The notes below the pieces were generated by a model that did no database searches, was not told the DNA's origin, and saw only the letters and a list, made by a program, of their open reading frames with translations. Below, in pieces: positions 1 to 64,000 of a stretch of 64,000 nt of DNA. The stretch is from a virus. Location of the stretch: positions 1-64,000 of IMG/VR virus record IMGVR_UViG_3300031578_004185. The stretch is one strand, 5' to 3'. The translations under genes were made by a program, and so were the position numbers. Positions within the stretch are counted from its first letter, which is position 1. Every line of letters starts with the position of its first letter.

Positions 1-20
1 GCACGAGGGGCTTGTGTAGG

Positions 21-113
21 GTGTAATCAAAGTGTAATCACCTGTAATCACCTTGAGGGATTTTGAGCCTGAGAATGGAGGTGGTGTAATCACTACTACT
101 AGAAGTGTAATCA
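21..113. repeat. Phased iteron-like repeats TGTAATCA
   Basis: TGTAATCA occurs five times (22-29, 33-40, 43-50, 85-92, 106-113), in four cases preceded by G. Start-to-start distances are 11, 10, 42 and 21, all close to multiples of the 10.5-bp helical turn, so bound proteins would sit on one face of the DNA. There is no ORF here. A replication-initiator or regulator binding array is the natural reading. Confidence 0.75.
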
Positions 114-155
114 CCCTGTTGACTGTATCGGTCTCCCTATTGACAAAGTGAGGGG

Positions 156-217
156 TGTGGGGGCGGCAGGATGCCCCCACAAACAAGGATAGCTCACTCT
201 ACTTAAAGGATGAGCTA
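156..217 (-). terminator. Two hairpins ending the leftward left-arm operon
   Basis: Downstream of the last leftward gene lies an inverted repeat with 7-bp arms TAGCTCA (190-196) and TGAGCTA (211-217). A second has 9-bp arms TGTGGGGGC (156-164) and GCCCCCACA (173-181). Neither is followed by a strong U-tract, so termination is likely but not certain. Confidence 0.4.
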
Positions 218-259
218 CCACTCAGGTTCTCGCTCGGCTGCGGTTTGCGAACTGTTCTC

Positions 260-418
260 CTAGTCTATCAGTGTTACCACATTATCCAGCATAACGCTAC
301 GGAGTCTTGGCCCCCCCGATCTCTTCTTGGCTTTCCGGGTAGCCCTACCCGGCTTCCTGCTGATAGTCCTCTTTACCTTGCTCTTCCGGTTGGCTTTTGC
401 TCTCTCAGACTTTGCCAT
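260..418 (-). CDS. Very basic 52-residue protein
   Basis: Starts MAKSERAKANRKSKVKR and is dominated by Lys and Arg. An AGGAGGG ribosome binding site precedes the ATG. It is the last gene of a leftward operon of ten tiny basic proteins. Composition suggests nucleic-acid binding or condensation, but no family is recognised. A similarly lysine-rich 48-residue protein lies at 27641-27787. Confidence 0.65.
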   Translation of the reverse strand: MAKSERAKANRKSKVKRTISRKPGRATRKAKKRSGGPRLRSVMLDNVVTLID

Positions 419-451
419 CTTACCCTCCTGTTGGTCGCTACTGGCTCCCGG

Positions 452-601
452 TCATGGTCTCGGGTACGGTGACGCAGTGGGGATATTGTTTATTAGCACA
501 CCTACGCCGCCTCTCTGCTCCTCCCGCCGGTTGCGCAGGTGTGGCTTAGCTCTGGTGTTCTTCTTGCCTCGTTTGCTTGTGTATCCCTTTACGCTTGGCA
601 T
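452..601 (-). CDS. Basic 49-residue protein, unknown
   Basis: Starts MPSVKGYTSKRGKKN after a clear AGGAGGAG site. The N-terminal half is Lys/Arg-rich; the C-terminal half is neutral and proline-rich. No family recognised. Its place within the left operon and its composition suggest a nucleic-acid-binding accessory protein. Confidence 0.6.
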   Translation of the reverse strand: MPSVKGYTSKRGKKNTRAKPHLRNRREEQRGGVGVLINNIPTASPYPRP

Positions 602-635
602 TTTATTGTCTCCTCCTGTTCCTTAATCTCTGGGG

Positions 636-824
636 TTAGTATAGCCTCGTTACGGTTACCCCCCAGATGCGCCCGTACCGCTTTTGCGTTATGCTCTTTG
701 CTTCGTCCTTGCTTGTTGCCGCTACTCTCTGGCTTGTTGATGATATGATATGGCCACCCTTCTTGTAGTGGAGGAACCATACCAGGTAGGTGTGCGTCTT
801 CTTCTTTCTGACTGCCGTCGCCAT
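636..824 (-). CDS. Small basic protein, possible member of the tiny-paralogue family
   Basis: 62 residues, start MATAVRKKKTHTY, good AGGAGGT site. It has an aromatic/basic strand, then a helix-like stretch with ATSKDEAKSITQKR, then a terminal strand. This roughly follows the beta-helix-beta pattern seen in many other tiny proteins here. Function unknown. Confidence 0.6.
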   Translation of the reverse strand: MATAVRKKKTHTYLVWFLHYKKGGHIISSTSQRVAATSKDEAKSITQKRYGRIWGVTVTRLY

Positions 825-851
825 TATCTCTTACCTCCTAGTCCTCGTGCC

Positions 852-1013
852 CTAAACAACAAAGACAGTATAGTGACCGCCGCTCTTTACGATGGCCCGG
901 TGCCCAGGCTTAATGTACCGGACAGCCAACCCCCGTGCCTCCTTCTCTGACCTAGCAGATGCGACCTTTACCCCGCCGAACGGTGGGCTACTTCGGATTA
1001 CCAGTTTTGCCAT
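852..1013 (-). CDS. Tiny paralogue-family protein
   Basis: 53 residues (MAKLVIRSSPPFGGVKV...), preceded by a GGAGGGGG site. The layout is a short strand, a helix with SEKEARGLAVRYI, then HRAIVKSGGHYTVFVV. This is the same plan as about a dozen proteins in this window (strand, Glu/Ala/Lys/Arg helix, VRIV-type strand, aromatic strand). Probably nucleic-acid binding, by composition only. Confidence 0.65.
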   Translation of the reverse strand: MAKLVIRSSPPFGGVKVASARSEKEARGLAVRYIKPGHRAIVKSGGHYTVFVV

Positions 1014-1032
1014 TATCTTTTACCCCCTCCAA

Positions 1033-1242
1033 CTACAGATTCTTGGGGACGTTCCTTATAGGTGTCCCGATGTAGGACTCGTACTTGCGATGTACCTTCA
1101 GTATTGCTGGCTTGGTTTTCCTCATAGCAAGGGTAGTCACGTACGAGTTTTTACCCGAGCCTACTTCGCCAAACACATAGTATATCCCTTGCGGGTTGCG
1201 CATCCAAGATACCTTATTCAGTTGCCTCCGGTCTGTCTTCAT
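1033..1242 (-). CDS. Small basic protein, unknown
   Basis: 69 residues, start MKTDRRQLNKVSW. The start overlaps the end of the upstream gene by one base and has a GGAGGGG site. GEVGSGKNS looks like part of a P-loop, but the protein is too short for an NTPase. It is more likely another small basic protein with a terminal strand region. Confidence 0.6.
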   Translation of the reverse strand: MKTDRRQLNKVSWMRNPQGIYYVFGEVGSGKNSYVTTLAMRKTKPAILKVHRKYESYIGTPIRNVPKNL

Positions 1243-1532
1243 TATCCCCTCCGTTTCTTCGCTACTCTTTTGAGTGTATAATCTAAGTACCTAGAACCTT
1301 TACCCGCCGCCTCGCGTGTCCTTATCTCGCTGACCCACACGGTGATTGGTCCTCTTAGTAAGGTTTGCACTACCGCGACGTGGAATGACCCTAGCTGTTG
1401 CTTGGCGTGGTTTCTGGCTCGTGATACCGAGCCGTAGCCGAATACACCCGATACCGACCAGCCGTACCCGATTCTCGGCAGGTACGATGGTGGAGATTGC
1501 CGATGTAATCTCTCTCTGGTGACGCGGTTCAT
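1242..1532 (-). CDS. Basic 96-residue protein, unknown
   Basis: MNRVTRERLHRQS start, GGAGG site, four-base overlap with the zinc ribbon gene upstream. It has a Gly/Ser/Tyr-rich middle and a strongly basic C-terminus (LKRVAKKRRG). The segment SRARNHAKQQLGSFHVAVV resembles the helix-strand part of the tiny-paralogue family. Confidence 0.6.
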   Translation of the reverse strand: MNRVTRERLHRQSPPSYLPRIGYGWSVSGVFGYGSVSRARNHAKQQLGSFHVAVVQTLLRGPITVWVSEIRTREAAGKGSRYLDYTLKRVAKKRRG

Positions 1533-1717
1533 GGTTTTGTCCTCCGTCTTCTCTGCATCCCGACCGGGAGTATCGTTACGGTATCACACTTCTTACAGCG
1601 ATACCTCTGCTTCCCGTGTACAAAGCCATCCTTGAACAGCTGTGTGGATTTGCACTTGGGGCAACGGTATCCTGCGGTGTTTCTCCAGGCGTCTGTGTAT
1701 CTTCCTGTGCGTGTCAT
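1529..1717 (-). CDS. Zinc ribbon protein, paralogue of 53673-53834
   Basis: 62 residues beginning MTRTGRYTDAW; GAGGGTG precedes this ATG, whereas in-frame upstream ATGs lack a site. Two CxxC knuckles (CPKC and CKKC) lie about 20 residues apart in YRCPKCKSTQLFKDGF and QRYRCKKCDTVTILP. The small protein at 53673-53834 has the same signature. The fold is a typical single zinc ribbon, as in transposase N-termini and transcription factors. Probably binds nucleic acid. Confidence 0.8.
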   Translation of the reverse strand: MTRTGRYTDAWRNTAGYRCPKCKSTQLFKDGFVHGKQRYRCKKCDTVTILPVGMQRRRRTKP

Positions 1718-1728
1718 TTTTTCACCCT

Positions 1729-1866
1729 CTACAAGTGCTTCAGCACCTTTTTTGCTATTTCCCGCATAGTGGTTACTCCGTACTTTCTTACGAAGAAGCG
1801 GAGAGTTGTCTCTGGGCGGGTTGCCCACTCTCCTTGCACTCTCTGTTTCGGTGTTCTCACAGTCAT
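1729..1866 (-). CDS. 45-residue basic protein, unknown
   Basis: Starts MTVRTPKQRVQGEW after an AGGAGGT site. The frame is open further upstream, but only this ATG has a site. The C-terminal helix-like stretch YGVTTMREIAKKVLKHL is amphipathic. Function unknown. Confidence 0.55.
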   Translation of the reverse strand: MTVRTPKQRVQGEWATRPETTLRFFVRKYGVTTMREIAKKVLKHL

Positions 1867-1901
1867 CTTCTTATCTACCTCCTGCTGGTTCTGTCTAGGG
1901 T

Positions 1902-2084
1902 TTATCCTTTCCTCTCCCCCGCTGCCCATCGCCCATCGGGTAGCTGTTTTACCGTTGTCAGATACGAGCGGTGAAGCATGCCATACCTCTTGCTTCTTTT
2001 TGTTTGTGCTTCTCTTTCCGACTCAGCTACTGCGAAGATAGTATATCTGTGTCCTCGGTAATTGAATGTCTTAGGTTTGAACAT
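1902..2084 (-). CDS. Tiny paralogue-family protein
   Basis: 60 residues, strong AGGAGGT site. It contains FNYRGHRYTIFAV, then the helix AESEREAQTKRSKRYG, then LTTVKQLPDGRWA. The opening strand pattern G-H/K-x-Y-x-(I/L/V) and the following Glu/Ala/Lys/Arg helix are the hallmark of the paralogous family spread over both arms. Function unknown. Confidence 0.75.
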   Translation of the reverse strand: MFKPKTFNYRGHRYTIFAVAESEREAQTKRSKRYGMLHRSYLTTVKQLPDGRWAAGERKG

Positions 2085-2097
2085 GTAGTTGTACCTC

Positions 2098-2205
2098 CTA
2101 TTTCGCTTTATAAGGTTTCCCTATCGGACCTCGTCCTTTACCTCTGGCGAGACCTCTACCCTTGCCCTTACTCCTGATTTTCATTCCCGGTGTTTTACAC
2201 GCCAT
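2098..2205 (-). CDS. 35-residue Gly/Lys/Arg-rich protein
   Basis: MACKTPGMKIRSKGKGRG start, AGGAGA site. First gene of the leftward operon, about 22 bases after the predicted transcription start. It resembles the 35-residue protein at 55781-55888 in length and Gly/Lys/Arg composition. Probably nucleic-acid binding. Confidence 0.6.
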   Translation of the reverse strand: MACKTPGMKIRSKGKGRGLARGKGRGPIGKPYKAK

Positions 2206-2233
2206 TGTGTTCTCCTATCTGTTGTTACCAACT

Positions 2234-2262
2234 ACCATACCATACATTCCCACTTTTGTCAA
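2234..2262 (-). promoter_or_regulatory. Sigma70-type promoter of the left operon
   Basis: Read leftward: TTGACA (2262-2257), 17 bases, TATGGT (2239-2234). It is back-to-back with the rightward promoter at 2293-2321, so the 90-bp interval is a divergent control region. Confidence 0.85.
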
Positions 2263-2292
2263 TACCCAAACCACACATTATCGCCGGGGGTA

Positions 2293-2321
2293 TTGACAGG
2301 GGCAACCTGATATGATATGAT
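2293..2321 (+). promoter_or_regulatory. Sigma70-type promoter, leaderless
   Basis: TTGACA (2293-2298), 17 bases, TATGAT (2316-2321). The ATG of the next gene begins seven bases after the -10 box, exactly where transcription should start. The mRNA is therefore probably leaderless. Confidence 0.85.
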
Positions 2322-2327
2322 ACGAAT

Positions 2328-2489
2328 ATGGCAAAGTTGAAAAGGCAGACTGGAATGCGGTGTCCTGAGTGCGGCGCACCTGTGGTTAAGGCGGGCTGGC
2401 AGAAGACCAACCGCAAGGGGGATAGGAAGCAGATGTATGTCTGTACTCAGTGCGGGAGACGAACAGTGAATCCGAGGGAGGATAAGTGA
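2328..2489 (+). CDS. Zinc ribbon protein
   Basis: 53 residues, MAKLKRQTGMRCPECGAPVV..., with CPEC and CTQC knuckles about 27 residues apart and a basic linker. It has no ribosome binding site; the ATG lies at the predicted +1. As the first gene of the rightward replication operon it could be an early regulator. Fold and zinc binding are clear from the cysteines; the target is unknown. Confidence 0.8.
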   Translation: MAKLKRQTGMRCPECGAPVVKAGWQKTNRKGDRKQMYVCTQCGRRTVNPREDK

Positions 2490-2505
2490 TGGAGGAGATA
2501 AGTAG

Positions 2506-2655
2506 ATGAGACCATTCTTCTATTATGGCCGGACCCAGCTATCCCGTGTCTGCATTGGCATTGAGTTTATTGGAGGGAACGGCAAGTACGGTTTAATGCT
2601 ATCTTTTCTGTGGTGGTTCATACTGCCCGGAATGGAGGCGACAAGTGTCGTTTAG
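2506..2655 (+). CDS. 49-residue hydrophobic protein, unknown
   Basis: GGAGGAG site, start MRPFFYYGRTQLSRV. It has a C-terminal hydrophobic stretch GLMLSFLWWFILPG that could enter a membrane. Its end overlaps the GTG of the next gene by 11 bases, suggesting translational coupling. Confidence 0.55.
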   Translation: MRPFFYYGRTQLSRVCIGIEFIGGNGKYGLMLSFLWWFILPGMEATSVV

Positions 2656-3238
2656 ACGGACATCCAAGACCCTACGGGCTCGTCGCTACTGGGACTTGCG
2701 CGGTAAACATTTTACTCCAGTTGAGAGCCGGGAGTTCTCCAAGCTGACTCGCAAGTACCCGGCGCTACAACGCCTTATTGCGTCCCGTACAGCACTGTGG
2801 GCTGGGTTCGTCCAAGAGTGCCAGCGCAAGGGGTGGGAGACCGAGCATAGACGATTCACTGAGTGGCGGACGAAAGTAGTCGGCTTTTACGGGAGGCAAC
2901 GAGCCAAGCGGAAGAGGGATAAAGACACAGGGTTGACGGTAGAGACGCTGGCTAACTGGATAGTGAAGAAGGACGTTCATGGCAGGGAGTATAGAGTCCC
3001 CAAGATAAGTCCGTGGGAGTGGTATGATTGGGTATTCCAGCGGCTGCCGGAGGAACTGAAATGGGATACGCCCAGAGGACATAGAACGAAACAACCTGAC
3101 GTGGAAGTGGACAAGATACAGACGAGGCGTTGGGTGGAGGACTTGAAGAAGTCTATAGAGCGAACCACCGATGAGCGGGAACAGGCGAGGTTCCGGCAAC
3201 AGATAAAGAACTTGGAAGGTAGTTTGAGAAAGAGATGA
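2645..3238 (+). CDS. Basic 197-residue protein; candidate terminal protein
   Basis: GTG start with a GGAGG site eight bases upstream. It is strongly basic throughout, rich in Arg, Lys and Trp, with a Glu/Arg/Lys-rich C-terminal helix (SIERTTDEREQARFRQQI). It lies two genes before a family B polymerase of the protein-primed type, to which phi29-like viruses couple a basic terminal protein of about 200-270 residues encoded next to the polymerase. The role is inferred from position and composition only. No priming Ser/Thr/Tyr can be assigned, and no homology is recognised. Confidence 0.5.
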   Translation: MSFRRTSKTLRARRYWDLRGKHFTPVESREFSKLTRKYPALQRLIASRTALWAGFVQECQRKGWETEHRRFTEWRTKVVGFYGRQRAKRKRDKDTGLTVETLANWIVKKDVHGREYRVPKISPWEWYDWVFQRLPEELKWDTPRGHRTKQPDVEVDKIQTRRWVEDLKKSIERTTDEREQARFRQQIKNLEGSLRKR

Positions 3239-3753
3239 GTGTGTCATTTAGTCGCGTCTGGGCTATGCCCAATCGCTGGACGTTCCGTATCAAGCCTATT
3301 GCCGAGCTCCTGTCTAGATACGTTGGTAATGGTAAGGGCTGGGTAGACCCGTTTGCTGGAATGAGTAGTCCTGCTGAGACCACTAACGACCTTAACCCGA
3401 AGGTGAACGCGCAGTGGCATCTGGATGCCTTGGACTTCCTGCGGATACTTCCTGTAGATTCCTATAAAGGCTTGTTGTTCGACCCACCCTATAGCCCCCG
3501 CCAAGTTAAGGAGTGTTACGACTCTGTGGGGAGGCACATGGAGCAAGATGATGCCCTTCTTGGTTACAAGAGAGGTCTCTACAAAGAGCAAATCAATCGC
3601 ATTCTACCCCTCGGCGCCATCGTTATCTCTTGCGGGTGGAACTCGGTCGGTATGGGCAAGAAGATGGGGTTCGAGGTTGTTGAGGGCTTGTTAGTCTGTC
3701 ACGGGTCTGATCACAACGATACTATCGTTACCGTCGAGGTCAGAGTGCGATGA
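3235..3753 (+). CDS. Phage-type adenine/cytosine-N4 DNA methyltransferase
   Basis: 172 residues, start overlapping the upstream stop (ATGA). Motif I is WVDPFAG (residues 37-42) and the catalytic motif IV is LFDPPYSPRQV (DPPY at 83-86). The order I then IV and the DPPY tetrad mark an amino-methyltransferase using S-adenosylmethionine. It is short, with little room for a target-recognition domain. It probably protects element DNA from host restriction or marks it for replication. Overlaps the polymerase gene by four bases. Confidence 0.8.
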   Translation: MSVSFSRVWAMPNRWTFRIKPIAELLSRYVGNGKGWVDPFAGMSSPAETTNDLNPKVNAQWHLDALDFLRILPVDSYKGLLFDPPYSPRQVKECYDSVGRHMEQDDALLGYKRGLYKEQINRILPLGAIVISCGWNSVGMGKKMGFEVVEGLLVCHGSDHNDTIVTVEVRVR

Positions 3754-5339
3754 CCTCCATCACCGCCTACGAGATATGGACGGACGACTCTGGTGTCGTC
3801 GGTATCCGTAATACCCAAGGCAAACTCTGCATATCCTTCGACCCCGCCGACCTGCTAGAATTTCTCCGTTACTCTTCCAAGAAAACAGTGCGGGTTTTCT
3901 GGGATCTTGATGCATCTATCGCGTCAGTCCTTAAAACCCTCTCAAAATCGGTTCTGGTGCGTCTGGTGGCGTTTGACGACGACCTTTCGGTGTCGGGGCA
4001 CCAGCTCTACTACCTGCCCGACCGGATGTTCCGTGTTGGCCGTTCTCGTTACTACTCTATTAGACAATTCTGGCCAACCTCTGAGCCGACTCCTGGAACC
4101 CTTGAAGAAGTCCAAGCTAAGGCAGACGAACTAGCCGAGACTCTCACCGATTGCGGCATGGGCGACTTCACCCGCTTGGTATCCCCCATATCCGTGTTCG
4201 AGGAGACCGAGCTGGGGCAACAGACCTATAACTCTATTCCTAAGGGCTACGAGATACCGCCGTCCTGCTTCGAGTGCTTGGAATATGCGTCCAAGTGTGA
4301 TAAACGAGAGTGGGTATCAGCATACCAGCTCGGTCATTGGGTAGGGGGCGAGATCTGGGACTACGACGTGAACTCGATGTACCCTTCCGTAGCATCCAAC
4401 TTGTTCAATTTACACGAGATGGAGATGTGGAAGTCGGACAAGTTCGGGTCCCGAGAGCAGGGTGCTTACTACGGTTTCCTGCGAGGACGCCTCTACCTTG
4501 ACCCGTCCTCACCGACTATTCACTGCTCCCCTATTATTGCTGATCTTGAGCGGCTCCCCGGCAACCCCGCCGGAGACTTCGGGGACGACTACCCTCTCAC
4601 TCTGGACGAACTTCGCCTTATCCAGCGCAACGGCTGGGGGGAGTTCCGTATGAAAGACGGCTGGTTCTTGAAACCTTACGCTGGTGTCCGCCCTACCAGA
4701 CCCTTCAAGGAGATTATGGATCATCTCTACCAACAACGCTATAAGTCCGAGCTGGTTAGTTCTATTATAAAGGGTGTCGCTAATCAGCTAATCGGGAAAC
4801 TCATTGAGACCCGCGTAGATGGTGATTATGGTAAGTTGAGAAACGATATTTACCACGCTTTAATATTGTCCCAGGCGAGAGTAAAAGTAGCCGAGTTCCT
4901 ACTCAATAACGATGTCCAGAAGGACGAGCTGGTAGCCGTGCAGACTGATGGTGTCCGTATGACCAAGTTCGTTCCGGTGAAGGGCAACGGTATGGGGAGT
5001 TGGCGGTGTAATGGAAGCCAAAGCACAATTGTCGCTTCGCCTTACCGAGTTTTCTGTGGTGACAAGAAGCCTGGTCATTTGACTCATGATATGCTTGTGT
5101 CGATGATACAGGAACATCCTCTCTCAAAATACTATGGAACAAACGTCAAGCATCGTTTAACTTTGCGCCAAGCACTTCAGATAGGAGATATAGCGTTAGT
5201 TGGTACAATTGATAACTTACCTGCACATATTGATTTACTGGCGCTCACTCGCGAGCAAAACAGGAACTTTTCTCGTTTCCCCCAAACTGGCTCAAGTCTA
5301 CTTAGCAACCAGTACCAATCCACCCCAATAATTCTTTAG
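3750..5339 (+). CDS. Family B DNA polymerase, phi29/protein-primed-like
   Basis: 529 residues, slightly shorter than phi29 polymerase (575). Motif A is WDYDVNSMYPSVA (residues 203-215, metal-binding Asp204/206). Motif B is KGVANQLIGK (341-350). Motif C is VAVQTDGVR (Asp400) rather than the usual DTDS. The N-terminal 200 residues show no clear ExoI DxE; VFWDLDAS (49-56) is the nearest acidic motif, so proofreading may be degenerate. A second copy of the last 60 residues lies at 6816-7004. The upstream basic protein is the terminal-protein candidate. The polymerase assignment is firm; protein priming is inferred. Confidence 0.88.
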   Translation: MTSITAYEIWTDDSGVVGIRNTQGKLCISFDPADLLEFLRYSSKKTVRVFWDLDASIASVLKTLSKSVLVRLVAFDDDLSVSGHQLYYLPDRMFRVGRSRYYSIRQFWPTSEPTPGTLEEVQAKADELAETLTDCGMGDFTRLVSPISVFEETELGQQTYNSIPKGYEIPPSCFECLEYASKCDKREWVSAYQLGHWVGGEIWDYDVNSMYPSVASNLFNLHEMEMWKSDKFGSREQGAYYGFLRGRLYLDPSSPTIHCSPIIADLERLPGNPAGDFGDDYPLTLDELRLIQRNGWGEFRMKDGWFLKPYAGVRPTRPFKEIMDHLYQQRYKSELVSSIIKGVANQLIGKLIETRVDGDYGKLRNDIYHALILSQARVKVAEFLLNNDVQKDELVAVQTDGVRMTKFVPVKGNGMGSWRCNGSQSTIVASPYRVFCGDKKPGHLTHDMLVSMIQEHPLSKYYGTNVKHRLTLRQALQIGDIALVGTIDNLPAHIDLLALTREQNRNFSRFPQTGSSLLSNQYQSTPIIL

Positions 5340-5358
5340 AAAAATCTTTGGTTACCCC

Positions 5359-5387
5359 TTGACAAATGTTCAGTAGTATGCTATGCT
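5359..5387 (+). promoter_or_regulatory. Sigma70-type promoter, leaderless HTH gene
   Basis: TTGACA (5359-5364), 17 bases, TATGCT (5382-5387). The HTH gene's ATG starts seven bases after the -10 box with no ribosome binding site, implying a leaderless transcript. Confidence 0.85.
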
Positions 5388-5393
5388 ATTTGT

Positions 5394-5561
5394 ATGGACA
5401 TTAAAGAGGTTCGCAAGCAGTTGGGAATGACTTCTCAGGACTTGGCTGTAGTTCTCGGTGTATCTGTTGCTACTGTGAGTCGCTGGGAGACCGGGAAGCA
5501 CAAGCCTTCCAAGTTGGCTCTGTTGCGTCTGAAGGAGTTGATCGACAAAATGAAAACTTGA
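5394..5561 (+). CDS. XRE-type helix-turn-helix regulator, copy 1
   Basis: 55 residues, a minimal Cro/C1-type HTH. MTSQDLAVVLGVSVATVSRW carries the scaffold-recognition helix pair, followed by ETGKHKPSKLALLRL. It probably binds operators near its own promoter. A diverged second copy is at 7049-7228, each directly downstream of a copy of the polymerase C-terminus. Confidence 0.85.
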   Translation: MDIKEVRKQLGMTSQDLAVVLGVSVATVSRWETGKHKPSKLALLRLKELIDKMKT

Positions 5562-5628
5562 TGGTTGCCGTGACTTGATTTCGTGTGGCTTGAGGTTCCT
5601 TGTATTCAATCGGTTTTTATTAAGCTAA
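5556..5628 (+). repeat. Repeated leader element, copy 1
   Basis: Begins ACTTGATGGTTG (5556-5567) and ends TTAAGCTAA (5620-5628), overlapping the end of the HTH gene. The same two boxes at almost the same spacing (64 versus 65 bases) recur at 6286-6359. Both copies lie just before a gene with its own ribosome binding site. Confidence 0.65.
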
Positions 5629-5657
5629 ATTAAGCAAAAAGTAGAAGGAGGCATTTT

Positions 5658-6275
5658 ATGCCAACAGCAATACCAGTATATTTTTGGGAAGCCGAAGTCG
5701 AGGTTGAAACAAATGACTTAGCCTTTTCTCCACAGACTAATACCGAAGGTCGAGGGGCATTGGCGAAGCGGATATTCACAGCAGACTGGCTCCACGATGG
5801 TCAGGTCTGGTTCAGTCCGTCCAAGAGGCTAGGAGGGTGGCTGAAGTCGCAGTTGCCACTGGCTAGGTCAACCTATGCTAACCAGATGGCTGCGGTCAAG
5901 GTCTTCCCCGCAGATGGTGATGGGGAGTATGTCCTTATTGCCGAAGTGAGCGAGTTGGTTGGAGGCAATAATCCTCTACCTATGGCTCATGTGCTACCGA
6001 AGGGGTTGTCGTGTCCTTACTGGACATATATTAACGTCCCACAGGAGCGTGGGACTGGGACGAGGGTTGCCCCAACTTATTGGTATGAGTTGCATAAACC
6101 CGTTGTCCACCGAGTCCGCATCCTGAGCTTTGCTAGGGGCATTAGCCCTGAGATTGTGAAAGAGGCCCTGAGCAAGCTGGGCAGAGCTACCGGGATTGGC
6201 GATAAACATAGTGTTGGGAAGGGCAGATTCAAGTTGGTGAAGTTTGAATATAAGCAAGAGAAATTGGCACTTTAG
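5658..6275 (+). CDS. 205-residue protein with Gly-rich C-terminal motif, unknown
   Basis: GGAGG site before the ATG. The C-terminal segment LGRATGIGDKHSVGKGRFKL resembles the glycine-rich loop ending ferredoxin-like/RAMP-type and some phage nucleic-acid-binding proteins. That resemblance is from memory of the motif style and is weak. It sits in an accessory block between two copies of the polymerase tail, beside a nuclease-like gene. Confidence 0.6.
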   Translation: MPTAIPVYFWEAEVEVETNDLAFSPQTNTEGRGALAKRIFTADWLHDGQVWFSPSKRLGGWLKSQLPLARSTYANQMAAVKVFPADGDGEYVLIAEVSELVGGNNPLPMAHVLPKGLSCPYWTYINVPQERGTGTRVAPTYWYELHKPVVHRVRILSFARGISPEIVKEALSKLGRATGIGDKHSVGKGRFKLVKFEYKQEKLAL

Positions 6276-6285
6276 GATACTTGAG

Positions 6286-6359
6286 ACTTGATGGTTGAGT
6301 GTGGTACGCAGTTCAGTGTCGCGTGTCTCCTTGGATTGTACTGGGTTGTGTTAAGCTAA
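6286..6359 (+). repeat. Repeated leader element, copy 2
   Basis: ACTTGATGGTTG (6286-6297) and TTAAGCTAA (6351-6359) match the element at 5556-5628 in order and spacing. The sequence between the boxes is only partly similar. It precedes the ATG at 6383. Confidence 0.65.
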
Positions 6360-6382
6360 GCAAAATATTACCGAGGTTGGAA

Positions 6383-6808
6383 ATGACGGAAAACGAGATA
6401 AACGAGAAGGTCAAAGAGTGGTTGACTAGCCAAGGGTACGTCTATAAGGGTGTCCTAAATGCCAAGCCTAAAGAGGGTGCTAATCCGAATGGCTATGGTC
6501 AAGTAGCAGTCCCCGACGGAACTAGGGATGTTCTTATTGACCATACCGGACACAAAGATAGACCTGTTGACCTTATTTGGATAGAAGCTAAAGGTTCAGG
6601 CATCGGATTGTCTATGCTCCTTCAGGGGTTCGCCAGAGTTGGCTACGCCGTTTATCATGGGGGCGGGCGAGGGTTACTTGCCTGTCCTGCTACCGAGTTT
6701 GATACGATGTTCGCCCAAAGGGATTTTCTGAAGGCTATCGGAGTCGCCAGTGAGAGGTCTTTGGGACTGCTGGATGGAGAGTCCGGGAGAGTTGAGTGGC
6801 TGACCTAA
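6383..6808 (+). CDS. PD-(D/E)xK-like protein, possible nuclease
   Basis: 141 residues from MTENEINEKVKEWL; GAGGTTGG precedes this ATG, and the frame is open upstream without a site. The acidic helix is followed by TRDVLIDH and VDLIWIEAKGSG, which matches the D...(E)xK arrangement of restriction-like nucleases (IEAK as the ExK element). A C-terminal LLQGFARVGYAVYHGG segment follows. It may cut or bind DNA. The family is not certain, and a catalytically dead fold is possible. Confidence 0.55.
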   Translation: MTENEINEKVKEWLTSQGYVYKGVLNAKPKEGANPNGYGQVAVPDGTRDVLIDHTGHKDRPVDLIWIEAKGSGIGLSMLLQGFARVGYAVYHGGGRGLLACPATEFDTMFAQRDFLKAIGVASERSLGLLDGESGRVEWLT

Positions 6809-6815
6809 GCAACTT

Positions 6816-7004
6816 ATGGGAGTTACACTGAGACAGGCGATCCAGCAGGGGGACGTCAGCAAAGTGGGGGAGCTGGACGATCTACCTGCTCACTTGGATC
6901 TGATAGGGATTACTAGGGAGCAGAACAGGTACTTCCCGAAGCTCCCTAAGACAGGTAGGGCGTTGCTGAACGGGAGGTACCAGTCGAAGGCAGTAGTCCT
7001 CTAG
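6816..7004 (+). pseudogene. Second copy of the DNA polymerase B C-terminal region
   Basis: 62 residues, starting at TLRQAIQQGD after MGV. By hand alignment, about 33 of 59 residues are identical to the last 59 residues of the polymerase encoded at 3750-5339. There is no convincing ribosome binding site. It may be a remnant left by recombination with a related element, or a stand-alone small protein retained after duplication. It ends with a stop at the same point as the full polymerase and is followed, like it, by a promoter and an HTH gene. Confidence 0.75.
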
Positions 7005-7009
7005 GGGTA

Positions 7010-7038
7010 TTGACAAACACTAAAGCCTGTGATAAGGT
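7010..7038 (+). promoter_or_regulatory. Promoter of HTH copy 2
   Basis: TTGACA (7010-7015), 17 bases, TAAGGT (7033-7038), a weaker -10 box. The ATG is about four bases from the predicted start of transcription, again nearly leaderless. Confidence 0.7.
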
Positions 7039-7048
7039 GGTAGGTAGC

Positions 7049-7228
7049 ATGAGAGCAGACGATATCCGAAGAATAAGGCTCAGTTTGAGTATGTCCCAGC
7101 AGCGATTCGCCGAGAGGCTGGGGGTCAGCATTACCACCGTGAACAGATGGGAGCGTGGTCGCTCTAACCCCTCTCCTCTTGCTCTGACACGGTTGCGAAG
7201 GATGCAGCGGAAGGTGGTGGTGGAATGA
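7049..7228 (+). CDS. XRE-type helix-turn-helix regulator, copy 2
   Basis: 59 residues beginning MRADDIRRIRLSLSMS. It contains QQRFAERLGVSITTVNRWER, a textbook XRE HTH, then RSNPSPLALTRLRRMQ. Related in layout to the HTH at 5394-5561. The different recognition helix (ITTVNRW versus VATVSRW) suggests related but not identical operators. Confidence 0.85.
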   Translation: MRADDIRRIRLSLSMSQQRFAERLGVSITTVNRWERGRSNPSPLALTRLRRMQRKVVVE

Positions 7229-7857
7229 CCAATCCTGTATCAATCAGCCCCAGTTCGTTCTCGGATTCCTTTCTGCTAAAGCGGTCTATGGAGTACGAGA
7301 TCCCCGCGGACACCGAGAGGCGTTCCAAGTTCTCGGTATCCGGTTTCCCCACAAAGTTACTTAACGCTGTCAACTATACTATTCCCAAGAGATTGGATGG
7401 CAAGTGGCGGAAGAGCATCGCCAACACGGAGCGGTTCCTGTTGAGCATCGGCATTCCTTTGCTGGACAAGGCGACCGAGAAGTGTTCTATCTTTAGAGAA
7501 CTGATGGCAGAGGCTGTTGACACGGATGATGACGTCAAGCAAAACTACCTCCGCTCAATGCGCTTCCTCTATTCGGTTGATGACATGCGGATTACCGGTG
7601 GGAGAGAGATAAACCAAGGGGGTACGCAAGTGCAGTGCCTTGAGAGGGATGTTCAAGCTGTGAAGGAAGTACAGGTGCGGTTGGGGATGACGGGAGTAAC
7701 GCAATCGGCACTGGTTGTCCTTTCTCTGGTATGGACACTGTCCACTGACAACGATAACCAGGTAGTGTCTATACCGATACAGAAGATATGCCATCGGGTG
7801 GTGACACAGTTCCGTGAGAAGGTAACCCTTTGGGAAGCGGAGTTGCGTCGCGGGTAG
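7225..7857 (+). CDS. 210-residue protein, unknown
   Basis: The start overlaps the HTH stop (ATGA), so the two are co-expressed. It is a mixed alpha-rich soluble protein with several basic patches and no recognised motif. It sits immediately before the origin-like non-coding region, so a replication or copy-control role is possible on position alone. Confidence 0.65.
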   Translation: MTNPVSISPSSFSDSFLLKRSMEYEIPADTERRSKFSVSGFPTKLLNAVNYTIPKRLDGKWRKSIANTERFLLSIGIPLLDKATEKCSIFRELMAEAVDTDDDVKQNYLRSMRFLYSVDDMRITGGREINQGGTQVQCLERDVQAVKEVQVRLGMTGVTQSALVVLSLVWTLSTDNDNQVVSIPIQKICHRVVTQFREKVTLWEAELRRG

Positions 7858-7876
7858 CAACAATGCTCTACTGCGC

Positions 7877-7953
7877 TAGTGCACTAATACACTATTACAC
7901 TAACACACTATTACACTACTATACTATTGCACTACTATACTATTGCACTATTA
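7877..7953. repeat. CACTA repeat cluster with tandem 16-mers
   Basis: Contains a 10-bp palindrome TAGTGCACTA (7877-7886), CACTATTACACTA twice (7890-7902, 7906-7918), and a perfect tandem 16-mer CACTACTATACTATTG (7914-7929, 7930-7945) followed by CACTATTA. AT-rich and non-coding. Origin or partition function is plausible. Confidence 0.7.
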
Positions 7954-7961
7954 AATAGTCT

Positions 7962-8029
7962 CGCGTGCGCGCGCGTACGCGCGTGGGGGTCCCGGGGAGG
8001 GGGTAAGGGGGTGTGGGGGGAAGGGGGGG
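7962..8029. other. Z-DNA-prone CG tract followed by G-quadruplex-prone G-runs
   Basis: 7962-7984 alternates purine and pyrimidine strictly and includes the 14-bp palindrome CGCGCGTACGCGCG (7970-7983). 7985-8029 holds six G-runs of 4-7 on the + strand. With the CACTA repeats it fills the 320-base gene-free gap 7858-8177. Candidate origin, pausing or termination element. Confidence 0.6.
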
Positions 8030-8097
8030 TTTTGTAGACTATTGGGAACACCGACCGATTATTTACCAACAACTCGAAAAATAATCCCTTTGCCCTA

Positions 8098-8126
8098 TTG
8101 ACAAACATAGAAATCTGTGGTAATAT
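8098..8126 (+). promoter_or_regulatory. Strong sigma70-type promoter
   Basis: TTGACA (8098-8103), 17 bases, TAATAT (8121-8126), close to consensus. It has a leader of about 45 bases with GGAGGT (8162-8167) before the GTG at 8178 and drives the 8-12.5 kb operon. Confidence 0.88.
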
Positions 8127-8177
8127 TATAGCGTTCATAGTTTGTGCGAAACTTTAATAGCGGAGGTCATAGTTTAG

Positions 8178-8528
8178 GTGGAATTGAATATCAGTCAAAG
8201 GCAAATGGCTTGGAATGCGATAAACCTAGCGAAGAGGGAGTTAGCCAAGGGGGACTACGATTCGGTCCGCTCCGCGAACTATATGCTCCGTGATCTGGAT
8301 GCCACGAGAGAAGCGGGCTTATCGGGTTTGGCTTGGGCGATACATAAAGGCACCGCCCATAAAAACGATGTTCTAGGACTGATAGAGTACCTTGAAGATT
8401 ATTTGCTGCTTTTGACTGATACCGAGAGAGAAACTGTAGGATATGCTTTTATCACGGAGTACAAAGAGGAGCTGAATGCCTTTCTGTTACGGCAGGTACG
8501 CAAGGTTAGGGAGCATTTTGGTGGGTAA
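8178..8528 (+). CDS. 116-residue soluble helical protein, unknown
   Basis: GTG start with GGAGGT ten bases upstream. Predicted mostly helical and charged, with a C-terminal basic end (LLRQVRKVREHF). No family recognised. First gene after the strongest promoter in this arm. Confidence 0.65.
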   Translation: MELNISQRQMAWNAINLAKRELAKGDYDSVRSANYMLRDLDATREAGLSGLAWAIHKGTAHKNDVLGLIEYLEDYLLLLTDTERETVGYAFITEYKEELNAFLLRQVRKVREHFGG

Positions 8529-8552
8529 AGTGACTGTTCTAGGAGGTTAAAA

Positions 8553-9035
8553 ATGCTGATAGATAAAGTAAAGGAGATACTGGGCGATCTGGAGTACACT
8601 GAGTACAATGAGTCAGGGAATAAGTTTATTGATGCTGCCCTTGATATAAAGCAAGTCAATGAAACTGCCAAACAAATCTGCCAGCTCTCTCCCAAATCCC
8701 CTGATAATCCAGAGGGGTACGAGGGTAGGTTGCTGACGGATGATGGGGAATTGAGGAGAAGGATTAGTAGGGTGCTACACAAGGCTATCAGGCAATTTGA
8801 AATTGAAGAATACCCCGAAGCATTCGACTTAAGTGTGCATATTGACCAAATCATAGCCAATACCCAAGCAAACTACAGGGAAAGGATAGAGGGGATACTG
8901 CAGATTTTCACAGATTGGGACAAATGGTCAGTTGAAGAAGGCGGTGAGAAGAAGTTCCAAAAGAAGTATGGCAGGGATACAGCCAGCATTTTAGACGTGG
9001 TAGAGCAAGCTCTCAAGGAGGAATTAAATGGATAA
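8553..9035 (+). CDS. 160-residue acidic helical protein, unknown
   Basis: AGGAGG site. Glu/Asp/Lys-rich and predicted alpha-helical. Eight-base overlap with the next gene. No motif recognised. Confidence 0.65.
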   Translation: MLIDKVKEILGDLEYTEYNESGNKFIDAALDIKQVNETAKQICQLSPKSPDNPEGYEGRLLTDDGELRRRISRVLHKAIRQFEIEEYPEAFDLSVHIDQIIANTQANYRERIEGILQIFTDWDKWSVEEGGEKKFQKKYGRDTASILDVVEQALKEELNG

Positions 9036-9339
9036 AGAAGCAGTAGAGAAGATAGCAAAGAGTATGTTTCAGTTGGTATTTTTGGTAGATGACAAAGAGA
9101 TTGAGCAGCGCTGGGAGCATCTCCAGTTAAGTGTTAAGAGGCAGTGGAGCGATAAAGCAGAGAACCTAATTGAAGTTTTTGAGGAATTCGGCTACCGCAA
9201 ACCAACTGAACCACCATTATTGAGTGATGAGGAGATAGATGAAGTTGCACGGGCAGAGAGTCGTCTTACTTGGCTACAATATGGGCGTGATATAGCCCAA
9301 GCCCAGTTCCAACTCTGTAAAAAGCACTATGAAGGATAA
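9028..9339 (+). CDS. 103-residue acidic protein, unknown
   Basis: Start MDKEAVEKIAKSMF after AAGGAGG. Helical and charged, with a conserved-looking LSDEEIDEVARAE segment. No family recognised. Translationally coupled with its upstream neighbour. Confidence 0.65.
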   Translation: MDKEAVEKIAKSMFQLVFLVDDKEIEQRWEHLQLSVKRQWSDKAENLIEVFEEFGYRKPTEPPLLSDEEIDEVARAESRLTWLQYGRDIAQAQFQLCKKHYEG

Positions 9340-9349
9340 GGAGGAAGAT

Positions 9350-9745
9350 ATGTTTAAGGAATTCAGTAAGAGAGTAAAGAAGGCTTTCTATCCCAAGAAA
9401 CCCCCGACAAACTGGATGGCTTATAGCCGGGTAGCTTTTACGTGGTTGGTAGTAGGGTTCTGTAGTGGGTTACTGCTGATAGTTATAGGGATAGTTCTTG
9501 TCGCAGAGGGTGGTGTTAAGCCAGTGGTCTGGTTCGTTGTTGGAGTTCTAGGTTTCATAACCCTCTACTGGGCTTGGATAGCTCTCGATGATGCAAAGAA
9601 GGACGGACTGTTTGCGTTGTTAGGTGGCAGAGCCCGGGAATTGTGGTTGAGGAGAAGTGAGAAGCTAGGCATAAAAGGATTACAAGAGGCTTTAGATAAT
9701 TTTAACAAGAAAGGAGATGGCAAAGGAGGTGATAGGTTGAAATAG
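9350..9745 (+). CDS. Two-pass membrane protein, unknown
   Basis: Start chosen at 9350 because AAGGAGG lies seven bases upstream; the ATG at 9329 has no site. 131 residues. Two hydrophobic segments, around VAFTWLVVGFCSGLLLIVIG and VVWFVVGVLGFITLYWAWIA, are flanked by basic N- and C-terminal tails. Function unknown. Confidence 0.7.
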   Translation: MFKEFSKRVKKAFYPKKPPTNWMAYSRVAFTWLVVGFCSGLLLIVIGIVLVAEGGVKPVVWFVVGVLGFITLYWAWIALDDAKKDGLFALLGGRARELWLRRSEKLGIKGLQEALDNFNKKGDGKGGDRLK

Positions 9746-9791
9746 TCTATTGGTATTTTAGGCAGACTTTAATAAACGAAAGGAGAAGAAA

Positions 9792-10442
9792 ATGAAAAGG
9801 AAACTGGCAATCGCTTTAATGTTGGCTCTAGCGGTATCACTCGTGTTTGGTTCTACTGTACTAGCATGGGACTACGAAGACCCACAAATCAACAAGAATG
9901 CCCAGATGGACAATGGCAAGACAAGAGGCTACTCTCTGGATGATATGAATGACAACGGGCAAGGAAATAGTCCTATATATCCCGATGAGGGCGATAATAT
10001 CTATGTTGATACCTATAGCCATAACGGAGACCTTGTGCACATATCCTTACTAACCAAAAATGGCAAGCGAGTAAGAAAGTATTCAACAGAAGAGATGGCT
10101 CTCGCTGACCCTGGGAATACAGGTGCTTGGAAAGCCTACGATGGCTGTATGTTCTACTTTGCCCTAGAGCCTATGGGTTGGAATACTCCGGATGAGAAAA
10201 CACTCTACTTTACAGTTGTCCTACCCGATGGTAAGCTAAAGGTAAAGCGTAAGGGCACAGTCCGGTACCAGGACATTGACTTCTCAGACGATAACTGGCG
10301 AGTGCAGATACCTGCTAGAGTCCAATTATGGGTTGGCGGAGTTGGCAACGGCGCTGCCGATAAACTTATCCTGAGTGAAGACGGGTCTATCTGGAACAGC
10401 CTAAAGGTTATTGGCGGTGAGATTACCATCACTAAAGTTTAA
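9792..10442 (+). CDS. Secreted 216-residue protein, unknown
   Basis: AAAGGAG site. A clear signal peptide (MKRKLAIALMLALAVSLVFG, cleavage probably after VLA) precedes an Asp/Gly/Tyr-rich exported region, probably beta-sheet, about 190 residues long. It could act at the host surface or on the virion. No family recognised. Confidence 0.7.
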   Translation: MKRKLAIALMLALAVSLVFGSTVLAWDYEDPQINKNAQMDNGKTRGYSLDDMNDNGQGNSPIYPDEGDNIYVDTYSHNGDLVHISLLTKNGKRVRKYSTEEMALADPGNTGAWKAYDGCMFYFALEPMGWNTPDEKTLYFTVVLPDGKLKVKRKGTVRYQDIDFSDDNWRVQIPARVQLWVGGVGNGAADKLILSEDGSIWNSLKVIGGEITITKV

Positions 10443-10496
10443 CCTCTTGACTCAGCCCATCAGCTTAGGTTGGTGGACTGGGATGAGGAGATTAAA

Positions 10497-10616
10497 ATGA
10501 TGGACATACTGACACCTATTGAGATGTTCCTAAGTGGCGTAGCTTGCGGGCTAATACTGGGAGTAATTGCCCGGTGGATAGGTAGCAAGGTGTTTAAGGA
10601 TAAAGAGGTCAAATGA
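10497..10616 (+). CDS. 39-residue single-pass membrane protein
   Basis: MMDILTPIEMFLSGVACG... with one hydrophobic helix and a basic tail RWIGSKVFKDKEVK. A GGATGAGGAG region precedes it. Overlaps the next gene (ATGA). Confidence 0.6.
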   Translation: MMDILTPIEMFLSGVACGLILGVIARWIGSKVFKDKEVK

Positions 10617-10846
10617 GCGTGAAGGGTTATTTGGTGATAGAGCCTAGATACCGGTTCATTATTACCTTCTTCCATTACGTAAGTAGGAAGTATCTCGGGG
10701 GTTTGCCAGCGAAGCCCTACATATTCGTAGAGGTAGAAGGGGAGACAGAAGGAGAATTAGAGGCTTGTTATCCTCAATCCCCAACGAGTAGGTCATACTG
10801 GTTAGGGGAAGGAAGAAAAGTTTGCTTGGAGGAGATACTGAGATGA
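10613..10846 (+). CDS. 77-residue protein, unknown
   Basis: ATGA overlap with the gene before and after. Basic N-terminal half, acidic C-terminal half (VEVEGETEGELEAC). No motif recognised. Confidence 0.6.
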   Translation: MSVKGYLVIEPRYRFIITFFHYVSRKYLGGLPAKPYIFVEVEGETEGELEACYPQSPTSRSYWLGEGRKVCLEEILR

Positions 10847-10947
10847 GAAGACTTGTAATGTTTTACTCCGCTCTGCTCTTGATAGTGGCAGGTGTGATGT
10901 GTGCTTGCTGGGATAGTGTAGTGAATTATAACTTTAGGGCATGGTGA
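10843..10947 (+). CDS. 34-residue membrane or lipoprotein-like peptide
   Basis: MRRLVMFYSALLLIVAGVMC reads as a signal anchor or lipoprotein signal ending near cysteines. Only about 14 residues follow. Such tiny membrane peptides sit beside lysis or envelope genes in phages, but there is no other support for a lysis role. Confidence 0.5.
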   Translation: MRRLVMFYSALLLIVAGVMCACWDSVVNYNFRAW

Positions 10948-11481
10948 ATGAAGAAGGATAGTATCGTAATGTTAGCTCTAGCTTGTTTAACAGTTGGTGT
11001 TGTATCAGGGCATTACTTAACACTAGCAGAGCCAGTAGAAATAGAGACACAGGTTCTAACCATTGCCCAAGTTGAGCGAGCGCCGGAGTATATTACTAAG
11101 GTTGAGTATGTACCCCAACCCTATGAAGTGATTAGAGAAGTTGAGGTAATAAAGGAAGTACCGGTAACACTGCGCAAGTTCGAGAATACAGAAGAGCTAT
11201 TGAGGTTTGTTAAGTGGCTCAAACTGAATGTTCCGTTCCAACCGTTCGGTGACCACCGATGTGGTCTGGATGCTGATTTAGTCCAACAACTAGCTTGGGC
11301 GCAGGGGTATAATGTTAATGTGGATATTACGGAGAATGGTAAACATCTAATCCTTAATGCTGTGATGGCGGACGGCGATGTTTACACCATGTACCCGCCG
11401 TACTACGGGATACACAAGGCGGGTTACATTAAGGGTTGGCACGAGTATAACGAGAACCTATGGCGGGAGATAGTAGGGTGA
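10948..11481 (+). CDS. Membrane-anchored protein with transglutaminase-like C-terminal domain (tentative)
   Basis: 177 residues: N-terminal signal anchor (residues 8-28), a Val/Glu/Pro-rich stalk with repeated EV.. motifs, then RCGLDADLVQQLAWAQGYNV and GKHLILNAVMADGDVYTMYP. The Cys, then His about 40 residues later, then an aromatic strand match the C-H-(D) order of transglutaminase-like proteases. The third catalytic residue is not clear. Starts immediately after the previous stop. Confidence 0.5.
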   Translation: MKKDSIVMLALACLTVGVVSGHYLTLAEPVEIETQVLTIAQVERAPEYITKVEYVPQPYEVIREVEVIKEVPVTLRKFENTEELLRFVKWLKLNVPFQPFGDHRCGLDADLVQQLAWAQGYNVNVDITENGKHLILNAVMADGDVYTMYPPYYGIHKAGYIKGWHEYNENLWREIVG

Positions 11482-11609
11482 GCGGAATAACGAATAAGCT
11501 TGACCACCCCTGCCGTGTTTGTGGTAGTAATTGTTGGTGGTTGCGGGATAATCGATGGGGTAGACCGGAGTGGCTTTGTTGTCGGTGCCCCCCTAAACCG
11601 CCTATGTAA
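11478..11609 (+). CDS. 43-residue zinc finger protein
   Basis: GTG start overlapping the previous stop (GTGA). HPCRVCGSNCWW and WLCCRCPPKP provide two Cys pairs around an Arg/Trp-rich loop, a layout found in small phage zinc-binding proteins and helicase-primase modules. Confidence 0.7.
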   Translation: MSGITNKLDHPCRVCGSNCWWLRDNRWGRPEWLCCRCPPKPPM

Positions 11610-11637
11610 ACGGTTCTCAATCAGTAATGGAGCTTAT

Positions 11638-11703
11638 ATGAACACGCAAAAGAAGGAAGATATGAATAAATGGTACCCAGAGATAACTAAGGAGATTGGG
11701 TAA
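11638..11703 (+). CDS. Possible 21-residue peptide
   Basis: MNTQKKEDMNKWYPEITKEIG, with a GGAG upstream, ending one base before the next ATG region. It may simply be a leader for the next gene. Low support. Confidence 0.25.
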   Translation: MNTQKKEDMNKWYPEITKEIG

Positions 11704-12093
11704 ATGCCGTTAGATTTTAAGCCGACCAAAGCATGGATTAGGGAACACAAAGTTAGACCCAAGGAGTGTATCCACCCTGACACTCCTTGCTACTGTGTGC
11801 TTGATCACTTTGACCATCGTGGTTGTGGGTTCTGTGTCGGTATAGCTCTCGCCCCAGAAGACGACTTGGACATGATTAGATTCTGTGATATAACTTATGA
11901 TACCGAGTCAGGAGAGACAGTCAGTACTAGTAGACAGTGGCATCCGAACGAAGCCCAACTGGTCAGCACCTACCTTTCAGTGGCCGTAATAAATGCTTGG
12001 GGTCTCTTGTCCGAATACAGGAAACAACTAGGAAAAATGGGCAGGCAGAGAACAAGAAAGATGCACAAAGGAAATAACGCAAAGGGAGACTAG
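11704..12093 (+). CDS. 129-residue Cys/His-rich protein, unknown
   Basis: AAGGAG site. The N-terminal half has ECIHPDTPCYCVLDHFDHRG and CGFC, enough Cys and His for one metal site. The C-terminal tail is basic. No family recognised. Confidence 0.6.
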   Translation: MPLDFKPTKAWIREHKVRPKECIHPDTPCYCVLDHFDHRGCGFCVGIALAPEDDLDMIRFCDITYDTESGETVSTSRQWHPNEAQLVSTYLSVAVINAWGLLSEYRKQLGKMGRQRTRKMHKGNNAKGD

Positions 12094-12152
12094 AGGAGTG
12101 AATTCCAATAAATGTCAAGCAGAGTATTCAGAGACAGGAAGGAGAACAGATA

Positions 12153-12332
12153 ATGAGCGAGGAACTGAGAAGGAAACTGGAACTGAGAAGGAAACTGGAA
12201 CTGAGAAGGAAACTGGAGACACTGTCCACCCAAGCCCTCTATAAGCGCAGGGCGTTGGAGTACCTGCTGTTGGTCGAGTATAGGACACGCGTCCTGCTGG
12301 GACACGCAAGCACACGGACCGGGTCTCGCTGA
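12153..12332 (+). CDS. 59-residue coiled-coil protein with triple hexapeptide
   Basis: AAGGAGA site. The 18-bp unit GAACTGAGAAGGAAACTG is repeated three times in frame, giving (ELRRKL)x3, a charged amphipathic helix, then a Leu/Arg-rich tail. The stop overlaps the next ATG. Confidence 0.65.
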   Translation: MSEELRRKLELRRKLELRRKLETLSTQALYKRRALEYLLLVEYRTRVLLGHASTRTGSR

Positions 12333-12553
12333 TGGCGACCGACTCGCACAGACGATCACTGGCGAAGGCACTGGTCTACAAATTGGTGAGCATCGCCCTG
12401 CTGGCTGGCCTGTCGTGGCTCTTCACCCGTGGCCTCGTGCAGATGTCACTGATAACTGTTACTTATGAGGTTATTGCGGTAATAGGTTACTATATCCACG
12501 AAAGGCTATGGGAGCGGATACGCTGGGGGAAGAAGTACCGACATTCGCCCTGA
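12332..12553 (+). CDS. DUF2061-like two-helix membrane protein
   Basis: 73 residues. SLAKALVYKLVSIALLAGLS and the ending YYIHERLWERIRWGKK are typical of DUF2061 membrane proteins. A second, diverged member occurs in the glycan cluster at 34714-34935 (YYVHERVWNIIEWNKK). Inner-membrane role unknown. Last gene before a strong terminator. Confidence 0.8.
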   Translation: MATDSHRRSLAKALVYKLVSIALLAGLSWLFTRGLVQMSLITVTYEVIAVIGYYIHERLWERIRWGKKYRHSP

Positions 12554-12605
12554 TATGCGATGGGAATGCATTCAAGTTGTAGGTCATATAGCGAGAAGTA
12601 CTAAC

Positions 12606-12638
12606 GGAGCGGTCTAACCCCCCGCTCTTTTTTTTTTT
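12606..12638 (+). terminator. Intrinsic terminator
   Basis: GAGCGG (12607-12612) pairs with CCGCTC (12622-12627) and is followed by a run of about twelve T. A classical Rho-independent terminator closing the 8-12.5 kb operon. Confidence 0.9.
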
Positions 12639-12659
12639 GCCAACTTTCCGCAGGGGTAC

Positions 12660-12689
12660 TTGACAAACCCACTATCCGTATGCTATGCT
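12660..12689 (+). promoter_or_regulatory. Sigma70-type promoter of the small-protein operon
   Basis: TTGACA (12660-12665), 18 bases, TATGCT (12684-12689). A leader with GGAGGT precedes the ATG at 12723. The -10 context (ATGCTATGCT) matches the promoter at 5359-5387. Confidence 0.85.
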
Positions 12690-12722
12690 TATTCTAATTA
12701 GATTTACTGGAGGTGTTCAGAG

Positions 12723-12992
12723 ATGGCAAGTTTCAGCCCGACCCGAATAAAAGTTGGTGATATAGTCAGTCTGGAAGAGAACAAGTTTGACCGACCGAGA
12801 CGTAAGGTCGGTTTTCGTGTTATTGAGAGGAAACCGAGAATGTACCGCCTCGCCAAGATGCCGGGTGTGAAGTATCGCTACTCTTGGGATTACAAGAATG
12901 GTTGGTGGACGGCGAAGGAGTTGTCCTCCCACTACGCTAGCATCTACCGGGGTGGGAAGAAACTCGGAGACATCGTGACGAAGTACTGGTAG
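12723..12992 (+). CDS. 89-residue basic protein, unknown
   Basis: MASFSPTRIKVGDIVSLEEN; GGAGGT lies ten bases upstream. The opening RIKVGDIVSLEENKFDRPRR looks like an SH3/KOW-type beta barrel strand pair. Basic and Tyr/Trp-rich. Probably nucleic-acid binding. Confidence 0.6.
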   Translation: MASFSPTRIKVGDIVSLEENKFDRPRRKVGFRVIERKPRMYRLAKMPGVKYRYSWDYKNGWWTAKELSSHYASIYRGGKKLGDIVTKYW

Positions 12993-13005
12993 GGAGGAAG
13001 TAACA

Positions 13006-13227
13006 ATGGCTAAGACCAAGAAGAAGTTACAGAGATTTCCGCTCCACGAGCGTAGACCATCTTGGGATCCCCGTAGCTACGAGTTCTTTACCACCGACGA
13101 CTACTGGAAGGCACAGCGTGGGGCTAATCTCAGGGTAGAGCAGGGAGCGAAACACATCTGGATTTACAAACGACCCGCTATATTTCATAGGGGGTCATCC
13201 TATCAAGTGTTTTATATGTGGAGGTAA
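13006..13227 (+). CDS. Small basic protein, probable tiny-paralogue family
   Basis: 73 residues, GGGAGG site. Basic start (MAKTKKKLQRFP), then SYEFFTTDDYWKAQRGANLR, then KHIWIYKRPAIF and SYQVFYMWR. The strand, helix, strand, strand layout fits the family. Confidence 0.6.
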   Translation: MAKTKKKLQRFPLHERRPSWDPRSYEFFTTDDYWKAQRGANLRVEQGAKHIWIYKRPAIFHRGSSYQVFYMWR

Positions 13228-13230
13228 ATA

Positions 13231-13443
13231 ATGGCAAGAAACTGGAGGAAAGACGGCATCCGTGGCTTTGATAAGATTATTCGTGAGAATGGTCGTATCT
13301 ACAAGCTGTGGACGACTAAAGACTCACGGAGCAAGGCTCTGAAAAGGGCAGACAAGGGCGACAAGGTGTATAAGGTGCAGAATACTCCGTACTACGCAAT
13401 ATACTCACCTTATTCGGGTGCTGAAAGACCTATTCAGAGGTAG
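13231..13443 (+). CDS. Tiny paralogue-family protein
   Basis: 70 residues, GGAGG site overlapping the previous stop. FDKIIRENGRIYKLWTTKDS, helix SRSKALKRADKGD, VYKVQNTPYYAIYSP. A clear member of the strand-helix-strand family. Confidence 0.7.
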   Translation: MARNWRKDGIRGFDKIIRENGRIYKLWTTKDSRSKALKRADKGDKVYKVQNTPYYAIYSPYSGAERPIQR

Positions 13444-13459
13444 ATGGAGGTAAATAACG

Positions 13460-13753
13460 ATGGCAAAGAATATACCGTGGAAGGTTATGGGGAGCGAGAC
13501 AGGGCGGAAAGACTGGCTAAGTGCTTATATCAAAGACCAAGAGCGGGTAGCCCGGTGGTTTATGGGGCAACTGGTAAAAGCTGGTGTGCCACGTTCGGCA
13601 CTCGGAACTACCGATTTCCATAGTTCTACTCCTCGTGTGTATATCACAATTCCTTACGGAAGACCGGGAGGTGGCAAGAGCAAAGGCTACCAGCGGTGGA
13701 ATCCGACAACGGTCAAGCAGGCTGTGAAGTTCTACAGGTCGGGAGGTAAATAA
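13460..13753 (+). CDS. 97-residue basic protein, unknown
   Basis: GGAGG site. Contains WLSAYIKDQERVARWFMGQL and a Gly/Arg-rich ITIPYGRPGGGKSKG. Not obviously a family member. The stop overlaps the next ATG (TAATG). Confidence 0.6.
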   Translation: MAKNIPWKVMGSETGRKDWLSAYIKDQERVARWFMGQLVKAGVPRSALGTTDFHSSTPRVYITIPYGRPGGGKSKGYQRWNPTTVKQAVKFYRSGGK

Positions 13754-13908
13754 TGGCTAAAAGCGTTAAATGTATACGATGTGGCAACGAGTGGACTCCG
13801 CTGGTCCGTCGAGGTAGACCCAAGCAGTGTCCGAGATGCCGGAACCGGAACTGGTGGAAGCCTTACGAGAGACCACCGAGGAAGAACTGGAACAGGGAGG
13901 GCAAGTAG
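13753..13908 (+). CDS. 51-residue zinc ribbon protein
   Basis: MAKSVKCIRCGNEWTPLVRR, then KQCPRCRNRNWW and a Pro/Arg-rich tail. CIRC and CPRC form a compact rubredoxin-like knuckle pair. Nucleic-acid binding is likely. Confidence 0.75.
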   Translation: MAKSVKCIRCGNEWTPLVRRGRPKQCPRCRNRNWWKPYERPPRKNWNREGK

Positions 13909-13911
13909 GAG

Positions 13912-14115
13912 ATGAGAACTTTAGCTAGTTTGAAACGGAAGCGGAAGTTTGACGGTAGGTGGTATGAACTTGACTATACCGCCGAGCGAGGACACTGGGA
14001 TGACTTCAACAAGCGGTTAGCACAAGTCAAGAAGCACGGGTGGAATTATCGAGTGGTCGTCAAGACTTATCCCCAGTTCGGCACTTACAAGGCACTCTAT
14101 GTGAGGGGGATATAG
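13912..14115 (+). CDS. Tiny paralogue-family protein
   Basis: 67 residues. RKFDGRWYELDYTAERG, helix DDFNKRLAQVKKHG, YRVVVKTYPQFGTYKALYVR. All four elements of the family are present. GGGAGG site lies near the preceding stop. Confidence 0.75.
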   Translation: MRTLASLKRKRKFDGRWYELDYTAERGHWDDFNKRLAQVKKHGWNYRVVVKTYPQFGTYKALYVRGI

Positions 14116-14117
14116 TC

Positions 14118-14336
14118 ATGGCAAAACGGAATGTGTTAACCAAAACCGAGGCAGTAGCTGCGCTCCGAAAAGGTAGGCTTAACTTGAGCCACGACTATCA
14201 CCAGTTATCGTCGTCCGATGTGGATAAGGTGTTGTTCGTAGCCAGTCTCTATGGCTACAGGAAACCGAAGAACGCATCCGGTTCTAAAGGTCGGATGTTC
14301 TGGCAGTTCATGCAGAGAGTGGCGAGGAGGAAATAG
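14118..14336 (+). CDS. 72-residue basic protein, unknown
   Basis: Start at MAKRNVLTKTEAV, with GAGGGGG upstream; longer in-frame starts would overlap the previous gene. Basic and helical, with KPKNASGSKGRMFWQFMQ near the end. No family recognised. Confidence 0.65.
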   Translation: MAKRNVLTKTEAVAALRKGRLNLSHDYHQLSSSDVDKVLFVASLYGYRKPKNASGSKGRMFWQFMQRVARRK

Positions 14337-14339
14337 ACA

Positions 14340-14510
14340 ATGGCTTTACTTTCCAACCGAAAGCACATCGTATACAACAAGCGGATAAACGGCAGGAGCT
14401 ATTCCCTCTGGGCAACCACAGACCACAAGAAGGAAGCCGAGTCTATTGCCGAAGATGAACGCAAGAAGGGCAATCTGGCTCGTGTGTTCAAGTTCAAGGG
14501 TGTCTACTAA
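14340..14510 (+). CDS. Tiny paralogue-family protein
   Basis: 56 residues, AGGAGG site. KHIVYNKRINGRSYSLWATT, helix DHKKEAESIAEDERKKG, NLARVFKFKGVY. A short but complete version of the family pattern; the aromatic last strand is truncated. Confidence 0.7.
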   Translation: MALLSNRKHIVYNKRINGRSYSLWATTDHKKEAESIAEDERKKGNLARVFKFKGVY

Positions 14511-14536
14511 GTCTATGTGAGCTGGAGGAAAAAGTA

Positions 14537-14773
14537 ATGCCAAGTGATTTTGGTCCAAAGTATATCGGGGACATAATCGGGATGGGGCCGAGACGGAAAC
14601 CGCATCGGATAGTCCGTAAGGCTGGCCCGAACACAATCATTATGCAGGAAATGGCGAGAGACAAGCTGGGTCGGTTGCGCTCTATCGGTGAAGATGGTCG
14701 GTTCTCTACAACCAAGAGCGCTGTCTATTCGGCTCCGCTCTACAAGATGGGCACGAGAAAGACAAAGGTGTAG
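14537..14773 (+). CDS. 78-residue basic protein, unknown
   Basis: GGAGG site. DIIGMGPRRKPHRIVRKAG and a Lys/Arg-rich C-terminus. Beta-rich appearance. Function unknown. Confidence 0.6.
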   Translation: MPSDFGPKYIGDIIGMGPRRKPHRIVRKAGPNTIIMQEMARDKLGRLRSIGEDGRFSTTKSAVYSAPLYKMGTRKTKV

Positions 14774-14781
14774 TTGGTGCT

Positions 14782-15013
14782 ATGAAGCTGAAAAAGCAAC
14801 CGCCGAGGGCTAAAATATCACTTTTCGGCGAACGGAAGTTCCGTCGCTGTCGGCGGCGACATGCAGGGTATTGTGAAGGAGCTGTTGCCTGAAGTTGAGC
14901 ACTTCAAGAGGTATGTACAGGAGAGATCTTTTGATATGGAGGCGTATTGGAAGAAGGCTCAGAGCAGATTGCAAAAGGAGACACCTACGCACCCACGAAA
15001 TGGCAAATCGTAG
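14782..15013 (+). pseudogene. Probable small gene split by a one-base frameshift
   Basis: ATG at 14782 reads MKLKKQPPRA and stops at 14892. The next frame, from 14792, reads protein-like (NRRGLKYHFSANGSS... and DMEAYWKKAQSRLQKE) to a stop at 15013 but has no start codon before 14861. Removing one A from the AAAAA run at 14791-14795 would join them into one 76-residue basic protein. Sequencing error, true decay and an internal start at 14861 are all possible. Confidence 0.45.
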
Positions 15014-15196
15014 GTGTTGCTTTCTTAAAAAGGAGAATTGACCCTTTGTCAATAGAAACATCTGAAATCCAGAGGCGAAAAGAGGCGAAAAGAGGCAAAA
15101 ACGATGCCCATTTAGTAAGTCAAAATGCTCACCAAAGCTCGCTCAAGCTCGCTCAAGCTCGCTCGGACGTTGACACCTACGCACCTACTAGTAGGT
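14981..15196. repeat. Array of 10-bp tandem repeats and palindromes
   Basis: ACACCTACG (14981-14989) is inverted at 15009-15017 and repeated directly at 15172-15180. AGAGGCGAAA stands three times in tandem (15071-15100, last copy with one change). AAGCTCGCTC stands three times in tandem (15135-15164). The perfect 14-bp palindrome ACCTACTAGTAGGT lies at 15183-15196. There is no convincing gene between 15014 and 15262. It looks like a control, origin or partition site. Confidence 0.75.
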
Positions 15197-15262
15197 TAAA
15201 AAATAAAAAATACTGGAAAGTGAGTAAAAGGAATAAGGTAATAGAAGGGGGCGATGGGTGTC

Positions 15263-15571
15263 ATGACCAAGTTTGTTAAGATACAACATCCACGGGCTAA
15301 ACATCGACGGCTGGCAGTATTCCAATATAGGGAAACTGTTCCTCTAGCTGATCCTGCTCTATTGTTTCGAATCTACGACGCTTGGAGGCAGACCAAGAGT
15401 CCGCTGGGATATGCACCTTATACTGATATCTATTCAGTTACACGAATACCATATTCCAAGATATTTGGTGTTCTCAAGTGGTGTCACAAGCAGAATCCAC
15501 GTGGTATTCGCTTTAATATAGACCGCTTTGGCAACAACGTATATGTTAAGTTTATTGGTGGGACAAGGTAA
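15263..15571 (+). CDS. 102-residue basic protein, unknown
   Basis: The start is taken at MTKFVKIQHPRAK because GAAGGGGG is about 11 bases upstream; the ATG at 15254 sits too close to that site. It has Arg/Tyr-rich beta strands (IRFNIDRFGNNVYVKFI at the end). No family recognised. Confidence 0.6.
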   Translation: MTKFVKIQHPRAKHRRLAVFQYRETVPLADPALLFRIYDAWRQTKSPLGYAPYTDIYSVTRIPYSKIFGVLKWCHKQNPRGIRFNIDRFGNNVYVKFIGGTR

Positions 15572-15927
15572 TGGCAAGTAGTCACTGGATGAGTCGTCCT
15601 CCCAAGACGGCGAGGATAGCCCGCAGGATATGGGATCTGATTACTGTGGCTGATGGTGAGGAGCCTTGTGAATTGTGGCACAACTGGAATGGGGTAGTAT
15701 ACGGACAGCAGCTAAGCGACGTTGACTATGGTGCGTGGAAGAGAGATGGCGGGGTTTATGGCTATGGCGAGGATGTTGACGGTTATATTTTGATTATGGC
15801 TGGTACCAGGTTGGGTGGTATGCTGGAGGAGGAGTACCTTGCCAAATATAACCCAAAGGCATTAGACGTTATCAGGAAACAAATAGCAGAGTTCAAAGAA
15901 AAATACGGAGGAAACCAAAATAGTTAG
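15571..15927 (+). CDS. 118-residue protein, unknown
   Basis: Start overlaps the previous stop (TAATG). Acidic overall, unlike its neighbours, with Trp-rich strands and a C-terminal helix (VIRKQIAEFKEKYGG). No family recognised. Confidence 0.6.
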   Translation: MASSHWMSRPPKTARIARRIWDLITVADGEEPCELWHNWNGVVYGQQLSDVDYGAWKRDGGVYGYGEDVDGYILIMAGTRLGGMLEEEYLAKYNPKALDVIRKQIAEFKEKYGGNQNS

Positions 15928-16147
15928 GATTCCGAAGACTCGCAAGTTTGGTAACAAGAGGTACGTCCTAAAGTGGGATAGCTCAACCTTTGCCACTTAC
16001 CATGACCCCGACTCCAAAGCCGGGATTGCTGAGAAAAGGAAGATGGCAAAGGTGTGGGCTATGGACTACAATGACATCAATTGGATGTCTAAGATCACGA
16101 CTTACAATAAGGGCAGGGATTTCAAGGTATGGGCGGTGCCGAGATGA
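15920..16147 (+). CDS. Tiny paralogue-family protein with non-ATG start
   Basis: The frame from 15920 reads (I)VRIPKTRKFGNKRYVLKWDS, helix SKAGIAEKRKMAKVWAMDY, then ITTYNKGRDFKVWAVPR, a clear family member. There is no ATG, GTG or TTG in a usable place. GGAGG (15907-15911) lies eight bases before ATA at 15920; ATT at 15929 is the alternative. A rare start codon is therefore likely. Stop overlaps the next ATG. Confidence 0.6.
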   Translation: MVRIPKTRKFGNKRYVLKWDSSTFATYHDPDSKAGIAEKRKMAKVWAMDYNDINWMSKITTYNKGRDFKVWAVPR

Positions 16148-16341
16148 CCGACCGAATCCCCGGAACCTACTACAAGTCCAAGAACTTCCTTCGTTGCCAG
16201 AAGTGTGGGAAGCGAACTATGTGGAGGCGGTATACTAAGGGTCTTCGAACTGATAAGCATGGTGTTCAGGGTATGGCTATCATAGCGATGCCATACTGCA
16301 AGAAGCATGACCTTGAGGACAAACGGAGGTACAAGAAGTGA
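16144..16341 (+). CDS. Zinc-binding 65-residue protein
   Basis: Start MTDRIPGTYYKSKNFLRC overlapping the previous stop. FLRCQKCGKRTMWRRY plus PYCKKHDLED give Cys-Cys...Cys-His ligands, a split zinc ribbon with a basic centre. Nucleic-acid binding is likely. Confidence 0.7.
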   Translation: MTDRIPGTYYKSKNFLRCQKCGKRTMWRRYTKGLRTDKHGVQGMAIIAMPYCKKHDLEDKRRYKK

Positions 16342-16526
16342 GAGGAATAAGCACCAAGCGCAAGTTCAACGGAGAAGTATTCACACTCCGGGACCCTGGA
16401 GGGTATGCTATCCGCAAGCGGGATGCCCAGCAGATAGCCGACTTCGTTCGCAGTCTAGGCGAGAAGAAAGTCCGTATTGTTCCGGCTAGTCCTCACGGGT
16501 ATTTTATCTACGAGAGGAAGAAGTAG
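16338..16526 (+). CDS. Tiny paralogue-family protein
   Basis: 62 residues, GTG start overlapping the previous stop (GTGA). TKRKFNGEVFTLRDPGG, helix KRDAQQIADFVRSLGE, KKVRIVPASPHGYFIYERK. This is the clearest single example of the family: K-x-F-x-G, helix, VRIV strand, final aromatic strand. Confidence 0.8.
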   Translation: MRGISTKRKFNGEVFTLRDPGGYAIRKRDAQQIADFVRSLGEKKVRIVPASPHGYFIYERKK

Positions 16527-16527
16527 G

Positions 16528-16710
16528 ATGAGTGCTAAAGTCCACTTGCTCCGAGCCGGTCGCACAACTGCCTGCGGGTTGCGGGTTGGGAGAGGCATTA
16601 ACTACGTGGAGCGTCTTTTCCCATGGGAAGGCTATGGCGATGTGGATTGCGAGACCTGTAAGAATTTCATTCGCAAGTTGAACAAGGAGGCAAAGGGCTA
16701 CAGGAGGTAG
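16528..16710 (+). CDS. 60-residue Cys-containing basic protein
   Basis: MSAKVHLLRAGRTTACGLRV... DVDCETCKNFIRKLNKEAKG. His and Cys followed by CETC could form one zinc site. GAGAGGAAGAAG precedes the start. Function unknown. Confidence 0.6.
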   Translation: MSAKVHLLRAGRTTACGLRVGRGINYVERLFPWEGYGDVDCETCKNFIRKLNKEAKGYRR

Positions 16711-16714
16711 ACTT

Positions 16715-16891
16715 ATGAAATACGTCTGGCACAGATACTACACCTACGGGCGGAAAGCCGATGCTGAGAAAGCGAAGGCTAAGCTCAAGAAGAAGTACAC
16801 CAACGTCCGTATCGTTCGGGAGAAGCAATCACCGGCACATCCGAGGGGTGCGTATCGAGTCGAATGGTACGGCTGGGAAGGTGCGTTGTAG
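16715..16891 (+). CDS. Tiny paralogue-family protein
   Basis: 58 residues. MKYVWHRYYTYGRKAD, helix AEKAKAKLKKKY, NVRIVREKQSPAH, AYRVEWYGW. CAGGAGG site before the start. The stop overlaps the next GTG (TAGTG). Confidence 0.75.
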   Translation: MKYVWHRYYTYGRKADAEKAKAKLKKKYTNVRIVREKQSPAHPRGAYRVEWYGWEGAL

Positions 16892-17166
16892 TGGGAGAAT
16901 ACCAATGGCTACCCCTTAGCGAGATAGCCAAGTACGAGCCAGAGATGAAACGGTTCGGGGTATCCAAGGTCGCTCGCTCACCGAGAGGGTTTTTGACCGC
17001 ATACCGGCGATGGTCTAGATTGTCTCTTGGTGTTCGGGATAAGTGGGTAGTAAAGAGGTCGGCGTTCATAGCCCGCCACATGGCGCAGTACAAGGTGAAC
17101 CCAACATATCGTCGGTGGCTATCGCTGGTAGCGTGGGCTTATAGACCAGACAGGAGGTTTGGCTAG
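16891..17166 (+). CDS. 91-residue basic protein, unknown
   Basis: GTG start with GGGAAGG eight bases upstream; the longer in-frame ATG lies inside the previous gene. Arg/Trp-rich and helical (RRWSRLSLGVRDKWVVKR). Possibly DNA binding. Confidence 0.6.
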   Translation: MGEYQWLPLSEIAKYEPEMKRFGVSKVARSPRGFLTAYRRWSRLSLGVRDKWVVKRSAFIARHMAQYKVNPTYRRWLSLVAWAYRPDRRFG

Positions 17167-17167
17167 A

Positions 17168-18451
17168 ATGGCTATAACAGATAAAGACTGGAATCCCGAG
17201 CACAGTTATGGGATAACAAGAAAGAGGGCTATCGAGTTGAGAGAAGATGTGGAATATCCTCGGATAAGTGCCGCTGTTTTCCACTTTGATAAACTTACCC
17301 CTGAAGAGCAAGTCATTGTCATAGGACACAAGGAGAAAGAACTAAAGGACGCTCTAGAGGAACGTAAACAGATATATAGGTCTGCTAAAGAATCGGCTGT
17401 CATAAGTCGTAAACTGAATCTGCGTCCTGGAGAGATGAGTCCCTATCCTCGCCAGAAGAAGCAGGTCAAAGAACGCATAGAGATGTTGCAGAAGTCTGTA
17501 GATAGACTTAAGAGTAGTGTGAAGGTATCTAAACCAGCGAACAATACGACATCGGGACTTGCTGTCAAGAAAGTCAAGGGCGGCTACGAGGTAATCCATA
17601 CCAAATCTGGTAATCGATTAATGCCGTTCTCTTATCCAGAGCGAGAACTGGCTACCGATTTCGCTCGGCGTGCTGGTCGAGTCGGCGTGGACTGGACACG
17701 ACCTTTCCCCGAATTACAGAAGGAATCCGAGAAGATAGCAGACCTTATCCGTGGCGGTAGAAAGCCGGGGATGTTCGAGAAGGTGCTGGATATGCCGACT
17801 ACCTTTCCAAAGACCCCAAGTCGTAAGCCCTTAAAGGATATGACTAAAGCCGAGCTGAAGAACCTGCGGGTCATTCTCCACGTTCTTCCCGATGGTACTC
17901 TTGAAATCAAAGAGAAAGGTACTGACAGCCTTGAGCGACAAGTGGCATCGTGGAATCCTCCGAACCGACCGGATATGACCGAAAGGAGTTGGGTTGGTGG
18001 TTATATCAGCGGTGAACGAGTCGCAGATGATGCTAAGAGTTGGCTGGATAAGGTAGCCAAGCGATATGACCTTGATACGGACGAGATTGTGTCAGATTCC
18101 TGGCGTGGTGGTGGGATGAGACATAAAGCATCTCCGTATAGCCTGCTCACCAATATTGTTACGGGTAAGGTGAAGACCGTGAGTGGTAGCGATACGGTGA
18201 TAGACAAGGCTACCGACCTCCAAGCTATCCACGATGCCCGTTCCCAACGCTCTCGTGAATCCGATGAACGGCAATCCAATGCCGATACCATAGAGCCGGA
18301 CGACCCGAGGGTAGAGCGATGGTTACGAGACCCGGGTAGAGTGGATGTTGTCGGGATAGACACCCCCAGAAAGGGCAAGAGCCAGAAGCCCGTTCGTAAG
18401 TCCAAACGAACGGGTAAGATAGAGACACAGGTTCGTGGAGTAAGGAGATAG
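17168..18451 (+). CDS. 427-residue protein with RGVRR C-terminal tail, unknown
   Basis: Start at MAITDKDWNPEHS; AGGAGG lies ten bases upstream, whereas TTG at 17159 is too close to it. It has an N-terminal charged helical region, a basic middle and an Asp/Ser-rich linker. The end, KSKRTGKIETQVRGVRR, resembles the C-terminal tails of three proteins at 56-57 kb and of two virion-module proteins. The largest protein of this arm; a structural or internal virion role is possible. No family recognised. Confidence 0.65.
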   Translation: MAITDKDWNPEHSYGITRKRAIELREDVEYPRISAAVFHFDKLTPEEQVIVIGHKEKELKDALEERKQIYRSAKESAVISRKLNLRPGEMSPYPRQKKQVKERIEMLQKSVDRLKSSVKVSKPANNTTSGLAVKKVKGGYEVIHTKSGNRLMPFSYPERELATDFARRAGRVGVDWTRPFPELQKESEKIADLIRGGRKPGMFEKVLDMPTTFPKTPSRKPLKDMTKAELKNLRVILHVLPDGTLEIKEKGTDSLERQVASWNPPNRPDMTERSWVGGYISGERVADDAKSWLDKVAKRYDLDTDEIVSDSWRGGGMRHKASPYSLLTNIVTGKVKTVSGSDTVIDKATDLQAIHDARSQRSRESDERQSNADTIEPDDPRVERWLRDPGRVDVVGIDTPRKGKSQKPVRKSKRTGKIETQVRGVRR

Positions 18452-18453
18452 GA

Positions 18454-18645
18454 GTGGGTATCCGTCGTCCATCAATCACGAAGAAAATCGGTAAGCACCG
18501 ATACGCTATCTACGCCGACCGACCTATGAACAAGGACGAAGCGGAGAGGCTTGCCGAACGATTACGGGGTAAGTATAGCAGTGTTCGGGTAGTGAGATTA
18601 CAGGCCGGATGGGTCGTTTATCATTACCCGCAGTATTTGGATTAG
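18454..18645 (+). CDS. Tiny paralogue-family protein
   Basis: 63 residues, GTG start, AGGAG site. KKIGKHRYAIYADRPM, helix KDEAERLAERLRGKY, SVRVVRLQAGWVVYHYP. A strong family member. Confidence 0.8.
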   Translation: MGIRRPSITKKIGKHRYAIYADRPMNKDEAERLAERLRGKYSSVRVVRLQAGWVVYHYPQYLD

Positions 18646-18662
18646 TTAGGAGGAGAAAGAAA

Positions 18663-18929
18663 ATGTCTAGCAGAAGAACTGAACTCAGGGCAGTCAAGGA
18701 CTGGAGACCTATTGAAAATTCTAGCCCCAAGCCTGTGAAGAAGGTTGCACCTGATGTGCGGATATCAAAGAATCATCGCTTGTGGAAGTACCCGTACAGC
18801 ACTGAGGTACGCGAAGGGCGGGGATGGTATATAGCTTCCCAGCACCGCACAATGTCTGGTGCGTTGGCGGACGCGAAGCTGATTACCCGTAAGTATAAGC
18901 CAGTGGCTAAAGTACTCCTTGACAGGTAG
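18663..18929 (+). CDS. Small basic protein, probable tiny-paralogue family
   Basis: 88 residues from MSSRRTELRAVKDW; AGGAGGAG precedes this ATG. Basic N-terminus, then HRLWKYPYSTEVREGRGWYI, helix GALADAKLITRKY, PVAKVLLDR. Last gene of the rightward strand; the glycan cluster converges on it 125 bases further on. Confidence 0.65.
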   Translation: MSSRRTELRAVKDWRPIENSSPKPVKKVAPDVRISKNHRLWKYPYSTEVREGRGWYIASQHRTMSGALADAKLITRKYKPVAKVLLDR

Positions 18930-19054
18930 ACACGGGAGGGGGAACTCTAGTGTCTCAGTAGCACAACCACCTTCCTCAGTAGCCCCGACAGGTATCTGGC
19001 TAGACCGGGTTACCGATAGGGAGGCGGCCGTGATAAGGATGTTTTTCACTGCGT

Positions 19055-19948
19055 TTACTTTGGTTTCCTGTAAATATTACCGACTTGTCCTGTCTCTTTG
19101 AACCACTCATATGTATGGCGTAGACCATCTTCCCATTTTACCTTAGCTTTCCACCCAACCTCTTCCAACATCTTATTGGCTGATATCTCTTCGTGGAAGG
19201 TCTGCCCGATACGCTGTGGAATGTTTACAATCTCCGATATTGACCCAGTGATTTCCTTGATATCCTGCGCTGTCTGGATAGCTGATACCATTCTACTCGT
19301 AGTCATGTTCCATGTATTGTTAATCTTGCCCGATTGGTATAAGGCAACGATGGCATCTGCCAAATCCCTAATATACGTTAGCGTCCTAGTCTGCTTGCCG
19401 TCCCCATGCACCGTTATTGGTTCCTTTCGCAGTGCTTGCCCCAAGAAGATGTGAGGGGCCAGTGCCGACCTCATTCCCTCACCGTAGATAGTGGCGAACC
19501 GCATGAAGTTGTATTTCAGTCCGAATGAGTGATGCAGTCCTCGTATCACGTTCTCTCCCGCCAGCTTGGTGCAGGCATATATTTCGGCGGGATTAGGTAA
19601 AGATTCCTCGGTAGACGGATGGTGGTCTTGGTTACCGTATACGCAGCATGTGCTTGCGTAGTACAGTTTGGCTTTTGCTTCTAGGCAGGCGATGGCGACG
19701 TTCCAAGTGCCGCCAACGTTAATCCCCATAGTCTCTGCAGGATGAGCGTAAGCCCAGTTCAGGTCGGCAATTGCCGCCAGATGGAACACAATGTCCTTGC
19801 CCCGAATGGCTTCCCGTACCTGCTCAAGGTTGCAAATGTCCTGTCCATCTGTGATATCAAACGGTGTAACATTGTCTCCTAATTGTGATAATCTACCCGC
19901 TAGATGTTTCCCGATAAACCCCTCTCCCCCGGTAATGAGTACTTTCAT
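19055..19948 (-). CDS. NAD-dependent sugar-nucleotide epimerase/dehydratase
   Basis: 297 residues from MKVLITGGEGFIG, with AGGAGG upstream; longer in-frame starts lie in the gap. Extended SDR family: Rossmann GGEGFIG at residues 7-13, STCCVYG and the catalytic YACTK (YxxxK), then a C-terminal substrate domain. It interconverts NDP-hexoses for glycan assembly; the exact sugar cannot be told. Last gene of the glycan cluster. Confidence 0.88.
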   Translation of the reverse strand: MKVLITGGEGFIGKHLAGRLSQLGDNVTPFDITDGQDICNLEQVREAIRGKDIVFHLAAIADLNWAYAHPAETMGINVGGTWNVAIACLEAKAKLYYASTCCVYGNQDHHPSTEESLPNPAEIYACTKLAGENVIRGLHHSFGLKYNFMRFATIYGEGMRSALAPHIFLGQALRKEPITVHGDGKQTRTLTYIRDLADAIVALYQSGKINNTWNMTTSRMVSAIQTAQDIKEITGSISEIVNIPQRIGQTFHEEISANKMLEEVGWKAKVKWEDGLRHTYEWFKETGQVGNIYRKPK

Positions 19949-19979
19949 TGTCTCCGTCCTCCTGCTTTTATTTTCCAAG

Positions 19980-21245
19980 TTATACGTCATACCAGATCTG
20001 TAGCGTGAACAGTCCCCAAATCACGTTTGCTAGACTTGTAGCCGCGACCCCGCTACCTATCCTGCCTGACTTCAACGCTCCTGTTATCCTACTTAGTGAT
20101 TGCTTCCTGCATATCTCGTTCAGTAGTTTCCCGTTTTCAAGTCTATCCAGCACCATCGGCTTAAGTTCTCTGCTGTTGAGCCAGTCGGCTATAGGGGTGC
20201 CGAAGCCCGCCTTCTTTCTCCAGACTACTGAGTCCGGCAACAAGTGTTCAGCGGCCTTTCTTAACATATACTTATCCTTTCTTAGCTTGTTAGGCAACCC
20301 TGCGGCAAGGGCGACTATTCCGTCATCTACAAGGGGCGATATTATCTTGGGAGTGAATCTGTCGAGCTTGTTAATGAACTTGCCTGGTATTAGGTTGAGG
20401 TAATCCATGGCTAGTACCTTTTTGTATAGATCCGGCTCGTTTATTGTCCTGTATAAATAGTTTATTTTTGTGCCCTTTTCAAGAAGCCACTCCACATTCT
20501 GCTTGCTCATTGCTGTGGTTGGGTAAAGTATCATCTTGTCCAAGTTGGTTTGTAGTGGGAATAGCAGTATCCTTTCAATTCTATTCCTGTACCCCGCAGT
20601 CGGGTTGCCGTTTATCAGCAGTTGTCCCGCTCGACGTATTATTGCCGGTATTTTGTTCATTATCCTGATGTATTTAGCGAAGTGATGCCAAGGGTAGCCG
20701 CCAAATATTTCATCACCCCCATCGCCACATATTACTAAATCGCAGTACTCCTTTGCCGCCTGACACAGGAAGTAGTTGTTGATTGCTCCGGCGTCCCCCA
20801 GTGGTTCATCATAGATCTTAGTAATCTCGCTGATGTTCTCGGCTACCATCTTAGCCGTGATTGTTACTTTATGGTGCTTCAGCCCGATATGTTTGGCAAT
20901 TACAGATGCTTCATCAAACTCAGAGTGAGTTTCGAACTCCACGGTGAAGGCACCTCCTAGCTTGTTTCCCAGCACTTCCTTGCCTAGGCAGCCCACAATA
21001 GATGAATCTATGCCCCCTGAGAGAAATAGTCCAAATTTGTTACCTTGTGCTTTGTTCTTGATTGAACTCCTTATTGAGTTGCATAGCTCTTGTGCCACCG
21101 CTGATTCACTTAGTCCTGCAGATGCTCTAGGTTGAGGTATAGCCCATTCCTTGACTTCTCTGTGTAGGATATCAGAACCTATTGGGTACTGGTACATCAG
21201 AAAAGCCGGGACATTAAAGTTCACGAATCTGGTATCCAGTTTCAT
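19980..21245 (-). CDS. Asparagine-synthase-type amidotransferase lacking the glutaminase domain
   Basis: 421 residues from MKLDTRFVNF; ATG overlaps the upstream stop with AAAGGA before it. PP-loop ATP site LFLSGGIDSS, then YDEPLGDAGAINNYFL and CGDGGDEIFGGY, as in the asparagine synthase C-terminal domain. The N-terminal Cys2 glutaminase half is absent, so ammonia or another amine must be supplied. In surface-glycan loci such enzymes amidate uronic acids or similar groups. Member of the cluster by gene overlap. Confidence 0.82.
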   Translation of the reverse strand: MKLDTRFVNFNVPAFLMYQYPIGSDILHREVKEWAIPQPRASAGLSESAVAQELCNSIRSSIKNKAQGNKFGLFLSGGIDSSIVGCLGKEVLGNKLGGAFTVEFETHSEFDEASVIAKHIGLKHHKVTITAKMVAENISEITKIYDEPLGDAGAINNYFLCQAAKEYCDLVICGDGGDEIFGGYPWHHFAKYIRIMNKIPAIIRRAGQLLINGNPTAGYRNRIERILLFPLQTNLDKMILYPTTAMSKQNVEWLLEKGTKINYLYRTINEPDLYKKVLAMDYLNLIPGKFINKLDRFTPKIISPLVDDGIVALAAGLPNKLRKDKYMLRKAAEHLLPDSVVWRKKAGFGTPIADWLNSRELKPMVLDRLENGKLLNEICRKQSLSRITGALKSGRIGSGVAATSLANVIWGLFTLQIWYDV

Positions 21246-22063
21246 TTTCCTTTTACCCCCAGTCCTCTTATTCCTGTTGCTGATCCATCCAGCATCCGAT
21301 ACGATATCCGTATGTCTTTGAGACCCGCCTGCTCGAACCACTCTTGGATTTCGTTGGGGTTGTAGTATCTTGCCTTTGGAGCCGACATCATATCAAAGAC
21401 GTCGTTCCACTTGGTTTTGAACGGAAAGTGGGTGTAGTGTCTGACGAAGGGTATCCTCGTTCTAAGTCTGCCAACCAGCTCAAATGCCAGTGCACCCACA
21501 AATGCCAAAGGATAAAGTACTCTGAGTGGCAGTCGTGTGGTGATTCTCCGCATTGGCTCGAACAGGTGTATGGTTAGACCGTTATCCTTTCTGCCGTACA
21601 CCCAAACGGATATAGTACCCCCCGGCTTTACCGTCTTCACCAGTCCCCTGAAGCCCTCCTGTGGATCAGGAAGATGGTGGAGTACTCCGATGCAAAAGGT
21701 ATAGTCGAACCTGTTGTCCCACTCTGTCGGCAAATTGTATATGTCACCCCGCATGACTCTGGCATTCAGCCCCTTTAGGTTTTCTGTTGCTGACTCTACC
21801 GCCCCCTTACCAATGTCGAAGGCAACGACCTCTGCCCCGTATTTAGCAGCAAAATAGGAATGCCTACCTGCTCCGCAACCGGCATCCAAGACTGTCTTCC
21901 CTTTGAAGAACTCCTTGTTTATTGGGGCAATGTAGCCTAAGAAATTCTCCTCATACTCCGGAAAGATATCACTGAATCTTGCCCACTCAAAACCGAAGCT
22001 GGACGCCGTGCGTTCCTTCAGTTGCTCATTTGCCCGTACAGCTTTCGTACTACGTTCTCCCAT
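21242..22063 (-). CDS. SAM-dependent methyltransferase
   Basis: 273 residues. Class I motif I TVLDAGCGAGRHSYF, acidic residue after strand 2 (VVAFDIG), and FDYTFCIGVLHHLPDP as the motif IV-like segment. The hydrophobic stretch LYPLAFVGALAFELVG may contact the membrane. Probably methylates a glycan or lipid carrier. Overlaps the upstream glycosyltransferase end by about 45 bases. Confidence 0.85.
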   Translation of the reverse strand: MGERSTKAVRANEQLKERTASSFGFEWARFSDIFPEYEENFLGYIAPINKEFFKGKTVLDAGCGAGRHSYFAAKYGAEVVAFDIGKGAVESATENLKGLNARVMRGDIYNLPTEWDNRFDYTFCIGVLHHLPDPQEGFRGLVKTVKPGGTISVWVYGRKDNGLTIHLFEPMRRITTRLPLRVLYPLAFVGALAFELVGRLRTRIPFVRHYTHFPFKTKWNDVFDMMSAPKARYYNPNEIQEWFEQAGLKDIRISYRMLDGSATGIRGLGVKGK

Positions 22064-23076
22064 GTATATTGCCCTGCCTTTCTCTTGTTATTTTCGGCCA
22101 TGACTTTTGACCAATTGCTGTCACTCAGTATCAGCTTAATCGCTTTAGATGTAGATGCTGCGCTGTTGGGTACGGTTAGTGTACCGTTAACCCAATCTTC
22201 TACTATTTCCGGTATTCCGCATACTCTGGGGGCTACTACAGGTAGTCCGCTCGCCATTGCCTCCAAGATTGCTACGGGAAAGCCTTCAGAGAGGCTGGTG
22301 TTTACCAGAACATCGGCGGCGCTCAAATAAGTCGGTATATCGGTGTTGCTCACGTGCCCGCAGAATACCACCCGTCCATCGGCCTGCCTCCTGAGATGAT
22401 TTGCTTCCGGTCCATCCCCAACTAAGATGTACGTGTTCCTGTTGTCCATTTTAGCTGCTTCGACGAAGACACGCAAGTTCTTTTCGGGGCGACATCTTCC
22501 AACCGCAATTACAGCCTTCCCTTCAGCCGGCAAACTCAGCTTCCTTCTTGCTTTGCTCCGGGAAAGTACACCAAACCTGCTAGTGTCTATGCCGTTAGGG
22601 ACGACCTCGACTGGTTTGTGTGTATACTTGCTCATTTCATTTGCCATGTCTGTTGTCTGTGCAATGACTCTGCTGGCATTGTTAAATAGTAGCCGCGATA
22701 TCAATCCTTTTCCAATCCAGTTCACGTATATTTCACCGCGCCCGTAGACAATATATGGTATCCTTGCCATCTTGGATGCTACGAAGGCTGTCAGAGCCAT
22801 TTGAGTACCTTGTGCGTGAATTATGTCCGGTCGTACTCTTAGTATAGCTCGTACTGCTCTTGGAAGGTAAAGTAGCCCGAACAGGTATGGCACGTTAACC
22901 GACTTGATCGTGTGAACAGTTACACCCCCAATTTCACACTTAACATGCTTAGTTGCTCCCGCAATCACATGAACTTCATGTGACCCCGATGCACATTTAG
23001 CTATTGATACTGTAGCTATCTCAGTTCCACCATTACAGAGTGGGGGGAGACCAGAAACAAGTATAGCGATCCTCAT
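22018..23076 (-). CDS. GT4 family glycosyltransferase
   Basis: 352 residues. N-terminal acceptor domain with NGGTEIATVSIAKCA. The C-terminal nucleotide-sugar domain has AVGRCRPEKNL and the E-x7-E signature in SEGFPVAILEAMASGLPVVA. A GT-B retaining enzyme adding a sugar to a growing glycan at the inner membrane. Start overlaps the previous stop. Confidence 0.9.
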   Translation of the reverse strand: MRIAILVSGLPPLCNGGTEIATVSIAKCASGSHEVHVIAGATKHVKCEIGGVTVHTIKSVNVPYLFGLLYLPRAVRAILRVRPDIIHAQGTQMALTAFVASKMARIPYIVYGRGEIYVNWIGKGLISRLLFNNASRVIAQTTDMANEMSKYTHKPVEVVPNGIDTSRFGVLSRSKARRKLSLPAEGKAVIAVGRCRPEKNLRVFVEAAKMDNRNTYILVGDGPEANHLRRQADGRVVFCGHVSNTDIPTYLSAADVLVNTSLSEGFPVAILEAMASGLPVVAPRVCGIPEIVEDWVNGTLTVPNSAASTSKAIKLILSDSNWSKVMAENNKRKAGQYTWENVVRKLYGQMSN

Positions 23077-24044
23077 CTGTGTACCTCATGGTATCGTTTA
23101 ACGTAAGACTCGACCATGGTAAAGTAGCTTCTGCCTTCATGCTCTTCTGCTTGCGCTATTTCGACATACTTCTCCACGATGTCAGGGTTATTTGTGTCCA
23201 GTCCCAAAACCACCATATAAAATACAGCTTCGTCGTAGAATCTCCCTGTTGTTGCTTTGTATATGGCTTCTGCCCTGTCATATAACCCAAATAACTGATA
23301 CAGCCGAGCCTTGTATATTGGGAAAAATTCAGCATCAGAATATTCATTTAAATAATAGTCGCTTACGCTGGACGCTTTATGTATATCCATTAAGTTACTG
23401 CCCTTCCGCAGAGAGTATAGTTCCAACCACCAATCAATATACTGCTTGCTGTAACATCTGTATATTAGATTGTGTACACTGCTTAAGTACGACATATTCG
23501 ATATACTCAGATTAGGACTATAGTTGTTAACACAATCGCCACTGTAATCACCAGACTTGACAGTGTATCTGCCACCCTTTAAAATAACCTCACAATTAAA
23601 CGCCGGATCGTAGTACCTCTCCTCCTCATTAATATACACTACCGTAAATGTGTGGCAAGGGAACAATATACTTCTGGCTTCTATTCCTTTTATTGCTAGT
23701 AGCTTGGTTAAGAGGAACGCCTTTTGGTCACACCATCCGATACCACGTACCAAGTCAAATAGACAGGTATAATCGATTGCACTACTATCCCCCACGCCCA
23801 TCCAAGGCAGGTTTTGCTCTTCGTTAACATACACCCATGAATTCAGATTCCCTACAACTTCTGTTTTCGTTAACTCGGTGTTGTCCACAACCCTATCTGC
23901 TACCCTGTGATAGGCAAACTCGGATATCATATTATCTGCGGTGACATCTAATAGTAGCCACGTCAACGGGAATACTAAGTATAAAATTGTTATACAGATG
24001 ATCACTATAGACGTTATGCGGGTTATCCGTATAGCTGCCTTCAT
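23073..24044 (-). CDS. Membrane-anchored transglutaminase-like protein
   Basis: 323 residues. N-terminal membrane anchor (residues 8-34), then VRGIGWCDQKAFLLTKLLAI (Cys), FPCHTFTVVYI (His) and RYYDPAFNC (Asp), the C-H-D order of the transglutaminase-like fold. The rest is a helical C-terminal region. Outside the membrane it could be a cysteine protease, amidase or cross-linker. Overlaps both neighbours by four bases, so it is part of the glycan operon. Confidence 0.78.
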   Translation of the reverse strand: MKAAIRITRITSIVIICITILYLVFPLTWLLLDVTADNMISEFAYHRVADRVVDNTELTKTEVVGNLNSWVYVNEEQNLPWMGVGDSSAIDYTCLFDLVRGIGWCDQKAFLLTKLLAIKGIEARSILFPCHTFTVVYINEEERYYDPAFNCEVILKGGRYTVKSGDYSGDCVNNYSPNLSISNMSYLSSVHNLIYRCYSKQYIDWWLELYSLRKGSNLMDIHKASSVSDYYLNEYSDAEFFPIYKARLYQLFGLYDRAEAIYKATTGRFYDEAVFYMVVLGLDTNNPDIVEKYVEIAQAEEHEGRSYFTMVESYVKRYHEVHR

Positions 24045-25906
24045 TCTAACCCTTCCTTCATCAAGATATGAACTTCATCGTTTTTCCAGATTTCACGATA
24101 TCCTTGCTGTTTAGCTAATTCCACGAGGTCACAGTTCAACCTGTATATTGCTCCGTTGCCAAAGGCAAAAGGTTCCTCATGAAGTGCATCCCTGAGCAGC
24201 AGTATATTGGCTCGCTGGGCACTGAAGTCGCCCGACAAGATTTCATCCGTCAGGGAAATCACTTTGGCGTTGTCGACACCCATGGTTGCAGGAGGGTAGA
24301 ATACCGGGTCTGTGCCTATAATTCGATGATTATATTCCTGTACTATGGCCAAGCTCCCCATTTCGTCTTCAGTGAAAGCGTAGCGGGCAATTAGGTTTGG
24401 GGACAGTGTTCTATTGGTCATGTTGGATACCAAGCCGATAGCAGATAAGAATGTTATTACAACCACCAACATTGTTACCGATACCGCCCATCGGTACCCT
24501 GTTGATGCCAGAGATACTATAGCTACCCCCAGCGGTATTGCCAGAAGCACTTCGGCAAAATACCACCACCGATGTTCCAGCACTGGAAAGTCAAACAGGA
24601 GCGGAAAGAATCCAATAGACAGTGTAGCCAAGCCCAATACCACAAAAGTCTTCTGTATTGGCGCGGTAGTCCGTCTCAGCATTATAAGACAGCCTAAGAC
24701 CGCTAAGCCGAAATACAAGAACATTCCTACGCTGTCTACTACCATTTCGCTTAACGTACTACCACCTTTGTATTCAAAGACAGTTTCAGATGTCTGCTCC
24801 ACTACATAAATTGTTCCATGAATAGGGACAGGTCCGTTCTCGGTTGTGTAACGCAGTGCGTCATCTGCTGGTGTAAAATAAAACAACATTGCTACTACTA
24901 ACACCCCAAGTAGTGGGATAACCGAGAGTTCTCCTGTTTTTTTCGTCTTGGCCTTTACACTCAGTGTCTTGTTAAATAGTGTCGGTAGTACCCACAGGCA
25001 AGCAAACGTTCCCAGAACCCATACAGCGGCGATAAGATGGGTGGCGTATGCTGTCAAGACAATCAGTGCTATGGGTACAAGTAACCACTTCGTGCTCCCT
25101 TTGCTCATTTTCAGCACCAAGTACGCTACCACCAAGCCATACGTTGCTCCCGTTGCATTTGGTATAATCCACCCCCCGAAGAATACCACCCAATTGGCAC
25201 TCGCTGCCATTAGACCCGCTACGCAACCCACTTTCGTGTTCCACAATATTCGCCCTATCAGAAAGGTAAATAAGACAATCCCAGCCGTCTGAAAACTACC
25301 TACGAAGATCAGAGAAGCCCACTTATAGCTAATGTCCAACAATCCCATAACAGATTTCAAGTATATGTGCATCAGGGAGTATCCACTACCTATAGATAAG
25401 AAACTCGGTTGCCCTGCGGTTATCGCTTGATGTATCCACGGATCCAGCCCAATCAGGCTACCCGGAAACAGGAGGTGTTCCGTCCAGATATGAGACAAGC
25501 CTATAATGCAGGCTATTCCCACTACAATCCATGGTTGTATTTTGCCTTCGCTCTTCAGTACACCGTAGAAAGCCAGACTTGTTGCACAAGCCATTAGTAC
25601 ATAATAAGCTGTCGGCTTAATGTACTGCTCGGAGCGGAGAACAAAAGCTAGCCAAGCCGACAAGCAGAGGAGGAGCGATCCAGCAATGAATATCCATGAA
25701 ACTGTCCTATCATTGCCTAGGTCACCTTCTCTCGTCTCACGTCGTCTTAGTATTAGGTATAAGCCGATACTGCCCAAACCCACGCCTACTGCAACCAGAT
25801 ATACGGGGTGGAACTCTTTGCATACCAGTATTACTGATGAGGTAGCCATGACCACTAGTCCCGCAACCGCTGCTACAATATCTGGGTATCGTAATAGCTT
25901 GCTCAT
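24041..25906 (-). CDS. Multi-pass GT-C type glycosyltransferase/oligosaccharyltransferase-like protein
   Basis: 621 residues from MSKLLRYPDIVAAV; ATG overlaps the upstream stop. About a dozen hydrophobic helices. LIGLDPWIHQAITAG in an outside loop recalls the Asp-containing first loop of GT-C enzymes (STT3/PMT-like). The C-terminal soluble part ends the protein. It probably uses a lipid-linked sugar on the outer face. Substrate and exact family are uncertain. Confidence 0.7.
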   Translation of the reverse strand: MSKLLRYPDIVAAVAGLVVMATSSVILVCKEFHPVYLVAVGVGLGSIGLYLILRRRETREGDLGNDRTVSWIFIAGSLLLCLSAWLAFVLRSEQYIKPTAYYVLMACATSLAFYGVLKSEGKIQPWIVVGIACIIGLSHIWTEHLLFPGSLIGLDPWIHQAITAGQPSFLSIGSGYSLMHIYLKSVMGLLDISYKWASLIFVGSFQTAGIVLFTFLIGRILWNTKVGCVAGLMAASANWVVFFGGWIIPNATGATYGLVVAYLVLKMSKGSTKWLLVPIALIVLTAYATHLIAAVWVLGTFACLWVLPTLFNKTLSVKAKTKKTGELSVIPLLGVLVVAMLFYFTPADDALRYTTENGPVPIHGTIYVVEQTSETVFEYKGGSTLSEMVVDSVGMFLYFGLAVLGCLIMLRRTTAPIQKTFVVLGLATLSIGFFPLLFDFPVLEHRWWYFAEVLLAIPLGVAIVSLASTGYRWAVSVTMLVVVITFLSAIGLVSNMTNRTLSPNLIARYAFTEDEMGSLAIVQEYNHRIIGTDPVFYPPATMGVDNAKVISLTDEILSGDFSAQRANILLLRDALHEEPFAFGNGAIYRLNCDLVELAKQQGYREIWKNDEVHILMKEGLE

Positions 25907-27135
25907 TTTCCGTTTCTTGTAACTTGCTGAAACAATTCCATCCACCGTGTACCGGTAACCTCTGGATTACAGTATGTCTCAATCCACTCCCTGCCCCTCC
26001 TGCCTATATCATTCCTCAAATCTTCATCTTCAGCGAGACGGTGTATGCTTTTAAGTATTTCGTCATCGTCGTGAGCGTTGATAATAGGAGGTATCTCAGG
26101 ATACTGTGCGTCCTTGACAATTGGTGCTACATAGGATACTACAGGAGTTCCACATGACATGGCTTCCACGGGTACCAGAGCAATAACACCAACGACAAAC
26201 TGATCCAAGACTATATCGGCTATGTTGTACAGGCAACACATTTCAGGTCCCGGAACGGGATCGAGCCATACAACATACTTTGATATCTCCAACTCGTGTA
26301 CCAAGTCCACACTGGACTCCACGTCCCATCCCTTTCTTATAACAAGCAATTTGGCGCGTCCCTTGTAAACGTCTACAAACTTGGCGAATGCTCTGAACAC
26401 CTTGTCGTTGCCTTTGCGGTCGGTAAAGGGTCTATTTAGCCACGACTGTCGAGGTGGATGAAACAGAATGAAGTCGCATCCAAACCCACTGTACGCCTTT
26501 TGCTTTTCCTGTCGCCTCTGTTGGTCTTCCATTGGTTTGAACAGCTGCGTATCTATGTTGTGGGGGAAGCAGTGCAGATTCTTCAGTCCTACCAGCTTGG
26601 CGATCTCTATTTGGTGGGGCATGAGTACAGTAGCTTTAGCCTTCCGCAATGACCCCGTCAGGTGATACTTTACGAGGAAGTGGAATATTCTCTGCCCCAA
26701 GCTGAACGGACCATTATCCGTTCCCGACCAACCCTGCACTGCAAGCTGATCGAGGTCCGACCCGTAGGAATAAAAGATGAATGGCTTCCCCGTCCAACGC
26801 ATCCACATTGGAGCGTACCCGGAACACACAATAACATCAAACCTTCTAGCGAAGTCAATAAGTGTTTTCAGCCTTGCTAGGTATCCGATTGGATTCTTGT
26901 ATGGAGCGAAGTGCGGTAGGTGTAGGGGGTGAACCCAATCGGAGGCATCTGTGTCATCATTGTGCCAGCTAGGAAGACTGTCATCTGGGACAATGGAGTC
27001 GAGTCCCAATATTGTGTGAGCGTCAATTCCCGTCTGCCTCAGGCGTTTTGCACACACATATAGCCAGTTCTGTGTGTTTAGTGGATCACAAAATAATACT
27101 TTCAACTTGTCACTTTGTTGTCCTGTCCCACCCAT
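25903..27135 (-). CDS. GT-B glycosyltransferase, GT4-like
   Basis: 410 residues. KVLFCDPLNTQNWLYVCAKR opens the acceptor domain. The second domain has LVIRKGWD and VGVIALVPVEAMSCGTPVVS, an E-containing donor loop like GT4. Less typical than its two relatives in the cluster. Confidence 0.8.
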   Translation of the reverse strand: MGGTGQQSDKLKVLFCDPLNTQNWLYVCAKRLRQTGIDAHTILGLDSIVPDDSLPSWHNDDTDASDWVHPLHLPHFAPYKNPIGYLARLKTLIDFARRFDVIVCSGYAPMWMRWTGKPFIFYSYGSDLDQLAVQGWSGTDNGPFSLGQRIFHFLVKYHLTGSLRKAKATVLMPHQIEIAKLVGLKNLHCFPHNIDTQLFKPMEDQQRRQEKQKAYSGFGCDFILFHPPRQSWLNRPFTDRKGNDKVFRAFAKFVDVYKGRAKLLVIRKGWDVESSVDLVHELEISKYVVWLDPVPGPEMCCLYNIADIVLDQFVVGVIALVPVEAMSCGTPVVSYVAPIVKDAQYPEIPPIINAHDDDEILKSIHRLAEDEDLRNDIGRRGREWIETYCNPEVTGTRWMELFQQVTRNGK

Positions 27136-27461
27136 TATAATTGATTACCCGCTTGTAAGTCTTTATTAAAAGCTATTATACCGCACAGCTTGCAACACTG
27201 CTTGTCGTCACCATAAGATTCCCATACATGTTTGTGTGGTTCCGAAAATAGCGATGGTATAGGTTTGCCGTCAAACACACTACTCAGAATTGCGTCAAAG
27301 TACTGACGCTCTTTTTCCTTCTTGCTTTCATAATCATTGTGCCTTCTTGTGTCATCTTCTAAATGCTTAGCCTGATTTGGGCAGACACCGTAGTGGTTTA
27401 GCCTAGCACCGCATCGATGACAGAATCTATCTATTGGTTGAGGGTACTGAAGATAGGGCAT
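27135..27461 (-). CDS. Cys-rich zinc protein within the glycan cluster
   Basis: 108 residues from MPYLQYPQPIDRFCHRC; GGGAGTG is placed correctly for this ATG. FCHRCGARLNHYGVC and CCKLCGIIAF supply two Cys pairs, with HKHVW nearby. Part of a zinc-ribbon cassette embedded between sugar genes. Overlaps its neighbours. Confidence 0.65.
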   Translation of the reverse strand: MPYLQYPQPIDRFCHRCGARLNHYGVCPNQAKHLEDDTRRHNDYESKKEKERQYFDAILSSVFDGKPIPSLFSEPHKHVWESYGDDKQCCKLCGIIAFNKDLQAGNQL

Positions 27462-27630
27462 CTGTTTCACTCCCTTCATCTTTATGACTTGGTGCGTAGG
27501 TTCTCCCGCACTTAGGACAACGGTATCGTTGAACCTGCTTGCGTCCAGACCAAGATTTTCCCATCTTGTGCATCTTGGAACCACACTCAGGACAGAAAAC
27601 TGCCCTATCCTTGCTGTCTCCTATTTTCAT
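27427..27630 (-). CDS. Zinc ribbon protein, near-duplicate of 62409-62603
   Basis: 67 residues. CPECGSKMHKMGKSW and QRYRCPKCGRTYAP. Over the 35-residue ribbon, 31 residues match the protein at 62409-62603. Each of the two genes lies downstream of a promoter containing ACACAGCACAGCAC (as read on the + strand). The start was chosen at MKIGDSKD; an upstream in-frame ATG would overlap the preceding basic gene. Confidence 0.8.
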   Translation of the reverse strand: MKIGDSKDRAVFCPECGSKMHKMGKSWSGRKQVQRYRCPKCGRTYAPSHKDEGSETDALSSVPSTNR

Positions 27631-27640
27631 CACCGATTTC

Positions 27641-27787
27641 CTAATACCAACAACGCCGCAAGTGTTCGGCAGTAGCCTTCCTTGCAAGCTCGTCATTCTG
27701 TCTTTGTTGTCCCCTTTTGTTCCTCTTAATTGAGGATTTATTGAACTTCTTTTTCACCGATTTCGCTTTCGATGCCCCTGTCTTCAT
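27641..27787 (-). CDS. 48-residue very basic protein
   Basis: MKTGASKAKSVKKKFNKSS with AGGAGG upstream. Lys/Arg-rich helix. Resembles the basic protein at 260-418 in length and composition. Confidence 0.6.
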   Translation of the reverse strand: MKTGASKAKSVKKKFNKSSIKRNKRGQQRQNDELARKATAEHLRRCWY

Positions 27788-27817
27788 TGTATACTCCTCC
27801 CTGACTTCCTGACATGC

Positions 27818-28066
27818 TTATTTGTTGTGTGGATTATACCACCGAGAGGTTTCTTTACCGTACATTAGTTCACACGCTCGTCTCCGCTGTCGGGACAGTT
27901 GTATACTTCCACGACCCCACCGCATACGTCTATAGGAAAGAACGGTTGAACTAATTATAAAGAAAGCAATAACAGCACCGAAAACAATGAGAACTACTCC
28001 GTAATAGATTGCCCATTCCCCGTCTCCTGAGAACCAGTACCCAATATTACATAGGAAGTCACCCAT
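27818..28066 (-). CDS. Single- or two-pass membrane protein with basic tail
   Basis: 82 residues, AGGAGGTG site. Hydrophobic segment YYGVVLIVFGAVIAFFIISS followed by YRRMRWGRGSIQLSRQRRR. First gene after the promoter at 28101-28130. Unknown role. Confidence 0.65.
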   Translation of the reverse strand: MGDFLCNIGYWFSGDGEWAIYYGVVLIVFGAVIAFFIISSTVLSYRRMRWGRGSIQLSRQRRRACELMYGKETSRWYNPHNK

Positions 28067-28100
28067 TTCGTCTTCACCTCCTTGCTAATCTATTGTTACT

Positions 28101-28130
28101 ATTAAAGCACACAGCACAGCACTTTGTCAA
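28101..28130 (-). promoter_or_regulatory. Promoter with repeated operator-like box
   Basis: Read leftward: TTGACA (28130-28125), 18 bases, TTTAAT (28106-28101). The spacer holds the 14-mer ACACAGCACAGCAC (+ strand 28109-28122), identical to 63985-63998 in the promoter at the right edge. It is an internal promoter inside the glycan cluster. Confidence 0.75.
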
Positions 28131-28148
28131 GTATTAAGGTTTCCCTTC

Positions 28149-29099
28149 CTATGTTACCCACAACCGCTTGAACAGTACCGCGTCGAAAACTGTAGCCAGT
28201 CCCAGAATCCCAAGAACCCCCACACAAATGCCCAAAGGAATCCTAAGAACTTTCCTGGTACCCTTGTGCCGCAACAAGGAGACCGCCTTCCCCTTTACGC
28301 CTGCAATCTCTGTTGATTCTGGTAGGAAATCACTGTTTACGCAACAGTTATAACCAAAGAATACGGCGTTAATCCATCCTCGCCCGGACGGATACAGTCT
28401 ACCGCAAGTCTCCTTAGAGTCGAGGTATCTCTTGAACATCTTAGGAGTTGTAAAGTTAAGCTCGTCGACAAAGTTCGGGTCCCGCCCGAACAACTTCACA
28501 TATCCCCTAGCTATACTTCTAGTGATATACGGTATCCAGAACATGTTATAGTGCCCCTCGTAAATGCTGTTGTAATTGGGGACATTTGCCCACAGGAGTC
28601 CCCCCGGCTTCAATACACGGATAGCTTCCTTCATTGACATATCCAAGTCCCTAACGTGCTCCAAGACAGCTACACTGATTACCGCGTCGAAGGTATTATC
28701 GTCAAAGGGAAGGTTCTCCGCCGTGGCATCAAGTAGTCTAGTTCTCGCATTGGTTATTAAATTCGACTCCAGTAGCTCAATAGCTCTTTCGTATCTGCCC
28801 TCGAAGCCGGCACTTGCTCCAGGTTCAATTCCCACTACATCCAAGCCGAGTTTCAACATGCAACAAAGAGAGAAGCCATAGCCGCTACCGATTTCGAGTA
28901 CCTTCAGTGTTTTGACTTTTTCCCTACCAAGGAGCCTCTCTAGCATTGTTAGAGGATACCTGCAACCACTTACGGACTTCCTGATAGCTTCCATGGAGTC
29001 ACGCTTCCCTACTCGCCAAAAGAAATCAGCCTCAGCGTCCGCCATTTTGTGGAGCAACTGATCTGGAGTTACCACGTCGTAGCCACTCACCTCCTGCAT
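28149..29099 (-). CDS. SAM-dependent methyltransferase with C-terminal membrane helix
   Basis: 316 residues. LKVLEIGSGYGFSLCCML is motif I, VVGIEPG the acidic loop, and FDAVISVAVLEHVRDLDM the motif IV-like region. The C-terminus IPLGICVGVLGILGLATVF is a probable membrane anchor. Likely modifies a membrane-linked glycan. Confidence 0.85.
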   Translation of the reverse strand: MQEVSGYDVVTPDQLLHKMADAEADFFWRVGKRDSMEAIRKSVSGCRYPLTMLERLLGREKVKTLKVLEIGSGYGFSLCCMLKLGLDVVGIEPGASAGFEGRYERAIELLESNLITNARTRLLDATAENLPFDDNTFDAVISVAVLEHVRDLDMSMKEAIRVLKPGGLLWANVPNYNSIYEGHYNMFWIPYITRSIARGYVKLFGRDPNFVDELNFTTPKMFKRYLDSKETCGRLYPSGRGWINAVFFGYNCCVNSDFLPESTEIAGVKGKAVSLLRHKGTRKVLRIPLGICVGVLGILGLATVFDAVLFKRLWVT

Positions 29100-29103
29100 C
29101 TGT

Positions 29104-29340
29104 CTACCTCTTTTTTATCAAGGCATTAACGTAGGATTTCAAATCGTCTCTAATTTCTTGTCTGGTTTTGTGTCCTTTGGTACCATGAGATTTGTATATT
29201 TCGTGTGATAGATGAGCCACATAGTAGCTGGTACCACGTAGTCCGTTCCTCTGCACCCATAGCCTAAGCCTCTTACGAACGCAGAATCTTTTGTTGGAGC
29301 TGTCAAATACTGCTATCTCTGCGAAACTCGTGTTACTCAT
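29104..29340 (-). CDS. 78-residue basic protein, unknown
   Basis: MSNTSFAEIAVFDSSNKRFC, then Arg/Lys-rich helices ending VNALIKKR. The start overlaps the aminotransferase stop. A small basic protein within the sugar genes, perhaps part of the same regulatory layer as the other tiny proteins. Confidence 0.55.
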   Translation of the reverse strand: MSNTSFAEIAVFDSSNKRFCVRKRLRLWVQRNGLRGTSYYVAHLSHEIYKSHGTKGHKTRQEIRDDLKSYVNALIKKR

Positions 29341-30512
29341 TTTCTGTACTTGGTGGTAACTTTCTTCACGACATCGATTACGTCCCGCACATCTTGTACG
29401 GTCATGGCAGGGTACAATGGCAATGATATAATTCTATCGGATGCATACTCGGCGTTCGGATAGTCTCCTCGCTTATGTCCATACAGTTTACGGTAACCTT
29501 CCTGCAGGTGCATTGCCCTAAAGTGGATACCAATCCCCACGTTCTCAGCCTGTATGGCGTTCATGACAACGTCCCTGTCCACCGTAAGTCGGTCCGTGTC
29601 TACTACGACAACATAAAGGTGGTAGGAGTGTCGTATATAACTCTTCCGCTCAAGGGGTCTAACTTCAGGTATCTCCTTGAACGCCTCATCATACATCTCG
29701 GTATATCTCTTGCGTACTTCCCAGAACTCTTCCACCTTCTTCAGTTGACAGATACCTATAGTTGCCAAGATATCCGGCATGTTATACTTGTACCCCGGAT
29801 AAATGACCTCCCAGTGCTTGTACCCCTCACTTCCATACCGCTTCCAAGCATCTCGGTCTATACCATTAAAGCTGTATGTTCTGGCCAGCTCCGCAATTCG
29901 ACCATCGTTGATAGTTAACATGCCACCTTCGCCAGTGGTTATGTTCTTGGTTGGATAGAAGCTGAAACAGCCAACGTTGCCTATAATTCCTGTCTTCCTT
30001 CCCTTATATTCTGCCTCCAGAGCATGCGCGGAATCCTCTATAACGTAGAGACCATACTTGTCGGCAATATCGTTAATCTCATCCATATCGCACGGGTGCC
30101 CAGCCAAGTGTACTGGAAGTATTGCTTTAGTCCTCTTGGTAATCTTCTCCTCTATCTCGTTTACGTCAATGTTAAGCGTGCCTAGCTCAACATCAACAAA
30201 TACCGGTTTCGCTCTCTGGTGTACGATAGAATTGATCGTGGACGGCCACGTTATTGGAGTGGTGATTACCTCATCGCCGTCCCCTATCCCCCGTGCTACC
30301 AGTGCCAGATGCAGGGCAGCTGTGCAGGAACTAACAGCAACAGTATGCTTACACCCCTTAAACTCAGCAAAATCCTTCTCAAACTGTAGTGTCCTTGCTC
30401 CCGTAGTGAGCCACCCCGACCTTAGTACATTCAGTACTGCATCTTCTTCCTCTTTGCCCAGTAGTGGTCTACAGAACGGTAGGAAATCTTTTCTTGTCGG
30501 CTGATTATCCAA
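29337..30512 (-). CDS. DegT/DnrJ/EryC1 family PLP-dependent sugar aminotransferase
   Basis: 391 residues from a TTG at 30512 with AAGGGGGAA six bases upstream; earlier in-frame codons overlap the previous gene. VSSCTAALHLALVA, VIEDSAHALEAEY and the Schiff-base lysine in FYPTKNITTGEGG identify the family. It transfers an amino group to a keto-sugar nucleotide made by the adjacent dehydratase. Confidence 0.9.
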   Translation of the reverse strand: MDNQPTRKDFLPFCRPLLGKEEEDAVLNVLRSGWLTTGARTLQFEKDFAEFKGCKHTVAVSSCTAALHLALVARGIGDGDEVITTPITWPSTINSIVHQRAKPVFVDVELGTLNIDVNEIEEKITKRTKAILPVHLAGHPCDMDEINDIADKYGLYVIEDSAHALEAEYKGRKTGIIGNVGCFSFYPTKNITTGEGGMLTINDGRIAELARTYSFNGIDRDAWKRYGSEGYKHWEVIYPGYKYNMPDILATIGICQLKKVEEFWEVRKRYTEMYDEAFKEIPEVRPLERKSYIRHSYHLYVVVVDTDRLTVDRDVVMNAIQAENVGIGIHFRAMHLQEGYRKLYGHKRGDYPNAEYASDRIISLPLYPAMTVQDVRDVIDVVKKVTTKYRK

Positions 30513-30523
30513 AATATTCCCCC

Positions 30524-31543
30524 TTAATGCAGGACTTTCTTCCCATCCTTGGTTGTTATTTGTATTGATCTCATCCACAGTTGCCGCTCCCACCATGACC
30601 AATTCCGTCTATACCATCCTATGGTTTCATATAACCCATCGGCAAATTTGGTCTCTGCTTTCCAGTCCAGCAATCTCAGCGCCTTCTCTGTGGACGATGT
30701 ATGTCTGAGTACCTGACCTGGTCTGTCCTCGACGTGTGTAATTGTGCTCTTGGTGTGTCGATTCATTGCAGATACTACCATTTCGGCGATGCGACCTATA
30801 CTTATACTTTCCCCGGAGCCTATATTTATAACTTCCCCCCTGACAGTATCAATATTACAGTGCAGGGCTTTGTCTATTGCCTTGCAGGTATCTTCCACAT
30901 ATACCCAATCACGGCTCATGCTACCGTCTCCGTGAATCGTTATTGGTTCGTTCAGTATACAGGATGTGATGAATCTTGGTAACATCTTCTCCAAGTGCTG
31001 GTAGGCTCCGTACTGGTTAAAGGGACGTAGAATAACCACAGGAATACCATAAGTGTACCAATAAGAGTAGACCAGTCTGTCCGCTCCCGCCTTGGCGCTG
31101 GCGTAAGGACTGAAGGGCAATAGCGGGTGCTCCTCGTTCATTATAGGTGTTATTGCGGTGCCGTACACCTCCGAGGTTGAAATGTGAATGAACCGCTCTA
31201 TGTGCTTCCCGTGTTCCACAATGGCATTAACCACTGCTTGCGTCCCCAGCACGTCGGTCTCATAGAACAGCAGGTTATCAAATATGGACCGAGAGACGTG
31301 GGATTCCGCCGCCATATGTACGACTGTATTGCATTGAGTCACCAGCTTGCCCACCAAGCCGGCGTTCCTGACATTTCCGAATACAAATTGCACTCTTGGG
31401 TCTCTGGGGATGTTATCCATGCAACCAGCGTAGGTGAGGGCGTCCAGTATTATTATTTGATAGTCGGGATACTTCTTGAGCAGGTAGCGTACAAAATTAG
31501 ATGCAATAAATCCGGCGCCACCAGTAACCAATACGGTTCTCAT
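30524..31543 (-). CDS. NDP-glucose 4,6-dehydratase-like enzyme (RmlB type)
   Basis: 339 residues. TGGAGFIASN Rossmann motif, HMAAESHVSRS, ISTSEVYG and catalytic YASAK. Close in layout to dTDP-glucose 4,6-dehydratases (about 350 residues). It would make the 4-keto-6-deoxy sugar used by the aminotransferase encoded just downstream. Confidence 0.88.
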   Translation of the reverse strand: MRTVLVTGGAGFIASNFVRYLLKKYPDYQIIILDALTYAGCMDNIPRDPRVQFVFGNVRNAGLVGKLVTQCNTVVHMAAESHVSRSIFDNLLFYETDVLGTQAVVNAIVEHGKHIERFIHISTSEVYGTAITPIMNEEHPLLPFSPYASAKAGADRLVYSYWYTYGIPVVILRPFNQYGAYQHLEKMLPRFITSCILNEPITIHGDGSMSRDWVYVEDTCKAIDKALHCNIDTVRGEVINIGSGESISIGRIAEMVVSAMNRHTKSTITHVEDRPGQVLRHTSSTEKALRLLDWKAETKFADGLYETIGWYRRNWSWWERQLWMRSIQITTKDGKKVLH

Positions 31544-32247
31544 AACATTTTCTCCTTCTTGTTGGTGATTATATCCAAGCTATCCTTCCCACAATTAAAT
31601 AATAAATCAATTACTGATAGATAGGGGACAAATTCCCCGTAGAGTTGCCCGTACACAGGATGCTGGTAGTCGTGATATGTTAGCTTGATACCATTCTGGG
31701 CAAATGCTCGTTCGCCCTCCCCAGTCAAGTAGTTCCTACCAGCGCTTCCCTCCAAGAGTTCGTCGGCCCCCAGTTCTAAGCAAATATTTACCATCCGGTG
31801 TACCTTGTCACCGTCAATACACAAGTCGCTGGAGAACTCCATCCTAGACTCTATCCCCAAGATGCTCCTCAGTTCTCTAATGAGGGTCAAATCAACATCA
31901 ATCAGGTACTTCCACTCTTTGGAATACATCTCACAGAACACGTCATAGTAATCCGCAAAGAACGGCGCTTTAGAGTAGTTTTGCTGGATACTCCTCAAGT
32001 GATTCTTCCTCCAGTTGGTACTGTTATCTATCAGCACATCTTTGATTAGAGACGTGTAATTTCCTTTGGTTGCCACTGGAATGGTCAACCACTGTACTCC
32101 TTGATGAGTCTTGATTCTGTTTCTGTTTCTCCAGCTGCGCCTATCATACTGGACATCATCGTACACAACAAAGATATCACTCCTAACCATTTGATCAAAG
32201 AATCCTAACCAAGGGAGGTATCCAGGTTGAAGTACTACAAGCCTCAT
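31540..32247 (-). CDS. WbqC-like family protein
   Basis: 235 residues. The opening LVVLQPGYLPWLGFFDQM and DDVQYDRRSWRNRNRI are the family signature. WbqC-like proteins accompany aminosugar genes in O-antigen loci and are thought to modify the amino sugar. The reaction is not established. Overlaps both neighbours. Confidence 0.85.
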   Translation of the reverse strand: MRLVVLQPGYLPWLGFFDQMVRSDIFVVYDDVQYDRRSWRNRNRIKTHQGVQWLTIPVATKGNYTSLIKDVLIDNSTNWRKNHLRSIQQNYSKAPFFADYYDVFCEMYSKEWKYLIDVDLTLIRELRSILGIESRMEFSSDLCIDGDKVHRMVNICLELGADELLEGSAGRNYLTGEGERAFAQNGIKLTYHDYQHPVYGQLYGEFVPYLSVIDLLFNCGKDSLDIITNKKEKML

Positions 32248-33230
32248 GTTTCCAGAACTCCTTTAGTTCGTCTTTGTTCGGCAACTTTCAGCACGTTCTG
32301 ATAATTATAGTTCCAAGATATATATTTCCAAGCGGAACACTTACTGCATACACCAATCTCGTCATACCTGCCTTCCAATAACAACTTCCGGTATAGGTTG
32401 AACTTCTCTCCTTTCCAAATACTGCTGAGAGATTCATCCATCACATTACCCATATTAGTTTCCCCAGCGACGTCATGACTACACAGCAACACTTTGCCCC
32501 TACTATCAATTTCAACCCTCTCGAACGGATATGGACAAGGCACTCTGTTAGTAATAAATGGTATAGTATCTCCAGATTCGGATGCGTATTTATCATCCCA
32601 AGTAAGATACTTCCTAACTTGGACATTGTCTACGATACCATTCCAGAAGGCCACAATGGAATCCAGTTTACCAGCTATTACTTTCTGGTTAATTATGCTA
32701 GCTATTATCTTGGTGTTGCCTCTTATGGCATCCCTCTTCTTTGCAAGGTATCGCACATTACGGACTAGTTTATCAAATTTCAATCCCACCCTGATCTTGG
32801 CGTAGGTTTCTCCATCGGCTGCGTCGGCACTGATGTCAATGGCGTCAATTCCCACATTCAGCATTCTGTTCACTTTGTCTGGTGTCAGGAGAGATCCATT
32901 AGTAATAAGCCCTACCCTCGCGTTGACGGACTTGGCGTACTTAATCAGCTCAATCACTTGTGGATGAAGCAACGGCTCGCCGCCGCCAGTAAGACGAAGC
33001 AAAGAGCCGAACTCACCACATTCTCTTGCTATCTTCTTAAATATCTCAGGTGGCATGAACGGGGCATCCCCGTAACTCCCCCTGATACTGGCGGACTGTG
33101 TATAGGGGCAGTGTGGGCATCTAGCATTACATACATAGGAAACGTTCACCGCTACCATTAAGGGGAACTCCTCGGCTCCCTCCTTGATTCCGTAGACTAT
33201 CGGCAGGTGACTCATTTCAGTGATTTCCAT
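32244..33230 (-). CDS. Radical SAM enzyme with SPASM-like C-terminus
   Basis: 328 residues from MEITEMSHLPIVY, GGGAGA upstream; the longer frame overlaps the previous gene. CNARCPHC binds the 4Fe-4S/SAM cluster. GGGEPLLHP is the SAM-contact motif. The C-terminal CSHDVAGE and CSKCSAW segments suggest an auxiliary cluster. It may modify a sugar or peptide in this pathway; the substrate is unknown. Confidence 0.85.
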   Translation of the reverse strand: MEITEMSHLPIVYGIKEGAEEFPLMVAVNVSYVCNARCPHCPYTQSASIRGSYGDAPFMPPEIFKKIARECGEFGSLLRLTGGGEPLLHPQVIELIKYAKSVNARVGLITNGSLLTPDKVNRMLNVGIDAIDISADAADGETYAKIRVGLKFDKLVRNVRYLAKKRDAIRGNTKIIASIINQKVIAGKLDSIVAFWNGIVDNVQVRKYLTWDDKYASESGDTIPFITNRVPCPYPFERVEIDSRGKVLLCSHDVAGETNMGNVMDESLSSIWKGEKFNLYRKLLLEGRYDEIGVCSKCSAWKYISWNYNYQNVLKVAEQRRTKGVLET

Positions 33231-33612
33231 TACGATCTCCCTGTTCTGTTTTTTGACTCTGCATTTCCGCCAGTATCTCTTTAACATCAGCGAGTTCCTT
33301 TTCCATTTTCTCAAATATGTCACGGAAAGGACCCCCCGAGTCCCATGACTGCACGTTGTTGGCTCTATAGAAGGAGGGCAACATAAATACCCACTCAAGT
33401 ATGGCCATAATAATTACAATCAAGACTAATACCAAACAAAACACCCAGAATGACAACGGTATCCCCCATGCCGTGAATATGGGGTTTATCGTTGTATAGA
33501 AACTCATTACTCCTACCAATGCAAGAGACAGCCAGCTCGCATAAGGACTTATATTGCCTATAACTATCTTAACTGCTCCCATGAATGTACCTGTCTGACG
33601 TTGCCTAAACAC
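33217..33612 (-). CDS. Membrane protein with C-terminal coiled coil
   Basis: 131 residues, GTG start with GGAGGTG. Two to three hydrophobic helices (WLSLALVGVMSFYTTI and FWVFCLVLVLIVIIMAILEW), then a charged helix EKMEKELADVKEILAEMQ. Possibly a scaffold for the glycan enzymes. Confidence 0.65.
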   Translation of the reverse strand: MFRQRQTGTFMGAVKIVIGNISPYASWLSLALVGVMSFYTTINPIFTAWGIPLSFWVFCLVLVLIVIIMAILEWVFMLPSFYRANNVQSWDSGGPFRDIFEKMEKELADVKEILAEMQSQKTEQGDRNGNH

Positions 33613-34721
33613 TATTCACCTCCCTTTAGATCTTCTAGCAGTTTGCAGTATTGGTCGGTTATTTCATTCCACGAGAACAGCTCCAATACCCGCTTCCTAC
33701 AGGCTTTCGCCATCCGTTGGGCAGCTTCTTTATGCTTCAGTGTCCAAGATATAGACCGTTCTAAGTCATCCACGTTCCCCGGCTCAATCAATAGCCCAGT
33801 AGTTCCCGCCTGTATTATTTCTTCTGTTCCTCCAACACTTGTGGCTATCACGGGAATACCAAACGACGCGGCCTCCATCACTGCTGTTGGTAACCCCTCC
33901 GAGTATGATGGGTTAACAAAAATACGAGCCGAACGGTAAACATCGTCCAGTTGCTTCCCCGACAACTCCCCAAGAAATTGGATACTGTTGCTACCGCCAG
34001 CAATCTCCCGCAACTGCCTCCGATACGGACCATCCCCGACAACCACAAGTGGAAGCCTCCCACCTAGTCGCTTGTGGGCTTCAATCAGATCCTGAACGCC
34101 CTTCGCCCGTACCAATCTGCCGACATAGAGTATTGAATCCGCCGTACCGGCAACGTTGCCGTTACCCACTATTCCATTAGAAATTCTGATTGTTCCCCGT
34201 GCCCCCAAATGCTTGGCGAAATTACAGGCAGCTCCGGATACTCCGACCACTCGCTCGGCTCTTCGCATGATCCAGCTCCCGATACTATGATCGTATGCTT
34301 TGCTGATAAGGTTGATCGCTAGATTTGCCACAACAGCATGACGGGAACCCCTTTCCACGTGAACTAGTGGCAACCCATGCAACGCCGAGAAGACAACTCC
34401 TACAAAGGACAACACAAAGAATCTTGTCTGCGTGATAACTACATCGTAGTCACGTTTCCTCGCTAAGACACTAAGCAACATTTTGGATGGCAATGGTACA
34501 GGGTACTGCCTATCCAGTAGAAGTAGACTCGGAACACGCCTGACCTCCACCCCGTCTATTGCCTCAATTGCTAGTGAGTCACCCAATTGACATGTGATCA
34601 CATCCACTTGATACCCTCGCTCAACCAGCCTCCGGGACAACTCCAGTACGTTCTTTTCGTAACCCCCGACGTGTGGTGGGAAGAAGGACGCCCACACCAA
34701 CAATCTTCTGGTACTACTCAC
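33612..34721 (-). CDS. GT4 family glycosyltransferase
   Basis: 369 residues. PHVGGYEKNVLELSRRL, ILYVGRLVRAKGVQDLIEA and SYSEGLPTAVMEAASFGIPV (E-x7-E donor loop). A standard retaining GT-B enzyme. Confidence 0.92.
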   Translation of the reverse strand: MSSTRRLLVWASFFPPHVGGYEKNVLELSRRLVERGYQVDVITCQLGDSLAIEAIDGVEVRRVPSLLLLDRQYPVPLPSKMLLSVLARKRDYDVVITQTRFFVLSFVGVVFSALHGLPLVHVERGSRHAVVANLAINLISKAYDHSIGSWIMRRAERVVGVSGAACNFAKHLGARGTIRISNGIVGNGNVAGTADSILYVGRLVRAKGVQDLIEAHKRLGGRLPLVVVGDGPYRRQLREIAGGSNSIQFLGELSGKQLDDVYRSARIFVNPSYSEGLPTAVMEAASFGIPVIATSVGGTEEIIQAGTTGLLIEPGNVDDLERSISWTLKHKEAAQRMAKACRKRVLELFSWNEITDQYCKLLEDLKGGE

Positions 34722-34935
34722 TTTTTTTGTTCCATTCTATAATATTCCAGACTCGTTCATGAACATAATACAGTACCACTCCTGCAACCAAATCCGCGAT
34801 GCCTATACCGGTAGACAACCAGAGTTCCCCAGTAAACAGGAAGACTATAGTCATCGTTCCCAGAACCCCAACACATCTATAGGAAACAGCTTTTGTTAGT
34901 GACCTTGACTTGGTTTCTTTCGTTTCAACCCCCAT
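34714..34935 (-). CDS. DUF2061-like membrane protein, second copy
   Basis: 73 residues. SLTKAVSYRCVGVLGTMTIV and the end YYVHERVWNIIEWNKK match the family and the protein at 12332-12553. Overlaps the glycosyltransferase start. Confidence 0.8.
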   Translation of the reverse strand: MGVETKETKSRSLTKAVSYRCVGVLGTMTIVFLFTGELWLSTGIGIADLVAGVVLYYVHERVWNIIEWNKKSE

Positions 34936-34962
34936 TTGTCTTTTATTTGCTCCCGTATTTAG

Positions 34963-35082
34963 TTATTCTACCGGCGGGAAAGCTCCTTTATGTCTAAAGA
35001 CGTACCAAACCAGCCACACCAAAATCAGGTAGTGCTTTACAAAGTCAATTGCCCATTCCCAAACCGACATTAGTCTGCTCAT
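34963..35082 (-). CDS. 39-residue single-pass membrane peptide
   Basis: MSRLMSVWEWAIDFVKHYLI... with hydrophobic YLILVWLVWYVF and a short basic tail. The start lies inside the end of the Wzy-like gene. A second in-frame ATG is at 35070. Confidence 0.5.
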   Translation of the reverse strand: MSRLMSVWEWAIDFVKHYLILVWLVWYVFRHKGAFPPVE

Positions 35083-36244
35083 AACCCGCCCTCCTGAATA
35101 TCAAATCCGATCCAACGGCACTGGTAGCAGATACACCAGCCAGCATCCACCAGAGGGGAGCCAACTGTGACCAAACGAAATGGTCGAATATGCTGAGAGT
35201 TAATATCAGTACCCAAGCATATTTCGTCTTTGTCTTTACCAAACACCACATTGATATCCATAGCCATGCCACTGACGCCAAAATACCCGGAACCCCCAAT
35301 TGTTGAATAATTATTAGCGGGACGTTATGAACGGTGTGTACCGTGAACCCCGTCAAGTTGTACCCTTCCCCAAGCGGCTTTATACTAGTGAGTGCGTCCC
35401 TTATAACTAGCGCCCGATGGGTCAGCGGGGATACGTTAGCCGTTTCACCACTTGGTGCAACATAAACCGCCATGGGATCCTGTTGGACGGTTCTAACAAC
35501 ATATGAATACAACGACTGTCCCCAACCAACAACAAATACCACAACAATCAGTAAAACTGTTGTGGTACCTATAGCCATCAACCTTTTGCTCCAATCTCGT
35601 CTTATCAGCAATGTTAGTCCTAGTACCCCCATCGCAAATAATGCCTCGGGTGCACCACTGAAGAGCAACGCTATTACTGCTAATCCAGCCAGCAACCACT
35701 GCCACTTATGAATGAACAGGGCGACCCCCAAGAGGATATACCCCGTAGCAATATCAAAATTGTGTTCAAATATGAACCCCCCCGTGTGTTGTCCTGGATA
35801 CACTAATCCACGAATAACAATTCCCAGCGAAGCAATTCCGGCACCGATAGCCAATGGAAGGAATACTTCCTTGCCCAGAACCCTCGATGCCAAATAGACG
35901 GCAAATAACGCAATTCCCATCCCCAGTGGAGCGACCTTGTCCTGCCAGCCATTGGCAGTGATCCCCGATAGTCCTATTGCCGCAACTATAATAAGAAGGG
36001 GAACAACTATTCTCTTATCCCCCCATCCTATCTCTTTAACCTTATCCCAGTTGTAGAGAAGAAACAGCCCCGTTCCCATCATTAGGAGCAGGTAGCCGAA
36101 AGCAGGAAGAAAGAAGAGGGTTTCACCCTTACTATTTGTGGCCAGATCAGTTAACCATAAATTGTGAATTGGGGACAAAGCAAACCCGGCACCGATGACA
36201 ACCACCCACCACTTGCTTACCTTGCTACTTTCTTCTCGTACCAT
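35045..36244 (-). CDS. O-antigen polymerase/ligase-like membrane protein (Wzy/WaaL type)
   Basis: 399 residues, about ten hydrophobic helices. FSGAPEALFAMGVLGLTLL and, after a large outside loop, HTVHNVPLIIIQQLGVPG, the His-containing motif typical of Wzy/WaaL. It would polymerise or ligate glycan units outside the membrane. First gene of the glycan part, overlapping the last virion-module gene. Confidence 0.82.
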   Translation of the reverse strand: MVREESSKVSKWWVVVIGAGFALSPIHNLWLTDLATNSKGETLFFLPAFGYLLLMMGTGLFLLYNWDKVKEIGWGDKRIVVPLLIIVAAIGLSGITANGWQDKVAPLGMGIALFAVYLASRVLGKEVFLPLAIGAGIASLGIVIRGLVYPGQHTGGFIFEHNFDIATGYILLGVALFIHKWQWLLAGLAVIALLFSGAPEALFAMGVLGLTLLIRRDWSKRLMAIGTTTVLLIVVVFVVGWGQSLYSYVVRTVQQDPMAVYVAPSGETANVSPLTHRALVIRDALTSIKPLGEGYNLTGFTVHTVHNVPLIIIQQLGVPGILASVAWLWISMWCLVKTKTKYAWVLILTLSIFDHFVWSQLAPLWWMLAGVSATSAVGSDLIFRRAGYEQTNVGLGMGN

Positions 36245-36629
36245 TTGCTACTACCCTCGCTAGACTCTCGCTGAAGCCCGGTATCGCCTTAGCCAGTTGC
36301 GCCACCGCCACGGGTCCGTCCCTGACGATGACCTCCGCCCTGTTTGCGCGGTAGTCGTACCTGAACAGGACATCTATGCAGGGAGTCTCCCCCCAGAGCC
36401 AGTCTATAGCAACGCTGGCAGACATGTCCCAGCTCACCTCCACCTCGGGGTACACCTCATAGTATTTTACAAACTTCTTGCTAGGGAACTGTTCACCCTG
36501 AACGGGGTGCTTCGCCCGCACTGTCCCCACTCCCTCGGTGTACTTTTTAGTAGCCCGAATACAGTCCTCTACGTCCCTAACCAGCACAATTGCTCCGCTG
36601 AATAAACTTTGCTTGTCTTTTTTGCTCAT
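36225..36629 (-). CDS. 134-residue soluble protein, unknown
   Basis: MSKKDKQSLFSGAIVLVRDV start. Mixed alpha/beta with RANRAEVIVRDGPVAVAQL. No family recognised. Links the virion and glycan genes with a 20-base overlap into the Wzy-like gene. Confidence 0.6.
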   Translation of the reverse strand: MSKKDKQSLFSGAIVLVRDVEDCIRATKKYTEGVGTVRAKHPVQGEQFPSKKFVKYYEVYPEVEVSWDMSASVAIDWLWGETPCIDVLFRYDYRANRAEVIVRDGPVAVAQLAKAIPGFSESLARVVANGTRRK

Positions 36630-37055
36630 TTAGACCTCCGTAATCCCATGTATCTTCATCCGCTCCTTTGCTAGCCCGTCGAACCAAGACATCTCCAAAC
36701 CGATTCTCTCGCACATCGCCACGAAACTCGGTGTGTTACGTGCTTCCTTGGTCAGTGTCTCTACGGTTACAGGTTTCCCCTTCTCTTGGAAGTCACGAAT
36801 CGCCTTGTCCATTTCCCTCGGAGCCTTCTTCATAATCGCTTGACGTAGCTTGCTCGGTCGTTGCCCGACCACAGTGCTACTTAGAGTCTCAATCTGCTGC
36901 TCCGTGGACGCTTGTTCCAGTGTTCTCACTACATCGCGACGGCTAGCAAGGGCAACCGCTTTTCTCGCGACAGGGTTACCCAAGGCTTGTGAAGCGATAG
37001 ACTTCTCCTCGCCCCTCTGGATGCGCTCTATCCGTTCTCTATCCCTTCTTCCCAC
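36630..37055 (-). CDS. 141-residue basic helical protein, unknown
   Basis: MGRRDRERIERIQRGEEKS start; highly charged, helical and Arg/Lys-rich. May bind DNA or act as an internal virion protein. Overlaps the upstream membrane protein gene. Confidence 0.6.
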   Translation of the reverse strand: MGRRDRERIERIQRGEEKSIASQALGNPVARKAVALASRRDVVRTLEQASTEQQIETLSSTVVGQRPSKLRQAIMKKAPREMDKAIRDFQEKGKPVTVETLTKEARNTPSFVAMCERIGLEMSWFDGLAKERMKIHGITEV

Positions 37056-37293
37056 TCTTACCTCCTACTAGCGCTGAATATATTGCTAAGGGCCAGAATA
37101 GCCACATAGCGCCAATAATCAAGACTGTTGCCTCTTTTGTACTGACAAACGACCCCGACGTTATCAGCTTGTCCCTCGTGTCCTGAGATGCAGAGAACAA
37201 GCGAGTGCGAATACGCTTGGTCGCCAAGTCTAGTATACCGAGAACTATAACCCCCAAGCAGAGGTATATACCAATACCAGCTAGAATGTTCAA
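37039..37293 (-). CDS. Two-pass membrane protein, 84 residues
   Basis: Helices ILAGIGIYLCLGVIVLGI and ATVLIIGAMWLFWPLAIYSA flank a basic loop; the tail is GGKSGKKG. Candidate virion-membrane protein. Confidence 0.65.
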   Translation of the reverse strand: MNILAGIGIYLCLGVIVLGILDLATKRIRTRLFSASQDTRDKLITSGSFVSTKEATVLIIGAMWLFWPLAIYSALVGGKSGKKG

Positions 37294-37709
37294 AAGCCAA
37301 ACTCCCCCCTCCGTTTCTTCCGCCTTACTACCCGTTTACCGGGCTTGGGCTTTGCCCGCAGGTTCTCGTCCAAGTCGGGCATACCATCGTCCGCATAAAA
37401 GCTCTCGTCCTTCTTCTCCGTCTCCTCGCCTATTCGCTCGCCACCTCCCTTCTCCATGCTCTGCTCCCCAATAGCATCCCGTTTCTCGCGCAAACCGTAT
37501 GCAGCAAACATACAGAACACGGTCATACCAAGCAGGCAGGCAAAGCCGAATATGTAGTACAAGTCCCAAGTGACTACGGACTGCTGGAAGCAGTACCCGC
37601 CGAGTAGCGCCCAGAATATAGCTGAGGGGAAACCGAGCATAGCGTTTCGGGATTGGAACATCGCGTAGGTCAGTATCACCGCTATTGCTGTTAACATTCC
37701 GAACAACAT
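37290..37709 (-). CDS. Three-pass membrane protein with basic tail
   Basis: 139 residues: three hydrophobic helices in the first 75 residues, then an acidic linker and a C-terminal KPGKRVVRRKKRRGEFGF. The basic tail could touch DNA on the inner face of a virion membrane. Confidence 0.65.
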   Translation of the reverse strand: MLFGMLTAIAVILTYAMFQSRNAMLGFPSAIFWALLGGYCFQQSVVTWDLYYIFGFACLLGMTVFCMFAAYGLREKRDAIGEQSMEKGGGERIGEETEKKDESFYADDGMPDLDENLRAKPKPGKRVVRRKKRRGEFGF

Positions 37710-37723
37710 AATATCACCCCCTC

Positions 37724-39283
37724 CTAGTCGTGCTCTGGCATACCAAGTTTGTCACATAAGAATTCAAGACCTATATGCTGCACTACTACTTCCCCTGCTA
37801 TCTCATCAGAGGATGCAATCCTGTCTATAATAATCCCCATATTGTCAACAATTTCTACTCCTGTCATATCCAGAGGAAAGTGTATGCTGTAGGTTTGGAA
37901 CTGAGCAGCTACGCCGGTTAGGGTCTCTATGATAACAGTATCACCAGTAGCAGGTACAATGTCTGTCCCTACTGTAATGCTCTCATATTCTAGCTCAATC
38001 CTGAAAGCATCGGTAGCTGCGCCTTGGGCATCGGTTATCCAGCAATGTAAGTGTACCCAAGTGGTTTCGCCTTCGTATACCCAGATGCCATCGCCGTCTT
38101 CACAGCTACAGTAGAGTCTTCCATCGTATTCTTTTAGGAACATTGGAACATCAGCACTAACCTTGCTGTAGTCCGAGTTCTTGTTCCAGAAGTCTCCTAT
38201 GTTTGACCAAACGCTTGATTGACAGGCACTAAATAGTTTCCCGTCATATTCCTCAAGCCCTATTGGCTGATTGTCCTGAGTGGTTTGAATATTGGTGCTT
38301 ACTGCCCAAGCTCCTCCAGATTTTGCCCAGGTTATATCATCTCCCTCACAATTTAAATATAAATCTCCATCGTGTTCGTGAAACTCAGCAGGGTCGCTGC
38401 CAACATCATCATCTTTTGCCCAAGTTCCAGCACTTCTTATCCACACATCGTCATCAGTACCAAGACATCCAACATAAAGGTCTCCCTCGTATTCAGCCAA
38501 GAATCTCGGCATAGCACCAACAGCACCGGCAACACCGCCTGCACCAAGAGCAGGGTCTACAGACCATACCCCACCACTAAGTCTCCAGATTTCGTCATCA
38601 TCTTCGCAGGTAACATATAAGTCTCCTCCGAACACTGCCATTCCTTCAGGATGACCACCTACATCACCGCTTTTCGCCCAAGTAGAACCGTCAAACATCC
38701 AGACAGTATCATCAAGGCGACAGGTAACATATAAATTGCCATCGTATGTGCAAGAATAGCGTGGGTTTCTATCTACAGCACCGCTTATACTAAAGGTTGT
38801 GCCGTCATAGACCCATACATTGTCATCGCCATTGCAAGGAATATAAAGTTTGTCCTCATAAACAGCCATCCCTCTGGGCTTGTCGCCAACGTCCTGCAAG
38901 TATGTCCAAGCTGGCTCTGACCACCTGTTAGGAATGCACATATCAATTGTTAGTATCTCATCAGCACCAGCAACAGGCAAGCTAAATCCACCAAAGACTC
39001 CTCTAGTTACCCAAGTGGGCGCTCCCTGTGCCCTGATTGTCTCAAAATCTAGGTCGGGTCTTAACTCTATCCACGCTTTGCCATCTCCACTGAGGACAAT
39101 CTGGCCACCAAACTCAGACGTTCCGGTTGTGGTTAGCCCGTCGGTGTTGGCTATCCCGGTAGTATATAACCTATCCGGCAAAGGGTCATCAGCAGTGCAA
39201 CTTAGCGGTATTACCAGCGCGATGAGAAGGAGTATGCCAAGCACGGCACCTCCGATTCTCCTAGCTTGGACGCGCCCACTCAT
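37724..39283 (-). CDS. Secreted seven-repeat beta-propeller protein, candidate receptor-binding protein
   Basis: 519 residues from MSGRVQARRIGG; the longer frame enters the previous gene. Signal or anchor sequence at residues 12-28. Then seven repeats of about 40-45 residues with (D/E)G(D/N/K)LY..C..DD.VW, for example DGNLYVTCRLDDTVW and GGDLYVTCEDDDEIW: a seven-bladed propeller. One Cys in nearly every repeat could form disulfides or bind metal. A beta-rich C-terminal domain follows. Its place among virion genes suggests a spike. Confidence 0.75.
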   Translation of the reverse strand: MSGRVQARRIGGAVLGILLLIALVIPLSCTADDPLPDRLYTTGIANTDGLTTTGTSEFGGQIVLSGDGKAWIELRPDLDFETIRAQGAPTWVTRGVFGGFSLPVAGADEILTIDMCIPNRWSEPAWTYLQDVGDKPRGMAVYEDKLYIPCNGDDNVWVYDGTTFSISGAVDRNPRYSCTYDGNLYVTCRLDDTVWMFDGSTWAKSGDVGGHPEGMAVFGGDLYVTCEDDDEIWRLSGGVWSVDPALGAGGVAGAVGAMPRFLAEYEGDLYVGCLGTDDDVWIRSAGTWAKDDDVGSDPAEFHEHDGDLYLNCEGDDITWAKSGGAWAVSTNIQTTQDNQPIGLEEYDGKLFSACQSSVWSNIGDFWNKNSDYSKVSADVPMFLKEYDGRLYCSCEDGDGIWVYEGETTWVHLHCWITDAQGAATDAFRIELEYESITVGTDIVPATGDTVIIETLTGVAAQFQTYSIHFPLDMTGVEIVDNMGIIIDRIASSDEIAGEVVVQHIGLEFLCDKLGMPEHD

Positions 39284-39284
39284 T

Positions 39285-39566
39285 CTACTCACTCTCGACC
39301 CCTGTATTGGCCGACACGTACTGGATGTACTGCCCAACAGCCAATGGTCGGATAAACCTCTCTACCTGCCCTCTCGACAACCCACTCGTTTCGGAGATCT
39401 CGTCGATATCGCTCGTTCCTCTAGTCTCCAAAGCCATCAGTATCCTACTCTTGGGATCGCCGGAGAACTCCTGTAGTTTCTCTCGCCCTTCCTGCGTCAA
39501 CCTGAAGGTAGCATTCCTCGGTATCCCCGGTCCCTTGTGTCCAAATCGTCCGAAGAAGAAACTCAT
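39285..39566 (-). CDS. Winged-helix-like DNA-binding protein
   Basis: 93 residues. ATFRLTQEGREKLQEF, then ILMALETRGTSDIDEISETS and GLSRGQVERFIRPLAVGQYI: helix-helix-recognition helix-wing layout. A regulator or DNA-organising protein in the virion operon. A C-terminal region of the ATPase at 39741-40847 has a similar look. Confidence 0.6.
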   Translation of the reverse strand: MSFFFGRFGHKGPGIPRNATFRLTQEGREKLQEFSGDPKSRILMALETRGTSDIDEISETSGLSRGQVERFIRPLAVGQYIQYVSANTGVESE

Positions 39567-39567
39567 T

Positions 39568-39741
39568 TTATCTTCTTATCCTCCTTCGTGCTTTATTCAA
39601 GTGCCTTTGCGTTTTGGTAGTCTTTATTTTAGGCAACTCCCTAGTTTTTATCACCTTACCACCCCGGACAGTTTGTCTCACCCGCTTCCCCGATGAGTAG
39701 GTTCTTACTCTATGGGTTACTCCACCAAACATAATAGACAT
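39568..39741 (-). CDS. 57-residue very basic protein
   Basis: MSIMFGGVTHRVRTYSSGKR... ending HLNKARRRIRR. Start overlaps the ATPase stop (TAATG). Probably DNA binding or packaged with the genome. Confidence 0.65.
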   Translation of the reverse strand: MSIMFGGVTHRVRTYSSGKRVRQTVRGGKVIKTRELPKIKTTKTQRHLNKARRRIRR

Positions 39742-40847
39742 TAGCTGTCATCCGCCCTAACTCGCGTAGAAAGTTGTGGGGCCGACTTCGAGTTGTAAAT
39801 TTTGAAATAACACGGGTAGTCTACAACCATCTTCGGTCTCTTCCCAGCTAACTTCAATCCTAGCCCTTTCAGGGTACCCAACACCTCGTCCTCGGTCATA
39901 TCCCCATCAGTAGCCAGCAGGTCTACCATCTCTTCGTAGTTGTCAACACCTGCCCTCAGTACCTCTAGGACAATCCGTTCTTCGTCCGTTTCCGGCTGGT
40001 ACCGCTTGCCATACTCGGTGATTCGTATCTTCCCATCTCCCAGATGGCTTCTCGGTCGCCCGGCGTCTACCGGTATCGGGAATGGCCGTCCTATCGGTAG
40101 TATCAAGTCCTTTCGCTTGTCGTATGCCACTCTCTGCACATAGTAAACGAATCCTGTGATATTGGCGGCGGACTTGGTACAGGTTACCATCCAGTTGATG
40201 TAGGGCTTCGCGGTAAACCTGTCCAAGTCATCCGTAGTCTGTATCGTTCCCAAGACGAAGCTATCCAGATGCCTGTACACCTTATGGATAGCCCCCATCG
40301 TCTTGTTCATGGGACTGTGAGGTTCTCGTTTGTAGCAGTACTTCCAGAACTCGGTGAGGTACAGCACGGAGTTTTTGAGCATAATCTCCCCCGCACCCTT
40401 TACCCACTCGTCGGCAGCCTTCTCCAAGACTGCGTTGACATCGGCTACTTTCGCTACTCCCTTCGTTGCCTGCCTCATCTTGGCGAAGTCGTCGTGGAGG
40501 ACATGTTCATTGAACAACCCGCCATAAGGTCCGTAGAGGTCTCTAGGCGGTTCATCACGCAGTATGCGCTTCCATGGGAAGTATCGCTTGATAGTGTGGC
40601 TCAGGTAGTTACCGAACAAGTCCTTACCTGTGCCAGGGACACCATACACGACACACAAGCCCCACAGACCAGTCACTTCCCTTGGCACAGTGAACAGGCG
40701 GTATAGCAAAGTAGCTCGCCGCCTGTCTAACATAGACAGATCGGAGCCGAACTTGATTCCCGACTCGTCGTCGTACCCTACAGATTCGTCGTAGAGTTCA
40801 AAGGTATTTCTATCCGGCTTATTCCTTCCCCCAAGCGTCGACACCAC
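39741..40847 (-). CDS. P-loop ATPase, Zot/HerA-FtsK-like, candidate packaging motor
   Basis: 368 residues, GTG start. Walker A is VVYGVPGTGKDLF. Walker B is NSVLYLTEFWKY with catalytic Glu. A conserved polar strand, FVLGTIQTTDDLDRF, comes after RHLDS, like the Q-containing strand of Zot and HerA-type motors. The C-terminal 100 residues look winged-helix-like (EERIVLEVLRAGVDNYEEM). Such ATPases package or extrude DNA in tailless membrane-containing and filamentous viruses. A morphogenesis role is inferred. Confidence 0.75.
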   Translation of the reverse strand: MVSTLGGRNKPDRNTFELYDESVGYDDESGIKFGSDLSMLDRRRATLLYRLFTVPREVTGLWGLCVVYGVPGTGKDLFGNYLSHTIKRYFPWKRILRDEPPRDLYGPYGGLFNEHVLHDDFAKMRQATKGVAKVADVNAVLEKAADEWVKGAGEIMLKNSVLYLTEFWKYCYKREPHSPMNKTMGAIHKVYRHLDSFVLGTIQTTDDLDRFTAKPYINWMVTCTKSAANITGFVYYVQRVAYDKRKDLILPIGRPFPIPVDAGRPRSHLGDGKIRITEYGKRYQPETDEERIVLEVLRAGVDNYEEMVDLLATDGDMTEDEVLGTLKGLGLKLAGKRPKMVVDYPCYFKIYNSKSAPQLSTRVRADDS

Positions 40848-41319
40848 CAGCTTCCTCTCCTTCTTCGCTCCTAGACTCCATCTCCGCTAGAGCGATATCC
40901 GTAATCTTGGTCAAGTTTATCCCGCCGATAGACTTCTGCCACAAGGCTGTCCTGTGGAGCAGTTCGTCCAGCCAGTTCGATGTTGTGGGTCTCGCCTTCT
41001 TGAAGACCCGCTTGTACTCATCCCTGTCCTGTCTGTAAACAGCAATACTTATTACGTCCTCCCAGATGACGTTTATAACATCAATGAGGGGAAACAGTCT
41101 CCCTTGGAACTTATCGATAACCGTAACCGAAGGAAGCATCTCACGGGACGGCGCGAACGCTAAGTCCAGAGCTTTATCTACAGCGGCTGACGAAACGCGC
41201 ACCTCCTCGGGTTTATCACCCGGTTCGGCGACCTCCTCCTTCTTTCGCCTCAACCTAGCTGGATCTATCTTCGGTTTAGTATCCTCTGATGTGGTGGCAG
41301 TAGCATCCTTCTTTGCCAT
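40819..41319 (-). CDS. 166-residue soluble protein, unknown
   Basis: MAKKDATATTSEDTKPKIDP start. Charged N-terminal tail, then a helical domain with IDKFQGRLFPLIDVINVIWE. Overlaps the ATPase gene by 29 bases, so a partner of the motor is likely. Confidence 0.6.
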   Translation of the reverse strand: MAKKDATATTSEDTKPKIDPARLRRKKEEVAEPGDKPEEVRVSSAAVDKALDLAFAPSREMLPSVTVIDKFQGRLFPLIDVINVIWEDVISIAVYRQDRDEYKRVFKKARPTTSNWLDELLHRTALWQKSIGGINLTKITDIALAEMESRSEEGEEAGGVDAWGKE

Positions 41320-41351
41320 CGGTGGTTGACCCCCTTACCATCATTCTGCTC

Positions 41352-42125
41352 CTATTGTACTCCTAGCGCATTCCGGATCTTGGCGACATCATCAGCTATC
41401 TTGGCTACATCCATACCCGATATGTTAACCAGCTGGTATATCACATAACCGAGCAAGAGCAGTATCAGTGCCAGCCCGACATAGACGACAGTCGGGTTGA
41501 GTTGTCTCCCCAGTTTCTTAATCGCGTCCTGTAGAGGGTTCATGATATCCTTAGCTACCGTAACGGCCAGTTCAGATACTTTCTCTTTGGCTATATTCCC
41601 CAGCACAGCAGGACTGGCTACCATCTCCCTAGTGGGCGCGGTCTTTAACTCGTCAGCCATATCCAGCAACTGACTCTTGACCTTGCTATCAGTCAGCGAC
41701 TCGGCGAGTTCCCGCAACGAGTCCTTAACGTCAGGACTAGCGACACCCTCACTGTACGAACCTCGGTTAAGCAACGGTTCCCAGTCATTGGCATCCACGA
41801 TGAGTGTCCGTATCTTGCGCTGGAGAAATGTAGGGATAAAGCCGTCCCCAGGGTACAGCATCTCAATCGTGCATATCTCGGCAAACGGCCACGTCTTGGT
41901 TGTGCCCGTCTTCGGATCGGTAATCGATACGCTAGTGCTTGTCTTTGGAACATAGTGTGTCGTCGTGCTTCCATCCGACTCGCGGACAAGTAGTTTCAGC
42001 TCGTTATCTACTCTCTTGTGCCACTGCCACTGGTAAAAAGCAATCATCAGGACGAATATCACAAACAGGTAAAGGACGATGTCTAGTCCGCTAAAATAAG
42101 TTGCCTCTACTTCTGGTCCAGTCAT
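41352..42125 (-). CDS. 257-residue membrane protein with two transmembrane helices
   Basis: N-terminal helix VLYLFVIFVLMIAFYQW, soluble beta and helical domain of about 170 residues, C-terminal helix YVGLALILLLLGYVIYQLV, then an amphipathic tail. Candidate minor virion-membrane or assembly protein. Confidence 0.65.
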   Translation of the reverse strand: MTGPEVEATYFSGLDIVLYLFVIFVLMIAFYQWQWHKRVDNELKLLVRESDGSTTTHYVPKTSTSVSITDPKTGTTKTWPFAEICTIEMLYPGDGFIPTFLQRKIRTLIVDANDWEPLLNRGSYSEGVASPDVKDSLRELAESLTDSKVKSQLLDMADELKTAPTREMVASPAVLGNIAKEKVSELAVTVAKDIMNPLQDAIKKLGRQLNPTVVYVGLALILLLLGYVIYQLVNISGMDVAKIADDVAKIRNALGVQ

Positions 42126-42424
42126 CCGATCCCCCTTTCGAGTCTCCTTTGTTCTCGTTTTCTTAGTCTATCTATGCTCCGGCTATGCCCGATTCTCCTG
42201 CTAGATTCTCTCAAGTTATGCGTATCGTCTAACCTCTTGCCTCGGAGAAACGCACTCGCAGTACCCAAGTCACGCGTCGGGTACCGTTTCAACTCAAAGT
42301 TTGCCCCAGCCAGAAGCTCCAGACCCTTGCGACGAGCTTCCTCCTCGTTTACACCACCGTAAACGAGATACGGGCGATTTTGGTCATAGGCTACGATCCA
42401 GTAATGGTATCTTCGCTCTCTCAT
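42122..42424 (-). CDS. 100-residue basic protein, unknown
   Basis: From MRERRYHYWIVAYDQNRPYL; GGAGG lies nine bases upstream, and the longer frame runs through the terminator side. HYWIVAYDQNRPYLVYGG, helix NEEEARRKGLELL, FELKRYPTRDL: a strand-helix-strand plan like the tiny-paralogue family but longer, with a basic tail. Confidence 0.6.
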   Translation of the reverse strand: MRERRYHYWIVAYDQNRPYLVYGGVNEEEARRKGLELLAGANFELKRYPTRDLGTASAFLRGKRLDDTHNLRESSRRIGHSRSIDRLRKREQRRLERGIG

Positions 42425-42513
42425 CTTTTCCTCCAAGCGAAGAACAGGTATGCGATAACGATAAAGGCAATGAGTACCACAGACCACACAGAGAGAGAAC
42501 TGAAATCAATCAT
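42421..42513 (-). CDS. 30-residue single-pass membrane peptide
   Basis: MIDFSSLSVWSVVLIAFIVI followed by AYLFFAWRKR. GAGGT upstream; stop overlaps the next ATG. Size and layout recall the minor coat peptides of filamentous phages, without sequence similarity. First gene after the coat-gene terminator. Confidence 0.6.
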   Translation of the reverse strand: MIDFSSLSVWSVVLIAFIVIAYLFFAWRKR

Positions 42514-42530
42514 TGTTCAATACCTCTTGC

Positions 42531-42575
42531 AAAAAAGGGACAGAGAGTACCCTTCTATGGAGTACTCTCTGTCCC
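42531..42575 (-). terminator. Strong intrinsic terminator after the coat-like gene
   Basis: 14-bp perfect stem GGGACAGAGAGTAC (42537-42550) / GTACTCTCTGTCCC (42562-42575). Read leftward, it is followed by TTTTTT. Confidence 0.92.
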
Positions 42576-42597
42576 GTTCGCCCGGGAGGTGCCATTC

Positions 42598-42783
42598 TTA
42601 GCCCTTCCTCCCGATTGACATGACCACGCCTATCAGGATCGCGGCCGCCACGATCACCCGGAGCAGGTTCTGGAGGATGACGGAACCAGTATCGGTTCCG
42701 GTTATGATGTTGGTGATGAGGCTGTCAATCACGACGAAAGCTACAACGCCGATTACGACGGTAACAAGTCCTCGTACTGACAT
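42598..42783 (-). CDS. 61-residue two-helix membrane protein, candidate major coat protein
   Basis: Two hydrophobic helices, RGLVTVVIGVVAFVVIDSLI (about 4-24) and RVIVAAAILIGVVMSIG (about 42-58), are separated by a short Thr/Gly/Asp/Asn loop (TNIITGTDTGSV); the end is basic. This is the architecture of fusellovirus/spindle-virus coat proteins and other small membrane coats. It alone has its own near-consensus promoter and a 14-bp terminator, so it is probably made in great excess. A coat role is inferred from these two facts. Confidence 0.7.
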   Translation of the reverse strand: MSVRGLVTVVIGVVAFVVIDSLITNIITGTDTGSVILQNLLRVIVAAAILIGVVMSIGRKG

Positions 42784-42828
42784 TAACTATCACCTTCCTT
42801 CTCGGGCTGGACGGCCCTGTTAAAAGTT

Positions 42829-42857
42829 ACTTTAGCACTTGTGTTCTGTTTTGTCAA
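42829..42857 (-). promoter_or_regulatory. Promoter of the coat-like gene
   Basis: Read leftward: TTGACA (42857-42852), 17 bases, TAAAGT (42834-42829). A leader with GAAGGTG precedes the ATG. Confidence 0.85.
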
Positions 42858-42892
42858 GGTGTGGTATGGGTAGAGTAGTACACCCAGTAACA

Positions 42893-44767
42893 TTACACTC
42901 TCCTTCCACCTGCCAACGACATAACGAACCCGACAATCATTCCGGCGGCAACCACTATCCAGATGTAGGATAGCGCGGCCAGATCCGTTCCCAAAAACCC
43001 GAGCGGTAGAGTGGAGATAGTTAGTATCAGGTCAAGCAACTTGGCAGGGAACGTGATAAATCCCATAACACCCGCCGTGTCTGCGATGCGGGCTATCTTG
43101 TAGTCTATACTGGCATTCAGTATCGCTGCCTCTCTGGTACGGACGGTAGCGTTCTCAGCATGGGTCGCTGCGTCCGTATCATGCTCCCCTCTGGTTAGCG
43201 GGTTAACAGTGAGCGGTCCGACTGTGGTACTCTCGAAGGTAGTATCCGTCTTGGAGGGGTAGCCGATATGCTCGTCTCCAATAACTACAAAACCGCTATC
43301 CGGGAAGCCATCCGTGCTGGCTACGTTGATAGTTGCAGTCTCCGTGTCCGTAACAGCGGATGTAAGGTAGGTCGCTACCATCGCATTACTGCCCGCAGCG
43401 TAGTTCCCGGCGATGGACACGATAACAAACATCCACAACATAAACATAAAGCCTTTGTGGAGGGTCTCCGAGCGGAAGAACAAGACATAACCAACGAAGG
43501 CACCACTAGCTATAAATAACAAAGAGGCGACTAACGGAGACAGCATACCGAGCAATGCTCCTCCGACTATCATTATGGAGAATACAATCATCACCGACTT
43601 GCCACTACCTACTCCCTCGCCGCGACCAGCACTCTCGCCGAACTCGCCACTGGGGGTTTCTACTTTATACACAGCAGCGCACACCAGCAAAGTTATCAGC
43701 ATCCAGACAATCCCGGAGAGGAACCACCGAGACATACCGAATGTAGCAGCCAGCGTGGTCAGGTCGATACCTGTGCCCGTCACGGAGGTATCCATTAAGG
43801 TGATTGTGGTAACTTCCTCTACATCCACCGTGAACGTCCCTGCCCCGGTAACAGTCAAGGTATTTATACCTGGGGTCAGGTCAATAGGGACACCTGCGAT
43901 TGTTCCCGTGCCGTCGTCTATATCGCCGAATGTCCACCCAGCGAGGTCTATGATGATAGTGCCAGTAGTTACCCCCGTGTCTATCGTATTCACCCCCTCG
44001 GTTAGTGTTACGGGCGAACCGACTATGGTCGCCCCGCCACTGGTCGCTGCCCCCCCGAAAGCGGTGTCGTAGTCCAACGGTGTGTACTCGGGGTCGGTCT
44101 CCACGCTAGAGAACGCATCAGGAGCAATGTCCCTGAGATGCGGAATAGTGTTAGCGAAGTAACTCTCACCGAGAGTAGTCAGGGTACTCCCACCTCCGTA
44201 TATCTCCTGTATCAAATCAAGCGACCAGAGTACTTCCAGCACGTCGGCGTAGTAAAGAACGCGTAGAGCAATAAGACTGGATGGGTCGCCCACAGTACTC
44301 CACTGGTCAATACCCGCTATCGTCTTGGGCGGGTCGGGACCCGGCACCCATCCCAGAGCAGGGTTACCGGATAGCCATACTTCGTGGAGGGCAATGTTGG
44401 TGCTGTCCAGTCCGTACGCAGTCGCTTCGGCGGCGGTGAACCGTATCCATATCAGTCCCCTGCCATAGCCGCTATCCTGATAAACGTATGGTGCTACCGA
44501 CTTTAGCTGGGTAGTCCCGTCCGTGTCCACGAATATCGCCATATAGGCCTCGGCTGCGGTCTCGCTGGGGAGGGCTGCGTAGTCGAGGTAGTAGTCAACG
44601 AGGACACCGACGTCCCCGTCCTCGTAGCAGTTCTCGTAAACGTAGACGGCGTTGATAGACGGCGCACTATCAGGATCGGCGATGGCGTAAACAAGAGCAG
44701 GAGCGACCAGTATAGCCACAAGAGCAATCAGAGGGACGATTATAATTCGCTTCACAAGCCTTATCAT
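42893..44767 (-). CDS. Large exported membrane protein, candidate virion surface protein
   Basis: 624 residues from MIRLVKRIIIVPLIALVAIL; AAGGAG upstream, and the longer frame overlaps the previous gene. Signal peptide, then an ectodomain of about 330 residues rich in Thr/Gly/Val with imperfect repeats (TLTEGVNTIDTG and DLTPGINTLTV). Several membrane helices follow, interrupted by a second outside domain, with helices at the C-terminus. No family recognised. Confidence 0.7.
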   Translation of the reverse strand: MIRLVKRIIIVPLIALVAILVAPALVYAIADPDSAPSINAVYVYENCYEDGDVGVLVDYYLDYAALPSETAAEAYMAIFVDTDGTTQLKSVAPYVYQDSGYGRGLIWIRFTAAEATAYGLDSTNIALHEVWLSGNPALGWVPGPDPPKTIAGIDQWSTVGDPSSLIALRVLYYADVLEVLWSLDLIQEIYGGGSTLTTLGESYFANTIPHLRDIAPDAFSSVETDPEYTPLDYDTAFGGAATSGGATIVGSPVTLTEGVNTIDTGVTTGTIIIDLAGWTFGDIDDGTGTIAGVPIDLTPGINTLTVTGAGTFTVDVEEVTTITLMDTSVTGTGIDLTTLAATFGMSRWFLSGIVWMLITLLVCAAVYKVETPSGEFGESAGRGEGVGSGKSVMIVFSIMIVGGALLGMLSPLVASLLFIASGAFVGYVLFFRSETLHKGFMFMLWMFVIVSIAGNYAAGSNAMVATYLTSAVTDTETATINVASTDGFPDSGFVVIGDEHIGYPSKTDTTFESTTVGPLTVNPLTRGEHDTDAATHAENATVRTREAAILNASIDYKIARIADTAGVMGFITFPAKLLDLILTISTLPLGFLGTDLAALSYIWIVVAAGMIVGFVMSLAGGRRV

Positions 44768-47604
44768 AAGGTCGGACTCCTTTCGGACACGACACCCGCA
44801 GCGAATAGTATTATGGACAAAACTACCAGATAAAGAGGGAATATGTTGTGGTCGAAAGCGACCAATCCTCCCAGTGCGACCCCCGCGATAATTACCACGA
44901 TACCTCGATGACCTCGTAACCACCGAGCTGCTCCGACTGTAACGAACAGCAGGAACGCCAAGCCGAGCCAGCGCCATACCCATATCTCGGTCAGGGTAGT
45001 GTTATCGGATACCATCGTGATAAACGGACGGACAGGGTTAGCCAGCGTCGCCGCTTTGGTTACCGTTCCGTCTCCATGTATATCTCCCCCTGCAGGCGTA
45101 ACGAGTATGTCTCTGGTCTCCCTATCCTCGGCTGTTCCCGGTGCAGGTTGGTCTTCAGCAGTAAAGCTACCGAGGGCGACGGCTACTCCTGTGGGGTTAA
45201 CCCCCCAAGTTATTCTGCCGTCGTTAGCACCAGTCTCGTCTACTACAGTCCCGAAGTCGACAGTGAAGGTGTCGCCAGCGTCTACGTTAGCCGTAAGAGC
45301 AGCAAACTGTAGCTCGTCAGTAGCGGCGAGGAAGTCGGTAATCACCGCCGTTTCGCCTTCAGGGGCAAGACCATCGGTGGTCTCGGTGATTATCAATCTC
45401 GCCCCGTTCCAGTAGTCGTCAGCCTGTGTGAGAGCAGCGTCTATAATCTTGACATCGGTACTACCCGCGTCGGCGGTACTGTCCTCGCCAGTATTGTCAA
45501 CTATCGTGTCGGGTTGGTATTTTAGTACCTCTGCCCCGCCGACATCAATGGTCATATAGTCCATATAAGGCATAACATTGTTTTGCATCAATAACCAGTC
45601 ATTAGCAGTGTTAGGAACACTCGCTCCTAATAGTCTAGCATCATCTTCCATAGTCCCATCAATAGAAATACTTAGTGTATGTGGTCTAGTACCAACAATC
45701 CAAGATGTGTTTGCGCCTGCTGTGCCTGCGTTTGCCCCAGAGCCGTAAGAGGTTATATTAACTCCTGTCCCCTCATCAATATACCAGAAGTCTGTCTCAT
45801 CCCCCGGTGGTGTGCCATTATACAAAGCTGTCTCTTCAGCAGCAGATAAATCATCTGTCCCAACACAGAAATCACATATACTCCCGATGAACGGGCTCGC
45901 ACTGCTTGTATTTGTATAACAGCCTATATAAAAGTTATTTGTAGTGCCGATTGCCTCGGCGTTTGCGTTAGTATCGGCAACCCCGTTATCTACTCTCAAT
46001 CTTGCTCCATTACTGGCAGCACCACCACCAACTGCCTGCCCCATACTGGCAATTACATGATACCACTGCCCCCCATTCCAACTAGCTTGGGTACTGTAAT
46101 AAGCAAACTTTGTAGCACCTGCTACTACGTTATTAAAATAGAGCTTCCCGTTGAAGCTCCTGAGGTAAAGATTAAAAGTAGTTGTCCCGCTATACTTGTT
46201 AAACAAATACATATTATCGTCTGCACCAGCCTCATAGTCCTCATCCAGTTTGAACCAGAAGCTAATCCACAGTTTAGCTGAGGCGTCATAAATATCACCG
46301 CAGTCTATTCCTTTATTAGTAGCATCGGGGAAGTATAGTAGTGTCCCTTCAGCTAGATTGGAAGTTGTCCCTGCTTTAGTGTTGATTGTATATTCACCAC
46401 TGTCAATACTTGTGGCAGTTACATCTAGGTCAGCTGGACAGATAGCTATAGTGTTAGACATCCACTGTTGTCCTGCCGAAAGAGTAAAAACTCCCGGGTC
46501 ATCACTTACTGCATTTAACTCTCGCCTAGCACTGCCTATAGCTACACCCTCAGCATTAGCAGCAACATTGTTAAGCCCATTCCCATAGTTGGCAGGATAA
46601 GCATTGACAGTTACGTTGTCATCATTTAGTTCCATAGCAAACCACAGCGTATTTCTAGCACCCCACGAAGGTACTAAGTTAGGGGGGTCAGGATTAGCAC
46701 TATTCCCATTGGTAGCGACCCCGTTTTCTGGCACCTCTGAATAGCCAGTAATGCGGTATATAGTGTAAGCAGTCATTTCAGCAGCATCGGTAGTAACAGT
46801 GAAAGGGTCATCTTCGCTAGCACTAGCTACCTTATACCAAGCCCCACCTCTAGCATCTGGTGCACCAAAAGTGTCCTTCTGAAACAGATTAGTCCATCCT
46901 CCGGGAAAGGCTATAGCAGGAGTCCCATCAGTCCCAAAGAACACTAACAGTAGGTCGCCAGCTACAACCCCAGCAGGTAGGTTAACAGTATGGTTCAGTC
47001 CATTAACGGCGTTATTGCCACCATTAGTTGTTGCAACGGTAGGAAAAGCTCCTCTATGTATCAGTGCAGAGGTAATCTCATCTTCAGCACTAACATAAGT
47101 CCTGAAAGCATCTTCTTTATAAACCAAGTTCTTATCAGCACCAGCGTCAGTATTGATATACCCGCTCTGCTCAATCTCAAAGGTATCACCAAGCTCAATA
47201 GTAGCGTCATCAGGGATAGTTATGTACCCGTCATGCCCGGGGATAATATCCATACTGGAAGCAGGAGTGCTTCCCGTAGTGTAGTAGAGATTGACCTGCG
47301 AATCGGCAGGGACGGCGGTAGCAGTAAGTGTCCTGTCTTGGGCAACCATCCAAGGCTTCTCGGAACCCCCCAAGGTCTCGACACGGGTATCCAGCGCGTC
47401 CGCTCGCATAAAGCCGTTATCCGCCATCCATTGATTATTGGCGTCGGTCTGCGTCGCCAGCATATCGTAGGCGTTGCCGCTATCCTCGGTGATAGCGAAC
47501 GAGGCACTGTACGCAGCAGCTAGCACAGGAGCCGCAACAACTACCAGAGCGAGGAACACCAAGGCTAACGATAAAACACGACTAAGTAGCTTGGTCTTAA
47601 TCAC
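44764..47604 (-). CDS. Large LamG-like exported protein with C-terminal membrane helices
   Basis: 946 residues, signal peptide ending VLAAAYSAS. A region around residues 440-600 (LWISFWFKLDED... and GGQWYHVIASMGQ... and NNFYIGCYT) has the strand pattern of a concanavalin/LamG sandwich. Beta-rich repeats follow. The last 90 residues hold three hydrophobic helices. Glycan binding is the usual LamG role, so host recognition is plausible. Overlaps its neighbours by four bases. Confidence 0.72.
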   Translation of the reverse strand: MIKTKLLSRVLSLALVFLALVVVAAPVLAAAYSASFAITEDSGNAYDMLATQTDANNQWMADNGFMRADALDTRVETLGGSEKPWMVAQDRTLTATAVPADSQVNLYYTTGSTPASSMDIIPGHDGYITIPDDATIELGDTFEIEQSGYINTDAGADKNLVYKEDAFRTYVSAEDEITSALIHRGAFPTVATTNGGNNAVNGLNHTVNLPAGVVAGDLLLVFFGTDGTPAIAFPGGWTNLFQKDTFGAPDARGGAWYKVASASEDDPFTVTTDAAEMTAYTIYRITGYSEVPENGVATNGNSANPDPPNLVPSWGARNTLWFAMELNDDNVTVNAYPANYGNGLNNVAANAEGVAIGSARRELNAVSDDPGVFTLSAGQQWMSNTIAICPADLDVTATSIDSGEYTINTKAGTTSNLAEGTLLYFPDATNKGIDCGDIYDASAKLWISFWFKLDEDYEAGADDNMYLFNKYSGTTTFNLYLRSFNGKLYFNNVVAGATKFAYYSTQASWNGGQWYHVIASMGQAVGGGAASNGARLRVDNGVADTNANAEAIGTTNNFYIGCYTNTSSASPFIGSICDFCVGTDDLSAAEETALYNGTPPGDETDFWYIDEGTGVNITSYGSGANAGTAGANTSWIVGTRPHTLSISIDGTMEDDARLLGASVPNTANDWLLMQNNVMPYMDYMTIDVGGAEVLKYQPDTIVDNTGEDSTADAGSTDVKIIDAALTQADDYWNGARLIITETTDGLAPEGETAVITDFLAATDELQFAALTANVDAGDTFTVDFGTVVDETGANDGRITWGVNPTGVAVALGSFTAEDQPAPGTAEDRETRDILVTPAGGDIHGDGTVTKAATLANPVRPFITMVSDNTTLTEIWVWRWLGLAFLLFVTVGAARWLRGHRGIVVIIAGVALGGLVAFDHNIFPLYLVVLSIILFAAGVVSERSPTL

Positions 47605-48122
47605 CTAGTACCTCCCATACTGGTCGGTGGAGTATAGGGTCGCTGAGTCCTTTGGGGTCGTTCAGGTCGCTTCGACCTCGGGGGCGCACCCATAATGTCC
47701 TCTTCAGTCACCCGTGTCAGGTCAGCCAAACTCTCCTCGTCTCCCACGTCCTCTTCGTCCAGCTCGAACAAGTCGTCGGTGTACATGTCGTTATCTTCCT
47801 CTTGGGGAACCTCAAAGAGGTCGCTCATATCGTTCTTGGGCTTCTCCGCTTCCGGTCCACCTTTCCCCCAGAGCGTGTCTCCTGTCCTTTGTAGGGTAGG
47901 GGCAACAGGCACAGGAATACTGACAGGACGGGCAACGGCAGGAACGGGCGACGGCTCAGGAGGCTCGGTACTAGTGCTGGGTACACCTTCGCCTTGCTCG
48001 TCCAGCGAGTCCCACCCACCTTCCTGTTCAGTTTCTGCGCTGAGTGCATCCCCGACCTCTAGCTCGGCGAGTTCCTCTTGTTCCTGCTCGTTCAGGTCAT
48101 TCAGCTCTTCATCTTTAGACAT
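47601..48122 (-). CDS. 173-residue disordered acidic/proline-rich protein with TSMGGTR tail
   Basis: Very acidic N-terminal half (ELNDLNEQEQEELAELEVGD), Pro-rich centre, then acidic, then a basic tail RPQRTQRPYTPPTSMGGTR. The tail resembles the TSMRGIRR-type endings of proteins at 56-57 kb. Probably a disordered scaffold or internal virion protein. Confidence 0.6.
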   Translation of the reverse strand: MSKDEELNDLNEQEQEELAELEVGDALSAETEQEGGWDSLDEQGEGVPSTSTEPPEPSPVPAVARPVSIPVPVAPTLQRTGDTLWGKGGPEAEKPKNDMSDLFEVPQEEDNDMYTDDLFELDEEDVGDEESLADLTRVTEEDIMGAPPRSKRPERPQRTQRPYTPPTSMGGTR

Positions 48123-48254
48123 TTACTTGACCCCCTTACCGACTCTACTCCGCAGTTTTTTTACAAGGTACCGCATAAGTGGGACAACTGTGAACACTAC
48201 TATCCCAATTAGAGCGTAAACAAACACTCCGAACGACGATGGTATTTCACTCAT
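48123..48254 (-). CDS. 43-residue single-pass membrane protein
   Basis: MSEIPSSFGVFVYALIGIVV... then MRYLVKKLRSRVGKGVK. One helix with a basic inner tail; start overlaps the giant gene's stop (ATGA). Candidate minor virion-membrane protein. Confidence 0.65.
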   Translation of the reverse strand: MSEIPSSFGVFVYALIGIVVFTVVPLMRYLVKKLRSRVGKGVK

Positions 48255-51200
48255 AGTCTCACACTCCTTACCACGGTTGGCTGGTTGTCCCTTTTGCCGA
48301 TCCGCTTCGGTTTCTTCTTGCTCATCTTAGCTCGGTTGACCCCCTTGCTACTCACGCCCTCTGTACTATGGGCGTCAGACCCTCTGAGCCACCCGGGGTC
48401 CTCGTCAAAGTACAAGTCCCTTGGTTCGGGTTCAACCTGCCTTATTCTAGCAGACTCCACCCGCTCTTCAGCTACTCTCTTTCTCTCCTCCACTACCTCT
48501 GGACGATTAACGCCCCGCATCTCGATTTCCCCTTTTACCCTGTCAGGCTTGGTAGTAGCGGATATAGCCGTCCTTGATACGCTGTGAGCGGGCTTGACAG
48601 TACCAATCTCCGAGCGAGATATGCCTTGACTCGGCACGGACATGCCCTTCGTAGGACTGTCAACTCCTCTACCGACATTGGTCTCCAGACCCTTACCACC
48701 GACCTCTATCCGTTGTCCATAGTCGCTGATAAAGAAGTCCACTATGCCGAAATCGGCATTAACCTTCTCAGGGACTTTAGCCCTTGGTTTGCCTATCATC
48801 TGCACCGTCCCCTTGACCGTCTTTAGGTGCGTGTTCTTTGCCCCCATTGGGACTACGCCTCTAGGGAGCGTCTGCATCTTCGGCTGGTCCCACGGAGGAG
48901 GTGCCCATCGCCAGAACAGACCATGCTTCACTGTAATGCTCCCCGGCGGTAACTCTGCTCGCTTACCGGATATCCGTGGTCTGACCAAGGCAACTGGTGG
49001 GGGCGGCGTAACAGGTATTATTCTGGGCGTCGGTCTAGGGGTCACCACAGACATAATAGGTGTTTTCACAGGCGTAACCGGCGTTTTTCTCGGTGTCTCT
49101 CTCGGTGTCTCTCTCGGTGTCTCTCTCGGTGTCTCTCTCGGTGTCTCCCTAGACGTTGTTCTGGGAGTCGTCCTAGGTGTTATCTCGGGAACCAATCTTG
49201 GGGTGCCCCTAGCACTAATCTCCGGCACAGGCTCCCCTGCTACACGCGTTGGTGCGAACCCGGATGTGACTGGAACTCTCTCAGCGAAGATTGTTTGTTC
49301 CCTAGCCTCGGAGGGTGGGATTTCCCTAATTCCAGCCATAGCACGAGGAACTATTGGGATAACGCGCAACATTCTCCGTTCACGGAAAGGAACGAGGAAA
49401 TCAGTAGGCCCGGCTCTTGGAACCTCAGCAAGTGTTGCTTTAACTCGCCTAGCATTGTCGTTCGAGGCGTACAACAAATCCCGCTCAGGGGTCTTAAAAG
49501 TAGCCTTCAAGTTCTTAACATCCCTAGCCTTCTTTGCTCCCCGTAATATCTCATACTCAGGAGTTCCTTTGGGGTACTGCTTTATCCCCGCAGTCGGTAG
49601 GTGTTTATCCACCACAACCAACTTGGAAGTATCAAACCCCCGCTTGTAAAGTTCTATGTACAGAGACGGGCTGACGGCTGCTGAATCCCCGGAGCGAAGA
49701 ACACGGACAGCACCAATCTCCGGCTCGTATACCCACTCTCTCGCCTTCCAGTCGTACCACTTGTTCATTGGTATCTTCAATTTCAGGCTAGCAGGTTCGC
49801 CGTCAAACATATATGTCCCAAAGGCGGAGTGTTCAGTGGTCTTGCCCATGTGGACTTCGGCAGGACGCATATTTTTAACTCTAATCCCCAGTTCGGATAT
49901 TATTTGCTCCTCAGCGAACTCCTTTAGTGTCCCTCTACCAAAGGGTCGACCAACTCTCGGTTGCCCTCTCACATCTATTTGCCCACCGATGGTATTCCAG
50001 ACTCCAGCAAGATCAGTCGCAGCCGTATCGGTTCCTACGATATATGCCCCCTTGATAGTGGGGTGTTTAAGCATCACAGCCGTTCTCGGAACGACCCAGT
50101 TATCACCGAATTCCCGTACCGGGTGATAGTATGGGTCTCTCGTTCGTACCAACCTACCATTTCGGTCAACAAAAGGAACGTCAGCCAACCCAGAAGGGTC
50201 TCCGGCTTTCTCTAACTTGGAGGCTAATTCAGGGGTAGACAATCTTCGACTTGGGTCTCTACCTTCCAAGAACGCGCGGACAGCAACGTCGACAGGACTG
50301 GATTTCATCTCCTGCAACGTTATTCCCCGGCTGTACCACATCTTCGGCGAGGTGACGATATCACTAGCCCTAGCTCTTGGTCTAATAGCTTTGCCAGGGT
50401 CAAACCAGTTCTCTATCGCCACTTTAGGGCGACTAACGAATTTGGTATGATACAACTGTCGCATAGTTGGTAATACTCTGCCCTCGGCGATTGCCGCGTT
50501 CGTTGCCGTAATGACAATCGGCATACTCTGACCGGCTCTGATACGTTGCCCGGTTACTATATCCATACCCGCGATCGGGCTGTAAGTTGTTATGGTCGCC
50601 ACTTCGGGCATCGTCTCCCCACCTGTGGCAACCTTATCTAACCTACGGACAGGAGCGAACACCTTGGAAGTAAACCCTGCAGGGGTAACCATCTCCAATT
50701 CCCAAGTGGGTCTAATTTCACCGCTCGGTTCTTGTGACCAGTGAAACTTGTAAACAGGGTAAACACCTTGGGGCAGAGCATCGGGATGCCCGGGAGGTAA
50801 TAGTGCTCTCCGTTCTACTTCACGCCTGAGCAGGTCGTTCGCCGCGGATACGGGGTCGCCAAAGTTGCGCTTCTTGGCTGCCATCCATATCCTCTCGTTC
50901 CGCATCTGCTTAGAAACCGCTTCGTGGACAACCATAGGCAAATCCCGTATGTCTTTAGAGCTGTAGCGGAGCATTTTGCCACCAGGAGAATACCAATCCT
51001 TTATCTTAGGAATCGTATCCTTGGGTATCACGTAGTCCTTGAACTTGGGACTGGACGGGTTCTCTAAAAGTTCACGCAATACCGTCTCCGCAGTCTTCTT
51101 GGTAACCAACGCACGATTGGCGACGCGAAATGAGTTGACTACTTCCTGCGGTATCTTGCCCAAGTACCACCCAGCGACATCGCCGGAGAAGTTGGGTGAC

Positions 51201-53680
51201 CACCACTCCATTGAACCCGTGGGAGTGACATCCTTGCCGAGTTTGCCTATCTGCCGGAGATAGGTATTGATGTCGGGTTTAACGCTAAATAAAATTCGCT
51301 GGTCAAGAGACACCTGTGCTGGATTACTCCTAGCCCTGATAGATGTCTCCCTCGGTGTTCCCCCGACGACACCCCCTCTTACCGTCTTGATCTGACCTGT
51401 CAACTTGCTATACGACACAAACTGCTCAGCATAGGCAAGAGCGTCTTCTGGTCGCTTGAACATTTTGAGTGCTTGCTCTACGGCACGAGGGAGCTTGCCT
51501 CCGTATATCTTCTCCACCTGTTGTACCAAATCCACAGCATATTCAGGGGTCATAAACCCCTTCAACTGCGTCCTAGGGATACTAATCTCCAACGACAAGT
51601 TAGGTGGCTCAAAACTCCCCGGACGTACAGCTTGGCGGACCTCCTTGAACACAAACTTGCCACCACCAATAGCGACACCGGCAAACAAAAGGGCTTCGAC
51701 ACCAACAGCCAATACTTTTTCCGTGGGACTAGCTTTAGGGCTAAGAACGGTTTTTGCGGCGTCAGGTAGAAGCAGGACGCCTAACCCGGCAGGTACACCC
51801 CTCTTTACTATCTCGCCTGTTAAGCGACCAACTGTTGTAATGGCACCCCGGGCAACGGTTGGTATCACTCTCATCCCCGTCATTCTCGCCAATGTTGCGG
51901 AACCGATTGAACTAACAGGGAGACCCAGCATCATAACATCCAGAGCAGCCACCAACCCACCGATAGCCCACTCTTTTGCTGTTACCCTCGTTCCATAGTT
52001 GTAATACTCCAACCCAGCCTTCAGGTCGTCAGATGTCTCATACCCTATATCCTCGGCAATAGCCTGAACCTTCGCCGGATCCGCTTTGTCTAGTTTCTTG
52101 ACATCGAACGAGCCATCGGGTTTCACATAATCGCGCAGGGCGGATAATTCAGTCTTATAGGTCTTTGTTAGCTGTGCTTTGGCTTCTGGTAAAGTCAACC
52201 GCTTCCCAATAGGGGTTGTAATCGGCTGTATCGGGGCAAAGAGCAACTGCAGGGCGAGGTTTTTGCTGGATATGTGTTCAATGTCTTTCGCAAAGGCGGA
52301 GAAGACACTACCCTTCGTCCAATCCTTGTCGAACAGGACGGCAACCGCTCGCTTTTGGTCGTCATTGAGTTGCCGATAGGCTTCAGTGTATGACCCCTTG
52401 ACAGGCTTGATATCGAGGTCGTCTAAGGCTCTACCTAACGAGCTTAGTTCCCCAGAGGACAACCCAAGACGCCTCGCAAATCCTGTTCCGGTAGGTACAA
52501 CACCCTTGTCTAAGTGGGCGGCGATACTACCAGTAGTTTTATTCCACTGAGTAACTGCGGACAGAATATCGTCCCCAAAACCAGCATCACGTAGTGTCTT
52601 CATTCCATCGGGGTTCTTCCGAACAAACTCAGCCATAGCAGGGAGCGTGTACTCGCGGAGTGAGGGACCGAACGCCCTCATATATGCCCCTTCGGGAAGT
52701 TTCTCCACGAAGCCAGCACTAGATAGTCGTTGCAGGGCAACCTGTTGTCTTGCATACGCTTTGGTGGTAGCAATCTCACCCACCTTATACTTACCAGAGT
52801 ACACCTCCCCTAATTCTTCCGGGGATAACCCCATCTCGTCCCTCTGCTTCGCAAACGCCTCCCACACTAGGACAAACTTGCCCTTTTTGATGTTCCCAGG
52901 GTCGTCGGGGTCAGGCATAAACGCCTTATACTTCCCACTCTGGATCTCGGCTAATTGCTTCTCGGCTTCGGCAAGGTTCTTGGCATATCCAGCAGAAACC
53001 TGCTGGGATATCCAGTCCTGTTTAGCCTTCTCTTGCCCTCTGGCTTGCGCAACAGTATAATATACAAAGCTCCCGTCCTTCTCGCCGGCGTAGACACTAC
53101 CTCTAGGGACAAAACCCAGCTGGACAGCCCTATTAAACTTAGCCTTGCCTGTGAGTTTGCTATAATCTGCTAACTGCTTGTTGATAGTCTCGGATACCCT
53201 AGACGGGAGAGCGACATCGGAGTGAGTTTTAATGAAGTCCAGTTGCACAGCCAGTGGAGCACCGGCTTTTCGCATAGCACTTAGCTGGATATCAGGTCTG
53301 GCTCCACGAACCTTGGCAGGCAGGTAAGCCTCAACCGTAGCAGGTCTCTCCTTGGTAGGAGGAACACCAACGAACTCTACAGGCTCTGCAGGTGGAACCA
53401 CAGCAGGTTCGGGAGCACCGATGAATTCTACAGACGCTTCCGCTTTAGCCCTTGCTTTCTCGGCTCTGGCTTTCTTCTCAGCCTCCTGAGCCTTGTAGGC
53501 TTCTGAACCCTTCCATGGTGTACCCTTCTTCCACGTCCCTGCTTTGCGAGCAGCTTTTTTAGCGTCTACTCTAGCTCTCTGCTCCGCTTTCTGCTTCGCA
53601 TAGCTGGGTTGCGGAGTAGTAGGTGGTGCCGAGGTAGTCGCTACCGAGGTAGTCGCTACCCCTCTTGTATCATCAGCCAT
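48251..53680 (-). CDS. Giant 1,809-residue virion-module protein with Nudix-like segment
   Basis: Charged Lys/Ala-rich start. Hydrophobic segments near residues 575-660 (GGLVAALDVMMLGLPVSS, VLAVGVEALLFAGVAIGG). A segment near 1180-1290 has NTIGGQID and TLKEFAEEQIISELGI, resembling a degenerate Nudix box. A Thr/Pro/Arg repeat lies near 1515-1540 (ETPRETPRETPR). The basic C-terminus ends QPTVVRSVRL. The largest gene here, first large gene after the virion promoter; it overlaps the zinc ribbon upstream by eight bases. Could be injected with DNA or form the virion end. No full-length family recognised. Confidence 0.65.
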   Translation of the reverse strand: MADDTRGVATTSVATTSAPPTTPQPSYAKQKAEQRARVDAKKAARKAGTWKKGTPWKGSEAYKAQEAEKKARAEKARAKAEASVEFIGAPEPAVVPPAEPVEFVGVPPTKERPATVEAYLPAKVRGARPDIQLSAMRKAGAPLAVQLDFIKTHSDVALPSRVSETINKQLADYSKLTGKAKFNRAVQLGFVPRGSVYAGEKDGSFVYYTVAQARGQEKAKQDWISQQVSAGYAKNLAEAEKQLAEIQSGKYKAFMPDPDDPGNIKKGKFVLVWEAFAKQRDEMGLSPEELGEVYSGKYKVGEIATTKAYARQQVALQRLSSAGFVEKLPEGAYMRAFGPSLREYTLPAMAEFVRKNPDGMKTLRDAGFGDDILSAVTQWNKTTGSIAAHLDKGVVPTGTGFARRLGLSSGELSSLGRALDDLDIKPVKGSYTEAYRQLNDDQKRAVAVLFDKDWTKGSVFSAFAKDIEHISSKNLALQLLFAPIQPITTPIGKRLTLPEAKAQLTKTYKTELSALRDYVKPDGSFDVKKLDKADPAKVQAIAEDIGYETSDDLKAGLEYYNYGTRVTAKEWAIGGLVAALDVMMLGLPVSSIGSATLARMTGMRVIPTVARGAITTVGRLTGEIVKRGVPAGLGVLLLPDAAKTVLSPKASPTEKVLAVGVEALLFAGVAIGGGKFVFKEVRQAVRPGSFEPPNLSLEISIPRTQLKGFMTPEYAVDLVQQVEKIYGGKLPRAVEQALKMFKRPEDALAYAEQFVSYSKLTGQIKTVRGGVVGGTPRETSIRARSNPAQVSLDQRILFSVKPDINTYLRQIGKLGKDVTPTGSMEWWSPNFSGDVAGWYLGKIPQEVVNSFRVANRALVTKKTAETVLRELLENPSSPKFKDYVIPKDTIPKIKDWYSPGGKMLRYSSKDIRDLPMVVHEAVSKQMRNERIWMAAKKRNFGDPVSAANDLLRREVERRALLPPGHPDALPQGVYPVYKFHWSQEPSGEIRPTWELEMVTPAGFTSKVFAPVRRLDKVATGGETMPEVATITTYSPIAGMDIVTGQRIRAGQSMPIVITATNAAIAEGRVLPTMRQLYHTKFVSRPKVAIENWFDPGKAIRPRARASDIVTSPKMWYSRGITLQEMKSSPVDVAVRAFLEGRDPSRRLSTPELASKLEKAGDPSGLADVPFVDRNGRLVRTRDPYYHPVREFGDNWVVPRTAVMLKHPTIKGAYIVGTDTAATDLAGVWNTIGGQIDVRGQPRVGRPFGRGTLKEFAEEQIISELGIRVKNMRPAEVHMGKTTEHSAFGTYMFDGEPASLKLKIPMNKWYDWKAREWVYEPEIGAVRVLRSGDSAAVSPSLYIELYKRGFDTSKLVVVDKHLPTAGIKQYPKGTPEYEILRGAKKARDVKNLKATFKTPERDLLYASNDNARRVKATLAEVPRAGPTDFLVPFRERRMLRVIPIVPRAMAGIREIPPSEAREQTIFAERVPVTSGFAPTRVAGEPVPEISARGTPRLVPEITPRTTPRTTSRETPRETPRETPRETPRETPRKTPVTPVKTPIMSVVTPRPTPRIIPVTPPPPVALVRPRISGKRAELPPGSITVKHGLFWRWAPPPWDQPKMQTLPRGVVPMGAKNTHLKTVKGTVQMIGKPRAKVPEKVNADFGIVDFFISDYGQRIEVGGKGLETNVGRGVDSPTKGMSVPSQGISRSEIGTVKPAHSVSRTAISATTKPDRVKGEIEMRGVNRPEVVEERKRVAEERVESARIRQVEPEPRDLYFDEDPGWLRGSDAHSTEGVSSKGVNRAKMSKKKPKRIGKRDNQPTVVRSVRL
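49090..49150. repeat. 12-bp tandem repeat inside the giant gene
   Basis: CTCGGTGTCTCT stands about five times in tandem, encoding ETPR repeats on the minus strand. It keeps the reading frame, so copy number can vary without frameshift. Confidence 0.85.
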
Positions 53681-53834
53681 TCCTCAACCCCCGCGGTCTA
53701 ATCGTGACACTATTACATCTTCGGCATCGGTACCGTTGCTTGCCGTCTTGGTTCAACCCGTCCTTTACGAGACGAACCGAGCGACACTTCCGGCAACGGT
53801 ATCTTTCCTTATTCTTCCATGGGTTACTGACCAT
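53673..53834 (-). CDS. Zinc ribbon protein, paralogue of 1529-1717
   Basis: 53 residues MVSNPWKNKERYRCRKCRSV..., CRKC and CRRC knuckles, ending NSVTIRPRGLRNG. The RYRC.KC....L.KDG pattern matches the left-arm protein. It is the first gene behind the virion promoter; its stop overlaps the giant gene's start by eight bases. A regulator of virion genes or a DNA-binding protein. Confidence 0.8.
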   Translation of the reverse strand: MVSNPWKNKERYRCRKCRSVRLVKDGLNQDGKQRYRCRRCNSVTIRPRGLRNG

Positions 53835-53867
53835 CGCACATCCAACCCTTATCCAACATTACTCAAC

Positions 53868-53896
53868 ATTGTATAACAAAAAGCGAGGGTTGTCAA
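53868..53896 (-). promoter_or_regulatory. Promoter of the virion operon
   Basis: Read leftward: TTGACA (53896-53891), 17 bases, TACAAT (53873-53868). A mini-ORF of 11 codons begins nine bases after the -10 box and ends across the start of the zinc ribbon gene, a possible leaderless leader peptide. Confidence 0.88.
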
Positions 53897-53929
53897 TACC
53901 CCCGCTACGAAGAAGGGCTAAACCATAGA

Positions 53930-54112
53930 CTAAGGCCACCTCTTGCTCCCCAGTGCTTCACCGAACGTATAGGCTTCGACTCGGCCACCTCGAGAGAACT
54001 TCCGGCGCTGTGGCGCATCCTCCTTGACTTGGCTGACACTGTACTTATTCTTTCTCTTGGATGTTCGCTTCTTGACTCCGGTGTTCTTTTTCTTCGCCTT
54101 GGATTTCGCCAT
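53930..54112 (-). CDS. 60-residue very basic protein
   Basis: MAKSKAKKKNTGVKKRTSKR start with AGGTAG upstream. Histone-tail-like composition. Last gene of the right-arm small-protein operon. DNA condensation is likely by composition. Confidence 0.65.
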   Translation of the reverse strand: MAKSKAKKKNTGVKKRTSKRKNKYSVSQVKEDAPQRRKFSRGGRVEAYTFGEALGSKRWP

Positions 54113-54115
54113 ATT

Positions 54116-54511
54116 CTACCTCCGCTTGGTAACCTTCCGTGTAGTCCGTCTTCGTTTAGGGCGTTGTGCTTTCTCTAAAGCCCGGTATACACCCACTGTC
54201 TCCCTACCCAGTCTTGACCCGACGGCACCGAGGCGCTCCCCGACAGTCAAGTCTCCTGCCTCCCTGCGGGCTTTCTTGGCAGCCGTTTCAGCCTTGTAGG
54301 TAGCTACCTTAGCCTCAGACAACTCCTTCCTCAGCGTCGCCTTGTCCCGCCGGAGTTGCAACATAGCCAGCTCCCGCTCCTGCTTGGTTCGCGCCCTATC
54401 TAGCTTGTGTCTAGCACGAACCTCGGCTTCGGCTACTCGCCGATCGTACGCCGCTTCGATGCTGGCAATGTGTTTCTTAACAATGGATGATACTCTTTGT
54501 ACAAAGTTCAT
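54116..54511 (-). CDS. 131-residue basic coiled-coil protein
   Basis: Long heptad-rich helix (EAAYDRRVAEAEVRARHKLD to AETAAKKARREAG), then an Arg/Lys tail RPKRRRTTRKVTKRR. Probably an oligomeric DNA-binding or structural protein. Confidence 0.65.
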   Translation of the reverse strand: MNFVQRVSSIVKKHIASIEAAYDRRVAEAEVRARHKLDRARTKQERELAMLQLRRDKATLRKELSEAKVATYKAETAAKKARREAGDLTVGERLGAVGSRLGRETVGVYRALEKAQRPKRRRTTRKVTKRR

Positions 54512-54520
54512 TGCATCCTC

Positions 54521-54814
54521 CTACCTCATACTGGCGAACATCTTGTGCGCGGCTAAGTCGTATATCTTGACCGTCGCCCAGTACTCGTTCCGCTCCCTGC
54601 GGGACAAGTTGCTCCGCTTGACTGAGACTCTGGCACGATTGGCAGCGAGTTGTGTAGCACGGGCTATACGGAGCTTCTTGGTCTTCGTTTTAGCCCCATC
54701 AAACTCGCGCTGGAGTTCCTTAACAGAGCCACGGGCAGCCGACGGATTGCGCAGGGATATCATATCGCCGAGGTACTTGTGCTTGGTTGGCACGAACATT
54801 GTCTTTGTCGCCAC
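54521..54814 (-). CDS. 97-residue basic helical protein, unknown
   Basis: GTG start, AGGAGGT site. Helical and Arg/Lys/Ala-rich (TKKLRIARATQLAANRARVS). Histone-like in composition, no family recognised. Confidence 0.65.
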   Translation of the reverse strand: MATKTMFVPTKHKYLGDMISLRNPSAARGSVKELQREFDGAKTKTKKLRIARATQLAANRARVSVKRSNLSRRERNEYWATVKIYDLAAHKMFASMR

Positions 54815-54827
54815 GACTATACACCTC

Positions 54828-55004
54828 CTACAGCTTCAGTTCCCGGACGGTCGGCTTGTACGGCCACTTCCCAGTAAGTCGCTTAGCGACTTTCTCGGCA
54901 TCCGACCTAGTACCGAAATGGATGAAGCGCTCGGTACGGTATGGCCAGCGGATGCCCCAAGCACGATACGTACCGACTTTTATTGTTCCCTGTACGTCTT
55001 TCAT
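54828..55004 (-). CDS. Tiny paralogue-family protein
   Basis: 58 residues, AGGAG site. GTIKVGTYRAWGIRWPYRTE, RFIHFGTRSDAEKVAKRLTG and KPTVRELKL: strand, helix, strand. Confidence 0.7.
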   Translation of the reverse strand: MKDVQGTIKVGTYRAWGIRWPYRTERFIHFGTRSDAEKVAKRLTGKWPYKPTVRELKL

Positions 55005-55007
55005 CTC

Positions 55008-55148
55008 CTACATACCCCCTATTTTGAACATCTTTGTCCCACACACTGGACACGTCCCCCGTACGGCTTTCCTGCCGTTCTTCAGGGTCACTTCCTGCGG
55101 GTCTTTCATCTCCCGCTTGGCTCTACACTTGAAACAATACGCTGTCAT
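55008..55148 (-). CDS. DUF5679-like zinc ribbon protein
   Basis: 46 residues: AYCFKCRAKREMKDPQEVTL and GTCPVCGTKMFKIG. This matches the family consensus closely (CFKC ... CPVC around a Lys/Arg-rich loop). The family is common in bacteria and their viruses; its function is unknown. AGGAGGT site. Confidence 0.85.
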   Translation of the reverse strand: MTAYCFKCRAKREMKDPQEVTLKNGRKAVRGTCPVCGTKMFKIGGM

Positions 55149-55150
55149 GT

Positions 55151-55354
55151 CTATTTACCTCCTATAGTCCACACGATATAATAAGGACTACGAGAGACCA
55201 AAGTCTGCCCCCTCGTCACGCGCGCTAACTTGCCTCGCTTTCGCAGGACAGAAGCAAAGTTGCGCGCTTCCGACTTGGTATCAAAATCACGAGAGAAGCG
55301 ATATTTGATACCGCCGAAGGTTCTATAGCCAAACTGTTTCCGCCTGTTAGCCAT
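55151..55354 (-). CDS. Tiny paralogue-family protein
   Basis: 67 residues. RTFGGIKYRFSRDFDTKSEA, RNFASVLRKRGKLARVTRG and PYYIVWTIGGK. A complete family pattern. GAGGTAA upstream. Confidence 0.8.
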   Translation of the reverse strand: MANRRKQFGYRTFGGIKYRFSRDFDTKSEARNFASVLRKRGKLARVTRGQTLVSRSPYYIVWTIGGK

Positions 55355-55369
55355 TGCTGGTTACCTCCA

Positions 55370-55567
55370 CTAAATGTAAATCTTCCGACCTTTTTTCATA
55401 ATGTACTTCCCGCCCCGCTCGCCTTGATGGACTTTGAACCGCTTGCGGACTTTTACGACTTTCTTCTTGCCCGTTTTCTTGTCGAACATTATCCGGGTCG
55501 TTTCCGCCACAACTCCCATCCCAATAACGGTCGGAAGGGTCGTCGACATAATCATTGCACCTGTCAT
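55370..55567 (-). CDS. 65-residue basic protein, unknown
   Basis: GAGGAGGT site. Hydrophobic first half (TLPTVIGMGVVAETTR), Lys/Arg-rich second half (KKTGKKKVVKVRKRFKVHQG). May be membrane-peripheral. Confidence 0.55.
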   Translation of the reverse strand: MTGAMIMSTTLPTVIGMGVVAETTRIMFDKKTGKKKVVKVRKRFKVHQGERGGKYIMKKGRKIYI

Positions 55568-55585
55568 TTTCGTTTACCTCCTCTA

Positions 55586-55774
55586 TTACTGGTATTGCTT
55601 CGGCAGTAACTGGACAAGCGCCCACCACTTACCGACCTTTCTTACTTTAGCTGTTCTGGGAAAGTCAGATCTCCTGACCTGCCTCTTTGCATTGAACTTG
55701 GTCCGGTGACGGGACAATACGTAGTACTTGTGTCCCCTGATAACTACTACCGACCGTCCCCCGTAGGTTTCCAT
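55586..55774 (-). CDS. Tiny paralogue-family protein
   Basis: 62 residues: VVVIRGHKYYVLSRHRTKFN, AKRQVRRSDFPRTAKVRKVG, KWWALVQLLPKQ. Family pattern with a shortened helix. Confidence 0.7.
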   Translation of the reverse strand: METYGGRSVVVIRGHKYYVLSRHRTKFNAKRQVRRSDFPRTAKVRKVGKWWALVQLLPKQYQ

Positions 55775-55780
55775 CCTGAC

Positions 55781-55888
55781 CTATCTCCGTCCCCCCTTCT
55801 TGCTCTTCTTCTTAGGTTTACAACCACCCAGCTTTCTACCTGTTCTCGGTCCCTTACCTTCGGGGCCGGTTTTATCTCGATTTGGCAT
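55781..55888 (-). CDS. 35-residue DUF5320-like protein
   Basis: MPNRDKTGPEGKGPRTGRKL, then GGCKPKKKSKKGGRR. The opening TGPxGxGPxTGR recalls the DUF5320 start. AGGAGGT site. Compare the 35-residue protein at 2098-2205. Confidence 0.65.
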   Translation of the reverse strand: MPNRDKTGPEGKGPRTGRKLGGCKPKKKSKKGGRR

Positions 55889-55908
55889 AACTTACCTCCT
55901 TACTCTCA

Positions 55909-56154
55909 TCAAGCACTTGTCAGGCAGTCAGCACCCAAGAAGTAGTCCCGCTTCTCACCCTCAAACCTGACCCAGTAATTCAGCTTGTATGGGACGTTGC
56001 GATACGCTGACCGCATCAGACCGTGCCCTTTAGTCAGTATCTCTTTCCCCCGGACGACACCTACTTTACCCACGAATTGAGGGTAAATCTTCCTCGCCCA
56101 AGAGGTGAGTTTAACTTTACTGCCTACCTTGCGGCCCACTCGCGGCTTAGACAT
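55909..56154 (-). CDS. 81-residue basic protein with SH3/KOW-like look
   Basis: AGGAGA site. GRKVGSKVKLTSWARKIYPQ, FVGKVGVVRGKEIL and NYWVRFEGEKRDYF suggest a small beta barrel. Probably nucleic-acid binding. Confidence 0.6.
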   Translation of the reverse strand: MSKPRVGRKVGSKVKLTSWARKIYPQFVGKVGVVRGKEILTKGHGLMRSAYRNVPYKLNYWVRFEGEKRDYFLGADCLTSA

Positions 56155-56156
56155 AG

Positions 56157-56510
56157 TTATCTCCTTATCCCCCGCATACTGGTCGGGGTACTAGATGACC
56201 GCTTGGATGATTTCTTAACCCTCGGTTTTCTGGGCTTCGGGCTATCCGGCATATCCGGGAACTGTTTGCCCTTACGGATATTGGACAGTATCATTACTGC
56301 CTCTTTGCGGTCGAAAGCATCGTAGAGATTGTCGCCGTGTTCTATGTAGAACGGCTCACCCATTTCGCCAGTATCCTCGTCATACCCAGCACTGTCAATA
56401 TCAATACGGATTTTTGCCCCCGTCTTGGCATCCACTACGGTCTCACGGGCATCCGTTCCTGCCGTGTAATTTACAATGTCTCGAACACTACCTGACATTT
56501 TAGTATCCAT
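56157..56510 (-). CDS. 117-residue protein with TSMRGIRR tail
   Basis: AGGAGGT lies six bases before the ATG at 56510; a second ATG six bases upstream is too close to it. Acidic body (DAKTGAKIRIDIDSAGYDED) followed by a Lys/Ser-rich linker and the end SSSTPTSMRGIRR. The two genes beside it end the same way though their bodies differ. Confidence 0.7.
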   Translation of the reverse strand: MDTKMSGSVRDIVNYTAGTDARETVVDAKTGAKIRIDIDSAGYDEDTGEMGEPFYIEHGDNLYDAFDRKEAVMILSNIRKGKQFPDMPDSPKPRKPRVKKSSKRSSSTPTSMRGIRR

Positions 56511-56522
56511 ATCCATACCTCC

Positions 56523-56846
56523 TTACCTTATCCCTCTGACACTCGTGAGAGTAGATGACCGCTTGCTAGACTTGCGCTTGGCAGTCGGCTTCTTGGCTCT
56601 CGGTTTAGAGTGCTTCCACTCGTATTCCTCCATCGTGTAGGGCATATAGGCTTCGGTTTCCTCTTCAGCACCTTCTCGCACTAGGGCGGACAGACCAGCA
56701 GTGCCGTCCCCCCAGCGGTTAGTCGCCTTGCCCGTACGCCCGTTAACTAAGACACCGATACCGTCCTCGTCTCCATATAACTCACCAGGGAACACAAGCA
56801 GTTCGGATGTAGTCCCTTTACCTGTTTTCCTATTCACGAATGGCAT
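56523..56846 (-). CDS. 107-residue protein with TSVRGIR tail
   Basis: AGGAGGT site. Body includes NRKTGKGTTSELLVFPGELY and an acidic stretch; then a Lys/Arg/Ser linker and SSTLTSVRGIR. Second of three adjacent genes with this ending. Confidence 0.7.
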   Translation of the reverse strand: MPFVNRKTGKGTTSELLVFPGELYGDEDGIGVLVNGRTGKATNRWGDGTAGLSALVREGAEEETEAYMPYTMEEYEWKHSKPRAKKPTAKRKSSKRSSTLTSVRGIR

Positions 56847-56849
56847 AAT

Positions 56850-57233
56850 CTACCTCCTTATCCCGCGAAGGCTAGTCGGGCTTGAACCGCATCTAGCCCT
56901 ACTCGGCTTCCGTTTAGGAGACTTTTTAGACCCACCCCGTACTTTGGATAGAGATATTCCGTATCCGTCAGGCAGTGGCTCAGTCAAGGTATCCTTGACG
57001 AACCTCCGTGCCTCATCTGGTAAGCTCTCAAGGCTAACCAGTTTGCCGAGATGGGAATACGAACCCATCTGGCGGTATTCGCCCGCATACTGACCGAATC
57101 CTTGCGGGTGGTATGGGTTATCATTGAACCCGTACATATCCAGCATCCCCGGCGTATTGACGCTAGGAACTACCAGCGTGTAGCGGTCTATGGTCTTACC
57201 GCCGTTATCATAGATTCTTACCTGTGATGACAT
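56850..57233 (-). CDS. 127-residue protein with TSLRGIRR tail
   Basis: AGGAGGT site. Body with RIYDNGGKTIDRYTLVVPSV and a Gly/Pro/Tyr-rich middle; then KKSPKRKPSRARCG and SSPTSLRGIRR. Third gene with the shared tail. Confidence 0.7.
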   Translation of the reverse strand: MSSQVRIYDNGGKTIDRYTLVVPSVNTPGMLDMYGFNDNPYHPQGFGQYAGEYRQMGSYSHLGKLVSLESLPDEARRFVKDTLTEPLPDGYGISLSKVRGGSKKSPKRKPSRARCGSSPTSLRGIRR

Positions 57234-57243
57234 ATCTTACCTC

Positions 57244-57330
57244 CTATCGCTTCTCCGACCAGAATACTAGGTCAAACTTCTTGCCCCCGATGGTCTTGGT
57301 TCCGCTGTACCGTGATTTGTATACCCCCAT
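57244..57330 (-). CDS. 28-residue fragment of the tiny-paralogue family
   Basis: MGVYKSRYSGTKTIGGKKFD then LVFWSEKR, GGAGGT site. It looks like the first strand only, cut short by a stop. It may be functional or a remnant. Confidence 0.45.
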   Translation of the reverse strand: MGVYKSRYSGTKTIGGKKFDLVFWSEKR

Positions 57331-57346
57331 TTGGATTACCTCCTCT

Positions 57347-57544
57347 CTACTTCCCGCTCCTAGACTTCCGTCCACCGACTATCGAGCCGGGCTGTCCCCT
57401 GTAGAACGAGTGTCCACATTCGGTACACTTGAATCTATCCTTACGCCCGGAAGTAGTAGGGACAAACCCTACTTTCCAAACGTAGGTAGACCCACACTTG
57501 GGACACTTCACCCCGTATTTGTTTTTATGTACTGTTTTTGCCAT
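57347..57544 (-). CDS. Zinc ribbon protein
   Basis: 65 residues: KCPKCGSTYVWKVGFVP and RFKCTECGHSFYRG, then a Gly/Arg/Lys tail. Same InsA-like ribbon layout as 1529-1717 and 53673-53834. AGGAAG region upstream. Confidence 0.8.
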   Translation of the reverse strand: MAKTVHKNKYGVKCPKCGSTYVWKVGFVPTTSGRKDRFKCTECGHSFYRGQPGSIVGGRKSRSGK

Positions 57545-57613
57545 CTTTACTTCCTCCCCTTGAGACTAAAATTTAGCTAAACTCTCCGTAATCGGACAAC
57601 CATTCAGATACCC

Positions 57614-57862
57614 TCAAGAGAATACTGCCTTAGTCCCTAGCTCCTTCGCCTTCTGGTTAGCGAACCGTCGTGCTAGCGACCAGAGACGGAACCTCTTGAC
57701 ATCGCCCCGTCTTCCTGCTGCGTTTAGATTACCGTCCTGTGCCCAAGACACCTCGTGGTAACGCCCACTGGCAGTCTCGTCCTTGTGTACAGCGAACACG
57801 GACGGCTCAACCTTGTACCGCCCTCTCCTCTCCCGTGGGTTTGTATAAGCATACTTTGCCAT
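57614..57862 (-). CDS. 82-residue basic protein, unknown
   Basis: First gene of the operon, AGGAGG site. Beta-rich start, then helix RFRLWSLARRFANQKAKELG like the family helix. Function unknown. Confidence 0.65.
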   Translation of the reverse strand: MAKYAYTNPRERRGRYKVEPSVFAVHKDETASGRYHEVSWAQDGNLNAAGRRGDVKRFRLWSLARRFANQKAKELGTKAVFS

Positions 57863-57895
57863 TATCTACTTCCTCCTAACACCAGCTAACCACAC

Positions 57896-57924
57896 AGTAT
57901 ACCACCAAAATACCCACCTGTCAA
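57896..57924 (-). promoter_or_regulatory. Promoter of the right small-protein operon
   Basis: Read leftward: TTGACA (57924-57919), 17 bases, TATACT (57901-57896). Leader with AGGAGG before the ATG at 57862. Confidence 0.88.
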
Positions 57925-57950
57925 GCCCTCCCACCAACTACCCATAAAAA

Positions 57951-57988
57951 GGATAAAAAGAAGGGGAGCCGACCTTAGCCAGCTCCCC
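57951..57988 (-). terminator. Intrinsic terminator
   Basis: Read leftward, GGGGAGC (57988-57982) pairs with GCTCCCC (57969-57963), followed by TTCTTTTTATCC. Ends the polymerase operon and the short RNA unit. Confidence 0.85.
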
Positions 57989-58015
57989 ACGATAAGCAGA
58001 GACCCGATACCCCTT
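57951..58015 (-). ncRNA. Candidate short RNA between promoter and terminator
   Basis: Transcription from the promoter at 58022-58050 would start near 58015 and meet the terminator after about 65 bases, with no ORF or ribosome binding site between. It could be a regulatory RNA or a leftover promoter. No known RNA family recognised. Confidence 0.45.
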
Positions 58016-58021
58016 CACCTA

Positions 58022-58050
58022 ACCATACCACGGAGGAGGGTGCTTGTCAA
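58022..58050 (-). promoter_or_regulatory. Promoter of the short RNA unit
   Basis: Read leftward: TTGACA (58050-58045), 17 bases, TATGGT (58027-58022). The -35 box overlaps the last codon and stop of the gene at 58047-58253. The -10 equals that of the left operon promoter. Confidence 0.75.
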
Positions 58051-58253
58051 GACCTGACCACAACGGGCTGTCCCTGCTCGCACTGCTTCCTCACCGGGCA
58101 CAACCGACACTTCTCGCTGGACAAATCGGGTTTTTGGGACAGGTAGCAGGCAGGAACGCGATAGAGCGTGGTCGAGGCGAGGCGGACATAATTGTCGGAC
58201 TGAGCCAGTATCGGTACTCCTTCAGTCGGTACTTCCTCGGTTGGTACTTCCAC
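58047..58253 (-). CDS. 68-residue Cys-rich protein
   Basis: The N-terminal PTEEVPTEGVP repeat is followed by ACYLSQKPDLSSEKCRLCPV and RKQCEQG. Four Cys in a C-x13-C-x2-C-x5-C pattern suggest an Fe-S or zinc site. Last gene of the polymerase operon. Confidence 0.6.
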   Translation of the reverse strand: MEVPTEEVPTEGVPILAQSDNYVRLASTTLYRVPACYLSQKPDLSSEKCRLCPVRKQCEQGQPVVVRS

Positions 58254-58720
58254 TATTCATTCTCCTCTAACACCTTACTCAAATCAGTGGCTATTGTTGC
58301 CTGCGGTTCTACCAAACAAGCCACAAACGGTATCGGGTCTGTCTTAATCTGAGCCTTAGCTATAGCCTTAAATGCTGTATCATCAAGTTTGAGTGCCATC
58401 TTGTGTTCGACAGCCCACTTGAAGGCTTCCGCACCGTCGTAGCTATAGGTCGTTATTTCCCTGACACCCACGCCTTCGGCTGGAGATTTACTCCCTGTTT
58501 CCCTATATACCCTGAGAGTAAGTTCCCGTAACTTTGACTCCTCTACAGCCACACTTGCTCCAGCCTGTGTCAGGTCATCCAGAAGCTCTTGATTATTCTT
58601 ATTCCAATTCTCCAGCAGTAAATCCCTTTGCCTTTTGAGCTTCGCTGTTCCTGACCGGGCCTCGGCAACAATCATTATCTGTGCTTTCAACTCCGCTAAT
58701 GTAAACCCTTCTGTTGTCAT
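58253..58720 (-). CDS. 155-residue phage-type replication accessory protein, unknown
   Basis: Start at MTTEGFTLAELKAQI with GGAGGAG upstream; overlaps the polymerase stop. N-terminal coiled coil (EARSGTAKLKRQRDLLLENW), C-terminal domain AEAFKWAVEHKMALKLDDTA. This domain style is seen in phage proteins encoded beside DNA polymerases, but the role is not established. Confidence 0.6.
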   Translation of the reverse strand: MTTEGFTLAELKAQIMIVAEARSGTAKLKRQRDLLLENWNKNNQELLDDLTQAGASVAVEESKLRELTLRVYRETGSKSPAEGVGVREITTYSYDGAEAFKWAVEHKMALKLDDTAFKAIAKAQIKTDPIPFVACLVEPQATIATDLSKVLEENE

Positions 58721-61422
58721 TATTTCTCCTCCAAACTGTATTTCGCCAAAGAACCCCATTTTTTACCCACCTTGAAATCCACTTTCACGGGTACCTCCAG
58801 TTTCACGACACCTGTCATGATACCTCGCATCCAAACGAGGAACTCTCGCACGAACTCAGGGTCGTCCTCCAGTTCCACTATAAGACTGTCGTGGATCTGC
58901 ATCAACCATCCCGCCTTATCCCGCCAACCTGTTCTCGGTAGTCCTCGCCACAATTCACCCATAGCCAGTTTTATAATACCTTGAGCTGACGATGTGACGG
59001 GCATGTTGGCCGCCATCCTCAGACCAGACTCCTGCACTGACCGCACAGGGCAAGACACCTCAGGAATGAACCGCCGACGACCGAACATATCAGCAACATA
59101 CCCGTACCTGCGTGCCATAGCTGCCATCTCCAGCTGGTAATCCCTGACTTCGGGGTATAGCTCGTACCAGTCGGCAATAAACTTCTCGCAGTCTTGCTCC
59201 GTCCACGGCTCGATGTCGACAGGCTCCCCCTCCATCTCCAAGTCGGCAATATACTCTGCTATCTGCGCCGACAACCCCTTCGCGCCAATCATGTAGATAA
59301 CTCCGAAGTTGGCCCGTTTGGTAGGGTACCGATACTTCTCCTTCCCAGCCTCCTCGTATGGCACGCCAAATATCTCGGAGGCGGTCAAGGTGTGCGGATC
59401 GTCCCCGCGCAGGAATAGCTCTATTAAACCTCGACACCGCGCAAGATGGGCTTGCGTACACATCTCTATCTGAGCCAGATCCCCCTCAGCCAACAGCCGA
59501 CCATCAGGGGCAACGAACCCGCTCTTAATCGCCTTACCCTCTTTACTCCTAGTCGGGATGTTCTGCAAGTTCGGGTCCGCGCTAGCCAGTCTTCCCGTCT
59601 CTACTCTGGTCGTTTTCAAGGTCGTATGGACTCTAGGAATACCAGCCTTGCTAGGTCTAGCCCACTCTAGCAGAGCGTCCGAGTAAGTCCCCTTCATCTT
59701 GCTCAGTCGACGATACTCAATAACTCCCTTAGCTACAGGATGCCCGGTCTTTTTCAGTTCCTGATCATCCGTGCTGATTAGCCCTGTCGCTGTAGTCCTA
59801 GTCGGTTTGAAACCCAGCTCGTTGTATACTACCTCGGCGACCTGCTTGGAACTGGATGGATTGAATGGATGACCAACCACCGAAGCCACCTCCGAGGCCT
59901 TCGCCCGCATCCGGGCGTCATAATCTACGGATAAGTTGCGGAAGTGGTCGAGGTCAACTGCCATACCCGTGTCCATCATCTCCCTGACCATCGGGAGTAT
60001 GTTGGTGTCCATCCACAGCACGAAGTCCAGCCCTGCCTCGTGGATAAGTTGCTCCATTTTTAGCTTGACACGAAGAGTGGTGTCTGCATCACGGGTCGCG
60101 TACCGCACAGCATCCTCAAAGGGGATATCGACGAGAGACGACTCCGGCATAGTATCCAGCACCTTCTCTACACACTCACGTTCGGTATCGGGTATCTTAC
60201 GCCACTTGTCCCACAGATCAATATCCTCGCCCTTCTCCATATCCTTGAACATCTTGGCTATCTTGCGGGATATATGCCATGGGTGCTTGACGCGAGTAAC
60301 AATTCTCCCTTGCTTGTTATTCCACTTGGTCTCCTCCAGCTCGGGTGGGTCCGGCCACTCCCGCTTAGACGCCTCAGTAAGGTAGTCCAAAGCGATCCTG
60401 TGTTGCCCAGGACGAACCACTTCGGAGTAATCGACCATCTTTACCCCGCACAGGTTCTGGGCGAGCGTCTTTAACCCTTGTGGCAACCCTAATAGGTAGG
60501 CAGAAACCATTGTATCTGTGAAATCATTACCGGGGATATCCAACCATTTAATATCGTGAAGGTAGTAGTGGACTATGATATGACCCCAGCTCGCTGTACT
60601 ACTAACTCCGCTCCGATAAACCTTAGCTGGAATAAAGAATCCACGCCCGGGCGCCACACTCGCCTGAACACTCCACAACTCCGAATCCTGCTTGACGGAT
60701 TCAGTGTCTACGGCAACTTGGCCAAAACCCTTGAAAGTCGACGCGACACGATACAGCTTCTCAGGTGTATCCAGTACTTGATAATCAGGATTTGGGTACT
60801 CGTCTCTTACCATATAGTCCGAGACCGACTTCCCCCGAAGCAACCCTCGCAACACTTGGAAATCCTCGTAGATAAAGCGCAGGGTGGATGTGTCATGAAG
60901 ACCAGCGGCGGGGTGGTAGACGGGAAGTATAATCCTGCCGTCCTTCTCGATAGGTCGTCCATGGAGGTGCTCCACCGTGTCAGCATCGTTCCCCAATATC
61001 GCACGGATAGCGAAAGCACCCATAGCCACAATAATCTGCGGTTGGACGATAGACAACTCGATATTGAGCCACTTAGCACAAGCACCCACAGGACCGGGCT
61101 TCGGGGGAGTGTTGCCACGAGTCAGGCACTTCACGACGTTGGTAATATAGACATCCTCCCTGTTCAACCCACACTGGAAAAGCAGAGACTCAAGTTGCCG
61201 ACCATCCTTGCCGATGAATGGCTCTCCCCACTCGTCCTCTTCTTTACCTGGGTTCTGTCCCAGAAACATAACAGATGCAGGAACGGCACCTTCACCCGGA
61301 ACAGGGGCAGTGCAACTTGCGCGCAACTCACAGTCCGAACACTGCCGGACAAGGTTGCCCGGGAAGGGGAGAGACTCGGCAGGAGGCAAGGAGGGCGCGG
61401 GGCGACGGTAATAGCTAGGCAC
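58720..61422 (-). CDS. Uracil-DNA glycosylase fused to family A DNA polymerase
   Basis: 900 residues, GTG start. Residues 1-200: family 4-type UDG with GQNPGKEEDEWGEPFIGKDG (55-74), LPVYHPAAG (His170) and Fe-S cysteines 28, 31, 99 and 115. Residues 230-460: 3'-5' exonuclease with VDTES (D239, E241), DTMVSAYLLG and YATRDAD. Residues 470-900: polymerase with TGRLASADPNLQNIP, motif A EGDLAQIEM (D648), motif B KRANFGVIY (702-710) and motif C IHDSLIVE (H844, D845). It would remove uracil and copy DNA. A second polymerase besides the family B enzyme. Confidence 0.92.
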   Translation of the reverse strand: MPSYYRRPAPSLPPAESLPFPGNLVRQCSDCELRASCTAPVPGEGAVPASVMFLGQNPGKEEDEWGEPFIGKDGRQLESLLFQCGLNREDVYITNVVKCLTRGNTPPKPGPVGACAKWLNIELSIVQPQIIVAMGAFAIRAILGNDADTVEHLHGRPIEKDGRIILPVYHPAAGLHDTSTLRFIYEDFQVLRGLLRGKSVSDYMVRDEYPNPDYQVLDTPEKLYRVASTFKGFGQVAVDTESVKQDSELWSVQASVAPGRGFFIPAKVYRSGVSSTASWGHIIVHYYLHDIKWLDIPGNDFTDTMVSAYLLGLPQGLKTLAQNLCGVKMVDYSEVVRPGQHRIALDYLTEASKREWPDPPELEETKWNNKQGRIVTRVKHPWHISRKIAKMFKDMEKGEDIDLWDKWRKIPDTERECVEKVLDTMPESSLVDIPFEDAVRYATRDADTTLRVKLKMEQLIHEAGLDFVLWMDTNILPMVREMMDTGMAVDLDHFRNLSVDYDARMRAKASEVASVVGHPFNPSSSKQVAEVVYNELGFKPTRTTATGLISTDDQELKKTGHPVAKGVIEYRRLSKMKGTYSDALLEWARPSKAGIPRVHTTLKTTRVETGRLASADPNLQNIPTRSKEGKAIKSGFVAPDGRLLAEGDLAQIEMCTQAHLARCRGLIELFLRGDDPHTLTASEIFGVPYEEAGKEKYRYPTKRANFGVIYMIGAKGLSAQIAEYIADLEMEGEPVDIEPWTEQDCEKFIADWYELYPEVRDYQLEMAAMARRYGYVADMFGRRRFIPEVSCPVRSVQESGLRMAANMPVTSSAQGIIKLAMGELWRGLPRTGWRDKAGWLMQIHDSLIVELEDDPEFVREFLVWMRGIMTGVVKLEVPVKVDFKVGKKWGSLAKYSLEEK

Positions 61423-62014
61423 CCCGGAACCTCTCGATATCGTCTAATACCTTACGCAAAGCAACTGGGGCAAACTCGATAACATCAGCACTAACATTCA
61501 CGCGACCTCCAGCGAGAAAGCGTCGCTTGTAGATATAGGGCTTGTTGTTATGAACATGCCCATGAACCACCCATCCACGCCACCAGTACGGGATGAATAG
61601 AGGACTCGGTTCGTGAACGACCAAGACGGACAGCGTGTCAGTTACTATGATAGCAGACAACCCAATACTGACAACACCATCCCCCAGAACCGACGTCGGA
61701 CGAATGCCCTTGTCGTGACTACCCTTTATGTACACCTTCCTACCGGAGAGTTGCGATAACCACCAGCGGGCGGAGCGAGCACCGCGACCAAAGCACATAT
61801 CGCCGAGAAAGAACACCAAATCATCGTCGGCAATACACCGCCTCCAATTATCCAGTATAACATTATTCATCTCGGACACAGATCGGAACGGCCGGTCGCA
61901 GTAGCGTGTAATGTTCTCGTGATCAAAGTGCGGGTCGGAGAACAGCCACGTGTGCGACAACTCACTCTCCGTCACGTGTATGACCACAGGATCGGCAGAA
62001 AGCGGACCAGCCAT
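61415..62014 (-). CDS. Calcineurin-like metallophosphoesterase
   Basis: 199 residues. Metal motifs in order: FSDPHFDHENI, FLGDMCFG, GSHDKG (GNHD-like, Asn replaced by Ser) and VVHGHVHN. Phage homologues act on phosphodiesters or nucleotides. Overlaps the polymerase gene by eight bases. The Asn-to-Ser change may alter activity. Confidence 0.88.
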   Translation of the reverse strand: MAGPLSADPVVIHVTESELSHTWLFSDPHFDHENITRYCDRPFRSVSEMNNVILDNWRRCIADDDLVFFLGDMCFGRGARSARWWLSQLSGRKVYIKGSHDKGIRPTSVLGDGVVSIGLSAIIVTDTLSVLVVHEPSPLFIPYWWRGWVVHGHVHNNKPYIYKRRFLAGGRVNVSADVIEFAPVALRKVLDDIERFRGA

Positions 62015-62016
62015 CT

Positions 62017-62232
62017 CTAACCTGCCAAACCCTCTAGGTGTTCTCGGCAGGCGTCTCGCACCATTGGGATAGTCGCGCCAGCCTGTAGGAACCGAGCCAC
62101 TACATCGTCGTGGTAGTGAAGCTCCAGCACGTGGTCATCCGGCTCTACTAACTCGAACCCCTTAGTGCCGTATTCGCCTAGCGTAGCGTCAAGTATTGAC
62201 TGCAATCCGTGTTCTTTATCGTAAATCGCCAC
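62017..62232 (-). CDS. 71-residue acidic protein, unknown
   Basis: MAIYDKEHGLQSILDATLGE start with AAGGTGG upstream. Contains His-rich LELHYHDDVVARFLQAGATI. No family recognised. Confidence 0.6.
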   Translation of the reverse strand: MAIYDKEHGLQSILDATLGEYGTKGFELVEPDDHVLELHYHDDVVARFLQAGATIPMVRDACREHLEGLAG

Positions 62233-62236
62233 CTTA

Positions 62237-62422
62237 CTAACCCTCCTTCCTACTATCTGTCTGTGCGTCCAAACTACCGTAGTCAGCTTGATCTCTGTAA
62301 CGAGGTTCGTTGTCTTTGTATAACCGCTCCGTCCCGTCTCTCAAGACTACTCGGACGGTATCGGAACGCAGTTCCACTCGCTTTATATCACCTGGTTTTG
62401 TAAGCCTGTTAATGAATAGCAT
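62237..62422 (-). CDS. 61-residue protein, unknown
   Basis: Start at MLFINRLTKPGDIKR with AGGAG upstream; the longer frame overlaps the zinc ribbon gene. Beta-strand pattern VELRSDTVRVVLRDGTERLY. No family recognised. Confidence 0.55.
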   Translation of the reverse strand: MLFINRLTKPGDIKRVELRSDTVRVVLRDGTERLYKDNEPRYRDQADYGSLDAQTDSRKEG

Positions 62423-62603
62423 TATCGTTAGTCTCCTTACTATTTGATTGCGGGTCAGTTGTCGGTGCATAGGTTCTCCCGCACTTGGGACACCGATACC
62501 TTTGAACTAAGTGCCTACCCGACCAGACCTTGCCCATACGGTGCATCTTGGAACCACATTCGGGGCAAAGGACTACGGTGTCGTTATTATTGCCTGTAGT
62601 CAT
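62409..62603 (-). CDS. Zinc ribbon protein, near-duplicate of 27427-27630
   Basis: 64 residues: CPECGSKMHRMGKVW and QRYRCPKCGRTYAP with a Thr/Asn/Ser tail. 31 of 35 ribbon residues match its glycan-cluster paralogue. Overlaps the methyltransferase stop (ATGA). Confidence 0.8.
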   Translation of the reverse strand: MTTGNNNDTVVLCPECGSKMHRMGKVWSGRHLVQRYRCPKCGRTYAPTTDPQSNSKETNDNAIH

Positions 62604-63943
62604 TTTACCACTCTCTGCCTATTCTGCCACTTCATCGTATCTACCCGTTTAGCCACGTCAAAGTTCAGCATCCCATCAGAGGTAATCAACTCAATCTCTA
62701 GTCCCCTCTTCAGTGCATCCCGCTCCGACCTAGCACTATCATCGAACCCGACTTGGGAAACGATAATCGCCCTTTTGACTGGTTGGTGTACGACAGGATG
62801 TGTCTCAACGGCGGTTGCAAATTGCTGGAGCACATTATACTTTACTAAGAAAGTTTTGGTCTGGATGGGAATGCCGTCAGGGGTTATCCCATCTACACCT
62901 CGGTCTGGATTAGGCTTGGTCGCTCCATAGAACTCATTGACCCATGCTTCGAACTCTAGTGGCTTTAGCCTCTTTACTGCCTCTAAGTCTCGCTCAATAA
63001 CAGGCTCGCTTATCAGGCCCGCCCCCAAGTTATTGGGGAGCTGATTACACCTGCTCTGGGTAGCACTGATAGCTTGGTTGCTAGCGTCTATCCCTATCCA
63101 CTTCCGACCTAGCTTCTGTGCTGCCACTACCGCCGTCCCGCAACCACAGAATGGGTCAAGAAGGACATCGTTGGGACGGCTTGAAGCATTGATGACTCGC
63201 TCTAACAAGGTTAAAGGCTTCTGTGTAGGGTAGCCCAACATTTCGTTGCCATGAGACGCTGTAGATGATGGTATGTCATCCCACCAATCGTAAGGCAACT
63301 GCCCGTCCGGGTGCAGATAAACCTTACCTGACTCGTTCTGTCCAGTCTTGTAATATCGCCTCCCGTCAGGGTCAGTATGAGCAACTGCTTGTATTTTTTC
63401 GGAGTAGGGTATCCTTATCGCATCACTGTTGAACGTGTACTTGCTTGATTTCGTGTAGAACAGGATAATATCATGCTTCTTCCTGAACTTGTTGGTTGCG
63501 TTTCCACCCTTGTAGCACCATACCAACTCATTTCTAAAGTTCTCCCACCCGAATATCTCATCCATAATCATCTTCAGATAGTGGCTTGCCTTCTCATCGC
63601 AATGCAGGTAGATGCTACCAGTTTGCTTCAGAACTCTGTGGCACTGCTGGAGTCTCAATCGCATATAGTAAAGATACTTGGCAAAATCGGGGCGCAATCT
63701 CCCCAACTCTTTTAACCACCCAGGGGCACTGACGGAGTAACCCTGTTTGCTCCAGAACGCCCTACTGTCATCATAGGATACCTCCATCGCCTCCGGTGTC
63801 CAAGCATTAGCTTTCACCACCCCTCTCTGCACCTTACCCGTGAAGAAGGGCGGGTCAAGATAAATCAGGTCTATGGACTGAGACTCTACATCGTGACTTA
63901 ATACCGTCAGACAATCTCCGTGGTAGAACACACTGGTTTTCAT
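62600..63943 (-). CDS. DNA methyltransferase fused to Mrr-like nuclease domain
   Basis: 447 residues, AGGGGGAA site. Catalytic IYLDPPFFTGK (DPPF 30-33) precedes the SAM motif LLDPFCGCGTAVVAA (263-270), the beta-class order of N4/N6 methylases. The C-terminal 120 residues carry LEFEAWVNEFYGATK, DRGVDGI and IPIQTKTF (Gln361, Lys363), the PD-(D/E)xK pattern of Mrr-type endonucleases with Q in place of D/E. A combined restriction-modification enzyme, or a methylase with a DNA-binding relic. Confidence 0.85.
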   Translation of the reverse strand: MKTSVFYHGDCLTVLSHDVESQSIDLIYLDPPFFTGKVQRGVVKANAWTPEAMEVSYDDSRAFWSKQGYSVSAPGWLKELGRLRPDFAKYLYYMRLRLQQCHRVLKQTGSIYLHCDEKASHYLKMIMDEIFGWENFRNELVWCYKGGNATNKFRKKHDIILFYTKSSKYTFNSDAIRIPYSEKIQAVAHTDPDGRRYYKTGQNESGKVYLHPDGQLPYDWWDDIPSSTASHGNEMLGYPTQKPLTLLERVINASSRPNDVLLDPFCGCGTAVVAAQKLGRKWIGIDASNQAISATQSRCNQLPNNLGAGLISEPVIERDLEAVKRLKPLEFEAWVNEFYGATKPNPDRGVDGITPDGIPIQTKTFLVKYNVLQQFATAVETHPVVHQPVKRAIIVSQVGFDDSARSERDALKRGLEIELITSDGMLNFDVAKRVDTMKWQNRQRVVK

Positions 63944-63978
63944 TTTTGGTTCCCCCTTTTCTTATATATCTACCACAC

Positions 63979-64000
63979 ACTATAACACAGCACAGCACAT
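63979..64000 (-). promoter_or_regulatory. Promoter cut by the window edge, with repeated operator-like box
   Basis: Read leftward, the -10 box TATAGT (63984-63979) is preceded by at least 16 spacer bases containing the 14-mer ACACAGCACAGCAC (+ strand 63985-63998). A -35 box would lie just outside. Compare 28101-28130. Confidence 0.6.

Follow-up and report, generated by a model that had tools for sequence, protein, structure and literature searches.

Why does the C-terminal end of a viral DNA polymerase gene occur a second time, as a small open frame of its own, downstream of the gene and beyond three others? The question is raised by a locus in the window, i.e., the whole 64,000-nucleotide stretch of DNA analysed, which makes up the opening 64 kb of an IMG/VR virus record of 68,001 bases. 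The source virus is bacterial or archaeal and unclassified. The features on which the argument turns are listed here; G001 to G004 denote four other records of the same virus group.

3750..5339, plus strand: PolB-like DNA polymerase, 529 aa (phrog_11768, DNA_pol_B_2, motifs, G001 homologue)
5007..5339, plus strand: putatively foreign part of the polymerase, codons ~420-529, with low third-position GC (change point)
5157..5336, plus strand: tail 1, polymerase residues 470-529 (sequence comparison)
5359..5387, plus strand: promoter-like TTGACA-17-TATGCT before XRE1 (sequence)
5394..5561, plus strand: XRE1, 55-aa HTH_3 regulator (HTH_3 E 3e-13)
5556..5639, plus strand: intergenic direct repeat, copy 1, before gene A, overlapping the XRE1 stop
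5658..6275, plus strand: gene A, 205 aa, with a C-terminal Gly-rich loop like that of Cas5/Csm4 RAMP proteins (PADLOC)
6286..6365, plus strand: intergenic direct repeat, copy 2, before gene B
6383..6808, plus strand: gene B, 141 aa, possible PD-(D/E)XK nuclease (VDLIWIEAKG, motif by eye)
6809..6821, plus strand: right junction, polymerase homology starting ~13-14 bases past the gene B stop
6816..7004, plus strand: tail 2, orphan 62-aa copy of the polymerase C-terminus (ATG, no clear Shine-Dalgarno)
7049..7228, plus strand: XRE2, 59-aa HTH_3 regulator, its stop overlapping the next gene (HTH_3 E 3e-13)
7225..7857, plus strand: 210-aa protein, start overlapping the XRE2 stop, of resident composition (codon usage)

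The polymerase matches the phrog_11768 DNA polymerase family with E 6e-7 and Pfam DNA_pol_B_2 with E 0.006 (16 bits, below the 25.8-bit cut-off). Its motifs, read from the sequence, are YDVNSMYP (A), KGVANQLIGK (B) and QTDG (C), the last having QTD instead of DTD, with the first Asp replaced; a structure model was set aside at pLDDT 32. It is the divergent member of two polymerases encoded by the genome, the other being a PolA that carries a fused uracil-DNA glycosylase domain (58720-61422).

The relatives available for comparison are few. Scans were made with short peptide patterns, whose reach is close relatives. In 2.9 million viral contigs, patterns from the polymerase (as a single sequence and as an alignment), from its tail and from its core led to one record, G001, while 84,980 genomes, phages and plasmids gave no polymerase relative. 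G001 encodes the one complete polymerase besides that of the source virus in the collections searched; it is 45% identical over its full length and has a single tail. The PolA of the same record (L007, 2609-6427) carries an insert of ~300-400 residues at a conserved site that looks like an intein. Three more records, G002, G003 and G004, were added by scanning with a conserved putative ATPase (39741-40847), which is ~51-54% identical in G001, G003 and G004 and without a match in 50,697 phage records. The ATPase belongs to a conserved, structural-looking block (39741-47604) with proteins in which signal peptides and membrane segments are apparent, and the virus group that shares this block is probably undescribed. 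G002 is 99.98% identical to 40085-68001 of the source record, a cover that lies outside the right junction; G003 has the order XRE gene, homologue of the gene at 2645 and polymerase N-terminus, and then ends, so that the sequence 3′ of the polymerase is cut off; matches to G004 are confined to the part from 29.3 kb rightwards, and no polymerase was detected in it.

Several observations concern the genome as a whole. The first 117 bases of the window hold five TGTAATCA iteron-like repeats, and an inverted copy of this stretch, 100% identical, lies at the far end of G002 (L019, 11-127), which runs 11.45 kb past the right end of the source genome. The genome is thus either linear, of ~79 kb, with terminal inverted repeats, or circular with an inverted repeat at this place; G001 and G003 join the two sides without the inverted repeat. 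A large cluster at 19055-34721 encodes, from translations read by eye, sugar-nucleotide enzymes, glycosyltransferases, methyltransferases and a radical-SAM-like protein, and small, mutually related zinc-ribbon-like proteins are found at 1529-1828, 2328-2489, 27427-27696, 53673-53834, 57347-57544 and 62409-62603.

The polymerase C-terminus is present twice. Bases 6822-7001, once translated, match polymerase residues 470-529 with 33/60 identities (34/61 with the stop, 50/61 similar; pairwise E 4e-24), and across the full 68 kb record the match has E 2.2e-18 and there are only two matches in all; an earlier note, made from the letters alone, had counted 33 of 59 by hand, and its count holds. No polymerase similarity was detected in any frame upstream of 6822. 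Comparison with G001 bears on the age of the pair: tail 2 shares 34/60 residues with the G001 tail and 33/60 with tail 1, while tail 1 and the G001 tail share 27/60. Tail 2 is therefore as close to the tail of another virus as to that of its own polymerase, which excludes a recent tandem duplication. It is also undecayed, retaining 23 of the 27 residues common to tail 1 and G001, standing apart from the other two tails at no more than 4 of 25 informative sites (p 0.046) and having the shortest branch of the three. Tail 2 is either recently cut off or still under selection.

Each tail copy is followed, ~45-55 bases on, by a small XRE gene, as the same note had seen, and the two products have 25/52 residues in common (48% identical, 54.3 bits). 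In the 50,697 phage records, XRE1 has a best match of 52 bits and XRE2 one of 48; against this background the pair would probably be mutual best matches beyond chance, by a small margin. The XRE protein encoded upstream of the polymerase in G003 scores 67.8 bits against XRE1 (54.5% identical) and 49.3 bits against XRE2. On these alignment scores, the three are the mutual nearest relatives found, and, with the G003 protein closer to XRE1 than XRE2 is, XRE1 is no young copy of XRE2. The promoter, which had been counted as part of the duplicated block, has to be taken out of it. TTGACAAA does stand before both XRE genes, but this 8-mer occurs 9 times in the window against 2 expected, and the regions upstream of the XRE genes show no match beyond it (126 of 1000 shuffles do as well). 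A common promoter was accordingly rejected as evidence of duplication, TTGACAAA being a genome-wide element.

The two tails differ strongly in composition, with a third-position GC of 0.37 in tail 1 versus 0.72 in tail 2 (p 2e-4). Within the polymerase itself, third-position GC changes at codon 420, from 0.61 before it to 0.37 after it (change point LR 10.2, p 0.0005-0.001), the strongest break among the 21 long genes of the record; the runner-up, with LR 9.8, is a surface-type gene with a laminin-G domain. The G001 polymerase has no change point (p 0.58), and amino acid identity between the two polymerases is flat along their length, at 0.41-0.47, so that the breakpoint is unmarked by protein divergence; it would lie at about codons 331-440, its exact place being uncertain. 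Measured against polymerase codon usage, z is -3.4 for codons 420-469, -3.5 for tail 1, -2.5 for gene A and -2.6 for gene B, versus +2.2 for tail 2, +1.0 for XRE2, +1.0 for the gene at 7225, and +0.7 and -0.3 for two genes upstream. A block of odd composition, ~5007-6808, thus lies between two like flanks, although XRE1 is not odd (z -0.2). Low third-position GC also occurs elsewhere in the record, in 5.5% of 110-codon stretches, and the genes from 8178 onward drift toward it too. With the block odd and tail 2 resident-like, the orphan tail belongs with the flanks, and composition, on which the direction rests, suggests that tail 2 is the resident copy and the polymerase's own tail the newcomer.

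The genes inside the block have few recognisable relatives. The Gly-rich loop of gene A matches PADLOC Csm4 with E 3e-5, over 39 residues, and its predicted fold was set aside at pLDDT 35; a match to MS2 coat protein (phmmer 9e-6) is an artefact, arising because tandem-dimer constructs are scored two times over, with E 0.5 for each stretch. Gene B has no nuclease family match in Pfam, PHROGs, NCBIfam or PADLOC, and neither gene found a match in IMG/VR, GTDB genomes, phages or plasmids, in scans that paired some, not all, genes and collections. The earlier note had missed a second repeat in this region: genes A and B are each preceded by one copy of an imperfect direct repeat, 80-90 bases long (ACTTGATGGTTG ... 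TTAAGCTAA ... TAAGCAAAA), which scores 48 against a best of 35 in 1000 shuffles and has no third copy in the genome. Since this repeat stands before both genes and its first copy overlaps the XRE1 stop, XRE1, A and B are suggested to form one module. The repeats were also considered as integron attC sites and rejected, with one GTTRRRY core and no matching partner core by eye.

Altogether, the locus can be read, with moderate confidence, as the footprint left when the virus recombined with a relative, by homology at one end and illegitimately at the other. Before the event, the resident genome would have carried polymerase, XRE2 and 210-aa gene in this order, and the donor segment would have comprised the last third or less of a donor polymerase together with XRE1 and genes A and B. 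Its pairing with ~codons 331-440 of the resident polymerase would have yielded a chimeric but complete polymerase, and the incoming block, presumably acquired in one event and not in several, would extend from ~polymerase codon 420 through the gene B stop (~5007-6808). At the far end of the block, right after that stop, a non-homologous joint would have connected it to codon 470 of the resident polymerase; the part of the resident gene between the two breakpoints would have been lost, and its last 60 codons and XRE2 would remain downstream as displaced leftovers, tail 2 being a relic. The sign of a chimeric polymerase is an indirect one, the significant change point at codon 420, with identity to G001 flat. 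Against this model, the order polymerase - XRE that it assumes in both parents is documented in the source record only, and in G003 the XRE gene lies upstream of the polymerase. The donor genome is not among the five records found of the group.

This reading keeps much of what the earlier note proposed. That the copies are old, diverged in separate relatives, and that cargo entered by recombination both fit the tail comparison (tail 2 at 33/60 versus 34/60) and the break inside the polymerase. The cargo itself, given there as the two genes A and B, includes both and seems to be larger, holding also the polymerase from ~codon 420, tail 1 and XRE1. As for genomes lacking the insert, no XRE gene, A, B or orphan tail was found beside the G001 polymerase, but the gene downstream of it differs from that in the source record, and no clean empty site was seen among the relatives found.

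An old tandem duplication, in one lineage, of a unit running from XRE through intervening genes to the polymerase, the second polymerase later eroding, or giving way to A and B, until its last 60 codons were all that was left, is unlikely, yet deserves some weight. Repeating the G003 order (XRE, 2645 homologue, polymerase) would place an XRE gene after each polymerase end, as observed here, and XRE1 is closest to the XRE of G003. However, copies resident side by side for long should match in composition, which the two tails do not, and the stub shows no decay although such a duplication would need to date back roughly to the divergence from G001.

It is quite unlikely that the 62-aa tail functions as a gene in its own right, either a separate thumb-like or DNA-binding part of the polymerase or a polymerase regulator, kept together with XRE. 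Its open frame, the ATG at the start of the conserved block and its short branch speak in favour, but it has no Shine-Dalgarno, and a recent cut-off would also give low divergence. The earlier note had named an independent tail gene, conserved in relatives far from the polymerase, as what would count against its view; none was found in the four other group records, all possibly incomplete fragments, or in the IMG/VR scans.

That the composition break is a matter of chance, or a functional feature of the gene end, with the tail copy placed by an unrelated transfer, is improbable: gene 44764-47604 has a similarly strong break, but here the pattern is coherent on both sides of the block. The weakest proposal is that the resident polymerase was cut near codon 470 by gene B acting as a free-standing, homing-type nuclease, with repair from a donor co-converting the adjacent polymerase end. 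It draws on the possible motif seen by eye, on the position of gene B exactly at the right junction and on nuclease genes reported at phage-phage exchange boundaries (PMC10448857), but it has hardly any likelihood given a gene B that matches no nuclease family and is not near the left breakpoint, and an orphan tail that homing, which as a rule restores both flanks, would not leave.

On the reading as one-sided recombination, the locus is a readable scar of mosaic evolution within a gene for replication, in a virus group that has hardly been sampled, and the scar suggests which of the two tail copies is the resident. The event appears to be a clear but ordinary sort of viral gene shuffling. It also bears on annotation, since an 'extra' tail-like gene of this kind needs to be checked before it is annotated as a new family.

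The closest known process is homology-facilitated illegitimate recombination (HFIR), in which homology acts at one end of the incoming DNA and illegitimate joining at the other (PMC3240628). The one-sided homology proposed here is the same as in bacterial HFIR, but the process is described there for transformation and conjugation in cells, whereas here it would be deduced for a virus from one end product. HFIR would yield a displaced 3′ end, a chimeric polymerase, a new module and an old regulator, as in this locus, and what reads as the displaced resident 3′ end (6822-7001 against polymerase 470-529) does lie at the far border of the insert. T4-like phages offer a partial parallel in their free-standing homing endonuclease genes: here, too, a nuclease-like gene is intergenic, next to a replication gene, with a possibly co-converted flank, but an orphan copy of the flank, unexpected in those systems, is present, and the nuclease identity of gene B is putative. 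In Vibrio T6SS effector clusters, the 3′ end of the old gene is shifted back, and HFIR has been proposed there, as for Rhs loci (PMC5361080). The likeness lies in a new module coming in and the old 3′ end moving downstream together with the small gene that follows it; however, the Vibrio clusters are polymorphic toxin modules selected for diversity, whereas this locus involves a polymerase and a regulator and a single displacement. By analogy with the orphan modules behind Rhs and T6SS effectors, one might speculate, as a long shot, that the polymerase end is a site of repeated exchange, at which blocks swap the C-terminal part together with a linked XRE gene and the displaced tails and regulators are kept as functional stand-alone genes.

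Follow-up and report, generated by a model that had tools for sequence, protein, structure and literature searches.

The window, a stretch of 64,000 nucleotides covering bases 1-64000 of a 68,001-bp IMG/VR virus record, encodes a 61-amino acid protein that is predicted to form a membrane-inserted helical hairpin and is almost invariant among diverged viruses. We consider this protein to be probably the major coat, working in the manner of the spindle-virus coats, of a bacterial dsDNA virus whose particle is tailless or membrane-based; a spindle-shaped virion is plausible. The coat role is proposed because of the near-invariance of the protein, its solo transcription unit, the intron insertions in its gene, the hairpin model, the conserved block of structural genes in which it lies and the lack of a recognised canonical capsid or terminase. 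A sequence-only reading of the window had pointed to such a coat; its observation is confirmed and considerably strengthened, while its interpretation is partly supported.

The product of the gene (MSVRGLVTVVIGVVAFVVIDSLITNIITGTDTGSVILQNLLRVIVAAAILIGVVMSIGRKG) has a mean hydropathy of +1.5. In the AlphaFold2 model calculated from the single sequence (pLDDT 78.7, pTM 0.53) helices run from residues 3 to 28 and 33 to 58, and the model conforms to the small, highly hydrophobic helical hairpin of the spindle coats. The latter are highly hydrophobic alpha-helical proteins (PMC9894754) forming a curved alpha-hairpin (PMC10866085). Foldseek comparison of our model with PDB and BFVD gave no significant match, and two-helix hairpins rarely yield one.

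A search of 2.9 million viral contigs in IMG/VR revealed four further contigs carrying the protein, G001 to G004. G001 is the same virus as the window record (99.98% identity over 27.9 kb). The other three are diverged, with a median identity of 51% and a maximum of 73% over 38 pairs of shared proteins, counting only pairs whose alignment covered 60% or more of the longer protein. By comparison, the 61-residue protein is identical at 60-61 of 61 positions between the window record and these three relatives. The copies in G002 and G004 are identical to the window protein; that in G003 has the change T24S, a GTG start and one additional C-terminal alanine, the last being common to G003 and G004. 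Comparison of the gene with its diverged relatives gives dS values of 1.7-3.2 and dN/dS of 0.014-0.035. Synonymous sites are thus nearly saturated, and the conservation therefore sits in the protein and not in the DNA. The low dN/dS shows that the ORF is a real gene under extreme constraint at the protein level. The isolated two-helix membrane protein of the sequence-only reading is therefore borne out by the ORF, the hairpin model and the near-identity in three diverged relatives.

Searching the viral contigs with the coat candidate, the neighbouring ATPase and the neighbouring 257-residue protein yielded no member beyond these relatives, the latter two queries returning the same four contigs only. 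No relative of the 61-residue protein was found in 84,980 GTDB genomes, and there is therefore neither a provirus nor a direct link to a host. The coat candidate, the ATPase and a PolB-like protein each lack a relative in 50,697 phage records, so that the present virus and its kin look like a family of bacterial DNA viruses not yet described.

Coat proteins usually diverge along with the rest of the genome. Near-invariance is therefore also compatible with binding to a host target that does not change, and is unusual for a coat among viruses so diverged. The protein might then be a non-virion membrane protein such as a holin, a pore, a superinfection-exclusion protein or a host-takeover peptide, held constant by a host partner that does not itself vary. 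A two-helix hairpin with basic ends would also fit the topology of a class II holin, and a solo expression unit would suit such a protein. Against this, holins usually evolve fast, no lysis genes are recognised beside the gene, and no holin family match was found in Pfam, PHROGs or NCBIfam. Membership of a holin or secretion family would have told against a coat, but searches of these three collections and of PDB sequences gave no such match. We regard a non-virion role as unlikely.

The gene lies alone between expression signals (Table 1), as the sequence-only reading had proposed. In all four lineages we find TTGACA, a spacer of 17 or 18 nucleotides and TAnnnT, followed by GGGCYGTCY..CCC, a ribosome-binding site, the near-identical protein and a hairpin. 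The -10 elements are TAAAGT, TAGAAT, TACAAT and TATATT, and a hairpin is predicted at the leader element in three of the four lineages. A hairpin lies 3' of the gene in each of them, with a clear T-run only in the window record. The strong terminator stem noted previously is confirmed, but it contains 16 pairs rather than 14. Counted within the window alone, promoter-like sites (5, against 3.1 +/- 1.6 in shuffled sequence) and terminator-like sites (3, against 2.6 +/- 1.5) are not above expectation; it is the retention of the unit in the relatives that makes the promoter and terminator credible. Such a unit is what a bulk product needs, and the protein is presumably abundant.

Table 1. The putative coat gene, its expression signals and the surrounding genes (window positions).
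Feature	Position	Strand	Evidence
61-aa two-helix membrane protein, candidate major coat	42598..42783	-	ORF; hairpin model; identity and dN/dS
Sigma-70 promoter TTGACA-17-TAAAGT	42829..42857	-	kept in three diverged relatives; class enriched genome-wide
Leader element GGGCCGTCCAGCCC, conserved as GGGCYGTCY..CCC	42804..42817	-	comparison of lineages
Ribosome-binding site AGGAAGGT region	42791..42799	-	sequence; position conserved
Intrinsic terminator, 16-pair stem and T6	42537..42575	-	hairpins at equivalent place in relatives
Small basic protein, conserved; 121-aa ORF with probable start near 42430	42122..42487	-	49-53% identity in G003 and G004
Conserved 257-aa protein, hydrophobic segments near both ends	41352..42125	-	49-51% identity in three relatives
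Conserved 166-aa protein	40819..41319	-	43-47% identity in three relatives
P-loop ATPase, 368 aa, Walker A GVPGTGKD	39741..40847	-	51-54% identity in three relatives
696-aa ORF, membrane protein, true start probably about 44770	42893..44983	-	45-49% identity in G003 and G004
946-aa protein, laminin-G-like domain, hydrophobic C-terminus, candidate attachment protein	44764..47604	-	Pfam Laminin_G_3, 1e-8
1809-aa large protein	48251..53680	-	variable in relatives

The promoter belongs to a class that is abundant in these genomes. Perfect TTGACA-16..18-TAnnnT sites number 14, 9, 15 and 6 in the four genomes, compared with 1.7, 0.6, 1.4 and 0.9 expected from shuffles, an enrichment of 6- to 14-fold, and they lie mostly on the coding strand. 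The relatives also encode bacterial-type domains, namely a prepilin N_methyl segment, LuxR GerE, PadR, Sigma70_r4 and Wzy_C (O-antigen ligase). The genome-wide enrichment of sigma-70 promoters together with these domains indicates that the host is most likely bacterial, in contrast to the archaeal hosts common to all known spindle-coat viruses. We rejected an attempt to name the host from a 339-residue epimerase, as its best genome matches, in Deltaproteobacteria MAGs, are too distant at 58-60% identity; the two virus copies of the epimerase are 73% identical to each other.

In each of the three diverged relatives the gene is split by an intron, at one of two sites lying 9 nt apart. The introns of G002 and G003 (987 and 979 nt) lie within codon 10 (GTG GT|R ATC) and contain ORFs with zinc ribbons and an HNH_3 domain (9e-11 and 1e-8). 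That of G004 is 297 nt long, is inserted 9 nt further on, and contains a degraded endonuclease ORF of which the start alone is kept. Matches to Rfam Intron_gpI score 42.3 bits (E 1e-9) in G004, 27.2 in G003 and 25.6 in G002, all below the curated cut-off of 50 bits. With the boundaries we infer, the exon ending in U and the intron in G, the same ORF is restored in all three relatives. This is consistent with the insertions being group I introns, which are predicted to splice. Phage genes in which homing introns become established tend to be conserved and essential. Among Cluster J mycobacteriophages, spliced introns have been reported in capsid genes (PMC3706429).

Around the gene, genes for membrane and adhesin-like proteins and for an ATPase form a block of conserved order, in agreement with the structural-looking neighbours seen in the sequence-only reading. 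The 696-residue membrane protein belongs to this block; its matches to baseplate and virion PHROGs, at residues 535-622, are confined to one stretch of 90 residues. A P-loop ATPase lies a few genes downstream of the coat candidate in all four lineages. All known spindle viruses are reported to have an ATPase (PMC10866085), and the small hydrophobic alpha-hairpin coats are encoded together with it (PMC10866085, PMC9894754), as is found at this locus. The ATPase had been called Zot/HerA-like, a label that finds no supporting profile match. The protein has no Pfam, NCBIfam or PDB family, matching only a PHROG of unknown function (E 0.011), and its AlphaFold2 model was discarded as unusable (pLDDT 37).

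Terminase, portal, HK97-type capsid and tail families do not appear among the matches listed (in two of the lists, 25 of 58 and 25 of 29 families) for the scanned ORFs of the five related, incomplete records: 54 from the window record, with the sugar cassette and structural block left out, 55 from G004, and 69 from G001, G002 and G003. Because these records are fragmentary, a capsid gene may be in the sequence that they lack, or may be too diverged for recognition by profiles.

The same matches bear on the idea that this is a conjugative or other non-viral element, with the 61-residue protein a pilin-like subunit of a secretion system. The hairpins of VirB2 and TraA are similar in shape, hairpin pilins of 60-75 residues exist, and the 257-residue neighbour has a very weak match to TraW (E 0.11). 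Yet VirB4, TraG, the coupling protein (VirD4), relaxase and other conjugation families are absent among the matches listed for the scanned ORFs, the 61-residue ORF has no leader peptide, and the ATPase is unmatched in 72,556 plasmids. Moreover the gene lies in a virus record, and that record has replication genes of phage type (Sak4, PolA and methylases). A pilin is thus a very improbable identity for the protein.

We compared the coat candidate with profiles built from fusellovirus VP1/VP3, His1 VP21 and the BLv25 MCP, so that the comparison covers fuselloviruses and two halophilic archaeal viruses, and not the coats of NSV1, PAV1, NYMAG-47 and the Methanosarcina virus. Against SSV VP1+VP3, HHalign gives a probability of 28.6 and a score of 22.8, a score reached by none of 200 and then by 3 of 1500 decoys made by shuffling segments helix by helix. 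The controls behave similarly, with probabilities of 26.4 for His1 VP21 and 37.6 for the BLv25 MCP, and no decoy out of 200 reaching either. Using HMMER with VP1+VP3, 10 of 1000 decoys do as well as the 61-residue protein (10 for His1, 69 for BLv25), and with VP1 alone 43 of 1000 are at or above it (1 for His1, 28 for BLv25). Most of the similarity falls in helix 1 and the turn, where VTVVIGVVAFVVIDSLITNIITGTDT aligns with FIFILIGIVLLPVIVSQVNNLTSGTSP. It is weak, and while worth reporting it falls short of proving homology.

Homology of this bacterial coat to those of archaeal spindle viruses, in a large genome and with an almost frozen coat sequence, is plausible, though less likely than not. 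The coat could otherwise have arisen independently, as the main building block of a bacterial virion that is filamentous or contains a membrane and that has neither spindle descent nor spindle shape. Two-helix hairpins are simple and converge easily, the promoters are bacterial, and the profile made from His1 and BLv25 gives no signal with the protein (429 of 1000 and 82 of 200 decoys are as good). Furthermore, one of 55 natural two-helix ORFs equals its score against VP1+VP3, albeit at a lower probability of 19. Set against independent origin, the VP1+VP3 score beats 1497 of the 1500 helix-wise shuffles and equals those of accepted cross-family spindle coats. On this balance an independent origin seems somewhat doubtful. 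The likeness to spindle coats, which the sequence-only reading drew from layout and not from homology, is borne out for the hairpin; a weak, calibrated similarity to VP1/VP3 exists as well, though none to the His1/BLv25 profile.

The VP1/VP3 proteins of the fuselloviruses (SSV1, SSV2, SSV19, ASV1 and SMF1) are likewise small, very hydrophobic hairpins encoded by a strongly conserved coat gene; among SSVs the VP1 C-terminus is 78-97% identical to that of SSV1 (PMC5748691). However, fuselloviruses have archaeal hosts and promoters, they encode VP1 and VP3 at one locus, and their VP1 matures from a precursor by cleavage at a conserved glutamate. The present gene is by contrast a single copy in a solo bacterial transcription unit, with introns in the relatives, and its ORF has neither an N-terminal extension nor a glutamate before which cleavage could occur. 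We do not file the protein as a fusellovirus VP1, because the cleaved precursor, the glutamate and the archaeal host are all lacking. The halspivirus His1 VP21 and the BLv25 MCP are two-helix coats too, with an equal level of similarity to the fusellovirus profile, but these viruses have haloarchaeal hosts and small genomes, and their coats show no direct profile similarity to the 61-residue protein. In genome layout the present record resembles archaeal viruses with large genomes, up to 72.6 kb (PMC9894754). In both, structural and enzymatic genes form blocks, the enzymatic one with DNA polymerase and nucleotide-metabolism genes, although those viruses have archaeal hosts.

Closer in host are the Inoviridae, bacterial viruses that also combine a tiny membrane coat, pVIII, with a P-loop ATPase of Zot type. 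Their pVIII has one helix and carries a signal peptide, and their genome is small ssDNA; the present protein has two helices and lacks a signal peptide, in a large genome that encodes DNA polymerases of its own.

If the protein is the major coat, the following assembly can be envisaged. The strong solo promoter with its leader and terminator would give large amounts of protein, and the hydrophobic hairpin would insert in the membrane. Both basic ends (R4 at one, R59 and K60 at the other) would then be inside, facing the DNA, with the TGTDTGS turn outside. Judged from the helix limits in the model, D20 and R42 lie at a similar height on the two helices and could pair. Hairpins would pack laterally into a lattice, and assembly would take place at the cell membrane around the DNA, aided by the adjacent ATPase and membrane proteins. 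The large LamG-type protein is a candidate for the attachment spike.

The start of the 61-residue protein, SVRGL, resembles a motif, approximately S-h-x-G-h-R(R), that terminates a number of dissimilar proteins, mostly after a basic, Ser-rich tail. These occur in the window (56157-57233 (-) and 17159-18451 (+)) and in G002, G003 and G004 (L016-L025). The window endings are TSMRGIRR, TSVRGIR, TSLRGIRR and TQVRGVRR, and those in the relatives are ALGGMRR, FGGIRR, SVRGLR, FGGLR, GLGGIR and DFGGLK. The C-terminal motif may be a common sorting or packaging tag.

A perfect inverted repeat of 117 bp, with repeats of GTGTAATCAC inside, relates window 1-117 to positions 11-127 of L014 (G001), and lies at the opposite ends of a combined genome of about 79.5 kb. 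The genome may be linear with terminal inverted repeats. No less likely is a circular genome in which the repeat sits at a divergent origin, because gene order in G002 is continuous across the corresponding place. Near position 19000 of the window, gene orientations converge and the GC skew changes sign, a pattern that would follow from replication or transcription starting at the terminal or joined ends.

Two DNA polymerases are encoded in the window: a family A enzyme with an apparent N-terminal uracil-glycosylase-like part (58720-61422 (-); PHROG 17, 3e-101), and a divergent family-B-like one with the motif YDVNSMYPS (3750-5339 (+); PHROG 11768, 6e-7). A LAGLIDADG domain forms an intein-like insertion in a DNA methylase of G001 (L014:7079-10003), and the DinG-like helicase of G003 has an insertion of similar appearance. 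G002 encodes a ribonucleotide reductase (L016:1939-4413) and G004 a type IV prepilin-like protein (L024:11379-11774). A large sugar or cell-surface cassette occupies window 19055-34721 (-), including by appearance glycosyltransferases, radical SAM and WbqC-like proteins, an epimerase and an aminotransferase. Four of its genes are common to the window record and G004, at 60-73% identity. Carriage of this cassette by the virus record and the sharing of these genes suggest that the virus alters the surface glycans of its host.

Spindle-shaped viruses are held to infect archaea exclusively (PMC12042106) and are treated as archaea-specific (PMC10866085, PMC10848311, PMC12451623), and we found no report of a bacterial one in the literature searched. 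A bacterial lineage with the spindle-coat architecture, perhaps by descent, would alter both the range of hosts of this virion type and the age inferred for it. If the bacterial coat is truly homologous, the spindle virion type would not be restricted to Archaea, and this would be the first such bacterial family. The near-constancy of the coat candidate in genomes whose other parts are about half identical calls for a physical explanation.
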